NCBI GenBank assembly: GCA_030998015.1
Contig: JARWMV010000081.1
Span: 1-64,000 of the forward strand
DNA: 64,000 nucleotides
Direction: 5' to 3'
Source of the DNA: Ceratorhiza oryzae-sativae
Lineage: Eukaryota > Basidiomycota > Agaricomycetes > Cantharellales > Ceratobasidiaceae
Made by a program: the position numbers and the translations under genes. The notes beneath the pieces are model-generated. The model was not told the origin of the DNA. It did no database searches and worked only from the letters and a program-made list of their open reading frames with translations. Positions 1-64,000 of this stretch are shown piece after piece; position 1 is the stretch's first letter; the number at the start of each line of letters is the position of its first letter.

Positions 1-163
1 GAACTATGTTTTTTTTCTTTTAAAGAAATAAAATTTGTCTTGGGGTTTGAACCACAATACTCTTTAAATAAATTCTCAGCGCTCTTTGATCGCCCGAAGG
101 GCGGCCTAAGCGCTGAGAACTCTAAATACCCCGCCAATGTTCCATTGGCGGATTTGCGAAGGC
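1..163. repeat. GC palindrome cluster at window start
   Basis: AT-rich bases 1-85 contain no gene I can support. They are followed by a hairpin of the GATCGCCCGAAGGGCGGCC family (about 86-120) and a short CCGCCAATG/CATTGGCGG hairpin (about 129-151). The same pair occurs in inverted order at about 53,262-53,350, next to another element A copy with the same nested insert, so this is a shared composite block. Confidence 0.7.
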
Positions 164-375
164 CCGCGCGCGTTAGTTGCTGGTGGGACTTGTCCCACCA
201 ACCAACGTGAGCAATCGCAACCGTTTGCGATTGCTAGTGCGCGGCATAATATCGATATTTAGCCGCCGGCTGAAAATGACGAACGGTCGTCATTTTCTAC
301 GAGGGAATCTTTCGGTCCAGCAAGATTTATAAATTTATAAATCTTGCGTGGAAGGATTCCCTCTAACGCCGGCGG
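164..375 (-). repeat. element A with nested AT-cored hairpin
   Basis: Copy of the 172-bp hairpin chain. It carries a 40-bp insert (CAAGATTTATAAATTTATAA core) in the loop of its GGGAATCC/GATTCCC hairpin. The only other copy with this insert is at 53,050. Confidence 0.9.
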
Positions 376-565
376 TCTATTTGGGGTCTTGTAAATGGCC
401 CTGCCTGGCAACTGCGCTTTAGCGCACGTCTTAGCAGGGCTTGAGTAAATAATCTTTGTGTATAGTACTTTGTTTAAACTGCAATCTAGCATTTCTAGAA
501 GCTTTTTGTTTTTGAGCATAAAGGTCAACCAATAAAAGGCCCCGCGGCAGTACCCTGTCGTCAGC
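376..565. other. interval with small palindromes, no gene recognised
   Basis: Contains one CCCTGCC...GCGCTTTAGCGC...GCAGGG palindrome (about 399-440) and AT-rich sequence. A short stretch of the minus strand resembles the LAGLIDADG HEG middle segment (KKLLEMLDCSLNKVLYTKII), but it is too short and degenerate to call. Confidence 0.4.
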
Positions 566-737
566 CCGCGCGCGTTAGTTGCTGGTGGGACTTGTCCCAC
601 CAACCAACGTGAGCAATCGCAACCGTTTGCGATTGCTAGTGCGCGGCATAATATCGATATTTAGCCGCCGGCTGAAAATGACGAACGGTCGTCATTTTCT
701 ACGAGGGAATCTTTAGGATTCCCTCTAACGCCGGCGG
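566..737 (-). repeat. element A (plain copy)
   Basis: Complete 172-bp copy from CCGCGCGCG to CGCCGGCGG, directly downstream of the nad2-like fragment at 754-954. Confidence 0.93.
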
Positions 738-753
738 GCTGTAAATTCCGGGC

Positions 754-954
754 TCACTGAAAAGGGGGTTTGCTCAGTTTTGGTAAACGGCTTGATGCTT
801 TTTCATCACGCGGAGCAACAGGTACCCTTAACAGGCAAGTTAGCGGGTTGAATAGTTCACTAAAGTTAACTAAACCAAATCCAATTGGCTGAATATAAAC
901 GTCAATAATATAAACTGCTCCAATTAAAGGTACTATTAATAATAATTGTAACAT
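754..954 (-). pseudogene. nad2-like membrane fragment
   Basis: The minus-strand reading frame contains a hydrophobic stretch followed by VYIQPIGFGLVNFSELFN. The block YIQxIGxGI/LxxxxxLF recurs at 38,130-38,223 and 60,791-60,945. With the preceding LANxLPSLR block seen in other copies, it resembles the N-terminus of fungal ND2 (LSNA..LR..I....RIAI..L...GIG..GLF). Only about 30 residues match; the frame then runs into unrelated sequence and an element A copy. The ND2 assignment comes from memory of the family and is tentative. Most likely a dispersed, dead fragment. Confidence 0.35.
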
Positions 955-1298
955 AGTTGTAACTTGTATATATTTTCGGCTTAAGCCTAAACAAAATATC
1001 TTATGAGGATACTGGGCGGCTGTTTTCCTCTTCTGATCAACTAAGATGACACAGAAGGGAATATGGTCAACCTTCCGGTCAACAGAGTTGACACGAGAAG
1101 GTGAAACATATTAAAGAAAAACTGGGTCTAAGGGCAGGAAAACCCTTAATATAAAAAAACTCATAATTTAAAGGAAAAAGAACAAGAAACAAATCTTGGT
1201 GGGAAGGGGTGGGTAGCCTAATTACTTAGCCTCAAGGCTAGGGCCGCCCAAAATGTTTAGAGACCTATCTTATATAGCATTACCCCGCTAATCGATAC
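955..1298. other. non-coding AT-rich interval
   Basis: No gene seen. Contains two imperfect hairpins with GTCAAC/GTTGAC arms (about 1030-1110), of a type that also occurs near 44,640-44,680 inside a group I intron core. It may therefore be intron-derived. Confidence 0.35.
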
Positions 1299-1341
1299 CC
1301 CTGCCAAGACGTGCGCTAAAGCGCAGTTCTCTAGGCAGGGT
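1299..1341. repeat. 43-bp CCCTGCC/GGCAGGG palindrome
   Basis: Small palindrome with GCGCTAAAGCGC core. Other copies are at about 2600, 3958, 6648, 7351, 12727, 18102, 20751, 26108, 31486, 32188, 34886, 39901, 42209, 58713, 59096 and 61791, often nested inside element P or inside HEG reading frames. Confidence 0.85.
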
Positions 1342-1802
1342 GTAGATTTGCCTTCGCAAATCATCGATTATTGGAGCCCTCCGCGCTTAGGCCGCCCTGC
1401 GGGCGATCAAAGAGCGCGGAGGGTAGATGGAATAATATTTTTTAATAACCCCAAGGATGCTTGTCTTCCGACAAGCATCCTTAGGAGTCCCCTGCCGCCT
1501 ACGGCCGCTTTACCGATCTACCGGCAAAAATCCAAAGCGCCACCTGCCGGACAAGCCCCCCAATAAGGTAATGGCCCCCCCAATGCGTTGTAACGCATTG
1601 GGAGGCCATTGCCTTGTTGGGGGTCTCCTGCCTTGTTGGGGGTCTCCTTGTTGGGGGTCTACTGCCCCTCAAACATGTGCAGCTACGCTGCATTGTTTGA
1701 GGGGCATCCGAGCAGGTAACGCGAGGTTATACTTTGGTATACCTAGGGCAGGGGAGGCTTGTCAGGCTTGTACAATTGGTACACTTTTTTGGGGAATTCT
1801 AA
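1342..1802. repeat. stacked GC palindromes
   Basis: GATCGCCCGCAGGGCGGCC hairpin (about 1378-1423), then nested C-tract hairpins of the CCCCAATGCGTTG and CCCTCAAACATGTGCAGC families (about 1557-1710). Apparent ORFs here are products of palindromic GC sequence, not genes. Confidence 0.7.
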
Positions 1803-1816
1803 CCCCTATTTTTCCT
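1803..1816 (-). promoter_or_regulatory. recurrent AGGAAAAATAGGGG motif
   Basis: Minus-strand AGGAAAAATAGGGG, identical to motifs 21 bp upstream of tRNA-Asn and 70 bp upstream of the cox2 start. Here it lies 48 bp past the 3' end of tRNA-Pro on the same strand. Candidate promoter or RNA-processing signal; the function is inferred only from recurrence. Confidence 0.4.
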
Positions 1817-1864
1817 GGAGAAATATAGGAGCCATTACCATTTTTATTTATGGTACAATTTATA

Positions 1865-1937
1865 TCGGACAGGTTCGATTCGAACGAACAAGATCTTACT
1901 CCCAAAGTAAGCAACAGGCCAATTTGTTTTCTATCCG
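1865..1937 (-). tRNA. trnP: tRNA-Pro(UGG)
   Basis: Full cloverleaf on the minus strand. The acceptor stem is CGGATAG/CTGTCCG, the D-stem AACA/TGTT, the anticodon stem CTTAC/GTAAG with 7-nt loop TTTGGGA (anticodon TGG), the variable region ATCTT, and the T-stem GTTCG/CGAAC with loop TTCGAAT. All stems pair with at most one wobble. It would decode CCN proline codons in the mitochondrion. It stands alone among palindromes, with the AGGAAAAATAGGGG motif downstream. Confidence 0.92.
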
Positions 1938-2188
1938 TTTATTTACTTTAGTACCCCAAAATGTTTCTGGGCAACCCCCTGTCGTGGCTTGTATTAATAC
2001 ATGCCACGACAGTATAAATCCTGAATAGTTTTTGGGTGATTTATCATTTTTTTTGCTAGCCCCTTCGCGTTCATCTAAAAATTATGGGGTTCCTCAAATT
2101 TGATTATTTGTATAACAATATATTTAAGGGATTCCCATAATTGTGGTAAGAGGGACCCCAGAACTTAAGGGTTTGCAGACAAATCAAA
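1938..2188. other. non-coding interval with one hairpin
   Basis: AT-rich. One clear hairpin has CTGTCGTGGC/GCCACGACAG arms (about 1978-2012), and one loose inverted repeat is built on ATTATGGG/CCCATAAT. No gene recognised. Confidence 0.5.
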
Positions 2189-2393
2189 CCCCCGCTTAGG
2201 GTCATCCAGCATTGTATTTATATATAAATACATGCTGTTGACCCGAGGGGTTTGGTTATCGAGGCCGCGTTCGCGGCGAGGTATTGCGAGGTACCCTGGA
2301 ACTTTAAGTTCCAGGGTACCTCGGAATCAGACGCCGCGCGCACGCCAGGGCCGCCTTGGCTTAAGCCAGGGCGTTCGCAGGCGTGCTCGGGTC
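2189..2393 (-). repeat. element P (with nested hairpins)
   Basis: Element P in reverse orientation (CCCCCGCTTAGG ... CGTGCTCGGGT). It contains the AT-rich CAGCATTGTATTTATA nested hairpin and the GAGGTACCCTGGAAC nested hairpin, and abuts element A at 2394. Confidence 0.85.
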
Positions 2394-2565
2394 CCGCCGG
2401 CGTTAGAGGGAATCCTAAAGATTCCCTCGTAGAAAATGACGACCGTTCGTCATTTTCAGCCGGCGGCTAAATATCGATATTATGCCGCGCACTAGCAATC
2501 GCAAACGGTTGCGATTGCTCACGTTGGTTGGTGGGACAAGTCCCACCAGCAACTAACGCGCGCGG
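2394..2565 (+). repeat. element A (plain copy)
   Basis: Complete 172-bp copy immediately joined to element P. It is followed by a segment (to about 2785) that is repeated in inverted form at about 6512-6725 and 17950-18170. Confidence 0.93.
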
Positions 2566-3605
2566 GCCTACGCAAAGCATCACCCCGCTAATCGATACCC
2601 CTGCCAAGACGTGCGCTAAAGCGCAGTTCTCTAGGCAGGGTGTAGATTTGCCTTCGCAAATCATCGATTAGTTGAGCCCTCCGCGCTTAGGCCGCCCTGC
2701 GGGCGATCAAAGAGCGCGGAGGGATTTGTAAGGAGCGTTCAGCGCTTAGGCCGCGCCTAAAGGCGCGATCAAAGAGCGGTGCCCAACTCCTGCCCCCCAA
2801 ACATGTGCAGCTACGCTGCATTGTTTGAGGGGCATACGCCCCCCAATAAGGTAATGGCCCCCCCCCCCCAATACGTTGGCCCGTAGGGCGTGCCTTACAG
2901 GCTTGGTAACGCATTGGGAGGCCATTGCCTTGTTGGGGGTCTACGATAAGTATTCTTATCGTGGTTGGGTCACGGTTGGGGTATAGGGGGTAGGGCCTCA
3001 CCTGATTCCCAGGCGGGATAGATCAAAGCTGCTCTCATGCATTATTTTGATCATGATGGAGTTACGCGGTATTGCCCAGCTCCCCGCCTTCGGAAATTGA
3101 CGTCTGCAAAAAAGTCAGTTGGTCTGACCAGATCAACTTCCGTCAATTATCCTTCGACTGGGCCCAGTGTACTCTAAATAGGGTTGGAAAGGGAAGGCTC
3201 ACGTTCGATCGATCGCGGCTCTATTTAACAGATATAAGATCATTCACCCAATACCCGCCTTTATTCATAATCCCTAATTTCCCAGTCAGCAGGCTGACTG
3301 TGCTACCGCGCTTGGTGGTGGAATCACCACCAAATGGCCCCCTTTGCCCGTAACTCCGCGCCCCATAATGGAGAATAACCTCCAACCCGGTAGCCTTTGG
3401 TAGATTCAATTTATTAGAAATAGTCTCATCACGGATAAAGATAATTTACATTCTGGATATCTCTGATGGTAAAAAGATAAAAAGGCCAGGCAGTAGGTGA
3501 TTTCCATCCGTTTTTCCTGCTGAACATCTGTGATGGTCTGTAAGAAAAATGAACGAAAAATGCATAGGCCGTGCGTGAAGATAAATGTAGAGCTCATCTA
3601 AAATT
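2566..3605. other. palindrome clusters and unrecognised sequence
   Basis: 2566-2790 repeats material found in the inverted repeat. 2800-2960 is a stack of C-tract hairpins. 3070-3605 is moderately AT-rich, without a recognisable gene or RNA; its open frames show no family motif. Confidence 0.45.
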
Positions 3606-3684
3606 AGTCTGGCCTCTATCTCGGTCAACATCGTTCCGTGGTTTGCTTCCATGCAAGATTTATAAAATCTTGCTGGACCTGTAT

Positions 3685-3906
3685 CCGCCGGCGTTAGAGG
3701 GAATCCTCAGATGAGGTAGCCTTGACCATGAGTCTCATGGTCCAGGCTACCTCCCATAAAGATTCCCTCGTAGAAAATGACGACCGTTCGTCATTTTCAG
3801 CCGGCGGCTAAATATCGATATTATGCCGCGCACTAGCAATCGCAAACGGTTGCGATTGCTCACGTTGGTTGGTGGGACAAGTCCCACCAGCAACTAACGC
3901 GCGCGG
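3685..3906 (+). repeat. element A + nested B, outer IR boundary
   Basis: 222-bp copy carrying the 50-bp nested hairpin B (GAGGTAGCC/GGCTACCTC). Its mirror at 34,976 lacks B, and homology between arms stops in this element. Confidence 0.93.
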
Positions 3907-4117
3907 GCCCCCGCTCTATCGGCTAAAATCTTAGGTGTAACCCAAGATTTCAGCCGCCCTGCCTAGAGAACTGCGCTTTAGCGCACGTCTTGGCAGGGGT
4001 AATAAAGCGGAGGGTCAACGACCCGTGGGCATTGTTAACGAGGCCGCGTTCGCGGCGAGCCGCGCGCACGCCAGGGCCGCCTTGGCAAGCCAAGGCGTTC
4101 GCAGGCGTGCACGGGTC
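3907..4117 (-). repeat. element P with nested CCCTGCC palindrome
   Basis: Element P exactly filling the gap between two element A copies. The 43-bp palindrome sits in its CGGCTGAAATC/GATTTCAGCCG hairpin. Confidence 0.85.
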
Positions 4118-4289
4118 CCGCCGGCGTTAGAGGGAATCCTAAAGATTCCCTCGTAGAAAATGACGACCGTTCGTCATTTTCAGCCGGCGGCTAAATATCG
4201 ATATTATGCCGCGCACTAGCAATCGCAAACGGTTGCGATTGCTCACGTTGGTTGGTGGGACAAGTCCCACCAGCAACTAACGCGCGCGG
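4118..4289 (+). repeat. element A (plain copy)
   Basis: Complete copy; mirror at 34,593-34,764. Confidence 0.93.
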
Positions 4290-4605
4290 ACGCTAAACCA
4301 CGGTTCGACTCAAGCTTCGGAGCCGTCTGTGTACGGCTTAAGCCGCACACAGACGTCTCCTCTACAAGCGTGAAATTGTTGCACGTACGTGCAACAACTT
4401 CAGAGTAGTTGACACGAGATAGGGTAGGGGAATTACTTTTTTCTTATCAGAATAAAAAAGACAATAAAGTTCATTAAAACAAGGTAATGCCATAGTGTTA
4501 AAACTTACCCGATTGTACACCCTGTTCTTATGTCAGGCAATCGGTTAGAGGTTGTTGGAGCTGACAAGCAATAATTTTTGTATAAAACATACAAATGAAA
4601 AAGGT

Positions 4606-4777
4606 CCGCGCGCGTTAGTTGCTGGTGGGACTTGTCCCACCAACCAACGTGAGCAATCGCAACCGTTTGCGATTGCTAGTGCGCGGCATAATATCGATAT
4701 TTAGCCGCCGGCTGAAAATGACGAACGGTCGTCATTTTCTACGAGGGAATCTTTAGGATTCCCTCTAACGCCGGCGG
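4606..4777 (-). repeat. element A (plain copy)
   Basis: Complete copy interrupting a LAGLIDADG HEG; mirror at 34,105-34,276. Confidence 0.93.
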
Positions 4778-5024
4778 GACCCGTGCACGCCTGCGAACGC
4801 CTTGGCTTAAGCCAAGCAAGCTTGGCTCATATTGACCTTAAGGTCAATGTAAGCCAAGGCGGCCCTGGCGTGCGCGCGGCGTCTGATTCCGAGGTACCCT
4901 GGAACTGAAAGTTCCAGGGTACCTCGCAATACCTCGCCGCGAACGCGGCCTCGATAACCATACCCACGGGTCAACAGCATGTATTTATATATAAATACAA
5001 TGCTGGTTGACCCTAAGCGGGGGT
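4778..5024 (+). repeat. element P, fully loaded form
   Basis: Element P with three nested hairpins: TTGACCTTAAGGTCAA, GAGGTACCCTGGAAC and the AT-rich CAGCATGTATTTATA hairpin. It abuts element A at 4606-4777. Confidence 0.85.
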
Positions 5025-5271
5025 ATGAATAATTCCTTGTTCAAATCTCAAAATTACATTAGCATTTTTCCCTCTGGGGCCATCATCCCTTTCGGGCCCT
5101 TCGGGGCATGTGATGATGAATGGCAGTTGACCCCCCAAACTGATGCAGCTATGCTGCATTGTTTGGGGGGGTAATGGCACTCCCAATACGCTGGCCCGTA
5201 GGGCGTGCCTTACAGGCTTGGTAACGCATTGGGAGGCCGTTGCTTTTCGCATATGGAGTTCTGGCTAGGAG

Positions 5272-5545
5272 GGGATTTAAGCCAATTTTGTATTTCATCA
5301 TGGGGTTCATCTCAGTAGCCAACAATTCTTGTAACACAGAAATTGAATAAGCGGGTATTATGATTACATAACCCCGCCGGGAGCCGGCGGATACGCGGCC
5401 TCCAGTAGCTAGAGGTATTGCGAGGTAGCCTGGACCCCCGAGGTTCCAGGCTACCTCGGAATCAAAGTCCTTATGGCCGCGGGTTTGTTTAAGTAACATT
5501 TTAACCCGAACTTATCATTTAAGACAGTAACTAAAAGAGTTACTT
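5272..5545 (-). pseudogene. LAGLIDADG HEG C-terminal fragment (left-arm copy)
   Basis: Mirror of 33,337-33,610; see that entry. Confidence 0.7.
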
Positions 5546-6057
5546 CTTCTTTCTAACGCGCTCTTTGATCGCCCGAAGGGCGGCCTGAGCGGGGGGCTCG
5601 TCTTGTGGCGCGCATTGCAATCATTGGGGAGCAGCTGAAAGGGAAGAGAGAGAACTCCTACCCTAACCCTGTCGTCAGCGTGTACAAGTACACGCTGCTA
5701 GGGAACCTCTTCCCCTCCGCGCTCTTTGATCGCCCGCAGGGCGGCCTAAGCGCGGAGGGCTAGAGGATGCCCGTAGACCCCCAATGATGCAATTAGGGGC
5801 CACTTAAAATAGCAAAGCTATTTTAGAGGCCCCGTAATTGCTTCATTTGGGGGGTGGATGCCCCCCAAACAATGCAGCGTAGCTGCACATGTTTGGGGGG
5901 CACTAGGGCCCAAAACCACCGTAAAGGTGCATTCGGTCGTCCCCAGCGCGGCGGGCGTCTGATTCCGAGGTACCCTGGAACTTAAAGTTCCAGGGTACCT
6001 CGCAATACCTCGCCGAGAATCGATGATTTGCCCTGGCAAATCTACATCGATTCTCGA
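5546..6057. repeat. stacked GC palindromes
   Basis: GATCGCCCGAAGGGCGGCC hairpins (about 5560 and 5720), C-tract hairpins (5768-5905) and the GAGGTACCCTGGAAC hairpin (5965-6005). No gene seen. Mirror at 32,825-33,336. Confidence 0.7.
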
Positions 6058-6150
6058 GGGTAATAATAGAGGAGATATTCGAAGAGAAGGTAGCACATTG
6101 GCTAACATATTTACAATGTTACAAGCAAAAAGCATTATTGTTGTTTTCAT
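6058..6150 (-). pseudogene. nad2-like N-terminal fragment (left-arm copy)
   Basis: Mirror of 32,732-32,824; see that entry. Confidence 0.35.
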
Positions 6151-6175
6151 CTCTTTTATTTTATTCTCCGCACAT

Positions 6176-6356
6176 TAATTTACTAAAATAGTATTAAAGC
6201 TCACAAATCCTACGATCCACCATGGGTTTGGTAAAACTATGCTTGTGTATTTAATTACAGGAGTTAAAATTAATTCAAGTAACGCACCGTAGATAGATGT
6301 GACTGATTCTAATGTTTCAGCTTCTAAGGGTCTATTTAAACAATCCGTCGCCGGTG
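6176..6356 (-). pseudogene. LAGLIDADG_1 second-domain fragment (left-arm copy)
   Basis: Mirror of 32,526-32,706; see that entry. Confidence 0.6.
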
Positions 6357-6725
6357 ACCCCCAATGATTGCAATGCGCGCCACAAAACTTGTGGCGCCAG
6401 CGCGGCCGGCGTCTGATTCCGACGGAATCAGACGCCGCGCGCACGCCAGGGCCGCCTTGGCTTAAGCCAGGGCGTTCGCAGGCGTGCTCGGGTCAAAAAG
6501 CTATTTCTCTAACGCTCTTTGATCGCGCCTTTAGGCGCGGCCTAAGCGCTGAACGCTCCTTACAAATCCCTCCGCGCTCTTTGATCGCCCGCAGGGCGGC
6601 CTAAGCGCGGAGGGCTCAACTAATCGATGATTTGCGAAGGCAAATCTACACCCTGCCTAGAGAACTGCGCTTTAGCGCACGTCTTGGCAGGGGTATCGAT
6701 TAGCGGGGTGATGCTTTGCGTAGGC
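6357..6725. repeat. stacked palindromes
   Basis: GTGGCGC hairpin, partial element P (CGCGCGCACGCCAGG part), two GATCGCGCC/GATCGCCC hairpins and one 43-bp CCCTGCC palindrome, ending at element A. The block from about 6512 is repeated at 17,950-18,170 and inverted at 2566-2785. Confidence 0.7.
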
Positions 6726-6947
6726 CCGCGCGCGTTAGTTGCTGGTGGGACTTGTCCCACCAACCAACGTGAGCAATCGCAACCGTTTGCGATTGCTAGT
6801 GCGCGGCATAATATCGATATTTAGCCGCCGGCTGAAAATGACGAACGGTCGTCATTTTCTACGAGGGAATCTTTATGGGAGGTAGCCTGGACCATGAGAC
6901 TCATGGTCAAGGCTACCTCATCTGAGGATTCCCTCTAACGCCGGCGG
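6726..6947 (-). repeat. element A + nested B
   Basis: 222-bp copy; mirror at 31,931-32,152. The downstream flank (CATCAATTTGTAGGGG) is shared with the copy ending at 18,391. Confidence 0.93.
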
Positions 6948-7473
6948 ACATCAATTTGTAGGGGCGAGGATAGAAGTTAGCAGAGGATATAAATCAAACG
7001 CCCGCCTACTGCCCCCCAAACATGTGCAGCTACGCTGCATTGTTTGAGGGGCATCCTTAGGAGTCCCCTGCCGCCCACGGCCGCTTTAGCGATCTACCGG
7101 CAAAAAGTCCTAGGTATAATTAATTGTACCTAGGCTTTTTGCAGGGGAGTTTACTTCTTCTTTCTAACGCGCTCTTTTATCGCCCGAAGGGCGGCCTAAG
7201 CGCTGAGATCTCCTACCCTAACCCTGTCGTCAGCGTGTACAAGTACACGCTGCTAGGGAACCTCTTCCCCTCCGCGCTCTTTGATCGCCCGCAGGGCGGC
7301 CTAAGCGCGGAGGGCTCCCACTAATCGATGATTTGCGAAGGCAAATCTACACCCTGCCTAGAGAACTGCGCTTTAGCGCACGTCTTGGCAGGGGTATCGA
7401 TTAGCGGGGGCCTGTAAGGGAAGAGTCCGATTTGGCGCAAATCGGGGGTCAAGAATCGGTGCTTTGCGAAGGC
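6948..7473. repeat. stacked palindromes, no gene
   Basis: C-tract hairpin (7010-7050), an AAAAAGTCCTAGG hairpin (about 7107-7141), GATCGCCC hairpins and a CCCTGCC palindrome. Mirror at 31,404-31,930. Confidence 0.65.
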
Positions 7474-7645
7474 CCGCGCGCGTTAGTTGCTGGTGGGACT
7501 TGTCCCACCAACCAACGTGAGCAATCGCAACCGTTTGCGATTGCTAGTGCGCGGCATAATATCGATATTTAGCCGCCGGCTGAAAATGACGAACGGTCGT
7601 CATTTTCTACGAGGGAATCTTTAGGATTCCCTCTAACGCCGGCGG
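7474..7645 (-). repeat. element A truncating a HEG
   Basis: Complete copy at the broken 3' end of the LAGLIDADG HEG 7646-8176; mirror at 31,232-31,403. Confidence 0.93.
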
Positions 7646-8176
7646 GCGTCGATTCTGTGGGGAAAGTAAATGATTCTGTACAAAGAGTAACTCTTTGACT
7701 TGATTTACAAAAACTACCATCGTCGCATAGCCAATAAGCTAAAGATATAGGAGTAAGTAGATCACTTACCCGTGCCCGCCTACGATCGCAGCTATAAGCT
7801 GCGGCCCTGGCGTGCGCGGGTCATATAACTCATTAAAGCAAGGTAATGCACAGGTTGTAAATGTGACTCTAGCATAGATTTTACCGGTTCGTTTATCAGG
7901 AAGTCGATTACTTGTTTGGGGGGCTGATTGACAGTAACTTTTAAATAAATCGTAGAGATGGAAAAGATAAGTCTCATGAACAAGTCCCTGTTCGAAGCAT
8001 AAACACGCATTTACACTTCTTTTTTGTTTTCGAGCATAAAGGTCTCCCAATAGTAGACCAACCAATATGGCCTTTAAATCAGCAGATAAAGAAAAAAGTG
8101 ATCGTTCTTCTTTTGTCATAATTTTTCGGCTAAGAGGAGAAAAAGTGTGAAATTGTGATTTTGTAATATTTCTCAT
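7646..8176 (-). pseudogene. LAGLIDADG HEG, 3' truncated (left-arm copy)
   Basis: Mirror of 30,701-31,231; see that entry. Confidence 0.8.
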
Positions 8177-8243
8177 TTAAAAATTAAAAAGGTGAAAACA
8201 CGAGTTATGTTGTTTTGAATACCCTATTTGCCACACAATTTAT

Positions 8244-8462
8244 GACCCGTGCACGCCTGCGAACGCCTTGGCTTAAGCCAAGGCGGCCCTGGCGTGCGCG
8301 CGGCGTCTGATTCCTAGGTACCCTGGAACTGAAAGTTCCAGGGTACCTCGCAATACCTCGCCGCGAACGCGGCCTCGATAACCATACCCACGGGTCGTTG
8401 ACCCTCCGCTTATCGGCTGAAATCTTGGGTTACACCTAAGATTTCAGCCGATAAGCGGGGGT
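8244..8462 (+). repeat. element P
   Basis: Element P lacking the AT-rich hairpin but with the GAAATCTTGGG/CCTAAGATTTC hairpin; mirror at 30,415-30,633. Confidence 0.85.
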
Positions 8463-9131
8463 ATGATTCAGGCGATTATAGGACTCAAAACTTTCTTCAA
8501 ATTTTAGGAATCTGACCTAACTTTGGAATCGTCTACATCTCTATACGGAGAACAATAGAATCCAAAGGTCCGGTTTCTTCCATATCTGGATAGAAGTAAA
8601 GCTCAAATCGACTTCCCGGCTGAGGAGTCCATCACTGGAGCCCTCGGAGACAGAAAGACCAATCTTGGAACCCCGGACCTAAAAGTTGGCTTGTCTTCCT
8701 AAATGGATATTTATCATTAGGAGACAACTCAGAAATAAACTTTTAAAAAAAGTTAGCCTCGTAACTAAGATTAGTTTCAAATAATTTATTTTTAAGGATA
8801 AAAACTTGAATTACTATTTCTACCTCGTCTGTGGTCTTGTTCCAGGAACACGACCGCAGACTTCTGCCCCCCAAACATGTGCAGCTACGCTGCCCGGAGC
8901 CTGTGGGCGGCTAAAGCCGCCCACAGTCGAGGTTATCATTTTCCAGAAACAAACCCGGAGATCCACATAGGATAAGGTATATTTCCATCTGGACCACCAT
9001 GCAACTGGACCACCATGCAACTGGACCAGTTGAAACCATACTCTGGTCTCTCTACTGACCCCCAAACATGTGCAGCTACGCTGCATTGTTTGAGGGGCAG
9101 TAGCCCCCCAATAATGTAATCATTGGGGGTC
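8463..9131 (-). other. group I intron-like core sequence
   Basis: The minus strand shows AACTAATCTTAGTTACGAGG and AGTTTTGAGTCCTATA. Near-identical blocks flank the GIY-YIG HEG at 42,546-44,407 and occur partly near 41,330-41,720. This suggests a group I intron core of the same family. GC hairpins (GTCTGTGGTC and GTGGGCGGC types) interrupt it at about 8820-8935. No exon recognised. Mirror at 29,746-30,414. Confidence 0.5.
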
Positions 9132-9443
9132 TACAGGGACAACATTTGTGAACGCTATTTTCAATTCTTCAGGCAAACCTTTATTTAGATTGTCCGGATA
9201 TAAACCCAATAACCCACCAAGGACTTGGAATAGTTACACTAGAATACTTTACAACAGGCGGTAAGATTAACAATGACCTCCCAATGCGTTACCAAGCCTG
9301 TAAGGCCAACGTATTGGGAGGGCCATTACCCCCCCAAACAATGCAGCATAGCTGCATCAGTTTGGGGGGTCAATGGTAGTTTTCCGTAAATCCCTGTGAT
9401 AGAGTTTAATGTCTCGGGTTCTAATGGTCTGTTAAGATAGTTT

Positions 9444-9615
9444 CCGCGCGCGTTAGTTGCTGGTGGGACTTGTCCCACCAACCAACGTGAGCAATCGCAA
9501 CCGTTTGCGATTGCTAGTGCGCGGCATAATATCGATATTTAGCCGCCGGCTGAAAATGACGAACGGTCGTCATTTTCTACGAGGGAATCTTTAGGATTCC
9601 CTCTAACGCCGGCGG
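9444..9615 (-). repeat. element A (plain copy)
   Basis: Complete copy; mirror at 29,262-29,433. Confidence 0.93.
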
Positions 9616-9862
9616 GACCCGTGCACGCCTGCGAACGCCTTGGCTTAAGCCAAGCAAGCTTGGCTCATATTGACCTTAAGGTCAATGTAAGCCAAGGCGG
9701 CCCTGGCGTGCGCGCGGCGTCTGATTCCGAGGTACCCTGGAACTTAAAGTTCCAGGGTACCTCGCAATACCTCGCCGCGAACGCGGCCTCGATATCCATA
9801 CCCACGGGTCAACAGCATGTATTTATATATAAATACAATGCTGGTTGACCCTAAGCGGGGGT
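9616..9862 (+). repeat. element P, fully loaded form
   Basis: Directly abuts the preceding element A; mirror at 29,015-29,261. Confidence 0.85.
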
Positions 9863-9900
9863 ATGAAACAGCTCTCATGAAACCTTCCACAGAAAGATGT

Positions 9901-10072
9901 CCGCGCGCGTTAGTTGCTGGTGGGACTTGTCCCACCAACCAACGTGAGCAATCGCAACCGTTTGCGATTGCTAGTGCGCGGCATAATATCGATATTTAGC
10001 CGCCGGCTGAAAATGACGAACGGTCGTCATTTTCTACGAGGGAATCTTTAGGATTCCCTCTAACGCCGGCGG
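9901..10072 (-). repeat. element A (plain copy)
   Basis: Complete copy inside the HEG frame that follows nad6; mirror at 28,805-28,976. Confidence 0.93.
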
Positions 10073-10474
10073 ACAGAACATATCAAAAACAATTAAAAAT
10101 ATAAAGAAACTATTTCTTTTTGAGGTCAATAAAGGGAATAGTTTAAAATGTTGAACAATAATTTCGAGATCCCTTTTAGAATATACAGCATAATACGCGT
10201 CTTTACTTCTTAAAGTGACTGTACCTACCCCAAAGAATTCTTTTAAACTGACAAGTAGATCATACTCTCTAGCATGCATGTGAAGACAAAATTGGGGTTT
10301 TAGTTCGAAACCTAGTTTTCTCCCACTTTTTTTTGTAATAGTGAAACCAAAATAGCCCTCAGCATCCACTAGACCTGTAACAGCCCAAGGATCTAATTTA
10401 CCCGAGTAAGAAGATGTATGGTAAGAAGCTCTATTACCGGAGTTGAGCCCAAGATTATGTTTAACTGATCTTGT

Positions 10475-11152
10475 TCAATTAAATGAAATAGAGTTTCTGG
10501 TTTGGGAGGGGTTAGAAGTTTGATAAGTTTTTTGGTTATTACTTGATTTTAAATGGACAACTGAAATAGGAGCCAACATCGAAAGCAATAGTATTATACT
10601 ACATAAAATGAACAATGGGGCTCCATAGGTGTACAGTCCGTGGCCCAATGATTCTACTTGTAGGAAACTAAAACTTGAAATGTCCCAAGTATACGGATTT
10701 TGGGAAATATTTACATCAGATATTGAAGGAACGGTTGAACCGTATAGTAATCCATTTAAATAAGTTAATAATTCCAAAGGCAGATTTAATATAGCAACTT
10801 TACCGAAGTTCACGGGAATTACTGTGAAAATCTCATATGTAAATAGAAAACCTACAGTTAAAGCCAAAGGTAGGTTTTTTGTATACTGACTTCCAATGTC
10901 CAGTATGTCAGATAAATTAATATTAATCATCATAATTACAAATAGGAAAAGCACAGCTATGGCTCCAATGTAGACTATTATGTATGAAATACCTACAAAG
11001 CCCACTCCAAGTAAGATTAGGTAACCTGCGGCGTTGCAGAAAGCTGAAATTAAGAAAAGTACAGCAATTACAGGGTTTTTAGAAGTAATAACTAAAATAC
11101 CTGATAAGATAGCTCCAGCGGCTAACACGTCTAATAAAAAGTTGTTTATCAT
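10475..11152 (-). CDS. nad6: NADH dehydrogenase subunit 6 (left-arm copy)
   Basis: Second copy of nad6, identical in translation to 27,725-28,402; see that entry for description. It is present because nad6 lies inside the inverted repeat. It reads toward lower coordinates, with the same in-frame HEG extension beyond a TGA codon. Confidence 0.95.
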   Translation of the reverse strand: MINNFLLDVLAAGAILSGILVITSKNPVIAVLFLISAFCNAAGYLILLGVGFVGISYIIVYIGAIAVLFLFVIMMININLSDILDIGSQYTKNLPLALTVGFLFTYEIFTVIPVNFGKVAILNLPLELLTYLNGLLYGSTVPSISDVNISQNPYTWDISSFSFLQVESLGHGLYTYGAPLFILCSIILLLSMLAPISVVHLKSSNNQKTYQTSNPSQTRNSISFN

Positions 11153-11189
11153 TTTTTTTTTGTTTAATTGTGCCTATGCTTTCGCATTT

Positions 11190-11896
11190 CTAAATATTTG
11201 TTTTTACCTCGTCTGTGGTCTTGTTCCATGAACACGACCGCAGACTTCTGCCCCCCAAACATGTGCAGCTACGCTGCATTGTTTGGAGGGGCCGGAGCCT
11301 GTGGGCGGCTAAAGCCGCCCACAGTCGAGGCGAAAAAGGCTGAATCCAGTATTTTATTTTTATACAGGATAGGTTTTCCTTGAAACTTAACCACAATTTG
11401 ACTAGGGTATTGATGGAACACTTTATTGCACCAGCTAGCCAGAAGTTTATTTTTGTTTTTATTTGATCTAGCTGAAACCGAGTAATACAAACCGATCGTT
11501 TTCAGAAGTTGAGTTACCTCAACAATGAAAACGAGCTTACGATCGCCGATTCAGCAGCGTACCTAGCAAGGTAAGGAAAATTCAATCCAGAGCCCCAGGA
11601 CATGTGTTCAAGGGTTCTGGGTGTTATTTTTTTTTATTACCAGAAGATCCCAGATAGTTGGGCAAAGAGTGCCCGTAGACCCCCAATGATGCAATTAGGG
11701 GCCACTTAAAATAGCAAAGCTATTTTAGAGGCCCCGTAATTGCTTCATTTGGGGGGTGGATGCCCCCCAAACAATGCAGCGTAGCTGCACATGTTTGGGG
11801 GGCACTAGGGCCCAAAACCACCCCGGGTAATGGCACTCCCAATACGCTGGCCCGTAGGGCGTGCCTTACAGGCTTGGTAACGCATTGGGAGGCCGT
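11190..11896. repeat. palindrome cluster upstream of nad6 (left arm)
   Basis: GTCTGTGGTC/GACCGCAGAC-type and GTGGGCGGC/GCCGCCCAC hairpins (11,205-11,330), an ATCGTTTTC/GAAAACGA hairpin (about 11,495-11,535) and C-tract hairpins (11,675-11,895). A short open minus frame (about 11,338-11,490) shows no recognisable family. Mirror at 26,981-27,690. Confidence 0.6.
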
Positions 11897-12437
11897 TGCC
11901 ATGCATGATTTTTGACCATGATGCTCAGAAAGGCGCGGTCTTTGGGGAAAACTCCGAAGGGATACCACTATCCGTAAGAGCGTTTTTACTTCAGCCCCGA
12001 AGGGCTCGGTCAAATTTCGTTACCGCACTTTTGCCCTCACTTCTAACGCTCTTTGATCGCCCGAAGGGCGGCCTAAGCGGGGTACCCAGGTTCTTCCCTT
12101 TCAGCTGCTCCCCAATGATTGCAATGCGCGCCACAAGACTTGTGGCGCCATTGACCCCCCAAACTGATGCAGCTCGGAATCAGGCTCCTTGACAATTCCT
12201 AAGGAATTGTCAAGAAATGGCAGTTTGGGGGTCACCTGCGTCTGTGGTCGTGTTCCAGGAACACGGCCGCAGACGGGAAGAAGGAGAACTTAAGTTCCCC
12301 TACCCTATCTCGTGTCAACTACTCTGAAGTTGTTGCACGTACGTGCAACAATTTCACGCTTGTAGAGGAGACGTCTGTGTGCGGCTTAAGCCGTACACAG
12401 ACGGCTCCGAAGCTTGAGTCGAACCGTGGTTTAGCGT
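11897..12437. repeat. GC hairpins, no gene recognised
   Basis: Palindromes of the GATCGCCCGAAGGGC, CAAGACTTGTGGCGC, GACAATTCCTTAGGAATTGTC, GTCTGTGGTC, TTGCACGTACGTGCAA and GGCTTAAGCC types. Mirror at about 26,440-26,980. Confidence 0.6.
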
Positions 12438-12609
12438 CCGCGCGCGTTAGTTGCTGGTGGGACTTGTCCCACCAACCAACGTGAGCAATCGCAACCGTTT
12501 GCGATTGCTAGTGCGCGGCATAATATCGATATTTAGCCGCCGGCTGAAAATGACGAACGGTCGTCATTTTCTACGAGGGAATCTTTAGGATTCCCTCTAA
12601 CGCCGGCGG
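12438..12609 (-). repeat. element A (plain copy)
   Basis: Complete copy; the mirror at 26,269-26,439 has lost one base. Confidence 0.93.
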
Positions 12610-12819
12610 GACCCGTGCACGCCTGCGAACGCCTTGGCTTGCCAAGGCGGCCCTGGCGTGCGCGCGGCTCGCCGCGAACGCGGCCTCGTTAACAATGCCC
12701 ACGGGTCGTTGACCCTCCGCTTTATTACCCCTGCCAAGACGTGCGCTAAAGCGCAGTTCTCTAGGCAGGGCGGCTGAAATCTTGGGTTACACCTAAGATT
12801 TTAGCCGATAGAGCGGGGG
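12610..12819 (+). repeat. element P with nested CCCTGCC palindrome
   Basis: Fills the gap between two element A copies; mirror at 26,058-26,268. Confidence 0.85.
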
Positions 12820-12820
12820 C

Positions 12821-13042
12821 CCGCGCGCGTTAGTTGCTGGTGGGACTTGTCCCACCAACCAACGTGAGCAATCGCAACCGTTTGCGATTGCTAGTGCGCG
12901 GCATAATATCGATATTTAGCCGCCGGCTGAAAATGACGAACGGTCGTCATTTTCTACGAGGGAATCTTTATGGGAGGTAGCCTGGACCATGAGACTCATG
13001 GTCAAGGCTACCTCATCTGAGGATTCCCTCTAACGCCGGCGG
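12821..13042 (-). repeat. element A + nested B
   Basis: 222-bp copy; mirror at 25,836-26,057. This is the probable donor for the copy at 3685, because both share B and the flank leading to GGAAGCAAACCACGG. Confidence 0.93.
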
Positions 13043-13566
13043 ATACAGGTCCAGCAAGATTTTATAAATCTTGCATGGAAGCAAACCACGGAACGATGTT
13101 GACCGAGATAGAGGCCAGACAAATTTGGGCAAGGACCAGTCATAGTCCGCAACCTTCGGTCGGTTGTTACCCCCATATGATCCATACTCGCCTCGATCGG
13201 CGTTCTTTCTCTCTAAGATCGTCGGCCCTGGTATCTAGGTTAACGGGAGCAGGCTCACCGCCAGAGGGCCGGCCTCGTGCCCCATTCCCCAACGGGTCAG
13301 GTGTACGCTGGAATCTCCGCACGTTCCCTGCTCGGTCATCGAAGATGTCCGGCAGGGACGCACTAAACCGATTCGACGAGGGTTCATTTAACAGGGCCGG
13401 CGGAGGATCGTGCTTGCACGATCGTCCGCCGGCCCTTCCGCCGCCTCCTGTCCCTCTAGGGCAGCTTGAGGAAATAATCATGCTTGCATGATTTAACTCA
13501 AGCTTCGGAGCCGTCTCCTCTACAAGCGTGAAGTTGTTGCACGTACGTGCAACAATTTCAGCCAGC
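13043..13566. other. GC-rich interval of unknown content
   Basis: Holds a GGTCCAGCAAGATTT hairpin, a GGGCCGGCGGA/TCCGCCGGCCC hairpin with GATCGTGC core (about 13,394-13,436) and the TTGCACGTACGTGCAA hairpin. Open frames on both strands (to 145 codons) lack family motifs and overlap palindromes, so I do not call them genes. Mirror at 25,312-25,835. Confidence 0.45.
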
Positions 13567-13788
13567 CCGCGCGCGTTAGTTGCTGGTGGGACTTGTCCCA
13601 CCAACCAACGTGAGCAATCGCAACCGTTTGCGATTGCTAGTGCGCGGCATAATATCGATATTTAGCCGCCGGCTGAAAATGACGAACGGTCGTCATTTTC
13701 TACGAGGGAATCTTTATGGGAGGTAGCCTGGACCATGAGACTCATGGTCAAGGCTACCTCATCTGAGGATTCCCTCTAACGCCGGCGG
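13567..13788 (-). repeat. element A + nested B
   Basis: 222-bp copy; mirror at 25,090-25,311. Confidence 0.93.
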
Positions 13789-14096
13789 GCAGCCCTAGAG
13801 TCCATACGGCGGCGGATCATGGGCCTGAACCATGGTTATGGTCCGGCGGCTACGCCGACAGATAAATTGGGGTATGAATTTAGGCGCGGTTATACCAACA
13901 CGACGGCCTCCCAATGCGTTACCAAGCCTGTAAGGCACGCCCTACGGGCCAGCGTATTGGGAGTGCCATCACCCCCCCAAACAATGCAGCATAGCTGCAT
14001 CAGTTTGGGGGGTCGACGGTGGCAATTGACGCCTGTGTCGGCCTTAGAGGTATTTTCTGATGTATTTATTTTGGCAGGCTAAATTATTACTATATT

Positions 14097-14639
14097 TTAT
14101 AGCCCGATTTTGTATAGCATCATGGATGGCATAAGGTCCTTCAATAAGGATTGTAAAACCGGTGTTGATTTGGCTGAAATTCTGATTGTAAAACCACCAT
14201 TATTTGCATTAATTGTGCTTTTTAACCCGAATTTGTCAGTTAAAACTTGAACTAGAAGTTCTACCTCAGCAATAGTGAAACTTTGAGTACTTAGCACCAA
14301 TGCCCGGTCTTTTTTATTAAAACTACCATCGTCACAAAGCCAGTAAACTAAAGACAAAGGAGTAAGCAACTCCCCTATGTTTAATGGAACTACTTTTTGC
14401 CCATTCGGATAGAACAAATCATAGAGTTCATTAAAGCAAGGTAAGGAAAAGGTATTAAACGTAACTCTAGTATATATTTTACGTGTTACTTTGTGCGGCG
14501 GTCGATTAGTTGTTTTGGGCAATGAAGAACAATAAGTTTTAAACAAATCATAAAGGTGGAGCAAGTAATCCTCATGTAAAATACTTTGTTCAAATTGCAA
14601 TCTTGCATTCACACTTGCTTTTCGTTTACGAATGCACAT
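14097..14639 (-). pseudogene. LAGLIDADG HEG lacking N-terminus (left-arm copy)
   Basis: Mirror of 24,239-24,781; see that entry. Confidence 0.8.
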
Positions 14640-14776
14640 CTACCGTGGCCTGCTTCAACTCTTCGAGAGGCCAGGATCGAGGCCTGCTTCAACTCTTCGA
14701 GTTGAAACAGGCCAGGATATCGACTCCTTGGGGAAAATAAGGAGGGGTTTGTTGTTAATAATAATAATATATAAAA

Positions 14777-15749
14777 CTATAAACCTATTTTATGTCGCAT
14801 CATAGGAGCCATGTGCGCCGCCAACAAATTTCGTAAAACAGGAATTGAATAAGAAGGAATTATTATTCTGTAAGAAGTTCCTTGTCTACATTTGTAGCAT
14901 TTTAAGTTAAATTTGTTATTTAAAACTTCAATTAAAAGTTCAACTTCTTCTAATGTGAAAGAATCCGTACATAATACGGTATATTTGCCAGGTTTATTCC
15001 AGCTACCATCATCTGCTATCCAATAGCTTAAAGACAAAGGTGTTAACAAGTCCTCTATAATGCTTGGAACTACCTTTTTACCTGATATGTAAAATAAATT
15101 ATATAGCTCGGTAAAACAGGGTAAGCAATAAGTGAAAAAAGAAACACGAGAATATACATTTCCTGTTCTACTGTCAGGAAGACGATTAGTTATTTTTGGG
15201 GCACTTGAACAATAAGTTTGAAATAGTTCGTACAAATGGTAAAGGTAATCTTTATGAACTATTCCTTGTTCAAATCTAAAATAAGCATTTCCTTTAATGG
15301 TTTGTTTCTGTGCAGACAAATCTCCTAATAATAACCCTATAGACCCCCAATACGCTGGCCCGTAGGGACCGCGTATTTTGGGGGGCTATAGCCCCCCCAA
15401 ACAATGCAGCGTAGCTGCATCAGTTTGGGGGGTCTATAGTGATTTCTCGTAAATTTTCAGGTATAACAAATTCCTCTCTTTCCTTTTTTGTTAGCCGTTT
15501 GGTTTTAACAGGCACTAAAGAAGAAAGGAATAGTTGACTATACAAATTTATATCAGACTCAATTAATTGAGTATAATCGATATAGAATAATAATTTCGTA
15601 GCACAATAAAATACAAAAGTTGTTATTAGAATTAAAAAAGGGAATATTCGAAGAGAGTCCCCGAGGATAAGCCCGACAAGAATGTCTTTCAGATTTTGAG
15701 GTAAAGAGAACTGTAATCGTTCTGCTTGAGTCATGCTATTTCTTTTCAT
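14777..15749 (-). pseudogene. chimeric LAGLIDADG HEG with CTATAG element (left-arm copy)
   Basis: Mirror of 23,129-24,101, including the 103-bp insert at 15,337-15,439; see that entry. Confidence 0.75.
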
Positions 15750-15984
15750 GGTTTTAATCAAAAATATTTATAAGACTGACATTTTAAAGGTATATCATAT
15801 TAAAGATTAATATAATCACATCCTCTATGAATGAAGAACTGTGGTTTCGCGTGTTTATACTATAAATACAGTCCAGGAAAATCCCACCCAGAATAGGCTT
15901 AAATCGGATTTATTGGTATTTCACCAAACCACGGGAACCTGGTTAAAGCACAACCACGGAGTAGAAATAAAACACAGCCCTTCA

Positions 15985-16006
15985 CCATAAGACGAAACCT
16001 AGGGCC
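15985..16006 (-). other. conserved group I intron core block (left arm)
   Basis: GGCCCTAGGTTTCGTCTTAT block; mirror of 22,872-22,893. The same block precedes the LAGLIDADG HEGs at 37,160 and 46,774. Confidence 0.55.
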
Positions 16007-16613
16007 ATTCTGATAATTCCTGAACTATATACTTGTCAGAAGTGCAGGTTAATTCGCTCTGCATAGAGCTTTAGCCAAACACAGTCGAAACGCCTACTTT
16101 AGTCGGAATCCTCCTGATTGCGAGGTATCCCGGATTAATTAATCCGGGTACCTCGGAATCCACAGCGCAAAAGAATCGCGCCATCAAAATGGGTTAGTCA
16201 GTGGAGTATGGTTGAAAATTTTAAGAGGATAAGATTTCTTATACTCTTCTTTTATAAGAATTTCGCGCTGGAGGCCATGATTCCGAGGTATCCTTCCATG
16301 CAATTGCTGGAATGCAATTGCTGGACCGGATTAATTAATCCTGTCCAGCAAGATTTTATAAATCTTGCGTGGAAGGATACCTCGCAATGCCATACACTGG
16401 TATCCAAAGGATACACAGTGTATGACGACTCCCTCTTGGCACGCACATACGCATTAACTTCAAGAAGTTAATACATGCCAAGCCTTCTCATTCAGGACAT
16501 GTTTTAACACGCCATGGCGGGTTAAAGCGCTGCCATGGTGGTTGTGCTTGTGCTCGAGGTGAGCCAGGGGCCGGAGCGTGGAGCAGGCCCCAGGCTCCTA
16601 CGAGCAAACCCAA

Positions 16614-16685
16614 AGGCGTTAAGAGGAATTGAACCTCTGTTAAAAGTATTAACAGTACTCCGCATGACCACTATGCTATAACACC
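16614..16685 (-). tRNA. trnN: tRNA-Asn(GUU), left-arm copy
   Basis: Same cloverleaf as 22,193-22,264; see that entry. Confidence 0.93.
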
Positions 16686-16885
16686 ACTTCGAGAATTTGA
16701 ATAAGACCCCTATTTTTCCTGACCCGTCCCCTAGGTTGTTGCACGTACGTGCAACAATTTCACGCTTGTAGAGGAGACGTCTGTGTGCGGCTTAAGCCGT
16801 ACACAGACGGCTCCGAAGCTTGAGGGTGAATACTCTTCGACAGGGTTAGGGTAGCTTTTCATTGACCGCAGGCCCGGCCCGCTCC

Positions 16886-17107
16886 CCGCGCGCGTTAGTT
16901 GCTGGTGGGACTTGTCCCACCAACCAACGTGAGCAATCGCAACCGTTTGCGATTGCTAGTGCGCGGCATAATATCGATATTTAGCCGCCGGCTGAAAATG
17001 ACGAACGGTCGTCATTTTCTACGAGGGAATCTTTATGGGAGGTAGCCTGGACCATGAGACTCATGGTCAAGGCTACCTCATCTGAGGATTCCCTCTAACG
17101 CCGGCGG
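16886..17107 (-). repeat. element A + nested B
   Basis: 222-bp copy; mirror at 21,771-21,992. Confidence 0.93.
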
Positions 17108-17526
17108 GGAGCGGAGCTAGGGCCGCAGGGGAAATAAAATTCCGGTTTTTCTAAAAAAAAACCCCCTTTGCGGGCAACTTTGATGGCATGATGATTTGCC
17201 TGGCATGCCTTCTTCCACGCCTCAAGCGCCGATTGACGCTATTATCGTTCCTATCCCGCTTTCCCACAACAGAGCGGAGAAACTCCGGGATAGTTTTGAA
17301 TCCCCTATTTTTCCTGACCCGTCCCCTAGGTTGTTGCACGTACGTGCAACAATTTCACGCTTGTAGAGGAGACGTCTGTGTGCGGCTTAAGCCGTACACA
17401 GACGGCTCCGAAGCTTGAGGGTGAATACTCTTCGACAGGGTTAGGGTAGCTTTTCATTGACCGCAGGCCCGGAGAAATATTGATTTTCCCTTGGGTTTTC
17501 CCTTGGGTTTTCCCCCGGCCCGCTCC

Positions 17527-17698
17527 CCGCGCGCGTTAGTTGCTGGTGGGACTTGTCCCACCAACCAACGTGAGCAATCGCAACCGTTTGCGATTGCTAG
17601 TGCGCGGCATAATATCGATATTTAGCCGCCGGCTGAAAATGACGAACGGTCGTCATTTTCTACGAGGGAATCTTTAGGATTCCCTCTAACGCCGGCGG
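17527..17698 (-). repeat. element A (plain copy)
   Basis: Complete copy; mirror at 21,180-21,351. The flanking GGCCCGCTCC is shared with the copy at 16,886. Confidence 0.93.
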
Positions 17699-18169
17699 GG
17701 AGCAGATCTAGGGCCGCAGGGGATGTATTTATCTCTTTTAATTAAAACGGACTAGCATAATATGGCATCCTTAACACTGCCCCATTCCTATGCTCATTTA
17801 CCCTGACACTGGCATCATAGTTCCTGCACACGGAAGGAGGCCGTAGTGTGCGGGGCTTATCCCTGACGACTTCGATCTTGCCTCCCTAATCTCTCCCCTT
17901 TCAGTTTGGGTGTGTCCCTGCCGGACAGCTTCGATGACCGAGCAGTGAACGCCTAACGCTCTTTGATCGCGCCTTTAGGCGCGGCCTAAGCGCTGAACGC
18001 TCCTTACAAATCCCTCCGCGCTCTTTGATCGCCCGCAGGGCGGCCTAAGCGCGGAGGGCTCAACTAATCGATGATTTGCGAAGGCAAATCTACACCCTGC
18101 CTAGAGAACTGCGCTTTAGCGCACGTCTTGGCAGGGGTATCGATTAGCGGGGTGATGCTTTGCGTAGGC

Positions 18170-18391
18170 CCGCGCGCGTTAGTTGCTGGTGGGACTTGTC
18201 CCACCAACCAACGTGAGCAATCGCAACCGTTTGCGATTGCTAGTGCGCGGCATAATATCGATATTTAGCCGCCGGCTGAAAATGACGAACGGTCGTCATT
18301 TTCTACGAGGGAATCTTTATGGGAGGTAGCCTGGACCATGAGACTCATGGTCAAGGCTACCTCATCTGAGGATTCCCTCTAACGCCGGCGG
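18170..18391 (-). repeat. element A + nested B, flanks arm-specific segment
   Basis: Outer copy of the pair bracketing 18,392-18,756. In the right arm this pair is represented by a single copy (20,487-20,708). Confidence 0.93.
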
Positions 18392-18756
18392 ACATCAATT
18401 TGTAGGGGCGAGGACGGGAAGAGTACGTCAAACTCGATCCTACCTCGGCGGGATGGCAAATAGGTCTTCCACAAAGGGGTTGAAAGTTTCATTTTTGCAG
18501 CGCGCTATGCGGCTGCCCACAAATTGAATTTTGGACTATTGTTCTTGACATTAAAAATTACCCGACTTCGCTTAGATCCGATTTAGCTTGAGGGTAAATC
18601 GGGCTCCTCGAATGTACGTCTTCCAGGATGGAGATTAAGCTCCATCCGGAAGCCCATGGGAAATTAGGCGTTCTTCCATGCAAGATTTATAAAATCTTGC
18701 TGGACCTGCATCCTACCCAACAGGGCGGATGCCAGAACTTTATTTTGTTTTTACCT
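18392..18756. other. left-arm-only segment
   Basis: 365-bp spacer absent from the right arm. Contains a GGTCCAGCAAGATTT-type hairpin and a TACCCGACTT...AGGGTAAATCGGG inverted repeat; no gene recognised. It was lost, with one element A, from the right arm or gained in the left. Confidence 0.85.
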
Positions 18757-18978
18757 CCGCGCGCGTTAGTTGCTGGTGGGACTTGTCCCACCAACCAACG
18801 TGAGCAATCGCAACCGTTTGCGATTGCTAGTGCGCGGCATAATATCGATATTTAGCCGCCGGCTGAAAATGACGAACGGTCGTCATTTTCTACGAGGGAA
18901 TCTTTATGGGAGGTAGCCTGGACCATGAGACTCATGGTCAAGGCTACCTCATCTGAGGATTCCCTCTAACGCCGGCGG
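18757..18978 (-). repeat. element A + nested B, flanks arm-specific segment
   Basis: Starts exactly 587 bp after the copy at 18,170, the same size as the inter-arm length difference. Confidence 0.93.
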
Positions 18979-19129
18979 GACCCGTGCACGCCTGCGAACG
19001 CCTTGGCTTAAGCCAAGCAAGCTTGGCTCATATTGACCTTAAGGTCAATAATCAAGCCAAGATTACCCCTCGGGTCAACAGCATGTATTTATATATAAAT
19101 ACAATGCTGGTTGACCCTAAGCGGGGGTA
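18979..19129 (+). repeat. element P, deleted form
   Basis: Element P missing its central part, retaining the TTGACCTTAAGGTCAA and AT-rich hairpins; mirror at 20,336-20,486. Confidence 0.8.
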
Positions 19130-19367
19130 TGAATTTGGGTTTTCTAAAGCAAGATCCATTAAAGTATTTTCGATTACACCTGTTACTCCCCAGGAAGAAG
19201 GTTAATAACGGGTTTATTGAATTGATGTTACATTCCTATTTCCAACTCTCTGATCGCGCCTTTAGGCGCGGCCTAAGCGCTGAGGACTCTGATTCCGACG
19301 GAATCAGGCGCCTCCCGTGGTGGATGGGCCAGAGCGAAGCGACGGTCCTCACCACCACGGGGGGCGA

Positions 19368-19587
19368 GTAAGCAGGGATTCTAATTGTATGAGAATCACC
19401 TCTTTTGGATTTATAGCATTTTAAGCCCCACTTAGAGTTTAAAGCATTGATTAACAACTCAACTTCATTCAATGTAAAGGAATGAGTACATAATTCAACA
19501 TATCGACACTGTTTATTTCTTGTCCCATCATCTGCAAAAAGCCTGACTTTTTGCCAATAAGCTAAGCCTAAGGGAGTTAAAAGATTC
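19368..19587 (-). pseudogene. LAGLIDADG HEG second-half fragment (left of IR centre)
   Basis: Mirror of 19,879-20,098; see that entry. Confidence 0.7.
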
Positions 19588-19732
19588 CCGCGCGCGTTAG
19601 TTGCTGGTGGGACTTGTCCCACCAACCAACGTGAGCAATCGCAACCGTTTGCGATTGCTAGTGCGCGGCATAATATCGATATTTAGCCGCCGGCTGAAAA
19701 TGACGAACGGTCGTCATTTTCTACGAGGGAAT
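19588..19732 (-). repeat. half element A at IR centre (left)
   Basis: 145 bp of element A from CCGCGCGCG to GAGGGAAT, missing the last 27 bp. It meets its mirror copy across two bases (CT, 19,733-19,734). Confidence 0.93.
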
Positions 19733-19734
19733 CT

Positions 19735-19878
19735 ATTCCCTCGTAGAAAATGACGACCGTTCGTCATTTTCAGCCGGCGCTAAATATCGATATTATGCCG
19801 CGCACTAGCAATCGCAAACGGTTGCGATTGCTCACGTTGGTTGGTGGGACAAGTCCCACCAGCAACTAACGCGCGCGG
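19735..19878 (+). repeat. half element A at IR centre (right)
   Basis: 144 bp, mirror of 19,588-19,732 with one base lost from GCCGGCGGC. The two halves meet as GAGGGAAT-CT-ATTCCCTC. Confidence 0.93.
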
Positions 19879-20098
19879 GAATCTTTTAACTCCCTTAGGC
19901 TTAGCTTATTGGCAAAAAGTCAGGCTTTTTGCAGATGATGGGACAAGAAATAAACAGTGTCGATATGTTGAATTATGTACTCATTCCTTTACATTGAATG
20001 AAGTTGAGTTGTTAATCAATGCTTTAAACTCTAAGTGGGGCTTAAAATGCTATAAATCCAAAAGAGGTGATTCTCATACAATTAGAATCCCTGCTTAC
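19879..20098 (+). pseudogene. LAGLIDADG HEG second-half fragment at IR centre
   Basis: Resembles the second half of the LAGLIDADG_2 HEGs of this window. NLLTPLGLAYW is followed by ADDGTRNK, then LCTHSFTLNEVELLI, LNSKWGLKCYK and TIRIPAYS. Between YW and ADDG, where relatives have one or two residues (YWIADDG), there are six (QKVRLF) encoded by a tiny hairpin AAAAAGTCAGGCTTTTT that keeps the frame open. The N-terminal half is missing because the gene is cut by the half element A at the IR centre. The 3' end runs into a CCCGTGGTGG palindrome before the usual PMMxxKIGL end. Non-functional as it stands. Confidence 0.75.
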
Positions 20099-20335
20099 TC
20101 GCCCCCCGTGGTGGTGAGGACCGTCGCTTCGCTCTGGCCCATCCACCACGGGAGGCGCCTGATTCCGTCGGAATCAAGTCCTCAGCGCTTAGGCCGCGCC
20201 TAAAGGCGCGATCAGAGAGTTGGAAATAGGAATGTAACATCAATTCAATAAACCCGTTATTAACCTTCTTCCTGGGGAGTAACAGGTGTAATCGAAAATA
20301 CTTTAATGGATCTTGCTTTAGAAAACCCAAATTCA
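20099..20335. repeat. GC palindromes and AT-rich remnant
   Basis: CCCCGTGGTGG/CCACCACGGG hairpin (20,103-20,152), a CTGATTCCGTCGGAATCA hairpin and a GATCGCGCC hairpin, then about 110 bp of AT-rich sequence with no family motif. Confidence 0.6.
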
Positions 20336-20486
20336 TACCCCCGCTTAGGGTCAACCAGCATTGTATTTATATATAAATACATGCTGTTGACCCGAGGGGT
20401 AATCTTGGCTTGATTATTGACCTTAAGGTCAATATGAGCCAAGCTTGCTTGGCTTAAGCCAAGGCGTTCGCAGGCGTGCACGGGTC
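20336..20486 (-). repeat. element P, deleted form
   Basis: Mirror of 18,979-19,129. Confidence 0.8.
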
Positions 20487-20708
20487 CCGCCGGCGTTAGA
20501 GGGAATCCTCAGATGAGGTAGCCTTGACCATGAGTCTCATGGTCCAGGCTACCTCCCATAAAGATTCCCTCGTAGAAAATGACGACCGTTCGTCATTTTC
20601 AGCCGGCGGCTAAATATCGATATTATGCCGCGCACTAGCAATCGCAAACGGTTGCGATTGCTCACGTTGGTTGGTGGGACAAGTCCCACCAGCAACTAAC
20701 GCGCGCGG
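20487..20708 (+). repeat. element A + nested B at deletion junction
   Basis: Single copy standing where the left arm has two copies plus a 365-bp spacer. It has the outer flank of one (CCTACGCAAAGC) and the inner flank of the other (GACCCGTGCAC side), as expected after recombination between direct copies. Confidence 0.93.
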
Positions 20709-21179
20709 GCCTACGCAAAGCATCACCCCGCTAATCGATACCCCTGCCAAGACGTGCGCTAAAGCGCAGTTCTCTAGGCAGGGTGTAGATTTGCCTTCGC
20801 AAATCATCGATTAGTTGAGCCCTCCGCGCTTAGGCCGCCCTGCGGGCGATCAAAGAGCGCGGAGGGATTTGTAAGGAGCGTTCAGCGCTTAGGCCGCGCC
20901 TAAAGGCGCGATCAAAGAGCGTTAGGCGTTCACTGCTCGGTCATCGAAGCTGTCCGGCAGGGACACACCCAAACTGAAAGGGGAGAGATTAGGGAGGCAA
21001 GATCGAAGTCGTCAGGGATAAGCCCCGCACACTACGGCCTCCTTCCGTGTGCAGGAACTATGATGCCAGTGTCAGGGTAAATGAGCATAGGAATGGGGCA
21101 GTGTTAAGGATGCCATATTATGCTAGTCCGTTTTAATTAAAAGAGATAAATACATCCCCTGCGGCCCTAGATCTGCTCC

Positions 21180-21351
21180 CCGCCGGCGTTAGAGGGAATC
21201 CTAAAGATTCCCTCGTAGAAAATGACGACCGTTCGTCATTTTCAGCCGGCGGCTAAATATCGATATTATGCCGCGCACTAGCAATCGCAAACGGTTGCGA
21301 TTGCTCACGTTGGTTGGTGGGACAAGTCCCACCAGCAACTAACGCGCGCGG
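21180..21351 (+). repeat. element A (plain copy)
   Basis: Mirror of 17,527-17,698. Confidence 0.93.
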
Positions 21352-21562
21352 GGAGCGGGCCGGGGGAAAACCCAAGGGAAAACCCAAGGGAAAATCAATA
21401 TTTCTCCGGGCCTGCGGTCAATGAAAAGCTACCCTAACCCTGTCGAAGAGTATTCACCCTCAAGCTTCGGAGCCGTCTGTGTACGGCTTAAGCCGCACAC
21501 AGACGTCTCCTCTACAAGCGTGAAATTGTTGCACGTACGTGCAACAACCTAGGGGACGGGTC

Positions 21563-21576
21563 AGGAAAAATAGGGG
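21563..21576 (+). promoter_or_regulatory. recurrent AGGAAAAATAGGGG motif (copy in repeated block)
   Basis: Second copy of the motif in the duplicated block, followed by unrecognised sequence rather than a tRNA. Left-arm equivalent at 17,302-17,315 on the minus strand. Confidence 0.35.
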
Positions 21577-21770
21577 ATTCAAAACTATCCCGGAGTTTCT
21601 CCGCTCTGTTGTGGGAAAGCGGGATAGGAACGATAATAGCGTCAATCGGCGCTTGAGGCGTGGAAGAAGGCATGCCAGGCAAATCATCATGCCATCAAAG
21701 TTGCCCGCAAAGGGGGTTTTTTTTTAGAAAAACCGGAATTTTATTTCCCCTGCGGCCCTAGCTCCGCTCC

Positions 21771-21992
21771 CCGCCGGCGTTAGAGGGAATCCTCAGATGA
21801 GGTAGCCTTGACCATGAGTCTCATGGTCCAGGCTACCTCCCATAAAGATTCCCTCGTAGAAAATGACGACCGTTCGTCATTTTCAGCCGGCGGCTAAATA
21901 TCGATATTATGCCGCGCACTAGCAATCGCAAACGGTTGCGATTGCTCACGTTGGTTGGTGGGACAAGTCCCACCAGCAACTAACGCGCGCGG
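21771..21992 (+). repeat. element A + nested B
   Basis: Mirror of 16,886-17,107. Confidence 0.93.
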
Positions 21993-22157
21993 GGAGCGGG
22001 CCGGGCCTGCGGTCAATGAAAAGCTACCCTAACCCTGTCGAAGAGTATTCACCCTCAAGCTTCGGAGCCGTCTGTGTACGGCTTAAGCCGCACACAGACG
22101 TCTCCTCTACAAGCGTGAAATTGTTGCACGTACGTGCAACAACCTAGGGGACGGGTC

Positions 22158-22171
22158 AGGAAAAATAGGGG
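22158..22171 (+). promoter_or_regulatory. AGGAAAAATAGGGG motif upstream of tRNA-Asn
   Basis: The motif ends 21 bp before the tRNA-Asn 5' end, on the same strand. Identical 14-mer upstream of cox2 (53,700-53,713) and near tRNA-Pro. Left-arm equivalent at 16,707-16,720. Candidate promoter or processing signal; no consensus from a known fungus was available to compare. Confidence 0.45.
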
Positions 22172-22192
22172 TCTTATTCAAATTCTCGAAGT

Positions 22193-22264
22193 GGTGTTAT
22201 AGCATAGTGGTCATGCGGAGTACTGTTAATACTTTTAACAGAGGTTCAATTCCTCTTAACGCCT
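22193..22264 (+). tRNA. trnN: tRNA-Asn(GUU)
   Basis: Complete cloverleaf. The acceptor stem is GGTGTTA/TAACGCC (one G-T pair), the D-stem GCAT/ATGC, the anticodon stem GAGTA/TACTT with loop CTGTTAA (anticodon GTT), and the T-stem AGAGG/CCTCT with loop TTCAATT; the discriminator is T. It decodes AAY asparagine codons. The gene is duplicated because it lies in the inverted repeat. The AGGAAAAATAGGGG motif lies 21 bp upstream. Confidence 0.95.
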
Positions 22265-22770
22265 TTGGGTTTGCTCGTAGGAGCCTGGGGCCTGCTCCAC
22301 GCTCCGGCCCCTGGCTCACCTCGAGCACAAGCACAACCACCATGGCAGCGCTTTAACCCGCCATGGCGTGTTAAAACATGTCCTGAATGAGAAGGCTTGG
22401 CATGTATTAACTTCTTGAAGTTAATGCGTATGTGCGTGCCAAGAGGGAGTCGTCATACACTGTGTATCCTTTGGATACCAGTGTATGGCATTGCGAGGTA
22501 TCCTTCCACGCAAGATTTATAAAATCTTGCTGGACAGGATTAATTAATCCGGTCCAGCAATTGCATTCCAGCAATTGCATGGAAGGATACCTCGGAATCA
22601 TGGCCTCCAGCGCGAAATTCTTATAAAAGAAGAGTATAAGAAATCTTATCCTCTTAAAATTTTCAACCATACTCCACTGACTAACCCATTTTGATGGCGC
22701 GATTCTTTTGCGCTGTGGATTCCGAGGTACCCGGATTAATTAATCCGGGATACCTCGCAATCAGGAGGAT
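22265..22770. repeat. palindromes after tRNA-Asn
   Basis: GCTCGTAGGAGC-, CCATGGCAGCG/CGCCATGG-, TTAACTTCTTGAAGTTAA- and ACACTG..CAGTGT-type palindromes. A GCGAGGTATCC...GGATACCTCGGAAT shell (about 22,493-22,600) encloses two more hairpins. GAAATTCTTATAAAAGAAGAG at 22,614-22,634 matches the 5' end of the intron at 37,741. Confidence 0.6.
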
Positions 22771-23128
22771 TCCGACTAAAGTAGGCGTTTCGACTGTGTT
22801 TGGCTAAAGCTCTATGCAGAGCGAATTAACCTGCACTTCTGACAAGTATATAGTTCAGGAATTATCAGAATGGCCCTAGGTTTCGTCTTATGGTGAAGGG
22901 CTGTGTTTTATTTCTACTCCGTGGTTGTGCTTTAACCAGGTTCCCGTGGTTTGGTGAAATACCAATAAATCCGATTTAAGCCTATTCTGGGTGGGATTTT
23001 CCTGGACTGTATTTATAGTATAAACACGCGAAACCACAGTTCTTCATTCATAGAGGATGTGATTATATTAATCTTTAATATGATATACCTTTAAAATGTC
23101 AGTCTTATAAATATTTTTGATTAAAACC
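22635..23128 (+). other. group I intron core (LAGLIDADG intron family)
   Basis: Contains ACCATACTCCACT, GGCCCTAGGTTTCGTCTTAT (22,872-22,893) and TAGAGGATGTGAT followed by ATATGATATACCTT. The same blocks occur in the same order upstream of the LAGLIDADG HEGs at 37,160 and 46,774 (minus strand). A shared intron 5' half is the simplest reading. Left-arm equivalent at 15,750-16,243. Confidence 0.6.
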
Positions 23129-24101
23129 ATGAAAAGAAATAGCATGACTCAAGCAGAACGATTACAGTTCTCTTTACCTCAAAATCTGAAAGACATTCTT
23201 GTCGGGCTTATCCTCGGGGACTCTCTTCGAATATTCCCTTTTTTAATTCTAATAACAACTTTTGTATTTTATTGTGCTACGAAATTATTATTCTATATCG
23301 ATTATACTCAATTAATTGAGTCTGATATAAATTTGTATAGTCAACTATTCCTTTCTTCTTTAGTGCCTGTTAAAACCAAACGGCTAACAAAAAAGGAAAG
23401 AGAGGAATTTGTTATACCTGAAAATTTACGAGAAATCACTATAGACCCCCCAAACTGATGCAGCTACGCTGCATTGTTTGGGGGGGCTATAGCCCCCCAA
23501 AATACGCGGTCCCTACGGGCCAGCGTATTGGGGGTCTATAGGGTTATTATTAGGAGATTTGTCTGCACAGAAACAAACCATTAAAGGAAATGCTTATTTT
23601 AGATTTGAACAAGGAATAGTTCATAAAGATTACCTTTACCATTTGTACGAACTATTTCAAACTTATTGTTCAAGTGCCCCAAAAATAACTAATCGTCTTC
23701 CTGACAGTAGAACAGGAAATGTATATTCTCGTGTTTCTTTTTTCACTTATTGCTTACCCTGTTTTACCGAGCTATATAATTTATTTTACATATCAGGTAA
23801 AAAGGTAGTTCCAAGCATTATAGAGGACTTGTTAACACCTTTGTCTTTAAGCTATTGGATAGCAGATGATGGTAGCTGGAATAAACCTGGCAAATATACC
23901 GTATTATGTACGGATTCTTTCACATTAGAAGAAGTTGAACTTTTAATTGAAGTTTTAAATAACAAATTTAACTTAAAATGCTACAAATGTAGACAAGGAA
24001 CTTCTTACAGAATAATAATTCCTTCTTATTCAATTCCTGTTTTACGAAATTTGTTGGCGGCGCACATGGCTCCTATGATGCGACATAAAATAGGTTTATA
24101 G
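23129..24101 (+). pseudogene. chimeric LAGLIDADG HEG with CTATAG element
   Basis: The first part (MKRNSMTQAERLQFSL, LVGLILGD) is a LAGLIDADG_2 N-terminus. After the first motif the frame switches to SLRIFPFLILITT..., a hydrophobic segment related to the nad2-like fragments. It then starts a second HEG N-terminus (LTKKEREEFVIPENLREI). A 103-bp CTATAG-flanked palindromic insert (23,439-23,541) follows. The gene resumes with LLLGDLSAQKQ, LRFEQG-like and HLYELFQTYCSS blocks, LLTPLSLSYWIADDG and a normal end MAPMMRHKIGL. The second HEG is complete apart from the insert, while the first is a fused remnant. Left-arm copy at 14,777-15,749. Confidence 0.75.
23439..23541 (+). repeat. 103-bp CTATAG-flanked palindromic element
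   Basis: Starts and ends with CTATAG and holds two nested C-tract hairpins (CCCCCCAAACTGATGCAGC; CCCCAAAATACGCGG). A copy of the same length, with the same internal order, sits in another HEG at 52,842-52,944. Confidence 0.85.
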
Positions 24102-24238
24102 TTTTATATATTATTATTATTAACAACAAACCCCTCCTTATTTTCCCCAAGGAGTCGATATCCTGGCCTGTTTCAACTCGAAGAGTTGAAGCAGGCCTCG
24201 ATCCTGGCCTCTCGAAGAGTTGAAGCAGGCCACGGTAG

Positions 24239-24781
24239 ATGTGCATTCGTAAACGAAAAGCAAGTGTGAATGCAAGATTGCAATTTGAACAAAGTATTTT
24301 ACATGAGGATTACTTGCTCCACCTTTATGATTTGTTTAAAACTTATTGTTCTTCATTGCCCAAAACAACTAATCGACCGCCGCACAAAGTAACACGTAAA
24401 ATATATACTAGAGTTACGTTTAATACCTTTTCCTTACCTTGCTTTAATGAACTCTATGATTTGTTCTATCCGAATGGGCAAAAAGTAGTTCCATTAAACA
24501 TAGGGGAGTTGCTTACTCCTTTGTCTTTAGTTTACTGGCTTTGTGACGATGGTAGTTTTAATAAAAAAGACCGGGCATTGGTGCTAAGTACTCAAAGTTT
24601 CACTATTGCTGAGGTAGAACTTCTAGTTCAAGTTTTAACTGACAAATTCGGGTTAAAAAGCACAATTAATGCAAATAATGGTGGTTTTACAATCAGAATT
24701 TCAGCCAAATCAACACCGGTTTTACAATCCTTATTGAAGGACCTTATGCCATCCATGATGCTATACAAAATCGGGCTATAA
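24239..24781 (+). pseudogene. LAGLIDADG HEG lacking N-terminal motif
   Basis: 180 codons: RKRKASVNARLQFEQSILHE, HLYDLFKTYCSS, NIGELLTPLSLVYWLCDDGSF (second LAGLIDADG-type motif with its acidic pair), FTIAEVELLVQVLTDKFGLK and the standard end PSMMLYKIGL. Relatives begin with MKRxxLTxAERLQFSL...LVGLILGDL. That first motif is missing here and is replaced upstream by a palindrome with arms AACTC-GAAGAGTTGAAGCAGG (24,160-24,235). The apparent ATG is therefore not the ancestral start. Left-arm copy at 14,097-14,639. Confidence 0.8.
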
Positions 24782-24795
24782 AATATAGTAATAAT

Positions 24796-25089
24796 TTAGC
24801 CTGCCAAAATAAATACATCAGAAAATACCTCTAAGGCCGACACAGGCGTCAATTGCCACCGTCGACCCCCCAAACTGATGCAGCTATGCTGCATTGTTTG
24901 GGGGGGTGATGGCACTCCCAATACGCTGGCCCGTAGGGCGTGCCTTACAGGCTTGGTAACGCATTGGGAGGCCGTCGTGTTGGTATAACCGCGCCTAAAT
25001 TCATACCCCAATTTATCTGTCGGCGTAGCCGCCGGACCATAACCATGGTTCAGGCCCATGATCCGCCGCCGTATGGACTCTAGGGCTGC
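24796..25089. repeat. C-tract and CCATGG palindromes
   Basis: Nested C-tract hairpins (24,864-24,975) and an ACCATAACCATGGTT palindrome. No gene. Left-arm equivalent 13,789-14,082. Confidence 0.6.
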
Positions 25090-25311
25090 CCGCCGGCGTT
25101 AGAGGGAATCCTCAGATGAGGTAGCCTTGACCATGAGTCTCATGGTCCAGGCTACCTCCCATAAAGATTCCCTCGTAGAAAATGACGACCGTTCGTCATT
25201 TTCAGCCGGCGGCTAAATATCGATATTATGCCGCGCACTAGCAATCGCAAACGGTTGCGATTGCTCACGTTGGTTGGTGGGACAAGTCCCACCAGCAACT
25301 AACGCGCGCGG
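25090..25311 (+). repeat. element A + nested B
   Basis: Mirror of 13,567-13,788. Confidence 0.93.
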
Positions 25312-25835
25312 GCTGGCTGAAATTGTTGCACGTACGTGCAACAACTTCACGCTTGTAGAGGAGACGGCTCCGAAGCTTGAGTTAAATCATGCAAGCATGA
25401 TTATTTCCTCAAGCTGCCCTAGAGGGACAGGAGGCGGCGGAAGGGCCGGCGGACGATCGTGCAAGCACGATCCTCCGCCGGCCCTGTTAAATGAACCCTC
25501 GTCGAATCGGTTTAGTGCGTCCCTGCCGGACATCTTCGATGACCGAGCAGGGAACGTGCGGAGATTCCAGCGTACACCTGACCCGTTGGGGAATGGGGCA
25601 CGAGGCCGGCCCTCTGGCGGTGAGCCTGCTCCCGTTAACCTAGATACCAGGGCCGACGATCTTAGAGAGAAAGAACGCCGATCGAGGCGAGTATGGATCA
25701 TATGGGGGTAACAACCGACCGAAGGTTGCGGACTATGACTGGTCCTTGCCCAAATTTGTCTGGCCTCTATCTCGGTCAACATCGTTCCGTGGTTTGCTTC
25801 CATGCAAGATTTATAAAATCTTGCTGGACCTGTAT

Positions 25836-26057
25836 CCGCCGGCGTTAGAGGGAATCCTCAGATGAGGTAGCCTTGACCATGAGTCTCATGGTCCAGGCTA
25901 CCTCCCATAAAGATTCCCTCGTAGAAAATGACGACCGTTCGTCATTTTCAGCCGGCGGCTAAATATCGATATTATGCCGCGCACTAGCAATCGCAAACGG
26001 TTGCGATTGCTCACGTTGGTTGGTGGGACAAGTCCCACCAGCAACTAACGCGCGCGG
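25836..26057 (+). repeat. element A + nested B
   Basis: Mirror of 12,821-13,042. Confidence 0.93.
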
Positions 26058-26268
26058 GCCCCCGCTCTATCGGCTAAAATCTTAGGTGTAACCCAAGATT
26101 TCAGCCGCCCTGCCTAGAGAACTGCGCTTTAGCGCACGTCTTGGCAGGGGTAATAAAGCGGAGGGTCAACGACCCGTGGGCATTGTTAACGAGGCCGCGT
26201 TCGCGGCGAGCCGCGCGCACGCCAGGGCCGCCTTGGCAAGCCAAGGCGTTCGCAGGCGTGCACGGGTC
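26058..26268 (-). repeat. element P with nested CCCTGCC palindrome
   Basis: Mirror of 12,610-12,819. Confidence 0.85.
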
Positions 26269-26439
26269 CCGCCGCGTTAGAGGGAATCCTAAAGATTCCC
26301 TCGTAGAAAATGACGACCGTTCGTCATTTTCAGCCGGCGGCTAAATATCGATATTATGCCGCGCACTAGCAATCGCAAACGGTTGCGATTGCTCACGTTG
26401 GTTGGTGGGACAAGTCCCACCAGCAACTAACGCGCGCGG
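26269..26439 (+). repeat. element A, one base shorter
   Basis: Mirror of 12,438-12,609 with GCCGGCG reduced to GCCGCG. Confidence 0.92.
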
Positions 26440-27690
26440 ACGCTAAACCACGGTTCGACTCAAGCTTCGGAGCCGTCTGTGTACGGCTTAAGCCGCACAC
26501 AGACGTCTCCTCTACAAGCGTGAAATTGTTGCACGTACGTGCAACAACTTCAGAGTAGTTGACACGAGATAGGGTAGGGGAACTTAAGTTCTCCTTCTTC
26601 CCGTCTGCGGCCGTGTTCCTGGAACACGACCACAGACGCAGGTGACCCCCAAACTGCCATTTCTTGACAATTCCTTAGGAATTGTCAAGGAGCCTGATTC
26701 CGAGCTGCATCAGTTTGGGGGGTCAATGGCGCCACAAGTCTTGTGGCGCGCATTGCAATCATTGGGGAGCAGCTGAAAGGGAAGAACCTGGGTACCCCGC
26801 TTAGGCCGCCCTTCGGGCGATCAAAGAGCGTTAGAAGTGAGGGCAAAAGTGCGGTAACGAAATTTGACCGAGCCCTTCGGGGCTGAAGTAAAAACGCTCT
26901 TACGGATAGTGGTATCCCTTCGGAGTTTTCCCCAAAGACCGCGCCTTTCTGAGCATCATGGTCAAAAATCATGCATGGCAACGGCCTCCCAATGCGTTAC
27001 CAAGCCTGTAAGGCACGCCCTACGGGCCAGCGTATTGGGAGTGCCATTACCCGGGGTGGTTTTGGGCCCTAGTGCCCCCCAAACATGTGCAGCTACGCTG
27101 CATTGTTTGGGGGGCATCCACCCCCCAAATGAAGCAATTACGGGGCCTCTAAAATAGCTTTGCTATTTTAAGTGGCCCCTAATTGCATCATTGGGGGTCT
27201 ACGGGCACTCTTTGCCCAACTATCTGGGATCTTCTGGTAATAAAAAAAAATAACACCCAGAACCCTTGAACACATGTCCTGGGGCTCTGGATTGAATTTT
27301 CCTTACCTTGCTAGGTACGCTGCTGAATCGGCGATCGTAAGCTCGTTTTCATTGTTGAGGTAACTCAACTTCTGAAAACGATCGGTTTGTATTACTCGGT
27401 TTCAGCTAGATCAAATAAAAACAAAAATAAACTTCTGGCTAGCTGGTGCAATAAAGTGTTCCATCAATACCCTAGTCAAATTGTGGTTAAGTTTCAAGGA
27501 AAACCTATCCTGTATAAAAATAAAATACTGGATTCAGCCTTTTTCGCCTCGACTGTGGGCGGCTTTAGCCGCCCACAGGCTCCGGCCCCTCCAAACAATG
27601 CAGCGTAGCTGCACATGTTTGGGGGGCAGAAGTCTGCGGTCGTGTTCATGGAACAAGACCACAGACGAGGTAAAAACAAATATTTAGAAA
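26440..27690. repeat. palindrome field upstream of nad6
   Basis: Mirror of 11,187-12,437. Hairpins of the GGCTTAAGCC, TTGCACGTACGTGCAA, GTCTGCGGCCGTG, CAATTCCTTAGGAATTG and C-tract types. No protein family recognised in the remaining sequence. Confidence 0.6.
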
Positions 27691-27724
27691 TGCGAAAGCA
27701 TAGGCACAATTAAACAAAAAAAAA

Positions 27725-28402
27725 ATGATAAACAACTTTTTATTAGACGTGTTAGCCGCTGGAGCTATCTTATCAGGTATTTTAGTTATTACTTCTAAAA
27801 ACCCTGTAATTGCTGTACTTTTCTTAATTTCAGCTTTCTGCAACGCCGCAGGTTACCTAATCTTACTTGGAGTGGGCTTTGTAGGTATTTCATACATAAT
27901 AGTCTACATTGGAGCCATAGCTGTGCTTTTCCTATTTGTAATTATGATGATTAATATTAATTTATCTGACATACTGGACATTGGAAGTCAGTATACAAAA
28001 AACCTACCTTTGGCTTTAACTGTAGGTTTTCTATTTACATATGAGATTTTCACAGTAATTCCCGTGAACTTCGGTAAAGTTGCTATATTAAATCTGCCTT
28101 TGGAATTATTAACTTATTTAAATGGATTACTATACGGTTCAACCGTTCCTTCAATATCTGATGTAAATATTTCCCAAAATCCGTATACTTGGGACATTTC
28201 AAGTTTTAGTTTCCTACAAGTAGAATCATTGGGCCACGGACTGTACACCTATGGAGCCCCATTGTTCATTTTATGTAGTATAATACTATTGCTTTCGATG
28301 TTGGCTCCTATTTCAGTTGTCCATTTAAAATCAAGTAATAACCAAAAAACTTATCAAACTTCTAACCCCTCCCAAACCAGAAACTCTATTTCATTTAATT
28401 GA
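27725..28402 (+). CDS. nad6: NADH dehydrogenase subunit 6
   Basis: 225 codons from an ATG to TGA. It is a membrane subunit of respiratory complex I in the inner mitochondrial membrane. Five hydrophobic segments are visible: near residues 5-25, 27-50, 52-80 (GYLILLGVGFVGISYIIVYI then GAIAVLFLFVIMM, the family signature), 93-112 and about 180-200. GHGLYTYGAPL near the C-terminal helix is also typical of fungal ND6. The tail after LAPISVV is polar and may be an added extension. The frame stays open past the TGA into a LAGLIDADG HEG, so if TGA encodes Trp the protein is a fusion. An identical copy is at 10,475-11,152. Confidence 0.96.
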   Translation: MINNFLLDVLAAGAILSGILVITSKNPVIAVLFLISAFCNAAGYLILLGVGFVGISYIIVYIGAIAVLFLFVIMMININLSDILDIGSQYTKNLPLALTVGFLFTYEIFTVIPVNFGKVAILNLPLELLTYLNGLLYGSTVPSISDVNISQNPYTWDISSFSFLQVESLGHGLYTYGAPLFILCSIILLLSMLAPISVVHLKSSNNQKTYQTSNPSQTRNSISFN

Positions 28403-28804
28403 ACAAGATCAGTTAAACATAATCTTGGGCTCAACTCCGGTAATAGAGCTTCTTACCATACATCTTCTTACTCGGGTAAATTAGATCCTTGGGCTGTTAC
28501 AGGTCTAGTGGATGCTGAGGGCTATTTTGGTTTCACTATTACAAAAAAAAGTGGGAGAAAACTAGGTTTCGAACTAAAACCCCAATTTTGTCTTCACATG
28601 CATGCTAGAGAGTATGATCTACTTGTCAGTTTAAAAGAATTCTTTGGGGTAGGTACAGTCACTTTAAGAAGTAAAGACGCGTATTATGCTGTATATTCTA
28701 AAAGGGATCTCGAAATTATTGTTCAACATTTTAAACTATTCCCTTTATTGACCTCAAAAAGAAATAGTTTCTTTATATTTTTAATTGTTTTTGATATGTT
28801 CTGT

Positions 28805-28976
28805 CCGCCGGCGTTAGAGGGAATCCTAAAGATTCCCTCGTAGAAAATGACGACCGTTCGTCATTTTCAGCCGGCGGCTAAATATCGATATTATGCCGCG
28901 CACTAGCAATCGCAAACGGTTGCGATTGCTCACGTTGGTTGGTGGGACAAGTCCCACCAGCAACTAACGCGCGCGG
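28805..28976 (+). repeat. element A (plain copy)
   Basis: Inside the nad6-linked HEG; supplies the stop PPALEGILKIPS* to the upstream frame. Confidence 0.93.
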
Positions 28977-29014
28977 ACATCTTTCTGTGGAAGGTTTCAT
29001 GAGAGCTGTTTCAT

Positions 29015-29261
29015 ACCCCCGCTTAGGGTCAACCAGCATTGTATTTATATATAAATACATGCTGTTGACCCGTGGGTATGGATATCGAGGCCGCGTTCGC
29101 GGCGAGGTATTGCGAGGTACCCTGGAACTTTAAGTTCCAGGGTACCTCGGAATCAGACGCCGCGCGCACGCCAGGGCCGCCTTGGCTTACATTGACCTTA
29201 AGGTCAATATGAGCCAAGCTTGCTTGGCTTAAGCCAAGGCGTTCGCAGGCGTGCACGGGTC
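29015..29261 (-). repeat. element P, fully loaded form
   Basis: Abuts element A at 29,262; mirror of 9,616-9,862. Confidence 0.85.
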
Positions 29262-29433
29262 CCGCCGGCGTTAGAGGGAATCCTAAAGATTCCCTCGTAG
29301 AAAATGACGACCGTTCGTCATTTTCAGCCGGCGGCTAAATATCGATATTATGCCGCGCACTAGCAATCGCAAACGGTTGCGATTGCTCACGTTGGTTGGT
29401 GGGACAAGTCCCACCAGCAACTAACGCGCGCGG
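29262..29433 (+). repeat. element A (plain copy)
   Basis: Mirror of 9,444-9,615. Confidence 0.93.
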
Positions 29434-29745
29434 AAACTATCTTAACAGACCATTAGAACCCGAGACATTAAACTCTATCACAGGGATTTACGGAAAACTA
29501 CCATTGACCCCCCAAACTGATGCAGCTATGCTGCATTGTTTGGGGGGGTAATGGCCCTCCCAATACGTTGGCCTTACAGGCTTGGTAACGCATTGGGAGG
29601 TCATTGTTAATCTTACCGCCTGTTGTAAAGTATTCTAGTGTAACTATTCCAAGTCCTTGGTGGGTTATTGGGTTTATATCCGGACAATCTAAATAAAGGT
29701 TTGCCTGAAGAATTGAAAATAGCGTTCACAAATGTTGTCCCTGTA

Positions 29746-30414
29746 GACCCCCAATGATTACATTATTGGGGGGCTACTGCCCCTCAAACAATGCAGCGTA
29801 GCTGCACATGTTTGGGGGTCAGTAGAGAGACCAGAGTATGGTTTCAACTGGTCCAGTTGCATGGTGGTCCAGTTGCATGGTGGTCCAGATGGAAATATAC
29901 CTTATCCTATGTGGATCTCCGGGTTTGTTTCTGGAAAATGATAACCTCGACTGTGGGCGGCTTTAGCCGCCCACAGGCTCCGGGCAGCGTAGCTGCACAT
30001 GTTTGGGGGGCAGAAGTCTGCGGTCGTGTTCCTGGAACAAGACCACAGACGAGGTAGAAATAGTAATTCAAGTTTTTATCCTTAAAAATAAATTATTTGA
30101 AACTAATCTTAGTTACGAGGCTAACTTTTTTTAAAAGTTTATTTCTGAGTTGTCTCCTAATGATAAATATCCATTTAGGAAGACAAGCCAACTTTTAGGT
30201 CCGGGGTTCCAAGATTGGTCTTTCTGTCTCCGAGGGCTCCAGTGATGGACTCCTCAGCCGGGAAGTCGATTTGAGCTTTACTTCTATCCAGATATGGAAG
30301 AAACCGGACCTTTGGATTCTATTGTTCTCCGTATAGAGATGTAGACGATTCCAAAGTTAGGTCAGATTCCTAAAATTTGAAGAAAGTTTTGAGTCCTATA
30401 ATCGCCTGAATCAT
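29746..30414 (+). other. group I intron-like core, GIY-YIG intron family
   Basis: Contains GAAATAGTAATTCA, AACTAATCTTAGTTACGAGG and AGTTTTGAGTCCTATA, all shared with the intron carrying the GIY-YIG HEG at 42,546-44,407. Also holds MWISGFVSGK, a stray LAGLIDADG-type motif (29,900-29,943), and two GC hairpins. Left-arm copy 8,463-9,131. Confidence 0.5.
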
Positions 30415-30633
30415 ACCCCCGCTTATCGGCTGAAATCTTAGGTGTAACCCAAGATTTCAGCCGATAAGCGGAGGGTCAACGACCCGTGGGTATGGTTATC
30501 GAGGCCGCGTTCGCGGCGAGGTATTGCGAGGTACCCTGGAACTTTCAGTTCCAGGGTACCTAGGAATCAGACGCCGCGCGCACGCCAGGGCCGCCTTGGC
30601 TTAAGCCAAGGCGTTCGCAGGCGTGCACGGGTC
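30415..30633 (-). repeat. element P
   Basis: Mirror of 8,244-8,462; lies between the intron core and the HEG start. Confidence 0.85.
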
Positions 30634-30700
30634 ATAAATTGTGTGGCAAATAGGGTATTCAAAACAACATAACTCGTGTTTTCACCTTTTTAATTTTTAA

Positions 30701-31231
30701 ATGAGAAATATTACAAAATCACAATTTCACACTTTTTCTCCTCTTAGCCGAAAAATTATGACAAAAGAAGAACGATCACTTTTTTCTTTATCTGCTGATT
30801 TAAAGGCCATATTGGTTGGTCTACTATTGGGAGACCTTTATGCTCGAAAACAAAAAAGAAGTGTAAATGCGTGTTTATGCTTCGAACAGGGACTTGTTCA
30901 TGAGACTTATCTTTTCCATCTCTACGATTTATTTAAAAGTTACTGTCAATCAGCCCCCCAAACAAGTAATCGACTTCCTGATAAACGAACCGGTAAAATC
31001 TATGCTAGAGTCACATTTACAACCTGTGCATTACCTTGCTTTAATGAGTTATATGACCCGCGCACGCCAGGGCCGCAGCTTATAGCTGCGATCGTAGGCG
31101 GGCACGGGTAAGTGATCTACTTACTCCTATATCTTTAGCTTATTGGCTATGCGACGATGGTAGTTTTTGTAAATCAAGTCAAAGAGTTACTCTTTGTACA
31201 GAATCATTTACTTTCCCCACAGAATCGACGC
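30701..31231 (+). pseudogene. LAGLIDADG HEG truncated by element A
   Basis: N-terminal two thirds of a LAGLIDADG_2 HEG: MTKEERSLFSLS, LVGLLLGDLYARKQKRS (first motif), CFEQGLVHETYLFHLYDLF and LPCFNELYD. A short palindromic insert (about 31,053-31,109, CGCGCACGCCAGG...GGGCACGGG) follows, then DLLTPISLAYWLCDDGSF (second motif) and LCTESFTF. It ends abruptly at element A (31,232). The missing end (EEVTLLVTVLNDKFGLKCY ... KIGL) appears 2.1 kb downstream at 33,337-33,610. The leader AACTCGTGTTTTCAC precedes it, as at 41,302 and 44,407. Left-arm copy 7,646-8,176. Confidence 0.82.
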
Positions 31232-31403
31232 CCGCCGGCGTTAGAGGGAATCCTAAAGATTCCCTCGTAGAAAATGACGACCGTTCGTCATTTTCAGCCG
31301 GCGGCTAAATATCGATATTATGCCGCGCACTAGCAATCGCAAACGGTTGCGATTGCTCACGTTGGTTGGTGGGACAAGTCCCACCAGCAACTAACGCGCG
31401 CGG
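31232..31403 (+). repeat. element A truncating a HEG
   Basis: Mirror of 7,474-7,645. Confidence 0.93.
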
Positions 31404-31930
31404 GCCTTCGCAAAGCACCGATTCTTGACCCCCGATTTTGCGCCAAATCGGACTCTTCCCTTACAGGCCCCCGCTAATCGATACCCCTGCCAAGACGTGC
31501 GCTAAAGCGCAGTTCTCTAGGCAGGGTGTAGATTTGCCTTCGCAAATCATCGATTAGTGGGAGCCCTCCGCGCTTAGGCCGCCCTGCGGGCGATCAAAGA
31601 GCGCGGAGGGGAAGAGGTTCCCTAGCAGCGTGTACTTGTACACGCTGACGACAGGGTTAGGGTAGGAGATCTCAGCGCTTAGGCCGCCCTTCGGGCGATA
31701 AAAGAGCGCGTTAGAAAGAAGAAGTAAACTCCCCTGCAAAAAGCCTAGGTACAATTAATTATACCTAGGACTTTTTGCCGGTAGATCGCTAAAGCGGCCG
31801 TGGGCGGCAGGGGACTCCTAAGGATGCCCCTCAAACAATGCAGCGTAGCTGCACATGTTTGGGGGGCAGTAGGCGGGCGTTTGATTTATATCCTCTGCTA
31901 ACTTCTATCCTCGCCCCTACAAATTGATGT
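31404..31930. repeat. stacked palindromes, no gene (right arm)
   Basis: Mirror of 6,948-7,473, one base longer. Confidence 0.65.
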
Positions 31931-32152
31931 CCGCCGGCGTTAGAGGGAATCCTCAGATGAGGTAGCCTTGACCATGAGTCTCATGGTCCAGGCTACCTCC
32001 CATAAAGATTCCCTCGTAGAAAATGACGACCGTTCGTCATTTTCAGCCGGCGGCTAAATATCGATATTATGCCGCGCACTAGCAATCGCAAACGGTTGCG
32101 ATTGCTCACGTTGGTTGGTGGGACAAGTCCCACCAGCAACTAACGCGCGCGG
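31931..32152 (+). repeat. element A + nested B
   Basis: Mirror of 6,726-6,947. Confidence 0.93.
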
Positions 32153-32525
32153 GCCTACGCAAAGCATCACCCCGCTAATCGATACCCCTGCCAAGACGTG
32201 CGCTAAAGCGCAGTTCTCTAGGCAGGGTGTAGATTTGCCTTCGCAAATCATCGATTAGTTGAGCCCTCCGCGCTTAGGCCGCCCTGCGGGCGATCAAAGA
32301 GCGCGAGGGATGGATTTTGTAAGGAGCGTTCAGCGCTTAGGCCGCGCCTAAAGGCGCGATCAAAGAGCGTTAGAGAAATAGCTTTTTGACCCGAGCACGC
32401 CTGCGAACGCCCTGGCTTAAGCCAAGGCGGCCCTGGCGTGCGCGCGGCGTCTGATTCCGTCGGAATCAGACGCCGGCCGCGCTGGCGCCACAAGTTTTGT
32501 GGCGCGCATTGCAATCATTGGGGGT
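32153..32525. repeat. stacked palindromes (right arm)
   Basis: Mirror of 6,357-6,725. A few bases differ near 32,305-32,318 (GGGATGGATTTTG versus the mirror), the clearest small inter-arm change. Confidence 0.65.
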
Positions 32526-32706
32526 CACCGGCGACGGATTGTTTAAATAGACCCTTAGAAGCTGAAACATTAGAATCAGTCACATCTATCTACGGTGCGT
32601 TACTTGAATTAATTTTAACTCCTGTAATTAAATACACAAGCATAGTTTTACCAAACCCATGGTGGATCGTAGGATTTGTGAGCTTTAATACTATTTTAGT
32701 AAATTA
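32526..32706 (+). pseudogene. LAGLIDADG_1 second-domain fragment
   Basis: Frame with DCLNRPLEAETLESVTSIYG followed by LPNPWWIVGFVS, then a stop. It closely parallels NRPLEPETLNSITGIYG...PSPWWVIGFISG in the nad6-linked HEG. It is therefore a linker plus second LAGLIDADG motif of a related HEG, truncated right after the motif. Left-arm copy 6,176-6,356. Confidence 0.6.
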
Positions 32707-32731
32707 ATGTGCGGAGAATAAAATAAAAGAG

Positions 32732-32824
32732 ATGAAAACAACAATAATGCTTTTTGCTTGTAACATTGTAAATATGTTAGCCAATGTGCTACCTTCTCTT
32801 CGAATATCTCCTCTATTATTACCC
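32732..32824 (+). pseudogene. nad2-like N-terminal fragment
   Basis: MKTTIMLFACNIVNMLANVLPSLRISPLLL, nearly the same at DNA level as 38,309-38,400 and 60,905-60,945 (TTAGCCAATGTGCTAC, TCTTCGAATA). It is cut by a CGAGAATCGATG palindrome. Similar to the ND2 N-terminus by pattern only. Confidence 0.35.
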
Positions 32825-33336
32825 TCGAGAATCGATGTAGATTTGCCAGGGCAAATCATCGATTCTCGGCGAGGTATTGCGAGGTACCCTGGAACTTTAA
32901 GTTCCAGGGTACCTCGGAATCAGACGCCCGCCGCGCTGGGGACGACCGAATGCACCTTTACGGTGGTTTTGGGCCCTAGTGCCCCCCAAACATGTGCAGC
33001 TACGCTGCATTGTTTGGGGGGCATCCACCCCCCAAATGAAGCAATTACGGGGCCTCTAAAATAGCTTTGCTATTTTAAGTGGCCCCTAATTGCATCATTG
33101 GGGGTCTACGGGCATCCTCTAGCCCTCCGCGCTTAGGCCGCCCTGCGGGCGATCAAAGAGCGCGGAGGGGAAGAGGTTCCCTAGCAGCGTGTACTTGTAC
33201 ACGCTGACGACAGGGTTAGGGTAGGAGTTCTCTCTCTTCCCTTTCAGCTGCTCCCCAATGATTGCAATGCGCGCCACAAGACGAGCCCCCCGCTCAGGCC
33301 GCCCTTCGGGCGATCAAAGAGCGCGTTAGAAAGAAG
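32825..33336. repeat. stacked GC palindromes (right arm)
   Basis: Mirror of 5,546-6,057. Confidence 0.7.
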
Positions 33337-33610
33337 AAGTAACTCTTTTAGTTACTGTCTTAAATGATAAGTTCGGGTTAAAATGTTACTTAAACAAACC
33401 CGCGGCCATAAGGACTTTGATTCCGAGGTAGCCTGGAACCTCGGGGGTCCAGGCTACCTCGCAATACCTCTAGCTACTGGAGGCCGCGTATCCGCCGGCT
33501 CCCGGCGGGGTTATGTAATCATAATACCCGCTTATTCAATTTCTGTGTTACAAGAATTGTTGGCTACTGAGATGAACCCCATGATGAAATACAAAATTGG
33601 CTTAAATCCC
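33337..33610 (+). pseudogene. LAGLIDADG HEG C-terminal fragment
   Basis: EEVTLLVTVLNDKFGLKCYLNK, then a palindromic insert (GAGGTAGCCTGGAAC and CCGCC...GGCGG types, about 33,410-33,510), then VIIIPAYSISVLQELLATEM and the family end NPMMKYKIGL. It fits as the missing end of the HEG truncated at 31,231. Left-arm copy 5,272-5,545. Confidence 0.72.
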
Positions 33611-33857
33611 CTCCTAGCCAGAACTCCATATGCGAAAAGCAACGGCCTCCCAATGCGTTACCAAGCCTGTAAGGCACGCCCTACGGGCCAGCGTATTGGG
33701 AGTGCCATTACCCCCCCAAACAATGCAGCATAGCTGCATCAGTTTGGGGGGTCAACTGCCATTCATCATCACATGCCCCGAAGGGCCCGAAAGGGATGAT
33801 GGCCCCAGAGGGAAAAATGCTAATGTAATTTTGAGATTTGAACAAGGAATTATTCAT

Positions 33858-34104
33858 ACCCCCGCTTAGGGTCAACCAGCATTGTATTTATATATAAATA
33901 CATGCTGTTGACCCGTGGGTATGGTTATCGAGGCCGCGTTCGCGGCGAGGTATTGCGAGGTACCCTGGAACTTTCAGTTCCAGGGTACCTCGGAATCAGA
34001 CGCCGCGCGCACGCCAGGGCCGCCTTGGCTTACATTGACCTTAAGGTCAATATGAGCCAAGCTTGCTTGGCTTAAGCCAAGGCGTTCGCAGGCGTGCACG
34101 GGTC
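33858..34104 (-). repeat. element P, fully loaded form
   Basis: Interrupts a HEG at RFEQGIIH|HLY; mirror of 4,778-5,024. Confidence 0.85.
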
Positions 34105-34276
34105 CCGCCGGCGTTAGAGGGAATCCTAAAGATTCCCTCGTAGAAAATGACGACCGTTCGTCATTTTCAGCCGGCGGCTAAATATCGATATTATGCCGCG
34201 CACTAGCAATCGCAAACGGTTGCGATTGCTCACGTTGGTTGGTGGGACAAGTCCCACCAGCAACTAACGCGCGCGG
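34105..34276 (+). repeat. element A (plain copy)
   Basis: Mirror of 4,606-4,777. Confidence 0.93.
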
Positions 34277-34592
34277 ACCTTTTTCATTTGTATGTTTTAT
34301 ACAAAAATTATTGCTTGTCAGCTCCAACAACCTCTAACCGATTGCCTGACATAAGAACAGGGTGTACAATCGGGTAAGTTTTAACACTATGGCATTACCT
34401 TGTTTTAATGAACTTTATTGTCTTTTTTATTCTGATAAGAAAAAAGTAATTCCCCTACCCTATCTCGTGTCAACTACTCTGAAGTTGTTGCACGTACGTG
34501 CAACAATTTCACGCTTGTAGAGGAGACGTCTGTGTGCGGCTTAAGCCGTACACAGACGGCTCCGAAGCTTGAGTCGAACCGTGGTTTAGCGT

Positions 34593-34764
34593 CCGCGCGC
34601 GTTAGTTGCTGGTGGGACTTGTCCCACCAACCAACGTGAGCAATCGCAACCGTTTGCGATTGCTAGTGCGCGGCATAATATCGATATTTAGCCGCCGGCT
34701 GAAAATGACGAACGGTCGTCATTTTCTACGAGGGAATCTTTAGGATTCCCTCTAACGCCGGCGG
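34593..34764 (-). repeat. element A (plain copy)
   Basis: Mirror of 4,118-4,289. Confidence 0.93.
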
Positions 34765-34975
34765 GACCCGTGCACGCCTGCGAACGCCTTGGCTTGCCAA
34801 GGCGGCCCTGGCGTGCGCGCGGCTCGCCGCGAACGCGGCCTCGTTAACAATGCCCACGGGTCGTTGACCCTCCGCTTTATTACCCCTGCCAAGACGTGCG
34901 CTAAAGCGCAGTTCTCTAGGCAGGGCGGCTGAAATCTTGGGTTACACCTAAGATTTTAGCCGATAGAGCGGGGGC
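34765..34975 (+). repeat. element P with nested CCCTGCC palindrome
   Basis: Mirror of 3,907-4,117. Confidence 0.85.
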
Positions 34976-35147
34976 CCGCGCGCGTTAGTTGCTGGTGGGA
35001 CTTGTCCCACCAACCAACGTGAGCAATCGCAACCGTTTGCGATTGCTAGTGCGCGGCATAATATCGATATTTAGCCGCCGGCTGAAAATGACGAACGGTC
35101 GTCATTTTCTACGAGGGAATCTTTAGGATTCCCTCTAACGCCGGCGG
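34976..35147 (-). repeat. element A, outer IR boundary (right)
   Basis: Plain 172-bp copy, whereas its mirror at 3,685 has nested B. It cuts the GIY-YIG HEG that ends at 35,148. Confidence 0.93.
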
Positions 35148-35403
35148 GAGTACTGCTCCTTTAGAAATATTCAAAAAACTTGCTGCTTTAATACTAGATG
35201 TAAATTCCCCTATTTTATTGAGATTTTCATCGTAAGCCCAAATTAGTCCTAATGGAATTTCATCATAATTGATTCCTTCTACTAATGGTAAATTTTCCTT
35301 AGAATAAGGGTGAACTTCTTTCATTGGTTTGGTAATATCAACAAATCGTACGTATTCCCCTAAAACACTAGATTTATGGAAATTTATACAGTTAATATAA
35401 CCC

Positions 35404-35640
35404 TCGAGCCGGCCGCGCTGGGGACGGTAAGCGGGTTAGTCTGTGACTAACCCCTGCCGGACATCTGCGATGACCGAGTTTGGTTTTGGGCCCTAGTGCC
35501 CCCCAAACATGTGCAGCTACGCTGCATTGTTTGGGGGGCACTAGGTTGTGCGCGAGGCGGCCCCTCTGGCCGCGAGCCCGCGCACGCCAGGGCCGCAGCT
35601 GCGATCGTAGGCGGGCACGGGTCAGATTCTGTATTTAGTG
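35404..35640. repeat. palindrome cluster inside GIY-YIG HEG
   Basis: TTAGTCTGTGACTAA, C-tract (CCCCCCAAACATGTGCAGC) and short element-P-like (CGCGCACGCCAGG..GGGCACGGG) palindromes nested in one another. Confidence 0.75.
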
Positions 35641-35713
35641 ATGGCTTCATAGCACTTAGAATAGCTTGCTCTAAAGCTCTTGCTTCATATTGTGTAAAAT
35701 GCAAAAGAACATT

Positions 35714-35878
35714 ACCCGTGCACGCCTGCGAACGCCTTGGCTTGCCAAGGCGGCCCTGGCGTGCGCGCGGCTCGCCGCGAACGCGGCCTCGTTAACAATG
35801 CCCACGGGTCGTTGACCCTCCGCTTTAGCGGCTGAAATCTTGGGTTACACCTAAGATTTTAGCCGATAGAGCGGGGGC
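35714..35878 (+). repeat. element P
   Basis: Abuts element A at 35,879. The pair interrupts the GIY-YIG HEG. Confidence 0.85.
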
Positions 35879-36100
35879 CCGCGCGCGTTAGTTGCTGGTG
35901 GGACTTGTCCCACCAACCAACGTGAGCAATCGCAACCGTTTGCGATTGCTAGTGCGCGGCATAATATCGATATTTAGCCGCCGGCTGAAAATGACGAACG
36001 GTCGTCATTTTCTACGAGGGAATCTTTATGGGAGGTAGCCTGGACCATGAGACTCATGGTCAAGGCTACCTCATCTGAGGATTCCCTCTAACGCCGGCGG
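35879..36100 (-). repeat. element A + nested B
   Basis: 222-bp copy inside the GIY-YIG HEG. Confidence 0.93.
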
Positions 36101-36341
36101 ATGAATGTCTTTGATTAACTCAGTCGATTTATTGTTTAACAAAACAAATTCTTTATGGTAATTTGGAGTTAATGCAACAGGAGACCAACTAAAATTCGTT
36201 AGACCCATAGAACTTAGAGTTGTATAAATTAGACTTGAATTTCCATTTAATTGTTTAATTTCTCGTAGACTACTGTAGTGATTGCTAAATCGTCTAGAAA
36301 AGTAAGTTGCACTGCCGTTAACCAAAATAATATATAGAAAA

Positions 36342-37160
36342 CTACAGACCTATTTTGTACCGCATCATGGCTGGAATATGCGGGGATAATAAATCCTGTA
36401 AAATAGGAACCGAGTAAGACGGGATTATAATTCTATAACCAGTACTATGTTTACATTTGTAACATTCCGTCGCGCTGGGACCACCCGAATGGATGCCCGT
36501 AGGGCTTGGCCAAAACCACCCCCAAACAATGCAGCGTAGCTGCACATGTTTGGGGGTGTTTTTGGAAATCACATTTCGGGTGTCCCCAGCGCGGCCGTCG
36601 CGCCGAGAATCGATGATTTGCGAAGGCAAATCTACATCGATTCTCGAGGGTAAATTTCATTTAGAATTTAGAGTTTGGATTAATAAATTTACTTCTGCCA
36701 AAGTAAATGAATCAGTACACAACTGTACATATTTTTTGTTTTTTTCCCAACTACCATCATCCGAAATCCAATATGCGAGACCTAAAGGTGTCAGGAGAGA
36801 CCCAATGTTTAATGGTACAATTTTTTTACCATCAGGATAAAATAAATTATAGAATGTATTGAGACACGGTAATGAGTAAGTATAAAATCTTACAGTATCA
36901 TAGATTTTCCCCGTTCTTTTATGTGGAGCTCGAGTAGGGGTTTTAGGTGCCATCCCACAAAAAGCACTGAATAATTCATACAAATGCTGAAGGTATTCCT
37001 TGTGTACCACTCCTTGCATGAATTCCAATCTAGCACTTTTACATGTTTTTTGTTTTGTAATGCATAAATCTCCCAGGATAAGCCCGACAAGAATGTCTTG
37101 CAGATTTTGAGGTAGAGAGAACTGTAATCGTTCTGCTCTTGTTAGAGTATTTCTTTTCAT
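36342..37160 (-). pseudogene. LAGLIDADG HEG in nested intron (one insert)
   Basis: MKRNTLTRAERLQFSL, ILVGLILGDLCITKQK (first motif), LHLYELF-type block, LLTPLGLAYWISDDGSW (second motif), LCTDSFTLAEVNLLIQTLNSK. A palindromic insert (36,468-36,655) then breaks the frame, after which ECYKCKHSTGYRIIIPSYS and the end IPAMMRYKIGL follow. Apart from the insert the gene is complete (about 225 residues). It would cut an intronless allele of the GIY-YIG HEG or a homologous site. Confidence 0.82.
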
Positions 37161-37237
37161 AAAAGTTAATTAATATATTTATAAGACTAGAATTTTCAAG
37201 GTATATCATATTCTGGGAATACAATCACATCCTCTAT

Positions 37238-37390
37238 GACCCGTGCACGCCTGCGAACGCCTTGGCTTAAGCCAAGGCGGCCCTGGCGTGCGCGCGGCTC
37301 GCCGCGAACGCGGCCTCGATATCCATTACCCCTCGGGTCAACAGCATGTATTTATATATAAATACAATGCTGGTTGACCCTAAGCGGGGG
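37238..37390 (+). repeat. element P
   Basis: In the leader of the nested intron's HEG. Confidence 0.85.
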
Positions 37391-37574
37391 TATGAATGAA
37401 GAACGGAGCCCTTCACCATAAGACGAAACCTAGGGCCATTCTAAAATTTACGAAGTAGAGTTCGCATATTGTGCCGTGCTTTTAAAAAATTATCTCTGAT
37501 ATATTTTAAAAATACAGTTAAAATGGGTAATCTAGTGGAGTATGGTTTGAGGTTTTTATGACCTCTTCTTTTAT

Positions 37575-37728
37575 GACCCGTGCACGCCTGCGAACGCCTT
37601 GGCTTAAGCCAAGGCGGCCCTGGCGTGCGCGCGGCTCGCCGCGAACGCGGCCTCGATATCCATTACCCCTCGGGTCAACAGCATGTATTTATATATAAAT
37701 ACAATGCTGGTTGACCCTAAGCGGGGGT
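37575..37728 (+). repeat. element P near intron 5' end
   Basis: Lies between TTTTAT and TATGAAATTTCC. A second element P occupies the same position in the related intron at 47,313. The uninterrupted host form AAATTCTTATAAAAG is seen at 22,614. Confidence 0.85.
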
Positions 37729-37741
37729 ATGAAATTTCCAC

Positions 37742-38129
37742 ATATAAATCTTGAGTATTATGAGACTGTATTACATAGACACCACTATCTGAAGTAAATA
37801 GAGAAGGCTTATAGTTATTAGTAAGAGATTTTGTAGCAGGATTAGTTAAAATTGAATCTTTAGATAAAGAAGAATAAGATATCCCTGTATCCCCTTCAGG
37901 TGCATTAAGTAAATGGTTTACTTTAGCATCTAAAAAGGACTTTACAATAGGATTAGAAGAGTAATGATCATACATTTTATTAAGAACTATTCGGTTTCCC
38001 TTCATCATAGCTGTATCATTCCAAGGGATATTTTTTTCAGCTAATTTTGTTGGAACTAAAGAAAATAATAAAGGGCTTATTAAATCTTCATCGGCAGTTA
38101 TACAAATGGAGTATTGTGAAGAAGAAAAA
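37742..38129 (-). pseudogene. GIY-YIG HEG, N-terminal part
   Basis: Frame running from the nad2-like segment: SICITADEDLISPLLFSLV..., NAPEGDTGISYSSLS, then YKPSLFTSDSGVYVIQSHNTQDLY, the GIY (here GVY) motif and the start of the YIG strand. It is interrupted there by the nested group I intron. The in-frame continuation from the upstream hydrophobic segment is what is expected of an intron ORF read from its 5' exon. Its downstream parts are at 35,148-36,322. Confidence 0.75.
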
Positions 38130-38400
38130 TTATCGAATAACTCACTAAGGGCACCTATGCCAAATCCAATTGACTGAATATAAACAACACTGCTATAAAG
38201 TGCTGCGACATAAAGTAATACAATAGACCCCCAATGCGTTGCAGCGTATTGGGGGGCTATTGCCCCCCCAAACAATGCAGCGTAGCTGCATTAGTTTGGG
38301 GGGTCAATAGCTATTATTCGTATTAATAGTTGAGATGTTCGAAGAGAAGGTAGCGCATTGGCTAAGATAAAAATAATTGTACTAGCAAAAAGCATTAAAC
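38130..38400 (-). pseudogene. nad2-like exon segment with C-tract insert
   Basis: LFASTIIFILANALPSLRTSQLL (38,309-38,400), a C-tract palindrome (38,224-38,308), then VLLYVAALYSSVVYIQSIGF and GIGALSELFDN. This is the longest of five related segments in the window and the best match to the fungal ND2 N-terminus (LSNA, LR, RIAI.LL, GIG, LF pattern). It may be the true first exon of nad2, with the GIY-YIG HEG as its in-frame intron ORF. No later nad2 exon is seen. Confidence 0.4.
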
Positions 38401-38643
38401 CAACGCCGTGCCATACTGTTTTAAGTACGACAGGCAGCCAATAGGAAATGAACTTCCTAAAGACTCCACAAATCTAACACTAGTCAAAATTTTATAGGAC
38501 TCTCAGAATCTTTAGATTCTTAGAAAACCCAATTTTGCCAGGTTGGTATACCTAGGATTTATGGTCTCTTTTATTTGATTTAATGTAAATCCAGAAGGGG
38601 ATTAATGTTTCGTTATACAATATCTAGAATTAGCCAGTACTAA

Positions 38644-39039
38644 TTAGTATTGGCTGTCAAGCCACACTAGGTATTTTTCTAGTGACACAGCTTCAATTAC
38701 TGCAGGCATGAATCCATGGTATACTCCGCAGATTTCAGAGCATTGCCCGTAGAACACACCTTCCCGTTGAACAAGAACTGAAGTTTGATTTAATCGACCA
38801 GGAACTGCATCTATTTTAAGACCTAATGATGGTACAGCAAAATCGTGAATTACATCTGTAGCTGTTACAATAAATCTGATGTGTGTGTCTACAGGAACAA
38901 CAACTCTGTTATCAACATCAAGTAATCTTAATTGCCCATCTTCTAGGTCGCTTTCAGGAACCATATATGAATCGTATTCAATGGCTTCTCCGTCTTCGTT
39001 AATAAAATCAGAGTATTCATATGACCAATACCATTGGTG
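38644..39039 (-). CDS. cox2: cytochrome c oxidase subunit 2, exon 4
   Basis: 131 residues plus TAA. It encodes the soluble CuA domain facing the intermembrane space: [12 protein letters not shown] at its start, [12 protein letters not shown] (CuA His), and [16 protein letters not shown] (the Cys-Glu-Cys-His-Met CuA ligands). All ligand residues are present. The exon starts after an intron ending ...CTATTG, and CACCAA is repeated at the end of exon 3, so the boundary could shift by up to six bases. With exons 1-3 the total is 251 codons, the usual fungal length. The 9.1 kb to exon 3 include rnl segments. Confidence 0.96.
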
Positions 39040-39255
39040 CAATAGAAAAAATTCTATTTCGACTGTACATTAAACAATATATTTTATATTAAATATTACG
39101 ATATAATAATATACTGCCCACCAGTGACCCAGTCTGTGGCAGTTAATGTAAATTGCCTTTCACTGAGTTCAATTGTAATTGATTTCTCAAAGAAGAAAAT
39201 TTGTCCATTCCCTGACAGTCTTATAATTATAGCGGTACTAATTCTATAAAAATTT
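39040..39255 (-). other. 3' part of a group I intron before cox2 exon 4
   Basis: GAAAGGCAATTTACATTAACTGCC is interrupted-stem-like, and CAGACTGGGTCACTGG is P7/P3-like. Ending in G before CACCAATGG fits a group I 3' end. It lies directly downstream of rnl sequence. Confidence 0.5.
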
Positions 39256-39376
39256 TAACTGTTTTTACTAGTGTCGCCAAAAGATAGTAACTCCCCCAAC
39301 TCAGTACCCCCAAAGATGAAAAACTGCGCTTTGGCTGGATAAAAAGAGGGCCTTGTCGTATTAAATCCAACAGCCG
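39256..39376 (-). other. sequence after rnl segment, possible intron 5' part
   Basis: Begins right after GCGAGTTGGGTT of LSU domain V with CGGCTGTTGG, which does not continue the rRNA. Group I introns are known near this peptidyl-transferase site in fungi, so this may be the 5' part of an LSU intron fused to the cox2 intron end. Confidence 0.35.
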
Positions 39377-39528
39377 AACCCAACTCGCGTACCCTTTTAA
39401 TCGGCGAACAGCCGAACCCTTCCAAGCTTGTGCACCCGGAGGATAGGATGAGTCGACATCGAGGTGCCAAACAGTCCGGACAATATGTACTCTCGCGGAC
39501 TATCAGCCTGTTATCCCTAGCGTCATTT
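39377..39528 (-). rRNA. rnl: LSU rRNA domain V segment (exon)
   Basis: The minus strand carries ACGCTAGGGATAACAGGCTG, then TTTGGCACCTCGATGTCG, GGCTGTTCGCC and TACGCGAGTTGGGTT, the universally conserved LSU sequence of the peptidyl-transferase region (about E. coli 2440-2504). It lies between cox2 exons 3 and 4 on the same strand. The 5' neighbour is a group I intron with a GIY-YIG HEG; the 3' continuation of domain V is not found. It may be a functional exon of a rearranged rnl or a displaced fragment. Confidence 0.9.
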
Positions 39529-40302
39529 AGGATACGATCTTCGATCGTTAAAATTTTGATTAAATCAAAAATGGACTATATCTTCAAACTAATTTTGTAA
39601 ATCAATTCGAGCCATGTATAGTCTCTGAAGCCCAAGGTAATTTATTTATATTAAATTACCAACCAGGGCTTGCGGATATTTCTTATATTGATTCGCATTA
39701 TGAGTATGTTAATGAATACTAGCTACACAAAAGAATTTCCCCGCATATAATGGCTATTCACTGATCTATGCCAAGTGCACAGTTAATCTTTATTTGACAT
39801 CACAAATAAAGAAAACCAGTGGTCACGCCTTTTCAATTCCCCTCTGGGGTGAGATTATTTAGCCACATACAATTTATATTGAAGGGGGTTAGAATTATTA
39901 CCCCTGCCAAGACGTGCGCTAAAGCGCAGTTCTCTAGGCAGGGTTTAATATTGAGTTATCCCATTTGTCTTGAATGTTGGATACAAAGATGTATGTTTCT
40001 ACTACTAGATCTTTATCCAAAGCTCTACTTACTTTGTATCTAGATAACTCTAAACTTGAAGCACAAGATTTAACACTAAGAAAAGGAGGAAACAATAATA
40101 CATGAGCTGAGCTATATACAAACACACGTTTTCTCATGCCACTATTATTACTCATTTTCTGTAAAGATTCTGCTGTGAAAGCTTCTAAACCTTTAAGTCC
40201 TTTTCTGTGACTTGGTTTTCCAAGTTTAGCCTCACTCATTTTCGCCCTAGTCTCTGGTGACATTTTTATCCCTAAATTACTGCCTGCTTTTTTAAGAATA
40301 TT

Positions 40303-40467
40303 ACCCGTGCACGCCTGCGAACGCCTTGGCTTGCCAAGGCGGCCCTGGCGTGCGCGCGGCTCGCCGCGAACGCGGCCTCGTTAACAATGCCCACGGGTCG
40401 TTGACCCTCCGCTTTAGCGGCTGAAATCTTGGGTTACACCTAAGATTTTAGCCGATAGAGCGGGGGC
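40303..40467 (+). repeat. element P
   Basis: Abuts element A at 40,468 inside the rnl-intron HEG. Confidence 0.85.
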
Positions 40468-40689
40468 CCGCGCGCGTTAGTTGCTGGTGGGACTTGTCCC
40501 ACCAACCAACGTGAGCAATCGCAACCGTTTGCGATTGCTAGTGCGCGGCATAATATCGATATTTAGCCGCCGGCTGAAAATGACGAACGGTCGTCATTTT
40601 CTACGAGGGAATCTTTATGGGAGGTAGCCTGGACCATGAGACTCATGGTCAAGGCTACCTCATCTGAGGATTCCCTCTAACGCCGGCGG
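40468..40689 (-). repeat. element A + nested B
   Basis: 222-bp copy interrupting the HEG after LLEPES. Confidence 0.93.
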
Positions 40690-40939
40690 ATTCAGGCTCC
40701 AATAGATCGATATAGTACTGCTCTTTTTCCAGAAGTATTGATCTAGCTTCTGTAGATGTTAGTCCGTCTACATTAACTACTTCCAATATTTCTAAAGTAA
40801 AGTTTATATAACCATATTTCAGAAGAGATCTGTACAAAATACTTTCTCCTCGTTTTAACTCTCTTAAAGATCGTTCAGAGTTAAAATACTCTTTAATTCG
40901 TCTATTAAGATCTATTGAAGAACCAACATAAGTTTTATT

Positions 40940-41103
40940 ACCCGTGCACGCCTGCGAACGCCTTGGCTTGCCAAGGCGGCCCTGGCGTGCGCGCGGCTCG
41001 CCGCGAACGCGGCCTCGTTAACAATGCCCACGGGTCGTTGACCCTCCGCTTTAGCGGCTGAAATCTTGGGTTACACCTAAGATTTTAGCCGATAGAGCGG
41101 GGG
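40940..41103 (+). repeat. element P splitting the GIY-YIG motif
   Basis: Sits between the GIY and YVG strands of the HEG, with no element A attached, so it can insert on its own. Confidence 0.85.
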
Positions 41104-41520
41104 CATTATTCGAAGAATTAATCCATCTATAAATGCCGGATTTTCCATTTAGGGATTTTAATACATCAGAAGTAGAAACCTCGGCTAAATTAAATAGTTG
41201 AGTTTCAACCCCAGTGCTACTTGAGCTATATCTGACATGTTGAGTTGTTGAAAATTTTAATTTGATGTAAAACATTATATATTTATTGAAAAGTGAAAAC
41301 ACGAGTTATTTTGTTCTGATTATTTTATATCTAAAACTCAAAACTGTCCCCAATTTTCGGAATCGAAATTTGGTTCATCTGCTGCTCGCATAAGCATAGC
41401 CCCCATATCTATTCGTGGTCTTATCAGACCTACTTTAGACTGAAGGTATAATATTCTATACAAAACGGCATGTTTCCTAGATAAAGATTGAATCTCTACC
41501 GAAAACTTCAGAACGATACT

Positions 41521-41692
41521 CCGCCGGCGTTAGAGGGAATCCTAAAGATTCCCTCGTAGAAAATGACGACCGTTCGTCATTTTCAGCCGGCGGCTAAATA
41601 TCGATATTATGCCGCGCACTAGCAATCGCAAACGGTTGCGATTGCTCACGTTGGTTGGTGGGACAAGTCCCACCAGCAACTAACGCGCGCGG
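41521..41692 (+). repeat. element A (plain copy, reference)
   Basis: Reference 172-bp copy with hairpins in order: AGGGAATC/GATTCCCT, GAAAATGACGA/TCGTCATTTTC, AATATCGATATT, GCAATCGCAA/TTGCGATTGC and GTTGGTTGGTGGGAC/GTCCCACCAGCAAC. Ends CCGCCGGCG and CGCGCGCGG. No protein is encoded. Confidence 0.95.
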
Positions 41693-41847
41693 AGTAAGCC
41701 TCGTAACTATGATTAGTTTCAAGCAAATGTGAAATTTGATATACAAAATCACAATACATGAATTACTATTTCTTTTATTTATCTTTTGTGCAACACTTGT
41801 TCATTTTAAATATCTCAACGGTGGCTAATTAATAATTGAAAATTTAT

Positions 41848-42065
41848 AACTTTTATCTATTGTGCGACGGCTATTCCATAATATACCGCCGGATCATTAT
41901 GCCCTACTTTCGTATCTGGTTGACTTATGGGTCTCTCAGTTAAGCATGCTGGTCAAGCCAAAAGCTAACGCTAGAGTTAACAAGAGTTATACTTTATCTT
42001 TAAAAAGTTCCGTCGAACTCTTAGAGAATGTTTTAATATTCTCACGACTATCAAATATACTTAAT
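41848..42065 (-). rRNA. rnl: LSU rRNA domain V segment (upstream exon)
   Basis: The minus strand contains GCTTGACCAGCATGCTTAAC, ACGAAAGTAGGGCATAATGA, TCCGGCGGTATATTATGGAA, TAGCCGTCGCAC and GATAAAAG, matching the conserved stretch ending at about E. coli 2437 (GGTCATAGTGATCCGGTGGT...CCATCGCTCAACGGATAAAAG). Its 5' limit is uncertain; the block before GTTCGACGG is already variable. A LAGLIDADG HEG end lies immediately upstream, so another intron precedes it. Confidence 0.88.
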
Positions 42066-42114
42066 TCATATTAAATAATTTATTGTTGTATAGAATAACT
42101 ATATCTTGAAAAAC

Positions 42115-42415
42115 GATGATTTATGTTATACCCAATTTGTAGTACATTGAAGGATGCAAATGTGGAAGTATTAATTCTTTTAATCTGCTCAAAGATTCCT
42201 TTTTAATCCCTGCCAAGACGTGCGCTAAAGCGCAGTTGCCAGGCAGGGCCAGTAAATAGAATATTTATTATCTAAATGTATTTTTTGCACAGTACAATTT
42301 AAGCCAAATTTATTAGTTAATAAATTCTTTAAATATTCTACTTCTGATAGAGTAAAATTATTAGTTGCTATTCTCACACCATATTGTGTGTAACCTCCAT
42401 CATCGCTTATAAGCT
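42115..42415 (-). pseudogene. LAGLIDADG HEG C-terminal half in rnl intron
   Basis: LISDDGGYTQYGVRIATNNF (second motif), TLSEVEYLKNLLTNKFGLNC, SIYW. A 40-bp CCCTGCC palindrome (42,209-42,248) then interrupts IYIKKESLSRLKEL, and the family end LHPSMYYKLGIT follows. The 5' half is displaced by the GIY-YIG intron, whose 3' end lies at about 42,418, so the junction falls at the catalytic DDG segment. Confidence 0.72.
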
Positions 42416-42566
42416 ACATAGAAGAAAAAGTACCCAGGATTTTCAGGGTAACCATAATATCATCCGGGCCTCGAACAGCCTTCGACCTTCCAGAACTTAA
42501 CATGACCTTCCTCTGGATCTAATGATCTGGAAGAGGGGTTTTATTCTATTTTAAAGAGATTTCATA

Positions 42567-42719
42567 CCCCCGCTTAGGGTCAACCAGCATTGTATTTATA
42601 TATAAATACATGCTGTTGACCCGAGGGGTAATGGATATCGAGGCCGCGTTCGCGGCGAGCCGCGCGCACGCCAGGGCCGCCTTGGCTTAAGCCAAGGCGT
42701 TCGCAGGCGTGCACGGGTC
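42567..42719 (-). repeat. element P near HEG 3' end
   Basis: Separates KIFQNLY from EISLK-stop of the GIY-YIG HEG. Confidence 0.85.
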
Positions 42720-42852
42720 ATATAAATTTTGGAAAATTTTTTTTGATTTTATGTATCTATGGATTGTAGGACAACTTGTTTTTAGACTCATAGCAGCTTT
42801 TCTTATGGAACTATATTCTTTAATCTCATTTGTTTTAATATTAACAACAACT

Positions 42853-43117
42853 GACCCCCAAACATGTGCAGCTACGCTGCATTGTTTGGGGGGCAGTAGC
42901 CCCCCAATAATGTAATGGCCCTCCCAATACGTTGGCCCGTAGGGCCCAAAACCACCGTGAAGGTGTTTCCAAAAACACCTTTACGGTGGTTTTGGGCCTT
43001 ACAGGCTTGGTAACGCATTGGGAGGTCATTGTAATCATTGGGGGTAGCCCCCCAATAATGCAATGCAATCATTGGGGGGTAGCCCCCCAATAATGCATTG
43101 CAATCATTGGGGGTCAA
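42853..43117. repeat. nested C-tract palindromes
   Basis: Four or more layers: CCCCCAAACATGTGCAGC, CCCAATACGTTGG/CCAACG-type, GCCCAAAACCACCGT/ACGGTGGTTTTGGGC with CACCTTTACGG core, and tandem CCCCCAATAATG units. Confidence 0.8.
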
Positions 43118-43385
43118 CTGTTTTTAGTGCAAGCCCTGTAAAATCGGAGCTTGAATTTGTAGTCCAAGCTTCTTGCACAGATATAGGCTCGACATAGCTG
43201 TTAGGCGTCAATCTTTTTAAACTTTCTATCTGATTGTTAAAAGAATTTGTTGTTTCCCCGGTTCTTAATATTCGTACCCAAAATCTATTTCTGTAAAGGT
43301 CGGTAATACTACTTATTGATTTATCTCTAAGAGAATTATCCAGTTTGACTAAACTTTTAGTATCTAATTTTGTAGATTCGCTAGC

Positions 43386-43557
43386 CCGCCGGCGTTAGAG
43401 GGAATCCTAAAGATTCCCTCGTAGAAAATGACGACCGTTCGTCATTTTCAGCCGGCGGCTAAATATCGATATTATGCCGCGCACTAGCAATCGCAAACGG
43501 TTGCGATTGCTCACGTTGGTTGGTGGGACAAGTCCCACCAGCAACTAACGCGCGCGG
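43386..43557 (+). repeat. element A (plain copy)
   Basis: Exact removal rejoins GATTCT and GCTAGC of the host HEG in frame, with no target duplication visible. Confidence 0.93.
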
Positions 43558-43861
43558 AGAATCAAAAGTTTGTGCAATTTTTGTATTATTATCGAATACA
43601 ATTACTTTATAACCTTTTTCTAAATTAATTTTGGCCAGATGAGATTGAAGTAGTTCTAAAGTTTCCTTTGAAAATTTTTTCCGTGGTACCGTTCTCATTT
43701 TTTCTAGAGTTTCTTCAGTGTGCTTATATCCTAATGAAGAATAAGCTTTTTTTAATATGTTGTACTCAGGGTTTAAAAAATCAATATAGTGTTGTTCTCG
43801 AGATACGACATCCTTTGAATCACAATATTCTAGTATGTCCAATTTAAAAACCGTCGCGCTG

Positions 43862-44103
43862 GGACCGCCCGAATGGATGCCCGTAGACCCCCAATGATGC
43901 AATTAGGGGCCACTTAAAATAGCAAAGCTATTTTAGAGGCCCCGTAATTGCTTCATTTGGGGGGTGGATGCCCCCCAAACAATGCAGCGTAGCTGCACAT
44001 GTTTGGGGGGCACTAGGGCCCAAAACCAGACTCGGTCATCGCAGATGTCCGGCAGGGGTTAGTCAAAGACTAACCCGCTTACCGTCCCCAGCGCGGCCGG
44101 CTC
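43862..44103. repeat. nested C-tract palindromes
   Basis: CCCCAATGATG/CTTCATTTGGGG arms enclosing a TAAAATAGCAAAGCTATTTTA hairpin, then CCCCAAACAATGCAGC and TTAGTCAAAGACTAA hairpins within a GCTGGGAC/GTCCCCAGC shell. Confidence 0.75.
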
Positions 44104-45095
44104 GAGGGTTAGATAAACCATTTTTCAGTAAAGCAGAACTTATGATACTTTTGGATTTTGTAGTTATTTTTTGCAAAAGAATATTAGAAAAATAAGTTAC
44201 AAATCTTTTAGCCAAGTTTGTTGAGCTTCCGATATATTTGAACCCTGTAAGATTATTTGTCAAACAGTAGATACCTGATTTTTGGTTATTTTCCAAGAAA
44301 ATTTGTTTTTTTTGGTTTTGCAGATCAGAATAAGATACTCCGCTCCCTGGATCTCTAGAGATCCAGGAGGCGGGATTAACAGTATTTAAATTATTTGTAT
44401 TTTTCATTGAAATTTTTGTAGAGTGAAAACACGAGTTATTTTGTAATTGAATATCCTATATTGCCTTACCTCGACTGTGGACGCCTTTAGTCGACCACAG
44501 GCTCGGTCGCCGAGTCTGCGGTCGGGCATTCGCTAGACCACAGACGAGACAAGGATTCAGCCTTATAGGACTCAAAACTTTCCCCAAAATTCGGAATCCA
44601 CGAAATTTTGGATCATCTGCTGCCCTGTTTTACCGTCTCGTGTCAACATAGTTGACCGGACGGTAAAACTGCCCAACCCTGACAAAAACCCGGTTAGACC
44701 GGGGGACTATATCGAGTCCATGATTGCAATTCCAGGGTTGTTGAAATGTTTTAACCCTCGTCTATATAGATCTGGGCGACAAGTCGGCATGGGGTAATAC
44801 TATTTCCACTTCAGAGACCTCAGAAAGAAACCTTTAGTAAAGGTTAGCCTCGTAACTAAGATTAGGTTCAATTAGCTTGGTATGGTTCCCCGTAAAGGGT
44901 CAATTACAAAAATTGGCCAACCCAGTAAAATTGAATTCCTATTTCTTTTATAACTTCCCTCATCACATAAAAATGGGATAATAAACCCCCACACTTCGGT
45001 CGTGTTCACATTTCTCTACTTTTGCAGAGTATCTTTGCAACAAGAGTAATTTTTAATTGACAACAGTACTCCTGTGTAACCCTGTCGTCTACTGC

Positions 45096-45222
45096 CCCCC
45101 AAACATGTGCAGCTACGCTGCATTGTTTGAGGGGCATCCGCCCCCCAATAAGGTAATGGCCCCCCCCAATACGTTTGTGACGCATTGGGAGGCCATTGCC
45201 TTGTTGGGGGTCTACAGGGAAC
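45096..45222. repeat. nested C-tract palindromes
   Basis: Same order as 49,687-49,812 and 53,757-53,880 (CCCCCAAACATGTGCAGC, CCCCCAATAAGG, CCCAATACGTTTGTGACG). Confidence 0.8.
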
Positions 45223-45432
45223 CCGGCAATATGGTAGAACAATCGAGGCGGTTTATAAGTTCCAAAGACTCTGAAGATATTTACCTTTTTTACTTTTTCC
45301 CAAATAAGATTTTATACCAAAAAAATCATGTAAGACTTTAATTAAATTTTCATTATCTATTTTTGAGTAAAAACAAGTATTTAATACTAACTTTCCATTG
45401 TAAAAATGTCCATTCGTTTAGATCCAAATGGC

Positions 45433-45604
45433 CCGCCGGCGTTAGAGGGAATCTGAAAGATTCCCTCGTAGAAAATGACGACCGTTCGTCATTTTCAGCC
45501 GGCGGCTAAATATCGATATTATGCCGCGCACTAGCAATCGCAAACGGTTGCGATTGCTCACGTTGGTTGGTGGGACAAGTCCCACCAGCAACTAACGCGC
45601 GCGG
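45433..45604 (+). repeat. element A (loop variant)
   Basis: Hairpin loop reads CTGAAA instead of CCTAAA, as at 57,060 and 61,989. Confidence 0.93.
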
Positions 45605-45686
45605 GCAGTAATATAATTTTCTAGAGTTTGGGGTACTATTTTTTTCCCATTTTTGTAGAAAGATGAATATAACCAATAAAGACTAC

Positions 45687-45858
45687 CCGCCGGCGTTAGA
45701 GGGAATCCTAAAGATTCCCTCGTAGAAAATGACGACCGTTCGTCATTTTCAGCCGGCGGCTAAATATCGATATTATGCCGCGCACTAGCAATCGCAAACG
45801 GTTGCGATTGCTCACGTTGGTTGGTGGGACAAGTCCCACCAGCAACTAACGCGCGCGG
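45687..45858 (+). repeat. element A (plain copy)
   Basis: 83 bp from the previous copy, both in the same HEG. Confidence 0.93.
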
Positions 45859-46135
45859 AGTGTTAAATTCATAACCGTAATATTCTCTATCAACACCTTT
45901 AATAGTTCTAAATATTTTCTAGGTTCAAGTTTGCTACAGTAGCCTCTAGCTAGAAAGAATTCGTATAAACTAAATAAATAATCTTTATGTATTATACTTT
46001 GTTTAATTGAAAAACGAGGGGTTTATATGGCAAGCATTAGTATTAAACTCCATAGAGTTAAATGTTGCCAACCTTCCTGGCCTGAGTCCTGAAAACAGTA
46101 AATAGGAGGGGTTACTAAACTTGAAAATAAAAAAA

Positions 46136-46774
46136 TTAAAGACCTATTTTATAAAGCATTGATGGTGGAAGAATGTCCTTTAACATATTTTGTAAAACTG
46201 GGAGTGATTTAGAGGAGATTTTAATTGCATAGCCACTATATTGTTTTTGAACGGTACATTTTAAACCGAATTTGCTAGTTAAAGCATCAGCTAAAAGTTT
46301 AACCTCTGACAATTTGAAACTATTTGTTGCTAATGTCAATGTTCGACCTTTTTTATCCAAACCTCCATCATCAGCTATCCAATAGCATATACCCAAAGGT
46401 GTTAAAAGATCCCCTATATTCGCAGGCACTTTTTTTACCCCATTAATATAAAATAGTTCGTATAGCTCGTTAAAGCAAGGTAAAGCAAAAGTAGAAAAAC
46501 GTATTTTACCATGTTCTTTACCAGATCTTTTATCAAACACGTGGTAGATTAAAGGTTTCTGCGAACCATAAGATTTAAATAATTCGTACAAGTGAAGAAG
46601 GTATTCTTTGTGAACAAGACCTTGTCCAAAACAACATCGAACACTTGTAGTTGAATTTGATCTTTTTTGCATAAAAAGGTCACCCAATATAAGACCGACA
46701 AGAATATCCTTCAATTGGTCAGTTAAACTAAATTGTAATCGTTCTGCTCTAGTTAAATAATTTTTTCTTTGCAT
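46136..46774 (-). CDS. intact LAGLIDADG homing endonuclease
   Basis: 212 residues with no insert. N-terminal LTRAERLQFSL, first motif ILVGLILGDLF (about residues 22-32), FGQGLVHKEYLLHLYELF, LPCFNELYELFY, second motif LLTPLGICYWIADDGG (about 125-140), ATNSFKLSEVKLLADALTSK, and the family end PPSMLYKIGL. This is a LAGLIDADG_2-type protein whose two motifs in one chain suggest a monomeric homing nuclease. The start ATG is followed by QRKNYL, matching relatives. The leader block TAGAGGATGTGATTATATTA (46,838-46,857) is shared with 23,050 and 37,230. It is the best candidate for an active nuclease of this intron family. Confidence 0.9.
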   Translation of the reverse strand: MQRKNYLTRAERLQFSLTDQLKDILVGLILGDLFMQKRSNSTTSVRCCFGQGLVHKEYLLHLYELFKSYGSQKPLIYHVFDKRSGKEHGKIRFSTFALPCFNELYELFYINGVKKVPANIGDLLTPLGICYWIADDGGLDKKGRTLTLATNSFKLSEVKLLADALTSKFGLKCTVQKQYSGYAIKISSKSLPVLQNMLKDILPPSMLYKIGL

Positions 46775-46970
46775 AAATGTTAATTAAGAATATTTATAAG
46801 ACTTCCATTTTAAAGGTATATCATATTAAAGATTAATATAATCACATCCTCTATGAATATTAAACTTATGTATTTTTTTATTTCTTAAGGAAATTGTGTT
46901 TAAATATATTGAGAATACATAGCCTAATACCATAAGACGAAACCTAGGGCCTTTTCTTCAATTATTATAA

Positions 46971-47231
46971 TTAGGGGAATACCTGGGGCATGGCTTCCAG
47001 TTGGAGACTAGTAGGAAGCCCAGGGGTAACTGGGCGCCCCACCCAACAGGGCGAATGCCATAATTCGATTCCACAGTAGACCCCCAATGATTGCAATGGC
47101 CCTCCCAATACGTTGGCCCGTAGGGCCCGCCTTACAGGCTTGGTAACGCATTGGGAGGTCATTGCATTATTGGGGGGCTACTGCCCCCCAAACAATGCAG
47201 CGTAGCTGCACATGTTTGGGGGTCAGTAGTA
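46971..47231. repeat. nested C-tract palindromes in intron
   Basis: CCCCCAATGATTGC / GCATTATTGGGG shell enclosing CCCAATACGTTGG, followed by CCCCAAACAATGCAGC. Also an imperfect hairpin with GGAATACCTGGGGC (46,976-46,990). Confidence 0.7.
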
Positions 47232-47312
47232 ATATATTAAGAAAAGGGTAAGGAAGTGGAGTATGGTTTAAAATTATTTGTGAGGGTTAAATTTGTTAAC
47301 CTCTTCTTTTAT

Positions 47313-47465
47313 GACCCGTGCACGCCTGCGAACGCCTTGGCTTAAGCCAAGGCGGCCCTGGCGTGCGCGCGGCTCGCCGCGAACGCGGCCTCGATATCCA
47401 TTACCCCTCGGGTCAACAGCATGTATTTATATATAAATACAATGCTGGTTGACCCTAAGCGGGGG
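47313..47465 (+). repeat. element P near intron 5' end
   Basis: Same host position (TTTTAT|...|TATGAAATTTCC) as the element P at 37,575. Confidence 0.85.
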
Positions 47466-47659
47466 TATGAAATTTCCACAAAAATTAAACATACCATAAA
47501 TTAGTACTCCTTCTTTAACTGAATAAATTTAGCAATAATTATACTTGACAGTATTAGATGTAGTCAATGAAATTAGTCAACATCTAACAGGTCCCTGATG
47601 CGGCATGTTAATGCTGCATCAGTATATTCGATTAGGCACCCCTGCGCTCCCGCCAATGT

Positions 47660-47880
47660 TTCACTGGCGGAAGCGCTGCCAACTCCTTCTCCGCTCCGAT
47701 TTACTGCATAGCCGGCTCCAAGAAGTAGACCTATTAAAACTGCTATAACATCTTCGTTATGGGGACCTATACGGTTAACAGCTCTACATGAATTATGAAA
47801 AGATCTTTTTTGTGCTCTTAATCTATTTTGTTTATTCCCATTTTTTGAAAATTGAATAATTGTAGAATTATCATTTCTAT
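47660..47880 (-). pseudogene. LAGLIDADG HEG of cox2 intron 3, N-terminal part
   Basis: STIIQFSKNGNKQNRLRAQKR followed by RIGPHNEDVIAVLIGLLLGA and GYAVNRSGE, a first LAGLIDADG motif in which the catalytic Asp is Ala (LLLGAGY instead of LLLGDGY). A short CGCCAGTGAAACATTGGCG hairpin (about 47,651-47,672) then breaks the frame. The same type of HEG is common in cox introns. Inactive by motif mutation and interruption. Confidence 0.65.
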
Positions 47881-48157
47881 AAAAAAACTCCCGAGCGTAG
47901 ATCGCGCCTTAGCGCGGCCCACGCTCGGGCAGCGCCTAACGATCGGGATGATTTCCGCATGTTTGGGGGGCAGTAGGGAAATCGACGCCCGATCGTTGGG
48001 GGAATAAAGAAATAAGAAAAAATCAAAACAACGGATTGACATATTCACAAATAATACTTACAATAAAAAATTTAATAGTACATGATATATCATGTAATTG
48101 TAACAAGATTTTGTTTATTTTATTATTTATATTTGATTTTAGGCCAAATATTTGGTG
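47881..48157 (-). other. 5' part of cox2 intron 3
   Basis: AT-rich, starting CACCAAATATTTGG after exon 3. Contains a CCCGAGCGTAGATCGCGCC/GGCCCACGCTCGGG hairpin and a CGATCGGG..CCCGATCG shell with a degenerate C-tract (47,890-48,000). Confidence 0.55.
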
Positions 48158-48196
48158 ACCTGCTACTTTAATAGTCATAGTTGGTGAAATTACTTC
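48158..48196 (-). CDS. cox2: cytochrome c oxidase subunit 2, exon 3
   Basis: A 39-bp exon coding EVISPTMTIKVAG, the conserved stretch just before HQWYW. It follows exon 2 (…LLYMLD) in frame. The upstream intron ends in G (…GCG|GAAGTA). The downstream end is set at GGT because exon 4 begins CACCAATGG; CACCAA also follows exon 3, leaving a six-base ambiguity. Microexon length and conservation make a chance match unlikely. Confidence 0.9.
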
Positions 48197-48894
48197 CGCA
48201 CTAACTTAAGCACCCTGAATTGAATAAGACCTTATCTACACTAGACACTAAAGTGAATAGTTCCACTTCACACTTTTCCATTACCAAAGTGTTCGTAAGG
48301 TCAATAAGTCAGTAAGTACTACATCATGTTAGTTGGATTTTGTCTTAAATATTTTTTTGAACTACTCAATTAAACACTACTTTAGCAGCATTGTATAATG
48401 TACATTATACATGCTGTCATAATCCTTATCTACCGTCTACTCAGTTGTATTTCCACCACCTGAGTAGCCATTTGGTAATTGCCCCCCCCCAACATGCTGT
48501 AAGGCATTGGGGGTCAATTGCTTTTTCTTTGACTATTATACCAGGTAAGGAATAGACTAAACATAGTAATGTAAAAAATATCTATTTACGTAAAATCTCT
48601 GAGGGGAAAATAGCCAAAAAAGGGAGGGGTTCAATTTTTTGGTCGTAGTTTACCCCTGCAAGTAATAATATAACAATATTTTCAATTTTCACTTAAATAA
48701 ATAAGTACGATAAATATTATTTTATTGTGTATTCACAATAAAGGCCTATGTCGCGGTGACACAGACCAATTATCTCCTTGCATACAGTAAATTTTAAGCT
48801 TGACTCAGTAAAATTTTAAAATGATAGTATTTATAATTATACTCTAAAATCTGGCAGGAGCAAATTGACCAAAACATTCAAGTTAACCAAAAAC

Positions 48895-49690
48895 CTATAA
48901 ACCAAACTTGTAGTGCATGCTTGGATGCACATGAGGAATAACCAAAGATCTAAAAAGTGGCATAGATTTTGATTTTATGTAAATCATAGGTTTATTAGAA
49001 TGGTTTTGCACTGAAACTGCTAAACCAAAATTATAGTGTAAAATGGCAGCCAATTTGTAAACTTCCTTATACTCGAAACCTTCAGTGTGAAGATAAAACC
49101 CAGAAACTGCGTTAGCACCATCATCAGCGGCCCAAAAAGCTAAAGCTCGAGGTGTTAATTCACTGATAATGTCGTCTTTTATTACTTTGACCCATTTGCC
49201 TTCTTCTTTAATGTAAAATAGGTCCCGCCGGCGTTAGAGGGAATCCTAAAGATTCCCTCGTAGAAAATGACGACCGTTCGTCATTTTCAGCCGGCGGCTA
49301 AATATCGATATTATGCCGCGCACTAGCAATCGCAAACGGTTGCGATTGCTCACGTTGGTTGGTGGGACAAGTCCCACCAGCAACTAACGCGCGCGGCATT
49401 AAAAAAAGAATAACTTCGCGTTCGTATTCTTAAATTGTAACAGAGAGTTTGGTTTCTTAGAGAAACCCCAAAGTCAGGCACTCTTTCACAAAGATGTGAT
49501 AAATATGAAAATACAAACCAAACATATTCAAATCTTTGAATGGTTTGTGTGAATCTAAAACTAGGATTTTTAGAAGTGTGGGAGACAAACAATGTACCGT
49601 CACCGAGAAGGTGTCCGACTAATTGTTCTCTTGTTGGATAATCCAGTTTAGTTATATTTCTTGAATGAGGGTTGAGACGAATTCCTACTG
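48895..49690 (-). pseudogene. LAGLIDADG HEG of cox2 intron 2, one element A insert
   Basis: RNITKLDYPTREQLVGHLLG and DGTLF (first motif LVGHLLGDG), NPSFRFTQTIQRFEYVWFVF, GVSLRNQTLCYNLRIRTRSY. Element A (49,225-49,396) follows, then DLFYIKEEGKWVKVIKDDII, LTPRALAFWAADDGAN (second motif), FEYKEVYKLAAILHYNFGL and the end HPSMHYKFGL-stop. Removing the element rejoins AAT and GAC (Asn-Asp) in frame, so the gene was whole before insertion. Both catalytic acidic positions are kept, so inactivation is recent. Confidence 0.85.
49225..49396 (+). repeat. element A (plain copy)
   Basis: The only lesion of the cox2 intron 2 HEG. At most one base of target duplication. Confidence 0.93.
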
Positions 49691-49812
49691 CCCCCCAAAC
49701 ATGTGCAGCTACGCTGCATTGTTTGAGGGGCATCCGCCCCCCAATAAGGTAATGGCCCCCCCAATACGTTTGTGACGCATTGGGAGGCCATTGCCTTGTT
49801 GGGGGTCTACTG
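49687..49812. repeat. nested C-tract palindromes
   Basis: Same unit as 45,096-45,222, placed between cox2 exon 2 and the intron 2 HEG. Confidence 0.8.
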
Positions 49813-49945
49813 TGGAGTAAACAGGCCCGAACAGTGTAAGGCTTTTACAATCAGTCTGCATTTTTACTATAGATTTGCCATTGGCGTCAATTGAAGCCAC
49901 TAAGGTTACAGAGTAAAATAAAAATTCAACATGATACTGGTTATA

Positions 49946-50035
49946 ATCAAGCATGTATAATAATTTGAAACTAGGGAATGCGATAGCTATTAAAACTAAA
50001 GCCGGAGTAATAGTCCAGATTAACTCTATAAGCGT
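49946..50035 (-). CDS. cox2: cytochrome c oxidase subunit 2, exon 2
   Basis: 90 bp coding TLIELIWTITPALVLIAIAF and PSFKLLYMLD, the second transmembrane helix of Cox2. The upstream intron ends in G before ACGCTT; exon 1 ends in GGT. Reading continues past GAT into intron 2 without an immediate stop, as is common. Phase with exons 1 and 3 is continuous. Confidence 0.95.
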
Positions 50036-50403
50036 CTTTGCCCCAAGTTATCCATCCGACAACATTGTCGTGCTATCTAGAAAAAACTAGGCAAGGGATC
50101 CCCCGGAAATTGTTAAAAACTTTTAACTGTCGCAGGGGCTTGCAAGATAGCAATTCATCTTTTGTTCTGGCAGTATTAAAGCCATGCACAATACTTAATA
50201 AGTTGTTAAGCAAATACCGTGCATTTAATGGCCCGGCTAGAGTGCCAGGCCGGTTACCCAGTATTATAAATGTGGGTTAAACAAAAGGGAAAGTCGGGGT
50301 GATTTGATAGTTGGAAAAAACTTAAGGAACTTAGTGAAATTGATTGAGAGTTCACCCGGAACACCTGACGTTGTCCGGCAGACGCCCGGTCCAGTGACCA
50401 CCT

Positions 50404-50672
50404 CCGCCGGCGTTAGAGGGAATCCTCAGATGAGGTAGCCTTGACCATGAGTCTCATGGTCCAGGCTACCTCCCATGACGCCTTAGGTGTTGTCAATTAG
50501 AATAATTGCAACACCTAAGGGGTCAAGATTCCCTCGTAGAAAATGACGACCGTTCGTCATTTTCAGCCGGCGGCTAAATATCGATATTATGCCGCGCACT
50601 AGCAATCGCAAACGGTTGCGATTGCTCACGTTGGTTGGTGGGACAAGTCCCACCAGCAACTAACGCGCGCGG
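50404..50672 (+). repeat. element A with two nested inserts
   Basis: 269 bp. Hairpin B and then a second 47-bp palindrome (CCTTAGGTGTTG/CAACACCTAAGG) sit in series in the same hairpin loop. Confidence 0.93.
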
Positions 50673-50708
50673 AGGTGGAACTGGTCATGGGTAAACAACA
50701 ATCCCAGC

Positions 50709-51608
50709 TTAATTTTCTAACAATGAATTAGTAAATTTGTATTTCCCATCTATTCGAGAAATTAATTTACCTGATTTTAAATATCTTGAAACATAACTAT
50801 GGCTTTTGTTTAAATATTTACCAGCTTCTCTAAACGAAAAAAATTGTTTTACTAAACAATATTTTTCAGTAGAGCAATCGGAGCATAAAGCGTATAAACA
50901 TATTGGACTTCCATTAGAGGCAGAAATTGCATTTTTTGTTTCAATATCTAGAACTCTACCTAATCTGGCATTTCTCATTAATTCCTTAGATTGATCGGTA
51001 TGTTTTTTACCAAACATAGAATTATTGGATCCAGAATGGCTAATACTCATTAGAATTTTTGTTTCTTCTGAGGGAATTTTCCCTTTTCGTAGATCGCTTA
51101 AATACTGTTTAAATTCTTCAGTTCGAGGAATGCCAATTGTAGAACCCGCTACTTTTGCTATATTGTAATCAGGTTTTAATAAATCAAGATAATACTGCTC
51201 TCTTTCTAATAATTCAGAAACTTCGCAATATTCTAATATTTCTAAAGTGAAATTAGAATAACCGTATTTAATTAAAGCTCTAGAAATAATTGTATTATTT
51301 TTACCCCTTAATAAAGCTGATAACAGATAATAAGAATACAATCGAGCTCTGAGATTTTTAGCACTTCCTATGTAAAAACTCCCACTCAATTTATTGGTAA
51401 ATCTATAAATGCCTGGTTTATTTTTGTTTTCATTCAAAATTAACAGTTTCATAGTATATGCATCCTCATAAAATTTTACAGGTTTTACTTCTGCAGTATT
51501 AATTTCATTGTCAGTAAAATTAGTTGTGGCTTCTTGAGTAGAATAATTTCTAATTCCGGTTTTTGACAACAGGCTATTTGAATGTAAAGATAGCTTTTTA
51601 AATGTCAT
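50709..51608 (-). CDS. intact GIY-YIG homing endonuclease (cox2 intron 1)
   Basis: 299 residues. The GIY-YIG nuclease domain is at about 64-150: NKPGIYRFTNKLSGSFYIGS, NLRARLYSY, KYGYSNFTLEILEYCE, LLEREQYYLDLLKPDYN, with GIY, YIG, the Arg, and the Glu of LLEREQYYLDLL. NUMOD3-type repeats follow at about 170-225 (RKGKIPSEETKILMSISHSG; FGKKHTDQSKELM). A C-terminal DNA-binding segment with FFSFREAGKYLNKSHSYVSR is at about 255-290. It starts at MTFKKLSLHSN; the N-terminal 60 residues include IRNYSTQE, shared with the neighbour. No insertion, frame open throughout, so probably active. It is a close paralogue of the gene at 51,968. Confidence 0.93.
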   Translation of the reverse strand: MTFKKLSLHSNSLLSKTGIRNYSTQEATTNFTDNEINTAEVKPVKFYEDAYTMKLLILNENKNKPGIYRFTNKLSGSFYIGSAKNLRARLYSYYLLSALLRGKNNTIISRALIKYGYSNFTLEILEYCEVSELLEREQYYLDLLKPDYNIAKVAGSTIGIPRTEEFKQYLSDLRKGKIPSEETKILMSISHSGSNNSMFGKKHTDQSKELMRNARLGRVLDIETKNAISASNGSPICLYALCSDCSTEKYCLVKQFFSFREAGKYLNKSHSYVSRYLKSGKLISRIDGKYKFTNSLLEN

Positions 51609-51967
51609 CCCACAATTAGTCGTGACCGCGGTAGATAGGCCACGGCCGTTGTGAGTATCGCAACGGCCGTAGCTAGCGGGGGTTGACTATATCTTACACT
51701 ATTAAAAACATATAACCTTAGCTAGGTAAAGTTATAAATCATGAACATACCATGGGTTTTGCCATTAACCTTAAAATAGTGTTTTCACGTATAGTCGATG
51801 AGGAATTGATTTATATTTTATATACCCAAACTCCTGCTGATTAATTTATAAATTCAACTTTTAGATTTTTACTACATTAGTACTTAAAGTAATATAAATT
51901 TTCCAGCAATTAGTGAAATTTATCATGCGTTTAGGGCTTTCTATAAAAATTATAGGGAAAGCCTAAA
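51609..51967. other. spacer between tandem GIY-YIG HEGs
   Basis: Contains a TAGATAGGCCACGGCCG / CGGCCGTAGCTA hairpin (51,630-51,676) and AT-rich sequence. No gene. The first ~40 bp after the HEG stop on the minus strand look core-like but cannot be folded by eye. Confidence 0.5.
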
Positions 51968-52602
51968 TTACTTATCTAATAAAGTTAGAGAGAATTTGTA
52001 ACTGATACCTCTTCGGGAGAATAAAGCACCTGATTTTACGTATCTCGACACATTGCTGTGACTAATGCCTAAATATTTTCCTGCTTCTCTTAACGAAGTA
52101 AATTTTTGTATTAAACAAAGAGCATCTGAAGAGTGCTCTGAGCAAGCTGCGTATAAAAATACCGCAGTCCCATTTGCCGCAGAGATTGCTTTTCTTGTTT
52201 CATTGTCACGAACTTTACCTGTTTTAGCAAGACTCATTAATGATTTGGATTGTTCTGTATGAGTTTTCCCATACATAGAGTTATCAGTACCTTGTCGAGC
52301 TTGACTCATTAAAAGTTTTGTCTCTTCTGTGAGTGTTTTACCGAATAAAGGACTTTTTTCTCCGGTATAAACCCCTTTAAGAGCTTGACTTATTTTAGCT
52401 TTAGTCTCTGCGGATTTAGGAACTCCTAATGTAGAACCGGCTATTTTAGCAATATTGTAAGTAGGCTTTAATAGATCAATATAATGTTGCTCTCTTTCTA
52501 ATAATACAGAAACATCGCAGTATTCCACTATTTCAAGAGTAAAATTAGAATAACCATATTTAACTAAAGCTCGAGAAATAGTCAAATTATTTTTTACAGT
52601 AG

Positions 52603-52686
52603 ACCCCCAATGATTGCATTGCATTATTGGGGGGCTACTGCCCCCCAAACAATGCAGCGTAGCTGCACATGTTTGGGGGTCAGTAG
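52603..52686. repeat. 84-bp C-tract element, in-frame insertion
   Basis: Bounded by AGTAG on both sides. Comprises CCCCCAATGATTGC/GCATTATTGGGGG and CCCCCCAAACAATGCAGC hairpins. An identical arrangement with the same AGTAG flanks is at 55,975-56,057. The length is a multiple of three and the host reading frame stays open. Confidence 0.85.
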
Positions 52687-52841
52687 ATATGTAGGATAGA
52701 CTAAAATATTTAATAAATCGGTTACTTAAATCCTTGGAGCTTCCAATATAGAAATTACCATTTTGTTTATTAGTAAATTTATATATGCCAGACTTGTTTT
52801 TGTTTTCCTTTAAAATAAGTGATTTTGAAGCATAAGCATCA

Positions 52842-52944
52842 CTATAGACCCCCCAAACTGATGCAGCTACGCTGCATTGTTTGGGGGGGCTATAGCCCCC
52901 CAAAATACGCGGTCCCTACGGGCCAGCGTATTGGGGGTCTATAG
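52842..52944. repeat. 103-bp CTATAG-flanked palindromic element
   Basis: Second copy of the element found at 23,439-23,541. It also sits near the N-terminus of a HEG. Confidence 0.85.
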
Positions 52945-53049
52945 AATTTTTCAGGTTTAATCATATCAGTCTGAGCTTCACTATTTACTTTTTCACCTGC
53001 AGATTCTTGACTAGAATAATGTCTTAGTCCAATATTTCCCCCAAATACA

Positions 53050-53261
53050 CCGCCGGCGTTAGAGGGAATCCTTCCACGCAAGATTTATAAATTTATAAAT
53101 CTTGCTGGACCGAAAGATTCCCTCGTAGAAAATGACGACCGTTCGTCATTTTCAGCCGGCGGCTAAATATCGATATTATGCCGCGCACTAGCAATCGCAA
53201 ACGGTTGCGATTGCTCACGTTGGTTGGTGGGACAAGTCCCACCAGCAACTAACGCGCGCGG
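53050..53261 (+). repeat. element A with nested AT-cored hairpin
   Basis: Same 40-bp nested insert as at 164-375, with shared downstream hairpins (53,262-53,350). Confidence 0.92.
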
Positions 53262-53398
53262 GCCTTCGCAAATCCGCCAATGGAACATTGGCGGGGTATT
53301 TAGAGTTCTCAGCGCTTAGGCCGCCCTTCAGGCGATCAAAGAGCGCTGAGAATTGTATTTATTAGATAATTTGATTTAGCATGAAGGCACATAAGCGT

Positions 53399-53629
53399 AC
53401 CGTGATTGGCGTATTTGTATACAATAGGTGAGCTAGTTGAGTTAAAGTTAATCATTACTGACCCTAAAGCCCAGAATACTCCTACTGAAATAACTACTAA
53501 GAAGAAGAAAATTGAATCGTGTAATTCAGTAATTCCTTCGAATCCTGGTGAAGCACCATCTTGGAATCCGATTTGCCATGGTTCTGGCGCATCGTTATAA
53601 ATTGTTTGTAAAATTGGGAATAATTTCAT
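53399..53629 (-). CDS. cox2: cytochrome c oxidase subunit 2, exon 1
   Basis: 77 codons from ATG: MKLFPILQTIYNDAPEPWQI (typical fungal Cox2 start, processed N-terminus then DAPEPWQ), DGASPGFEGITELHDSIFFF, the first transmembrane helix (about 38-58) and SPIVYKYANHG. Ends at CACGGT before intron 1. Exons 1-4 total 251 codons. The AGGAAAAATAGGGG motif lies 70 bp upstream. Cox2 is the copper A subunit of complex IV. Confidence 0.97.
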
Positions 53630-53699
53630 ATAAATAATATTTAATTGTGATTGTCTCTAAATCTTTTTTTAACTTAAACAAATTTTGGTAAGTATAAAA

Positions 53700-53713
53700 C
53701 CCCTATTTTTCCT
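53700..53713 (-). promoter_or_regulatory. AGGAAAAATAGGGG motif upstream of cox2
   Basis: Minus-strand motif, 70 bp 5' of the cox2 start codon. Same 14-mer as upstream of tRNA-Asn. Confidence 0.5.
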
Positions 53714-53900
53714 ACTGCCGGGGTCAATGGCGACATTGCATTGTTGGGGGTCTACTGCCCCCCCAAACATGTGCAGCTACGCTGCATTGTTTGAGGGGCA
53801 TCCGCCCCCCAATAAGGTAATGGCCCCCCCAATACGTTTGTGACGCATTGGGAGGCCATTGCATTGTTGGGGGTCTACGGGCAGTAGGAGAAAATTAGGA
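53714..53900. repeat. nested C-tract palindromes upstream of cox2
   Basis: A shell with CTACTGCC / GGGCAGTAGG ends encloses CCCCCAAACATGTGCAGC, CCCCCAATAAGG and CCCAATACGTTTG hairpins. Confidence 0.75.
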
Positions 53901-54477
53901 GCCCCTGCGAGCCCCCGGCCCGCTCCATCGTCAGATGGAGCGGGCCGCAGGGGTCTTAAATTTGTTACAGATAATTGATATCTTTATAAATAAAAAAAAT
54001 TCTGTTAACTTTAACGAGCTAAGCCCTACAGAAACCTCGTAGAGGGACTGAAAATTGAACAAATTTGACTATTTATTTTTTTACCGAAATAATGTTAGTA
54101 TTAAAAAAATTTTGTCAAAAGACACGGCTTATTTATTTCTTCATATTATATAAATCAGGATAGGTCCCAGGTGTAAATAAGGACCTCACCCCAATACAAA
54201 TAATTGACCTAATTTACCGAATTATAGAATTGACCTAATATACCTTACATACCTGCCGGTTTACCTTCTGGTCAATTCCCAAATCTATAAAGACTTAGGA
54301 ATTGTAAAGAATTGGCAAACATGGACCTGCGCTAAGGCTCCCTGAATGAAGATTATTTCTCCATCCCAGAAGACCTGGGAAGCCCAGGGGAAATTAGGGG
54401 TTGTTTCGAAAAAAAAGAAAAATTAATTAGTTTTTGGCTTCAGCCCCGAAGGGCTCAGCAAAAATTATAATAGAATC
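53901..54477. other. intergenic region, unassigned
   Basis: A CGGCCCGCTCCATC/GATGGAGCGGGCCG hairpin (53,916-53,945), ACCTCGTAGAGG-type and ATTGACC-repeat-containing AT-rich sequence, and GGGCTTCAGC..GGGCTC near 54,440. No gene recognised. Confidence 0.45.
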
Positions 54478-54548
54478 TAAAGAGTAGAGTAATCGAAACT
54501 CTTTATGTAATGTGTAAAATTACCGCTTTACCAATAAGCTAACTCTCT
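54478..54548 (-). tRNA. trnV: tRNA-Val(UAC)
   Basis: Minus-strand cloverleaf. The acceptor stem is AGAGAGT/ACTCTTT, the D-arm GCT..AGC, the anticodon stem GTAAT/ATTAC with loop TTTACAC (anticodon TAC), the variable region short, and the T-stem AGAGT/ACTCT with loop TTCGATT; the discriminator is T. Decodes GUN valine codons. Confidence 0.9.
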
Positions 54549-54814
54549 TTTTATAACGCATTCTCTTTTATGTAAAATCTTATTTTAAATCTCCAGAATA
54601 AATGGGGAGGGGTTATAACTTGGTTTCCAATGGTTAACTTAGAAAATTCTGATCCATTCGGGAATTATAGGGCACAGGAGCTTTAGGCTCTCAAAGCTGA
54701 AAACCCAAGCAGATGTAAGCCCTTTGAGATATTGACAAAAAGAAGACTTGTGAGACTAAGATAATTAATAAAAAAAAACAGCAGTAATAATGAATGGGCT
54801 GATTGGCCCTCTCA

Positions 54815-55804
54815 CTAGGGGGTTTGATAATCCAATGGTTTAGTAGCTTCTGACCGGTTTACCGTTATTACATATCGGCCTTTAAATGGACTTGTAATTC
54901 CTTTATTAATTCTTTTAGATATTGAGGAAGAGTTTAAACCTAATTCTTTAGCGGCTTGCGCTATTGACAGGTAATTCGTTGTATTGTTTGTTTGTAGATC
55001 CAGAACTAATACGGGGAACCCTCCAGGTCTGAATTCTTTAAGTCGGCTTTTTTGAGATTCACTTATCCTTCTTCTAACCTCTGCCGGGTGTATTCGTCCC
55101 AAGGACGATTTTCCAATTTTTAGAATACTCTCAAGTTTATGTCTATAACCTAAAAGGCTACTACCTTCTTTAAGAATATGACCCGTGCACGCCTGCGAAC
55201 GCCTTGGCTTGCCAAGGCGGCCCTGGCGTGCGCGCGGCTCGCCGCGAACGCGGCCTCGTTAACAATGCCCACGGGTCGTTGACCCTCCGCTTTAGCGGCT
55301 GAAATCTTGGGTTACACCTAAGATTTTAGCCGATAGAGCGGGGGCATTATAGGCAGGGCTATAAGTTGCGATATAGTGAGTTTCTCGGGACAGTAAAATT
55401 TCTTTATCACAAAATTCTAGTATTACTAAGCTAAAATTAGCCATTCCATATTTTAGAATGGCTTTCCCTATAATTGAATTAGGGTTATGTTTAAAGTAAC
55501 AATTTTGAAAGTAATAATTTACTCGCCGACTTAAGTCTACAGCACTCCCTATATAAAAACTCCCATTCTTCTTATTGAAAAACATGTAAATCCCAGTTTT
55601 CCCTTTAAGGAAAGAATATATTTCCTTTCGCTCCAATGTAGGATTTGAGAAAACTTTTACAGCATTGGCTGCAAAAGCCGGTAGTTCTAATTCAGAATTC
55701 TGTAAATCTTTGGAAATAGAATCTGCATCGCTTGTAAAGGAAGCAGTACAATTAATAATGCCCACTGAAAAAATTTGTTTATTGTGTAATTTTGTTAATA
55801 GCAT
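54815..55804 (-). pseudogene. GIY-YIG/NUMOD HEG with one element P insert
   Basis: FLKGKTGIYMFFNKKNGSFY then IGSAVDLSRRVNYYF (GIY-YIG domain), KYGMANFSLVILEFCDKEIL, SRETHYIATYSPAYN. Element P (55,180-55,344) follows, then ILKEGSSLLGYRHKLESILK, SLGRIHPAEVRRRISESQKS (NUMOD3-like) and YLSIAQAAKELGLNSSSISK (NUMOD1-like helix-turn-helix), ending in a stop at 54,815. Removing the element gives SPAYN-ILKEG, as in relatives (PxYNILK), so it is otherwise a complete, roughly 290-residue enzyme. The host intron and exon are not identified; tRNA-like sequences lie on both sides. Confidence 0.85.
55180..55344 (+). repeat. element P
   Basis: Only lesion of the GIY-YIG HEG at 54,815-55,804. Confidence 0.85.
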
Positions 55805-55970
55805 AAGAATTGAAAATATAACTCTAAAGTCTGGCTTCTGGAACTCTGTGGGCTCCAGAAAAGATGTTTTACTTGTGATTAGGCCAAGTGAAATTATTCA
55901 TCAGGCCCTTCTTAAAAACCGGGAACTTTTAACCGAGCCGACATTTTTAAGAACTCGAAGATTGGAACAG

Positions 55971-56057
55971 TAGACCCCCAATGATTGCATTGCATTATTG
56001 GGGGGCTACTGCCCCCCAAACAATGCAGCGTAGCTGCACATGTTTGGGGGTCAGTAG
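55971..56057. repeat. 84-bp C-tract element
   Basis: Copy of the element at 52,603-52,686, also flanked by AGTAG. Confidence 0.85.
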
Positions 56058-56267
56058 TTTTTTTGAAAAGAAAACTAACAAACTTAATTTTAGAACAATT
56101 CCGTTTTCATGCAGAAAATTGCTCTTTCTTTTAATAAGATCCCTGTTGATTGTTTAGTATAAGCCCCTCGAGGACCCGGCAGGCTTCTATAAAAATTTGA
56201 GAAGACTTTGAGCCAAAGAGGGTTAAATCTAATTTGCGCAACCCTGGCAATGTTCCACCTTGGGCAG

Positions 56268-56339
56268 GGAAGCAGGGAATCGTAGATTCCCATTCCCAAG
56301 CAAAGTGTAAATTTACTGCTAAACCACTCAGCTAACTCC
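56268..56339 (-). tRNA. tRNA-Val-like, degenerate
   Basis: The 5' half is convincing: a D-arm GCTGAGTGGTTTAGC and an anticodon stem-loop GTAAA-TTTACAC-TTTGC with anticodon TAC. The 3' half gives a GGGAA/TTCCC stem with loop TCTACGA but an eight-base variable region, and the acceptor ends pair poorly with AAGGAGT. Either a decayed second tRNA-Val or a gene whose 3' half was replaced. Confidence 0.4.
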
Positions 56340-56439
56340 TTTATTTACTTTTTTTTGCGTACCAGACCCAGCTGACTGGTGAATTCCACCAGGGTCCAAA
56401 TTAAGAGTGTCTCGCACCGTTTGGAGAGGGGGTTTAAGT

Positions 56440-56800
56440 TTTGTATAATACAGCGGCACTTTCCAGTACCGCTACCTTGCTATGACTTATTAGATGTTAC
56501 TTTCATACATTGGATACAACTCCTGAACTTTAAATAAGAACTTAGAACAAAAAAATTCATTCTAACACATAAATTATTAAAGTGGTTCATTTATCACACC
56601 TTCCTGCATGTAAAGCTTCTTCCAATTGACAGACAGTTAGTTCACCCCGAATTATGTCTTCACCGTTGCGCTGGTGATCAACGATTACTCGAAATTCCTT
56701 CTTCATGTTGCCGAGTTTCAGGCAACAATCCGGCTATAACTTATTTTGATGATTAGCTCCTCATGTTCTCCTTAGCTAAGGGGATTGGTATTAATGTAAT
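56440..56800 (-). rRNA. rns: SSU rRNA 3' segment
   Basis: The minus strand reads CGGATTGTTGCCTGAAACTC, ATGAAGAAGGAATTTCGAGT, GGTGAAGACATAATTC (E. coli about 1310-1410 region) and, at the 3' end, AAGTCATAGCAAGGTAGCGG followed by GGAAAGTGCCGCTG (about 1490-1530). The variable stem between is shortened. The 5' limit is uncertain because the sequence after the upstream intron (…AATTTTG) is not clearly rRNA for about 80 bases. Confidence 0.88.
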
Positions 56801-57059
56801 TGTTAGGAAGCATCACGGATCACATGAAGTTTCCATGATACCTCAAGATAAGAATTTTTAGCTATGCCAAAATTCTCTTCACTAGAGACCTATTTTGTGA
56901 AGCATCATAGGTGGCATTATGTTTTTTAAAAGGTTTTGTAAGTCGAGTATCGACTGACTTGATATTCTGATAACATGCTTTCCTTGATTTTGATTAATAG
57001 AACATACTAGATTAAATTTATCAGTCAATGCTGAAACTAAAACCCAGGAACTCCTTCTC

Positions 57060-57231
57060 CCGCCGGCGTTAGAGGGAATCTGAAAGATTCCCTCGTAGAA
57101 AATGACGACCGTTCGTCATTTTCAGCCGGCGGCTAAATATCGATATTATGCCGCGCACTAGCAATCGCAAACGGTTGCGATTGCTCACGTTGGTTGGTGG
57201 GACAAGTCCCACCAGCAACTAACGCGCGCGG
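57060..57231 (+). repeat. element A (loop variant)
   Basis: CTGAAA loop variant; interrupts a HEG after the second motif. Confidence 0.93.
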
Positions 57232-57407
57232 GAGAAGGCGGTTCGTTTTACTTCCTCTATGCTGAAAGAATTAGTGTACAGCACAACAGCCCGATCCTTA
57301 GACCAAGTCCCATCATCCGCTATCCAATAGGCAAGACCCAAGGGTGTCAACAGATCGCCTATGTTTGATGGTACTATTTTTTTCCCATCAGAATAAAATA
57401 AGTCAAA

Positions 57408-57555
57408 CCCCTAGGGTCAACCAGCATTGTATTTATATATAAATACATGCTGTTGACCCGAGGGGTTTGGTTATCGAGGCCGCGTTCGCGGCGAGCCGCG
57501 CGCACGCCAGGGCCGCCTTGGCTTGAGCCAAGGCGTTCGCAGGCGTGCACGGGTC
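57408..57555 (-). repeat. element P
   Basis: Interrupts the HEG at FNEFYD. Confidence 0.83.
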
Positions 57556-57995
57556 ATAAAACTCATTAAAACAAGGCAACGAGTAAGTATGAAATATTAT
57601 TCGAGAATAAATTTCTCCTGTTAGCTTATGAGGTAATCGATCATAGATCTTAGGAGCTTGCATGCAATAACTTTCAAACAAGTCGTATAAATGGAATAAA
57701 TAGCTTTCATGAACAGTTCCCTGTTCAAAATATAATCTCACATTTGCAGCTCTTTTTTGTTTATTAACATAATGATCGCCGAAGATTAGGCCTACAAGGA
57801 TGGATTTCAGGTTTTCAGGAAGAACAAATTGTAATCGTTCAGATTTTGTTAAATAATTTTTTTTCATGGTTTTAGAAAGGATAAGATACGGTGACACAGT
57901 ATTAGTTGTTTATTTTCGGAAAGTAAGAAAAAATAAACAGGAATTTGTTGTACGTCAGCAAATTATTTATTTGAGTAGCAAGCTACAATATACAT

Positions 57996-58113
57996 GACCC
58001 GTGCACGCCTGCGAACGCCTTGGCTTAAGCCAAGGCGGCCCTGGCGTGCGCGCGCTCGCCGCTTCGCGGCCTCGATACCCATTACCCCTCGGGTCGTCGA
58101 CCCTAAGCGGGGG
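57996..58113 (+). repeat. element P, minimal form
   Basis: 118 bp with no nested hairpins (GGGTCGTCGACCC instead of the AT-rich insert). The simplest copy, close to the ancestral element. Confidence 0.85.
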
Positions 58114-58800
58114 CATGATTGTCATCATGATGTATAATAAATTAATTTGAAGAAATGGTTCCTGGTAATCAAAGGTTAGACACCGGAACAAATCGTCCAG
58201 AACAAATATGTCAGGTAGATTTTAGGGTAAGAGATGTCAACAACATTACTATCCCTGGGGTTAATGGCAATTTATTTTGAGTATATATTTTTGTATACCT
58301 CTTCTTATATAAATATCCCAACTACTTTTTGCTTTTTACCCAACTGCCCTCCCAAACATATGCAGCTACGCTGCATTGTTTGGGGGGGCAATTACCCCCC
58401 AACATGCTGTAAAGCATTGGGGGTCAACTGTGCTAAAGAAATTACCCTGATTTTGGGGTACCCTTGAGGTCCAGGGTACCCCAGAATCTATCAAATAAAA
58501 AATTCTTATTATGAGGTAACATGGAATTACATGAGACCCATGATACTGCCCAACGAAGTTATACTAATAGACCAAACCGCACCAACTACTTTTTCATTTT
58601 TAAATTACTAGAGACTTGATGATGGATTGCTTCATATTGTTAAAGTTTTTGTGGCACGTCTGTCATGGAGATCAAATTTAACATGCAATTTATTTCAATA
58701 GAACTCTTCCGCCCTGCCTAGAGAACTGCGCTTTAGCGCACGTCTTGGCAGGGGTAATAAAACTAACCTCAATACAACTGAGGTTAGTTTATACTTCACT
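58114..58800. other. intron interior with palindromes
   Basis: C-tract hairpins (58,344-58,425), GGGGTACCC-type hairpin (58,455-58,482), a 43-bp CCCTGCC palindrome (58,713-58,756) and an AACTAACCTCA/TGAGGTTAGTT hairpin (58,764-58,791). AT-rich sequence between is probably intron core but is not resolved. Confidence 0.5.
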
Positions 58801-58801
58801 A

Positions 58802-60150
58802 ATTTGGATTTGGCACGTGAACCCAGAGCTTATCTGGCGGAATCTAAATTTCTACTTAAATTCATTCCTTCTGCAATTTGGATTATTTTAGATAATCCCT
58901 CAGATGTTAAATGTTCTTTGTTTTTAACTAGTTCTGCTACTGATTTAAAATCAGCAAAATCTAAACTTTTGATTCCAAGTATAGGATACTTATCAAAAAA
59001 GGGTATGATTTTGTTTTCAATGTCAAAATTATTTTTGATTTGAAGTAAAACAGTATTGTTTTTTTCAGAACTATGAACATTAGCTTCTTTACCTTACCCC
59101 TGCCAAGACGTGCGCTAAAGCGCAGTTGCCTAGGCAGGGCTAGATTCTAAATTATCAAAAACTGGGTTTAAGGCATTAAAATAATTTGCCATACCCATTA
59201 ATAATCCTTTATCTCTAATGTGTAAATTAGTCCCAAAGATCAATCTAACTCTTTTACCTAATTTGTTAGCACTTTTTTCTATGGCCACACTAAATGAAGA
59301 GTCACCAGACACAAAACCAGAGACCCAAAAAGGATCTGGTATGCCATTAAATTCATAATTTGGTCTATCTAATGGCAAAACATTTGGAAATGCAAGTTTC
59401 AATTCATCAGGAATACCTTTATTTAAATTATATTTCAATGCTAAAATTTGTTCAAGACCCTCTTGGGTTAAATGTTTTTTTTCCCTAATTAAATTAAAGC
59501 ACTGTTCAAATAACAGGAAATCAGGCAATTTGGCACTAACTAAAGGGTAATTATTAAAATGATCAATAATTATTTGTAATTCCTTGATATTATCGACTCT
59601 AAATACAGCTGTAGTTTGACTATTTTTCCGTACTTTACCCACGCCTAAGGTATCTCTAATTTGTTCTAGTAGTGCAATATCTTTGATGTGAATGTGTATA
59701 GAAAAGTAAGCTGAAACTCTCCACTTCAATTTAGAATTTTCATCTCGGTAAAAAGAAATAATAAAGGATGATTCTGCATCTGAAAACCCAGTTATAAACC
59801 AAGGATTAAGATTAGTTGGAATTGTTGAAGTAGAAATTGTCCTGTTGATTAATTGTTTAGTAGGGATTTTGACTTGATAATTTCTTTCGAAACCCATTAG
59901 AGTACACCTTAATTGCATTGGGTTTTTGGCAAGACCAATGCAATAACTACCGTCTACTCGTTGCTCTTTTACAGCCTCGATTGATTGCGAGACTGATTTA
60001 GATCCGCGATAACCCATTTCATTTTCATTCATCTCATAGCTTGTTACCGTACCTGGGTAATTATTCCAGCCACTAATAGCCTTTCGACTACAGCTTGGTA
60101 CTATGAGCTTTAGGGTGTCCCCGGAGTTTGATAGTTTTGGCCAATTTAGT
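58802..60150 (-). pseudogene. LAGLIDADG_1 HEG at SSU ~1224, one small insert
   Basis: Two-motif LAGLIDADG_1 protein: NPWFITGFSDAESSFIISFY (first motif, D in GFSDAE), WRVSAYFSIHIHIKDIALLE, DTLGVGKVRK, FNNYPLVSAKLPDFLLFEQ, HLTQEGLEQILALK, PDPFWVSGFVSGDSSFSVAI (second motif, GDSSF), GTNLHIRDKGLL. A 43-bp CCCTGCC palindrome (about 59,096-59,140) then creates a stop. Beyond it, IENKIIPFFDKYPILGIKSL, DFKSVAELVKNKEHLTSEGL and a natural end …NLSRNLDSAR. The frame is open upstream through the intron core into rRNA, so the start is unknown. Confidence 0.82.
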
Positions 60151-60170
60151 GTTTTCCCAAAACACATATC

Positions 60171-60657
60171 AGCCCACGGCATGAGGGTCATAACGGCTTG
60201 TCATAGCCCCAAACAACTTCCCTTTTTCAGGGTAAGCTAGTGTTAAGTGTAAATTAACAATAGGGATTGCGTTCGTTAGCGGAATTAACCAAACATCTCA
60301 CGATACGAACCGACGACAGCCATGCAACACCTGTAAATGAATAATAGTAATTATTCCTTTTCTCCATTAAACAATTTTAATTTTTCAATCAAATTATTTT
60401 AATAAATGAACATTTAACTTGTGAACAAGAAACATTCTTAGAAAAGTTATATTCAAGCCATGGTAAGATTTTACGCGGATTATCGTATTAAACAACATGC
60501 TTCACTTCGTTTGCTTCGGGGCCGACTAATTTTTTTGTTTTCACTTTTGCAAGTATACTCACAAGGCGGAATGGTTAACGTGTTCACATTGGTACTAACT
60601 TTCATATAATTAATACCTACCATTCATCGTTTACAGTTGGGAGTACTAGGGTATCTA
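60171..60657 (-). rRNA. rns: SSU rRNA central/3' exon
   Basis: TAGATACCCTAGTACTCCCA, ACTGTAAACGATGAATGG, AAGCATGTTGTTTAATACGA, AAAATCTTACCATGGCTTG, GGTGTTGCATGGCTGTCGTC, TTAATTCCGCTAACGAACGC and ATGCCGTGGGCT match E. coli 789-1224. Starts right after the group II intron (TAGATACCC = position 789 on) and ends at GGGCT. Central decoding-site sequences are well conserved, so the gene is likely functional. Confidence 0.95.
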
Positions 60658-60696
60658 ATTGTGATAGGTAGGGCCTCTAAGCCTTTCCCCCACTAA

Positions 60697-60730
60697 GAAC
60701 CGTACGTGCGACTTTCACCGCATACGGCTC
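60697..60730 (-). other. group II intron domain V
   Basis: 34-nt hairpin GAGCCGTATGCGG-TGAA-bulged return strand ending GTACGGTTC, matching the conserved catalytic domain V, 39 bp before the intron end. Confidence 0.93.
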
Positions 60731-60790
60731 AAGCAACACTAAAGCAATTTTATTGAAATATGGACGTAAATTTGACCAACTGAGGTAAAT

Positions 60791-60945
60791 TTACACGAAT
60801 AGTCTTCTAAAGGTTCCTATACCAGATCCAATTGCCTGAATATAAATGACAATAATAAATACTGCCACGGTATAAAGAAATACTTTAGTTTCTATCCGCA
60901 ATAATAGTATAGTTATTCGAAGAAAAAGTAGCACATTGGCTAATA
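60791..60945 (-). pseudogene. nad2-like fragment inside group II intron
   Basis: LANVLLFLRITILLLRI then VFIIVIYIQAIGSGIGTFRR and LFV: the same LANxL..LRI, YIQxIGxGIG, LF blocks as 38,130-38,400. It lies between the HEG end and domain V, next to a partial element P. Confidence 0.4.
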
Positions 60946-60947
60946 TT

Positions 60948-61025
60948 ACCCGTGCACGCCTGCGAACGCCTTGGCTTGCCAAGGCGGCCCTGGCGTGCGC
61001 GCGGCTCGCCGCGAACGCGGCCTCG
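60948..61025 (+). repeat. element P, 3' truncated
   Basis: Only the first half (ACCCGTGCACGCC to GCGGCCTCG). Confidence 0.8.
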
Positions 61026-61671
61026 CCATTGAATATAAATGAAATTTATATCTTCCTTTCGGAAGACGTGCGATACTCGACACTAAATTACTCGATACTT
61101 TTATTAAGGTGCCAGTTGTTGTATTGTATTAATTTATAACCTTCCAATCTATTCAATAAAGGATTGTTTAATAGTTCTCTTAAAGATAATAAATCTTTTT
61201 TAGAAGATAAAGATAATGAATACGTGTTTTGTCGTGTATTATTTCTATTTCCCCTATCTAGAACATTCGGTCCTGCCTCTAATCTATTTTTAATTAGATC
61301 TAGAGAATTTTTATCCGTGTGCTCTATGTAGAAAACCAAATGACCTTTATTGTGTAAATTAAAACAACCCTCACCATTTATAAAGCCTATAATCCAATTA
61401 TCAAAAGCTGTTCCTTCTTTATAATAGTTTTCTAATACGGGGCTTAGCTCATATTTAGAATTTAAAAATTCTTTATATTCTTCCATAGTTTCCACTCTGT
61501 TGAATTTGTTTAAAACACCATATCTTAATACAGCGTATCTGCTTCTTTGATGCTCAGTAATTAAATGACCAAGATCAAAAACATTTTCAATCAAAAATTT
61601 CAATTCTTCTAGTTTTGTAACAGAGAATCGGGCCTCATCTCTTGAAGGATATTCATAGATGTGACCTATAT

Positions 61672-61881
61672 GACCCGTGCACGCCTGCGAACGCCTTGGC
61701 TTGCCAAGGCGGCCCTGGCGTGCGCGCGGCTCGCCGCGAACGCGGCCTCGTTAACAATGCCCACGGGTCGTTGACCCTCCGCTTTATTACCCCTGCCAAG
61801 ACGTGCGCTAAAGCGCAGTTCTCTAGGCAGGGCGGCTGAAATCTTGGGTTACACCTAAGATTTTAGCCGATAGAGCGGGGG
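61672..61881 (+). repeat. element P with nested CCCTGCC palindrome
   Basis: Inside the group II intron HEG. Confidence 0.85.
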
Positions 61882-61988
61882 CATTATTCAATCGTTTTTG
61901 TATATCAAGCAGTAGAGGCAAATCTTTAGAGCTTAAACTAATATGGAACCCATAACCAATATTATAATAATTAGAAGTTGAACCATCC

Positions 61989-62159
61989 CGCCGGCGTTAG
62001 AGGGAATCTGAAAGATTCCCTCGTAGAAAATGACGACCGTTCGTCATTTTCAGCCGGCGGCTAAATATCGATATTATGCCGCGCACTAGCAATCGCAAAC
62101 GGTTGCGATTGCTCACGTTGGTTGGTGGGACAAGTCCCACCAGCAACTAACGCGCGCGG
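61989..62159 (+). repeat. element A (loop variant)
   Basis: 171 bp, CTGAAA loop variant with one base lost in GACCGTTCGTC. Confidence 0.92.
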
Positions 62160-62764
62160 AAGATCGTAATTTAGGAAAAACTTGAAAGTTTCCATCGGCG
62201 TCGCAAAAACCTATAAACCATTCTAACCAATTATTGCTTATTAAATTGTTAAAAGTTTTTACCATGTCCATTAAACTTTTATTTATGCTTTAGAGTCACC
62301 CATGCGTTAGTCTGCATCCTTTCAGATTAGCTTATAGAAGCCTATCCCTGACATTACATCAAGGCATTCGCTTTTAACGCTGTCTCATTCCCTCTAATCT
62401 TGCGGAGAACTTTACAGTCATCCTGGCTAATTCAAATTGATATATGAAATAGCAGATTATAGGGGTTACCCAGTTCCTTATTAAGTACGTTAGTTTTCCT
62501 TAGGTTCCTACTTTATTTTTAAAACTTTATGTCTATCTGATCCTAACCAAGGACACGCTAAGATCCTAATTTTAAAAATTTTAATTACATAGATTCGATT
62601 TCTCTAACCATAGAAAACAGTTCAAATTAAAGAGTTTACTTTAACTTATGCCTTGAGCTTTAGACAAAATCGTTACCAATTATGCCTATCAAGGTGAACT
62701 CATGCAAGATAGATTACAAGACGGACTGAATCCGCTATACTTAAAAAGGCTTTGCTGGTCGCAC

Positions 62765-63010
62765 ATCCTATTTCCTGCCCCAACCTTCGTGTCTCAGCGT
62801 CAATCATTAAATAGAAAATCGCCTTCGCTTCTAGTATTCCCCCTAATATTTACAGATTTAATCCTTTCACTAGGTATGATATTAACCCCTATTTGATTCT
62901 AGCTCCGGTAAGAGCAGCCTACAAACCCTTTACGCCTATTTATGATGACTAACGTTTGTGTATTTGGTATTACCGAGTCTTCTGGCACCCACTGGTCTCA
63001 AATTCATCGT
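62765..63010 (-). rRNA. rns: SSU rRNA 5'/central exon
   Basis: GTGGGTGCCAGAAGACTCGG then TAATACCAAATACAC (530 loop), ATAGGCGTAAAGGGTTTGTA (570 region), GAATACTAGAAGCGAAGGCG, GATTGACGCTGAGACACGAA and CAGGAAATAGGAT. These correspond to about E. coli 505-788. The 3' boundary is set by the group II intron; the 5' boundary is uncertain, since a GAGGTAATGTGGCC hairpin (about 63,022-63,061) and a LAGLIDADG HEG lie upstream. Confidence 0.93.
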
Positions 63011-63094
63011 GCCATGATTCAGAGGTAATGTGGCCCTCTTAAAGGGGGCCATATTACCTCGCAATCCTAAACAGAACAGAACAAAAACTGTTCC

Positions 63095-63931
63095 CTATAT
63101 TCTTCCTGTATTCATCCCCAGTTTAATTTTGTTAATTTTTTCTAGTCCCTCAGCTGTCAGATGAGATCCTTCAGCGATTAGTTTGGCTATTTCACACCAA
63201 TCTTGATAATTTAATAATTTAATACCCCGCCAATGTTCCATTGGCGGGGTATTTGTTAAAAAAGGGTATAATTTTTGCATTTAAATCAGAAAAGTTACCT
63301 ACTACTAAACTAGTCAAAGTATTAGTTTTATTTTTCTCCAATCTTCCAGCTCCAAGGTAATCTATCAACAATTCAAGTAATTGATTATCTCGGGCGTGTT
63401 GGGAAATTCTAAATCTCAAATAAACTTTTTGGCCCAGTTTGGTTTGGGATTCTCTAATTCCTGCGTCAAAATTTCCATCCCCTGTCACAAACCCAGCCAC
63501 CCAATTAGGGTCTGGTATATTTTCAGTATTAATTACAGGTCTATCGACTGGACTGATGTCAACAAAATTTGATTTTATATTATCATTGATGCCTAGATTC
63601 ATAGAAGCTTTAATGTTTATTATTTTTCTTAAACCTTCGTCAGATAAGTGAGCTCCATTTTTCATTAACTCAATAATTTGCTCAAATAACAGGAAATCTG
63701 CTCTTTTTTGCGTTAAGAGTGGAAATTTATTAAAGTGAGGTATTATAACACTTTGCAGATCGTTTAAATCTGCTACTGAGTATTTAATAGCATCATTTGT
63801 ATTGTCTATTCTAAATGTTCCTATTCCCCCAAAAAAATCCTGTAACTGATATAGTAAATCTTTATCCTTTAAATTTAATCCAATTTCGAAATAAGATCTT
63901 ACCCTCCAGCCCATTCTTAATTTAGGTACTC
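63095..63931 (-). pseudogene. LAGLIDADG_1 HEG upstream of rns exon, cut by palindromes
   Basis: WRVRSYFEIGLNLKDKDLLY, FNKFPLLTQKRADFLLFEQI, HLSDEGLRKIINIKASMN, IPDPNWVAGFVTGDGNFDAG (second motif, GDGNF) and KIIPFFNKYP. A 25-bp CCCGCCAATG hairpin (about 63,224-63,248) then shifts the frame, and IKLLNYQDWCEIAKLIAEGS, HLTAEGLEKI and the C-terminal NTGRI-stop follow. The first LAGLIDADG motif lies beyond element A at 63,932, outside the window. Confidence 0.83.
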
Positions 63932-64000
63932 CCGCCGGCGTTAGAGGGAATCCTAAAGATTCCCTCGTAGAAAATGACGACCGTTCGTCATTTTCAGCCG
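63932..64000 (+). repeat. element A, cut by window end
   Basis: First 69 bp (CCGCCGGCG to TTTCAGCCG) of a copy interrupting the HEG. Confidence 0.9.

Follow-up and report, generated by a model that had tools for sequence, protein, structure and literature searches.

Why does LSU rRNA sequence lie between two exons of cox2, and is either gene really split as a consequence? The window analysed here (the whole stretch of 64,000 nucleotides) is mitochondrial DNA of a Rhizoctonia-like fungus, in which cox2 lies on the minus strand in four exons: exon 1 (53399..53629, 77 codons), exon 2 (49946..50035, 30 codons), exon 3 (48158..48196, 13 codons, with the 3' end GCAGGT) and exon 4 (38644..39039, 131 codons plus stop, starting CACCAATGG and matching PF00116 at 197.5 bits). 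Spliced together these give 756 nt, which bears out the perfect 251-codon gene (plus stop) of the original prediction, and the resulting frame shares 96-97% identity with three records under the name Rhizoctonia. The frame was read with table 4; TGA codons are absent from it, so this reading is no test of the code. The 9.1 kb predicted to separate exons 3 and 4 likewise proved correct, intron 3 (39040..48157, minus strand) measuring 9118 nt as the difference of the exons.

LSU sequence is indeed found in this interval, on the same strand as cox2, and it falls into two pieces. Piece 1 (41848..41950) corresponds to E. coli positions ~2336-2439 and is identical in 102 of 103 bases to positions 30894-30996 of another contig, C102; piece 2 (39376..39522) corresponds to E. 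coli ~2440-2585 and is identical in 147 of 147 bases to C102:31469-31615. Both were matched by blastn with the E. coli 23S sequence (41950-41847, E 5e-8; 39547-39377, E 9e-21), and the second also by the Rfam model LSU_rRNA_bacteria (39515-39350, 136.2 bits), whose alignment extends loosely to 39350 whereas the agreement with the intact rnl stops at 39376. Piece 2 had been predicted at 39,377-39,528, in good agreement with these limits. The prediction for piece 1, 41,848-42,065, held for 41950-41848, but we rejected 42065-41951 as LSU: for the stretch 42080-41951, its score was reached by 400 of 500 shuffles against the E. coli LSU and by 284 of 500 against the intact rnl, whereas the corresponding part of the intact rnl beat all 500 shuffles against the E. 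coli LSU. The block thus covers ~250 of some 2900 LSU positions and is a truncated copy, whose right edge lies at, or one base beyond, the intact rnl's own intron site.

The two pieces are separated by a group I-like intron (39523..41847, minus strand; E. coli 2449 region), to which RF00028 gives a weak match at 39861-39554 (30.2 bits, under the gathering score of 50). This intron holds a GIY-YIG gene (PF01541, NUMOD3) interrupted by GC-rich repeats. Just upstream of the block lies the C-terminal part of a LAGLIDADG_2 endonuclease (42124..42413, minus strand; best stretch 42413-42276), beside which its N-terminal half was not found, and by the same side lies a GC-rich repeat (42556..42726), 98.8% identical to an inverted copy in the 37235-37396 region. 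Downstream, 336 nt (39040..39375, minus strand; fold z -2.68) separate the block from exon 4. Neither this interval nor the flanks of the block have a second copy among the whole-genome placements and the fetched contigs.

A near-complete, collinear rnl is present on the plus strand of C102, at 13.4-35.0 kb. With E. coli 23S as the query, blastn (C102 read over 13001-40000, helices checked in part) finds, in order, E. coli 189-609 (at 13539-13968), 728-789, 780-828, 824-1034, 1068-1355, 1598-1708, 1766-1909 (at 24477), 1911-1971 (at 26964), 1975-2062, 2227-2439 (at 30766-30997), 2439-2585 (at 31468-31614) and 2597-2899 (at 34698-35001). Three of these segments are individually weak (E 0.009-0.027), yet they are in order, and Rfam supports the gene with an LSU match at 30579-31037 (131.7 bits). 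Three placements of the intact rnl agree over 3171 bases around the site. A missing or scrambled rnl was therefore rejected; instead of the scattered pieces of a fragmented rRNA gene, there is a collinear one. The pattern AGTACGARAGGACC had no match, the C102 rnl differing at that place, and a genome search with RF02541, in which only 2 of 996 candidates were scored, failed to recover even the LSU of the window, which makes it uninformative on absence. Because of the near-complete rnl on C102, the LSU sequence in cox2 is an extra partial copy of that gene.

We consider it likely that an rnl segment, consisting of the two exon pieces (E. coli ~2336-2585) and their intervening intron, was copied into cox2 intron 3 and is removed in cis as a passenger, with the near-complete rnl supplying the rRNA. 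Of the options originally put forward, this corresponds to the supported one, a cox2 intron carrying rRNA sequence. Most likely, judging from the sequence, intron 3 would leave as a single 9.1-kb intron from exon 3 to exon 4, taking along an LSU block that is probably without function; if the block were retained in the mRNA, the frame would hit stops. The boundaries of intron 3 (GCAGGT / ...CTATTG|CACC) follow the group I rule of a U in the 5' exon and an intron-final G. Intron 3 starts with the same six bases as exon 4 (CACCAA), and the starts of intron 1 and exon 2 agree over eight bases; these shared starts, seen in two of the three cox2 introns (not for intron 2 and exon 3), fit cognate group I ends. 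The sequence just upstream of exon 4 is consistent with the group I 3' end predicted there; Rfam, however, has no model that recognises it, and even a loose Rfam search yielded no group I core in 39375-39040. Assigned by eye, a possible P3 (39165-39160/39127-39122), P7 (39134-39130/39065-39061) and P8 (39116-39108/39083-39075) lie within 39040-39375, but with these pairings the P3 and P7 strands are only 25 nt apart, less than an ordinary P4-P6 would need.

A clue to the origin of the block comes from comparing the cox2 copy with the C102 rnl: substitutions affect 1 base out of 250 in the exon pieces versus 27 out of 375 in the intron (Fisher p = 1.2e-5), where either intron may be the changed one. 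Because of this disparity the block does not appear to be simply an old decaying duplicate, and capture from a diverged rnl allele would fit best. The donor would most likely have been a diverged, endonuclease-bearing allele of rnl, captured by recombination in a mitochondrial DNA rich in GC-rich repeats and endonuclease introns. Against a passenger one may note that blind DNA insertion would seldom hit the rnl intron site at the right edge of the block.

The 249 of 250 identical exon bases, set against 27 of 375 intron substitutions, might also suggest that the block is under selection, giving an rRNA fragment or acting as a repair template for rnl, and its exon pieces do flank the intron in the manner of homology arms. 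We find this improbable: the single exon change, at 41919, turns an A-U pair within a helix of the Rfam alignment into A-C, the GIY-YIG gene of the block is broken by GC-rich insertions, and recent capture from a diverged allele accounts for the same numbers.

It is also quite improbable that the block is an artefact of assembly, even though there is redundancy among the mitochondrial contigs, several of which are palindromic, GC-rich repeats are numerous (within the window, a 150-nt core occurs in 42 ungapped copies) and one alternative junction occurs, on contig C125. Exon 4 has 18 placements on 14 contigs (C81, C92 and C125 were read over their whole length, the rest through placements or short loci), and all 18 carry LSU piece 2 directly upstream; a 641-nt probe running from LSU to exon 4 has 18 full-length placements, reported at 100%, which coincide with them. 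Piece 1 of the cox2 type follows at the window's spacing in 15 of the 18, while two (the minus arm of C125, and C204) can be traced only short of it. Exon 3 has 13 placements, two of which reach the contig end before exon 4; in the other 11, exon 4 shares the strand and is spaced as in the window (10 within 3 bases, one 253 bases shorter, 8.9 versus 9.1 kb), so that every arm with both exons is collinear. Since the junctions recur in 14 contigs, all of one assembly, a misassembly at about 39,250 or 42,100, the places originally suggested, is unlikely, and the join is not confined to a single contig. Moreover, no dispersed repeat lies in the 336 nt between LSU piece 2 and exon 4, and the block did not arise by collapse or misplacement of part of rnl, since its intron differs from that of the intact gene. 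On the plus arm of C125, the remaining exon-4 placement, the upstream sequence is unrelated beyond window position 40689, a difference that speaks against the passenger reading. Contig C129, considered as a recombinant with an LSU exon at one end and the cox2 side at the other, was rejected: its first 75 bases match LSU and leave it at the base where the intact rnl does, and at the other side it breaks off at window position 41221, both being simply contig ends.

We give very little credence to the idea that the block works as a mobile cassette for homing or repair, in which a group I intron flanked by near-perfect rnl exon arms of 103 and 147 bases re-enters or repairs rnl. Such a cassette would act on rnl via gene conversion from within another gene's intron, and conversion with rnl would keep its exon arms identical.

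That both genes are truly split, with trans-splicing or reciprocal recombination isoforms restoring them, is highly improbable. It is true that intron-like sequence flanks the block left and right and that the right edge falls at the rnl intron site, but a complete rnl elsewhere had been named in advance as refuting a split, a test that the near-complete collinear gene on C102 answers. Among the exon placements that could be followed we found no reciprocal junction, neither rnl 5' exons joined to cox2 exon 4 nor cox2 exon 3 joined to rnl domain VI. Trans-splicing would go with exons dispersed over strands or loci and with no continuous copy of the gene, whereas here rnl is collinear on C102, and each of the 11 arms holding both cox2 exon 3 and exon 4 has them in order on a single strand. 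Neither recombination splitting both genes nor trans-splicing, the other options originally raised, is therefore supported. In Gigaspora rosea, split mitochondrial genes are reportedly trans-spliced by group I introns; cox2 resembles that system in its distant exons with group I-like sequence at their edges, and differs in that exons 3 and 4 are ordered on one strand and a near-complete rnl exists elsewhere. Split cox2 genes occur in some algae and protists, and exons 3 and 4 lie 9.1 kb apart, but two separately translated cox2 genes (exons 1-3 and exon 4) are hardly credible here, as exon 4 has no in-frame ATG ahead of its conserved start HQWYW, the frame upstream of it meets a stop at about 39070 and exon 3 continues reading into intron sequence.

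A passenger copy of rnl in cox2 belongs, as an unusual variant, to the partial gene duplications known from fungal mitochondrial DNA, with an intact gene elsewhere and a truncated extra copy. The available parts of the reports on Endoconidiophora resinifera (PMC6279837) and Sclerotinia borealis (PMC4162613) describe partial duplications of atp6, atp9 and cob, placed in intergenic regions, in which the intact gene is present and the truncated copies lie near homing-endonuclease genes. The LSU block resembles these in all three respects, but, as far as those parts go, differs from them in coming from the interior of an rRNA gene, in bringing an intron of its own and in being lodged within another gene's intron. 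Introns of Tremella fuciformis, according to the portion available of PMC7315562, similarly bear gene fragments, there N-terminal duplications of the host gene itself at the intron 5' end, whereas here an rnl fragment lies in cox2. Rhizoctonia solani, the same kind of organism, has enlarged, repeat-rich mitogenomes with many LAGLIDADG and GIY-YIG genes (PMC8488467, in the part available), much like the mitochondrial DNA studied here; that part makes no mention of an rRNA fragment in cox2. The present case suggests that an intron of a protein gene can take in an internal segment of an rRNA gene, together with its intron, without either gene being broken. In annotation, LSU matches within cox2 of such mitogenomes should not be taken for a split rnl. 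The contrast between near-identical exon pieces and the diverged intron next to them also offers a testable case of allele capture or gene conversion in fungal mitochondrial DNA.

A search of viral contigs gave no match. Genome contigs, searched for relatives whose cox2 has an intron at this site free of such an insert, yielded 14 loci; the one examined, L053 (filed under Blastococcus), has an intron at the exon 2/3 site and not at the exon 3/4 site. An uninterrupted Cox2 that is 99% identical (P0001) is encoded on a 1226-base contig of unstated type, which is only suggestive of intron removal.

The window comes from contig C81, one of 253 contigs in a 48.8-Mb genome assembly. On its minus strand lies cox2 in four exons (exon 1, 53629-53399; exon 2, 50035-49946; exon 3, 48196-48158; exon 4, 39039-38644), which when spliced give 756 nt, that is 251 codons and a stop. 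Among the 7993 candidates scored, those with the most words in common, the spliced product is 99% identical to one database record (P0001) and 96-97% identical to three labelled Rhizoctonia solani or Rhizoctonia sp. AG-Fa (P0002, P0010, P0012), and on this similarity we treat the window as Rhizoctonia-like mitochondrial DNA. Frames were translated with table 4; cox2 contains no TGA codons and hence has no bearing on the code. The contig FNAW01000012.1 (locus L053), filed under Blastococcus, has an intron-bearing mitochondrial cox2 of fungal type, probably through contamination.

The third cox2 intron (48157-39040, minus strand) holds two stretches that match LSU rRNA on the same strand, LSU piece 1 (41950-41848) and LSU piece 2 (39522-39376). 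They are separated by a group I-like intron (RF00028, 30.2 bits against a gathering score of 50) with a GIY-YIG gene broken up by GC-rich repeats; we denote pieces and intron together the LSU block. This LSU sequence is real and unusual. The original prediction placed it correctly in the cox2 intron but set its upstream limit at 42065, which we dropped in favour of 41950, as 42080-41951 aligns no better than shuffled sequence: its alignment score was reached by 400 of 500 shuffles against the E. coli LSU and by 284 of 500 against the intact rnl described below, and over the corresponding part the intact rnl itself beats all 500 shuffles against E. coli.

A genome search with RF02541 located rnl pieces on contigs C102 and C126 (only 2 out of 996 candidates received a score, and the window's own LSU was not one of the two), and a domain IV pattern allowing up to two mismatches matched C102, C126, C138 and C211. 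On C102 (13001-40000 read) rnl runs collinearly on a single strand from E. coli position 189 to 2899, contains long introns and occupies 21.5 kb, with an Rfam score of 131.7 bits at C102:30579-31037; three of its blastn pieces (728-789, 780-828, 1766-1909) are weak alone (E 0.009-0.027). We call this gene near-complete, not complete, because E. coli positions 1-188, 610-727, 1035-1067, 1356-1597, 1709-1765, 2063-2226 and 2586-2596 lie outside the blastn pieces, and Rfam (model 15-565 and 2082-2640) fills only some of them. The LSU matches on C126 and C138 are spaced as on C102, and the three agree at every one of 3171 bases around the site. Since a collinear, near-complete rnl exists, what cox2 intron 3 holds is a second, partial copy of the LSU sequence. 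A split rnl was not borne out, and for cox2 as for rnl the evidence speaks against a split of the kind originally proposed.

The two LSU copies differ unevenly. Window 41950-41773 is 97.8% identical to C102:30894-31071, and 39838-39376 is 91% identical to C102:31169-31615; over the exon pieces there is 1 difference in 250 positions, and where the introns can be aligned there are 27 in 375 ungapped positions, besides 16 gap columns (Fisher p = 1.2e-5). The intron at this site measures about 470 nt in the intact rnl and 2.3 kb in the window. From the comparison of these two copies, our preferred reading is that the segment was recently captured from a diverged allele of rnl, which would explain this exon/intron contrast. 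Gene conversion limited to the exons would also account for one exon change against 27 in the intron. So would selection on the copy within cox2, although the single exon change replaces A-U with A-C at a paired position of a helix in the Rfam alignment, a mild argument against function. Had the duplication been old and the copy evolved neutrally, 9 exon changes would be expected at half the intron distance (P of one or fewer = 0.0012) and 4.5 at a quarter (P = 0.06).

The edges of the LSU block suggest exchanges within introns. Its right edge (GGGTTC, 39376) falls at, or one base past, the site of the intact rnl's own intron of about 3.1 kb, and its left edge (41950) lies within an uninterrupted exon of that gene. 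Upstream, a LAGLIDADG_2 endonuclease is represented by its C-terminal part, adjoining a GC-rich repeat (42726-42556), and the N-terminal half was not seen beside it. For 39375-39040 we found no second copy in the genome search and the fetched contigs. Short stretches of 77-90% identity are shared by the GIY-YIG regions of cox2 intron 3 (44871-44335), the LSU-block intron (41722-41277) and the rnl intron after position 2585 (C102:31723-32706; loci L031 and L032), pointing to putatively related endonuclease introns. Elsewhere in cox2 intron 3, at 47.9-45.2 kb, an endonuclease frame seems to be broken by a segment carrying a complete LAGLIDADG_2 gene of its own (46783-46139), resembling an intron inside an intronic gene. 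GC-rich repeats are dispersed through the window, where one 150-nt core occurs in 42 ungapped copies (for example 41521-41694, 43385-43559, 45686-45860 and 49221-49396), many inside introns and endonuclease genes and some introducing stops.

The junction recurs across the assembly. A 641-nt probe running from LSU piece 2 into exon 4 gave 22 matches, of which 18 span the full probe at a reported identity of 100%; these lie on 14 contigs, at the same 18 places as exon 4. The partial ones were on C102, C126 and C138 (query 3-165 only) and at C129:1-75 (query 91-165). LSU piece 1 with its flank gave 19 matches, 16 full-length and three on C102, C126 and C138 (query 251-421), and piece 1 stands at the window's spacing, at most 3 bases off, in 15 of the 18 exon-4 placements. 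Exon 3 has 13 placements. In 11 of them, on 8 contigs, exon 4 follows on the same strand, spaced as in the window (C81, C92, C166, C207, C209 and both arms of C130, C136 and C144); ten agree within 3 bases, and the C130 plus arm is 253 bases shorter. In the other two (C129 and C130:857) the contig end comes first. Seven exon-4 placements lack exon 3, C204 among them; five meet a contig end (C110, C146, C183, C216 and the C125 minus arm), and the C125 plus arm continues into unrelated sequence beyond window 40689, switching inside a GC-rich repeat. At this point (about 4953 in C125, locus L019) the segment from LSU piece 2 to exon 4 is joined to unrelated sequence with LAGLIDADG fragments, which could be repeat recombination or a mis-join. 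All these contigs belong to a single assembly and several of them are palindromic, so their agreement falls short of independent confirmation of the junction.

In a group I intron with cognate splice sites, the guide sequence can pair at both of them. Intron 3 and exon 4 start with the same six bases, and intron 1 and exon 2 with the same eight; intron 2 and exon 3 have none in common. Intron 3 is preceded by U and ends in G. These features fit cognate group I sites, and an mRNA that retained the LSU block would contain stops. We infer that exon 3 is most likely joined to exon 4 in cis, the LSU block being removed together with intron 3. The group I core is the weak point of this proposal: Rfam made no call for the core of intron 3, and with P3, P7 and P8 assigned by hand, P4-P6 is unusually short, the P3 and P7 strands lying 25 nt apart.

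Partial mitochondrial gene copies near endonuclease genes are described in Endoconidiophora resinifera (PMC6279837) and Sclerotinia borealis (PMC4162613), introns with host-gene fragments in Tremella (PMC7315562), and large, repeat-rich mitogenomes in Rhizoctonia solani (PMC8488467). Among the titles and abstract openings listed by literature searches, a set without the AG-3 mitogenome paper cited in PMC8488467, none mentions a piece of rnl within an intron of cox2.

The window also contains a 14.6-kb inverted repeat (3757-18391 and 20487-35125, 99.95% identical) with a tRNA-Asn in each arm, and inverted copies of mitochondrial sequence occur on C92, C125, C130, C136 and C144; these could stem from palindromic reads in the assembly or from genuinely inverted mitochondrial DNA. 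The rns gene lies in pieces on the minus strand (63101-56451), of which the match at 56880-56451, at E 0.015, is weak, and its region has group II intron matches at 60732-60658 and 62720-62636.
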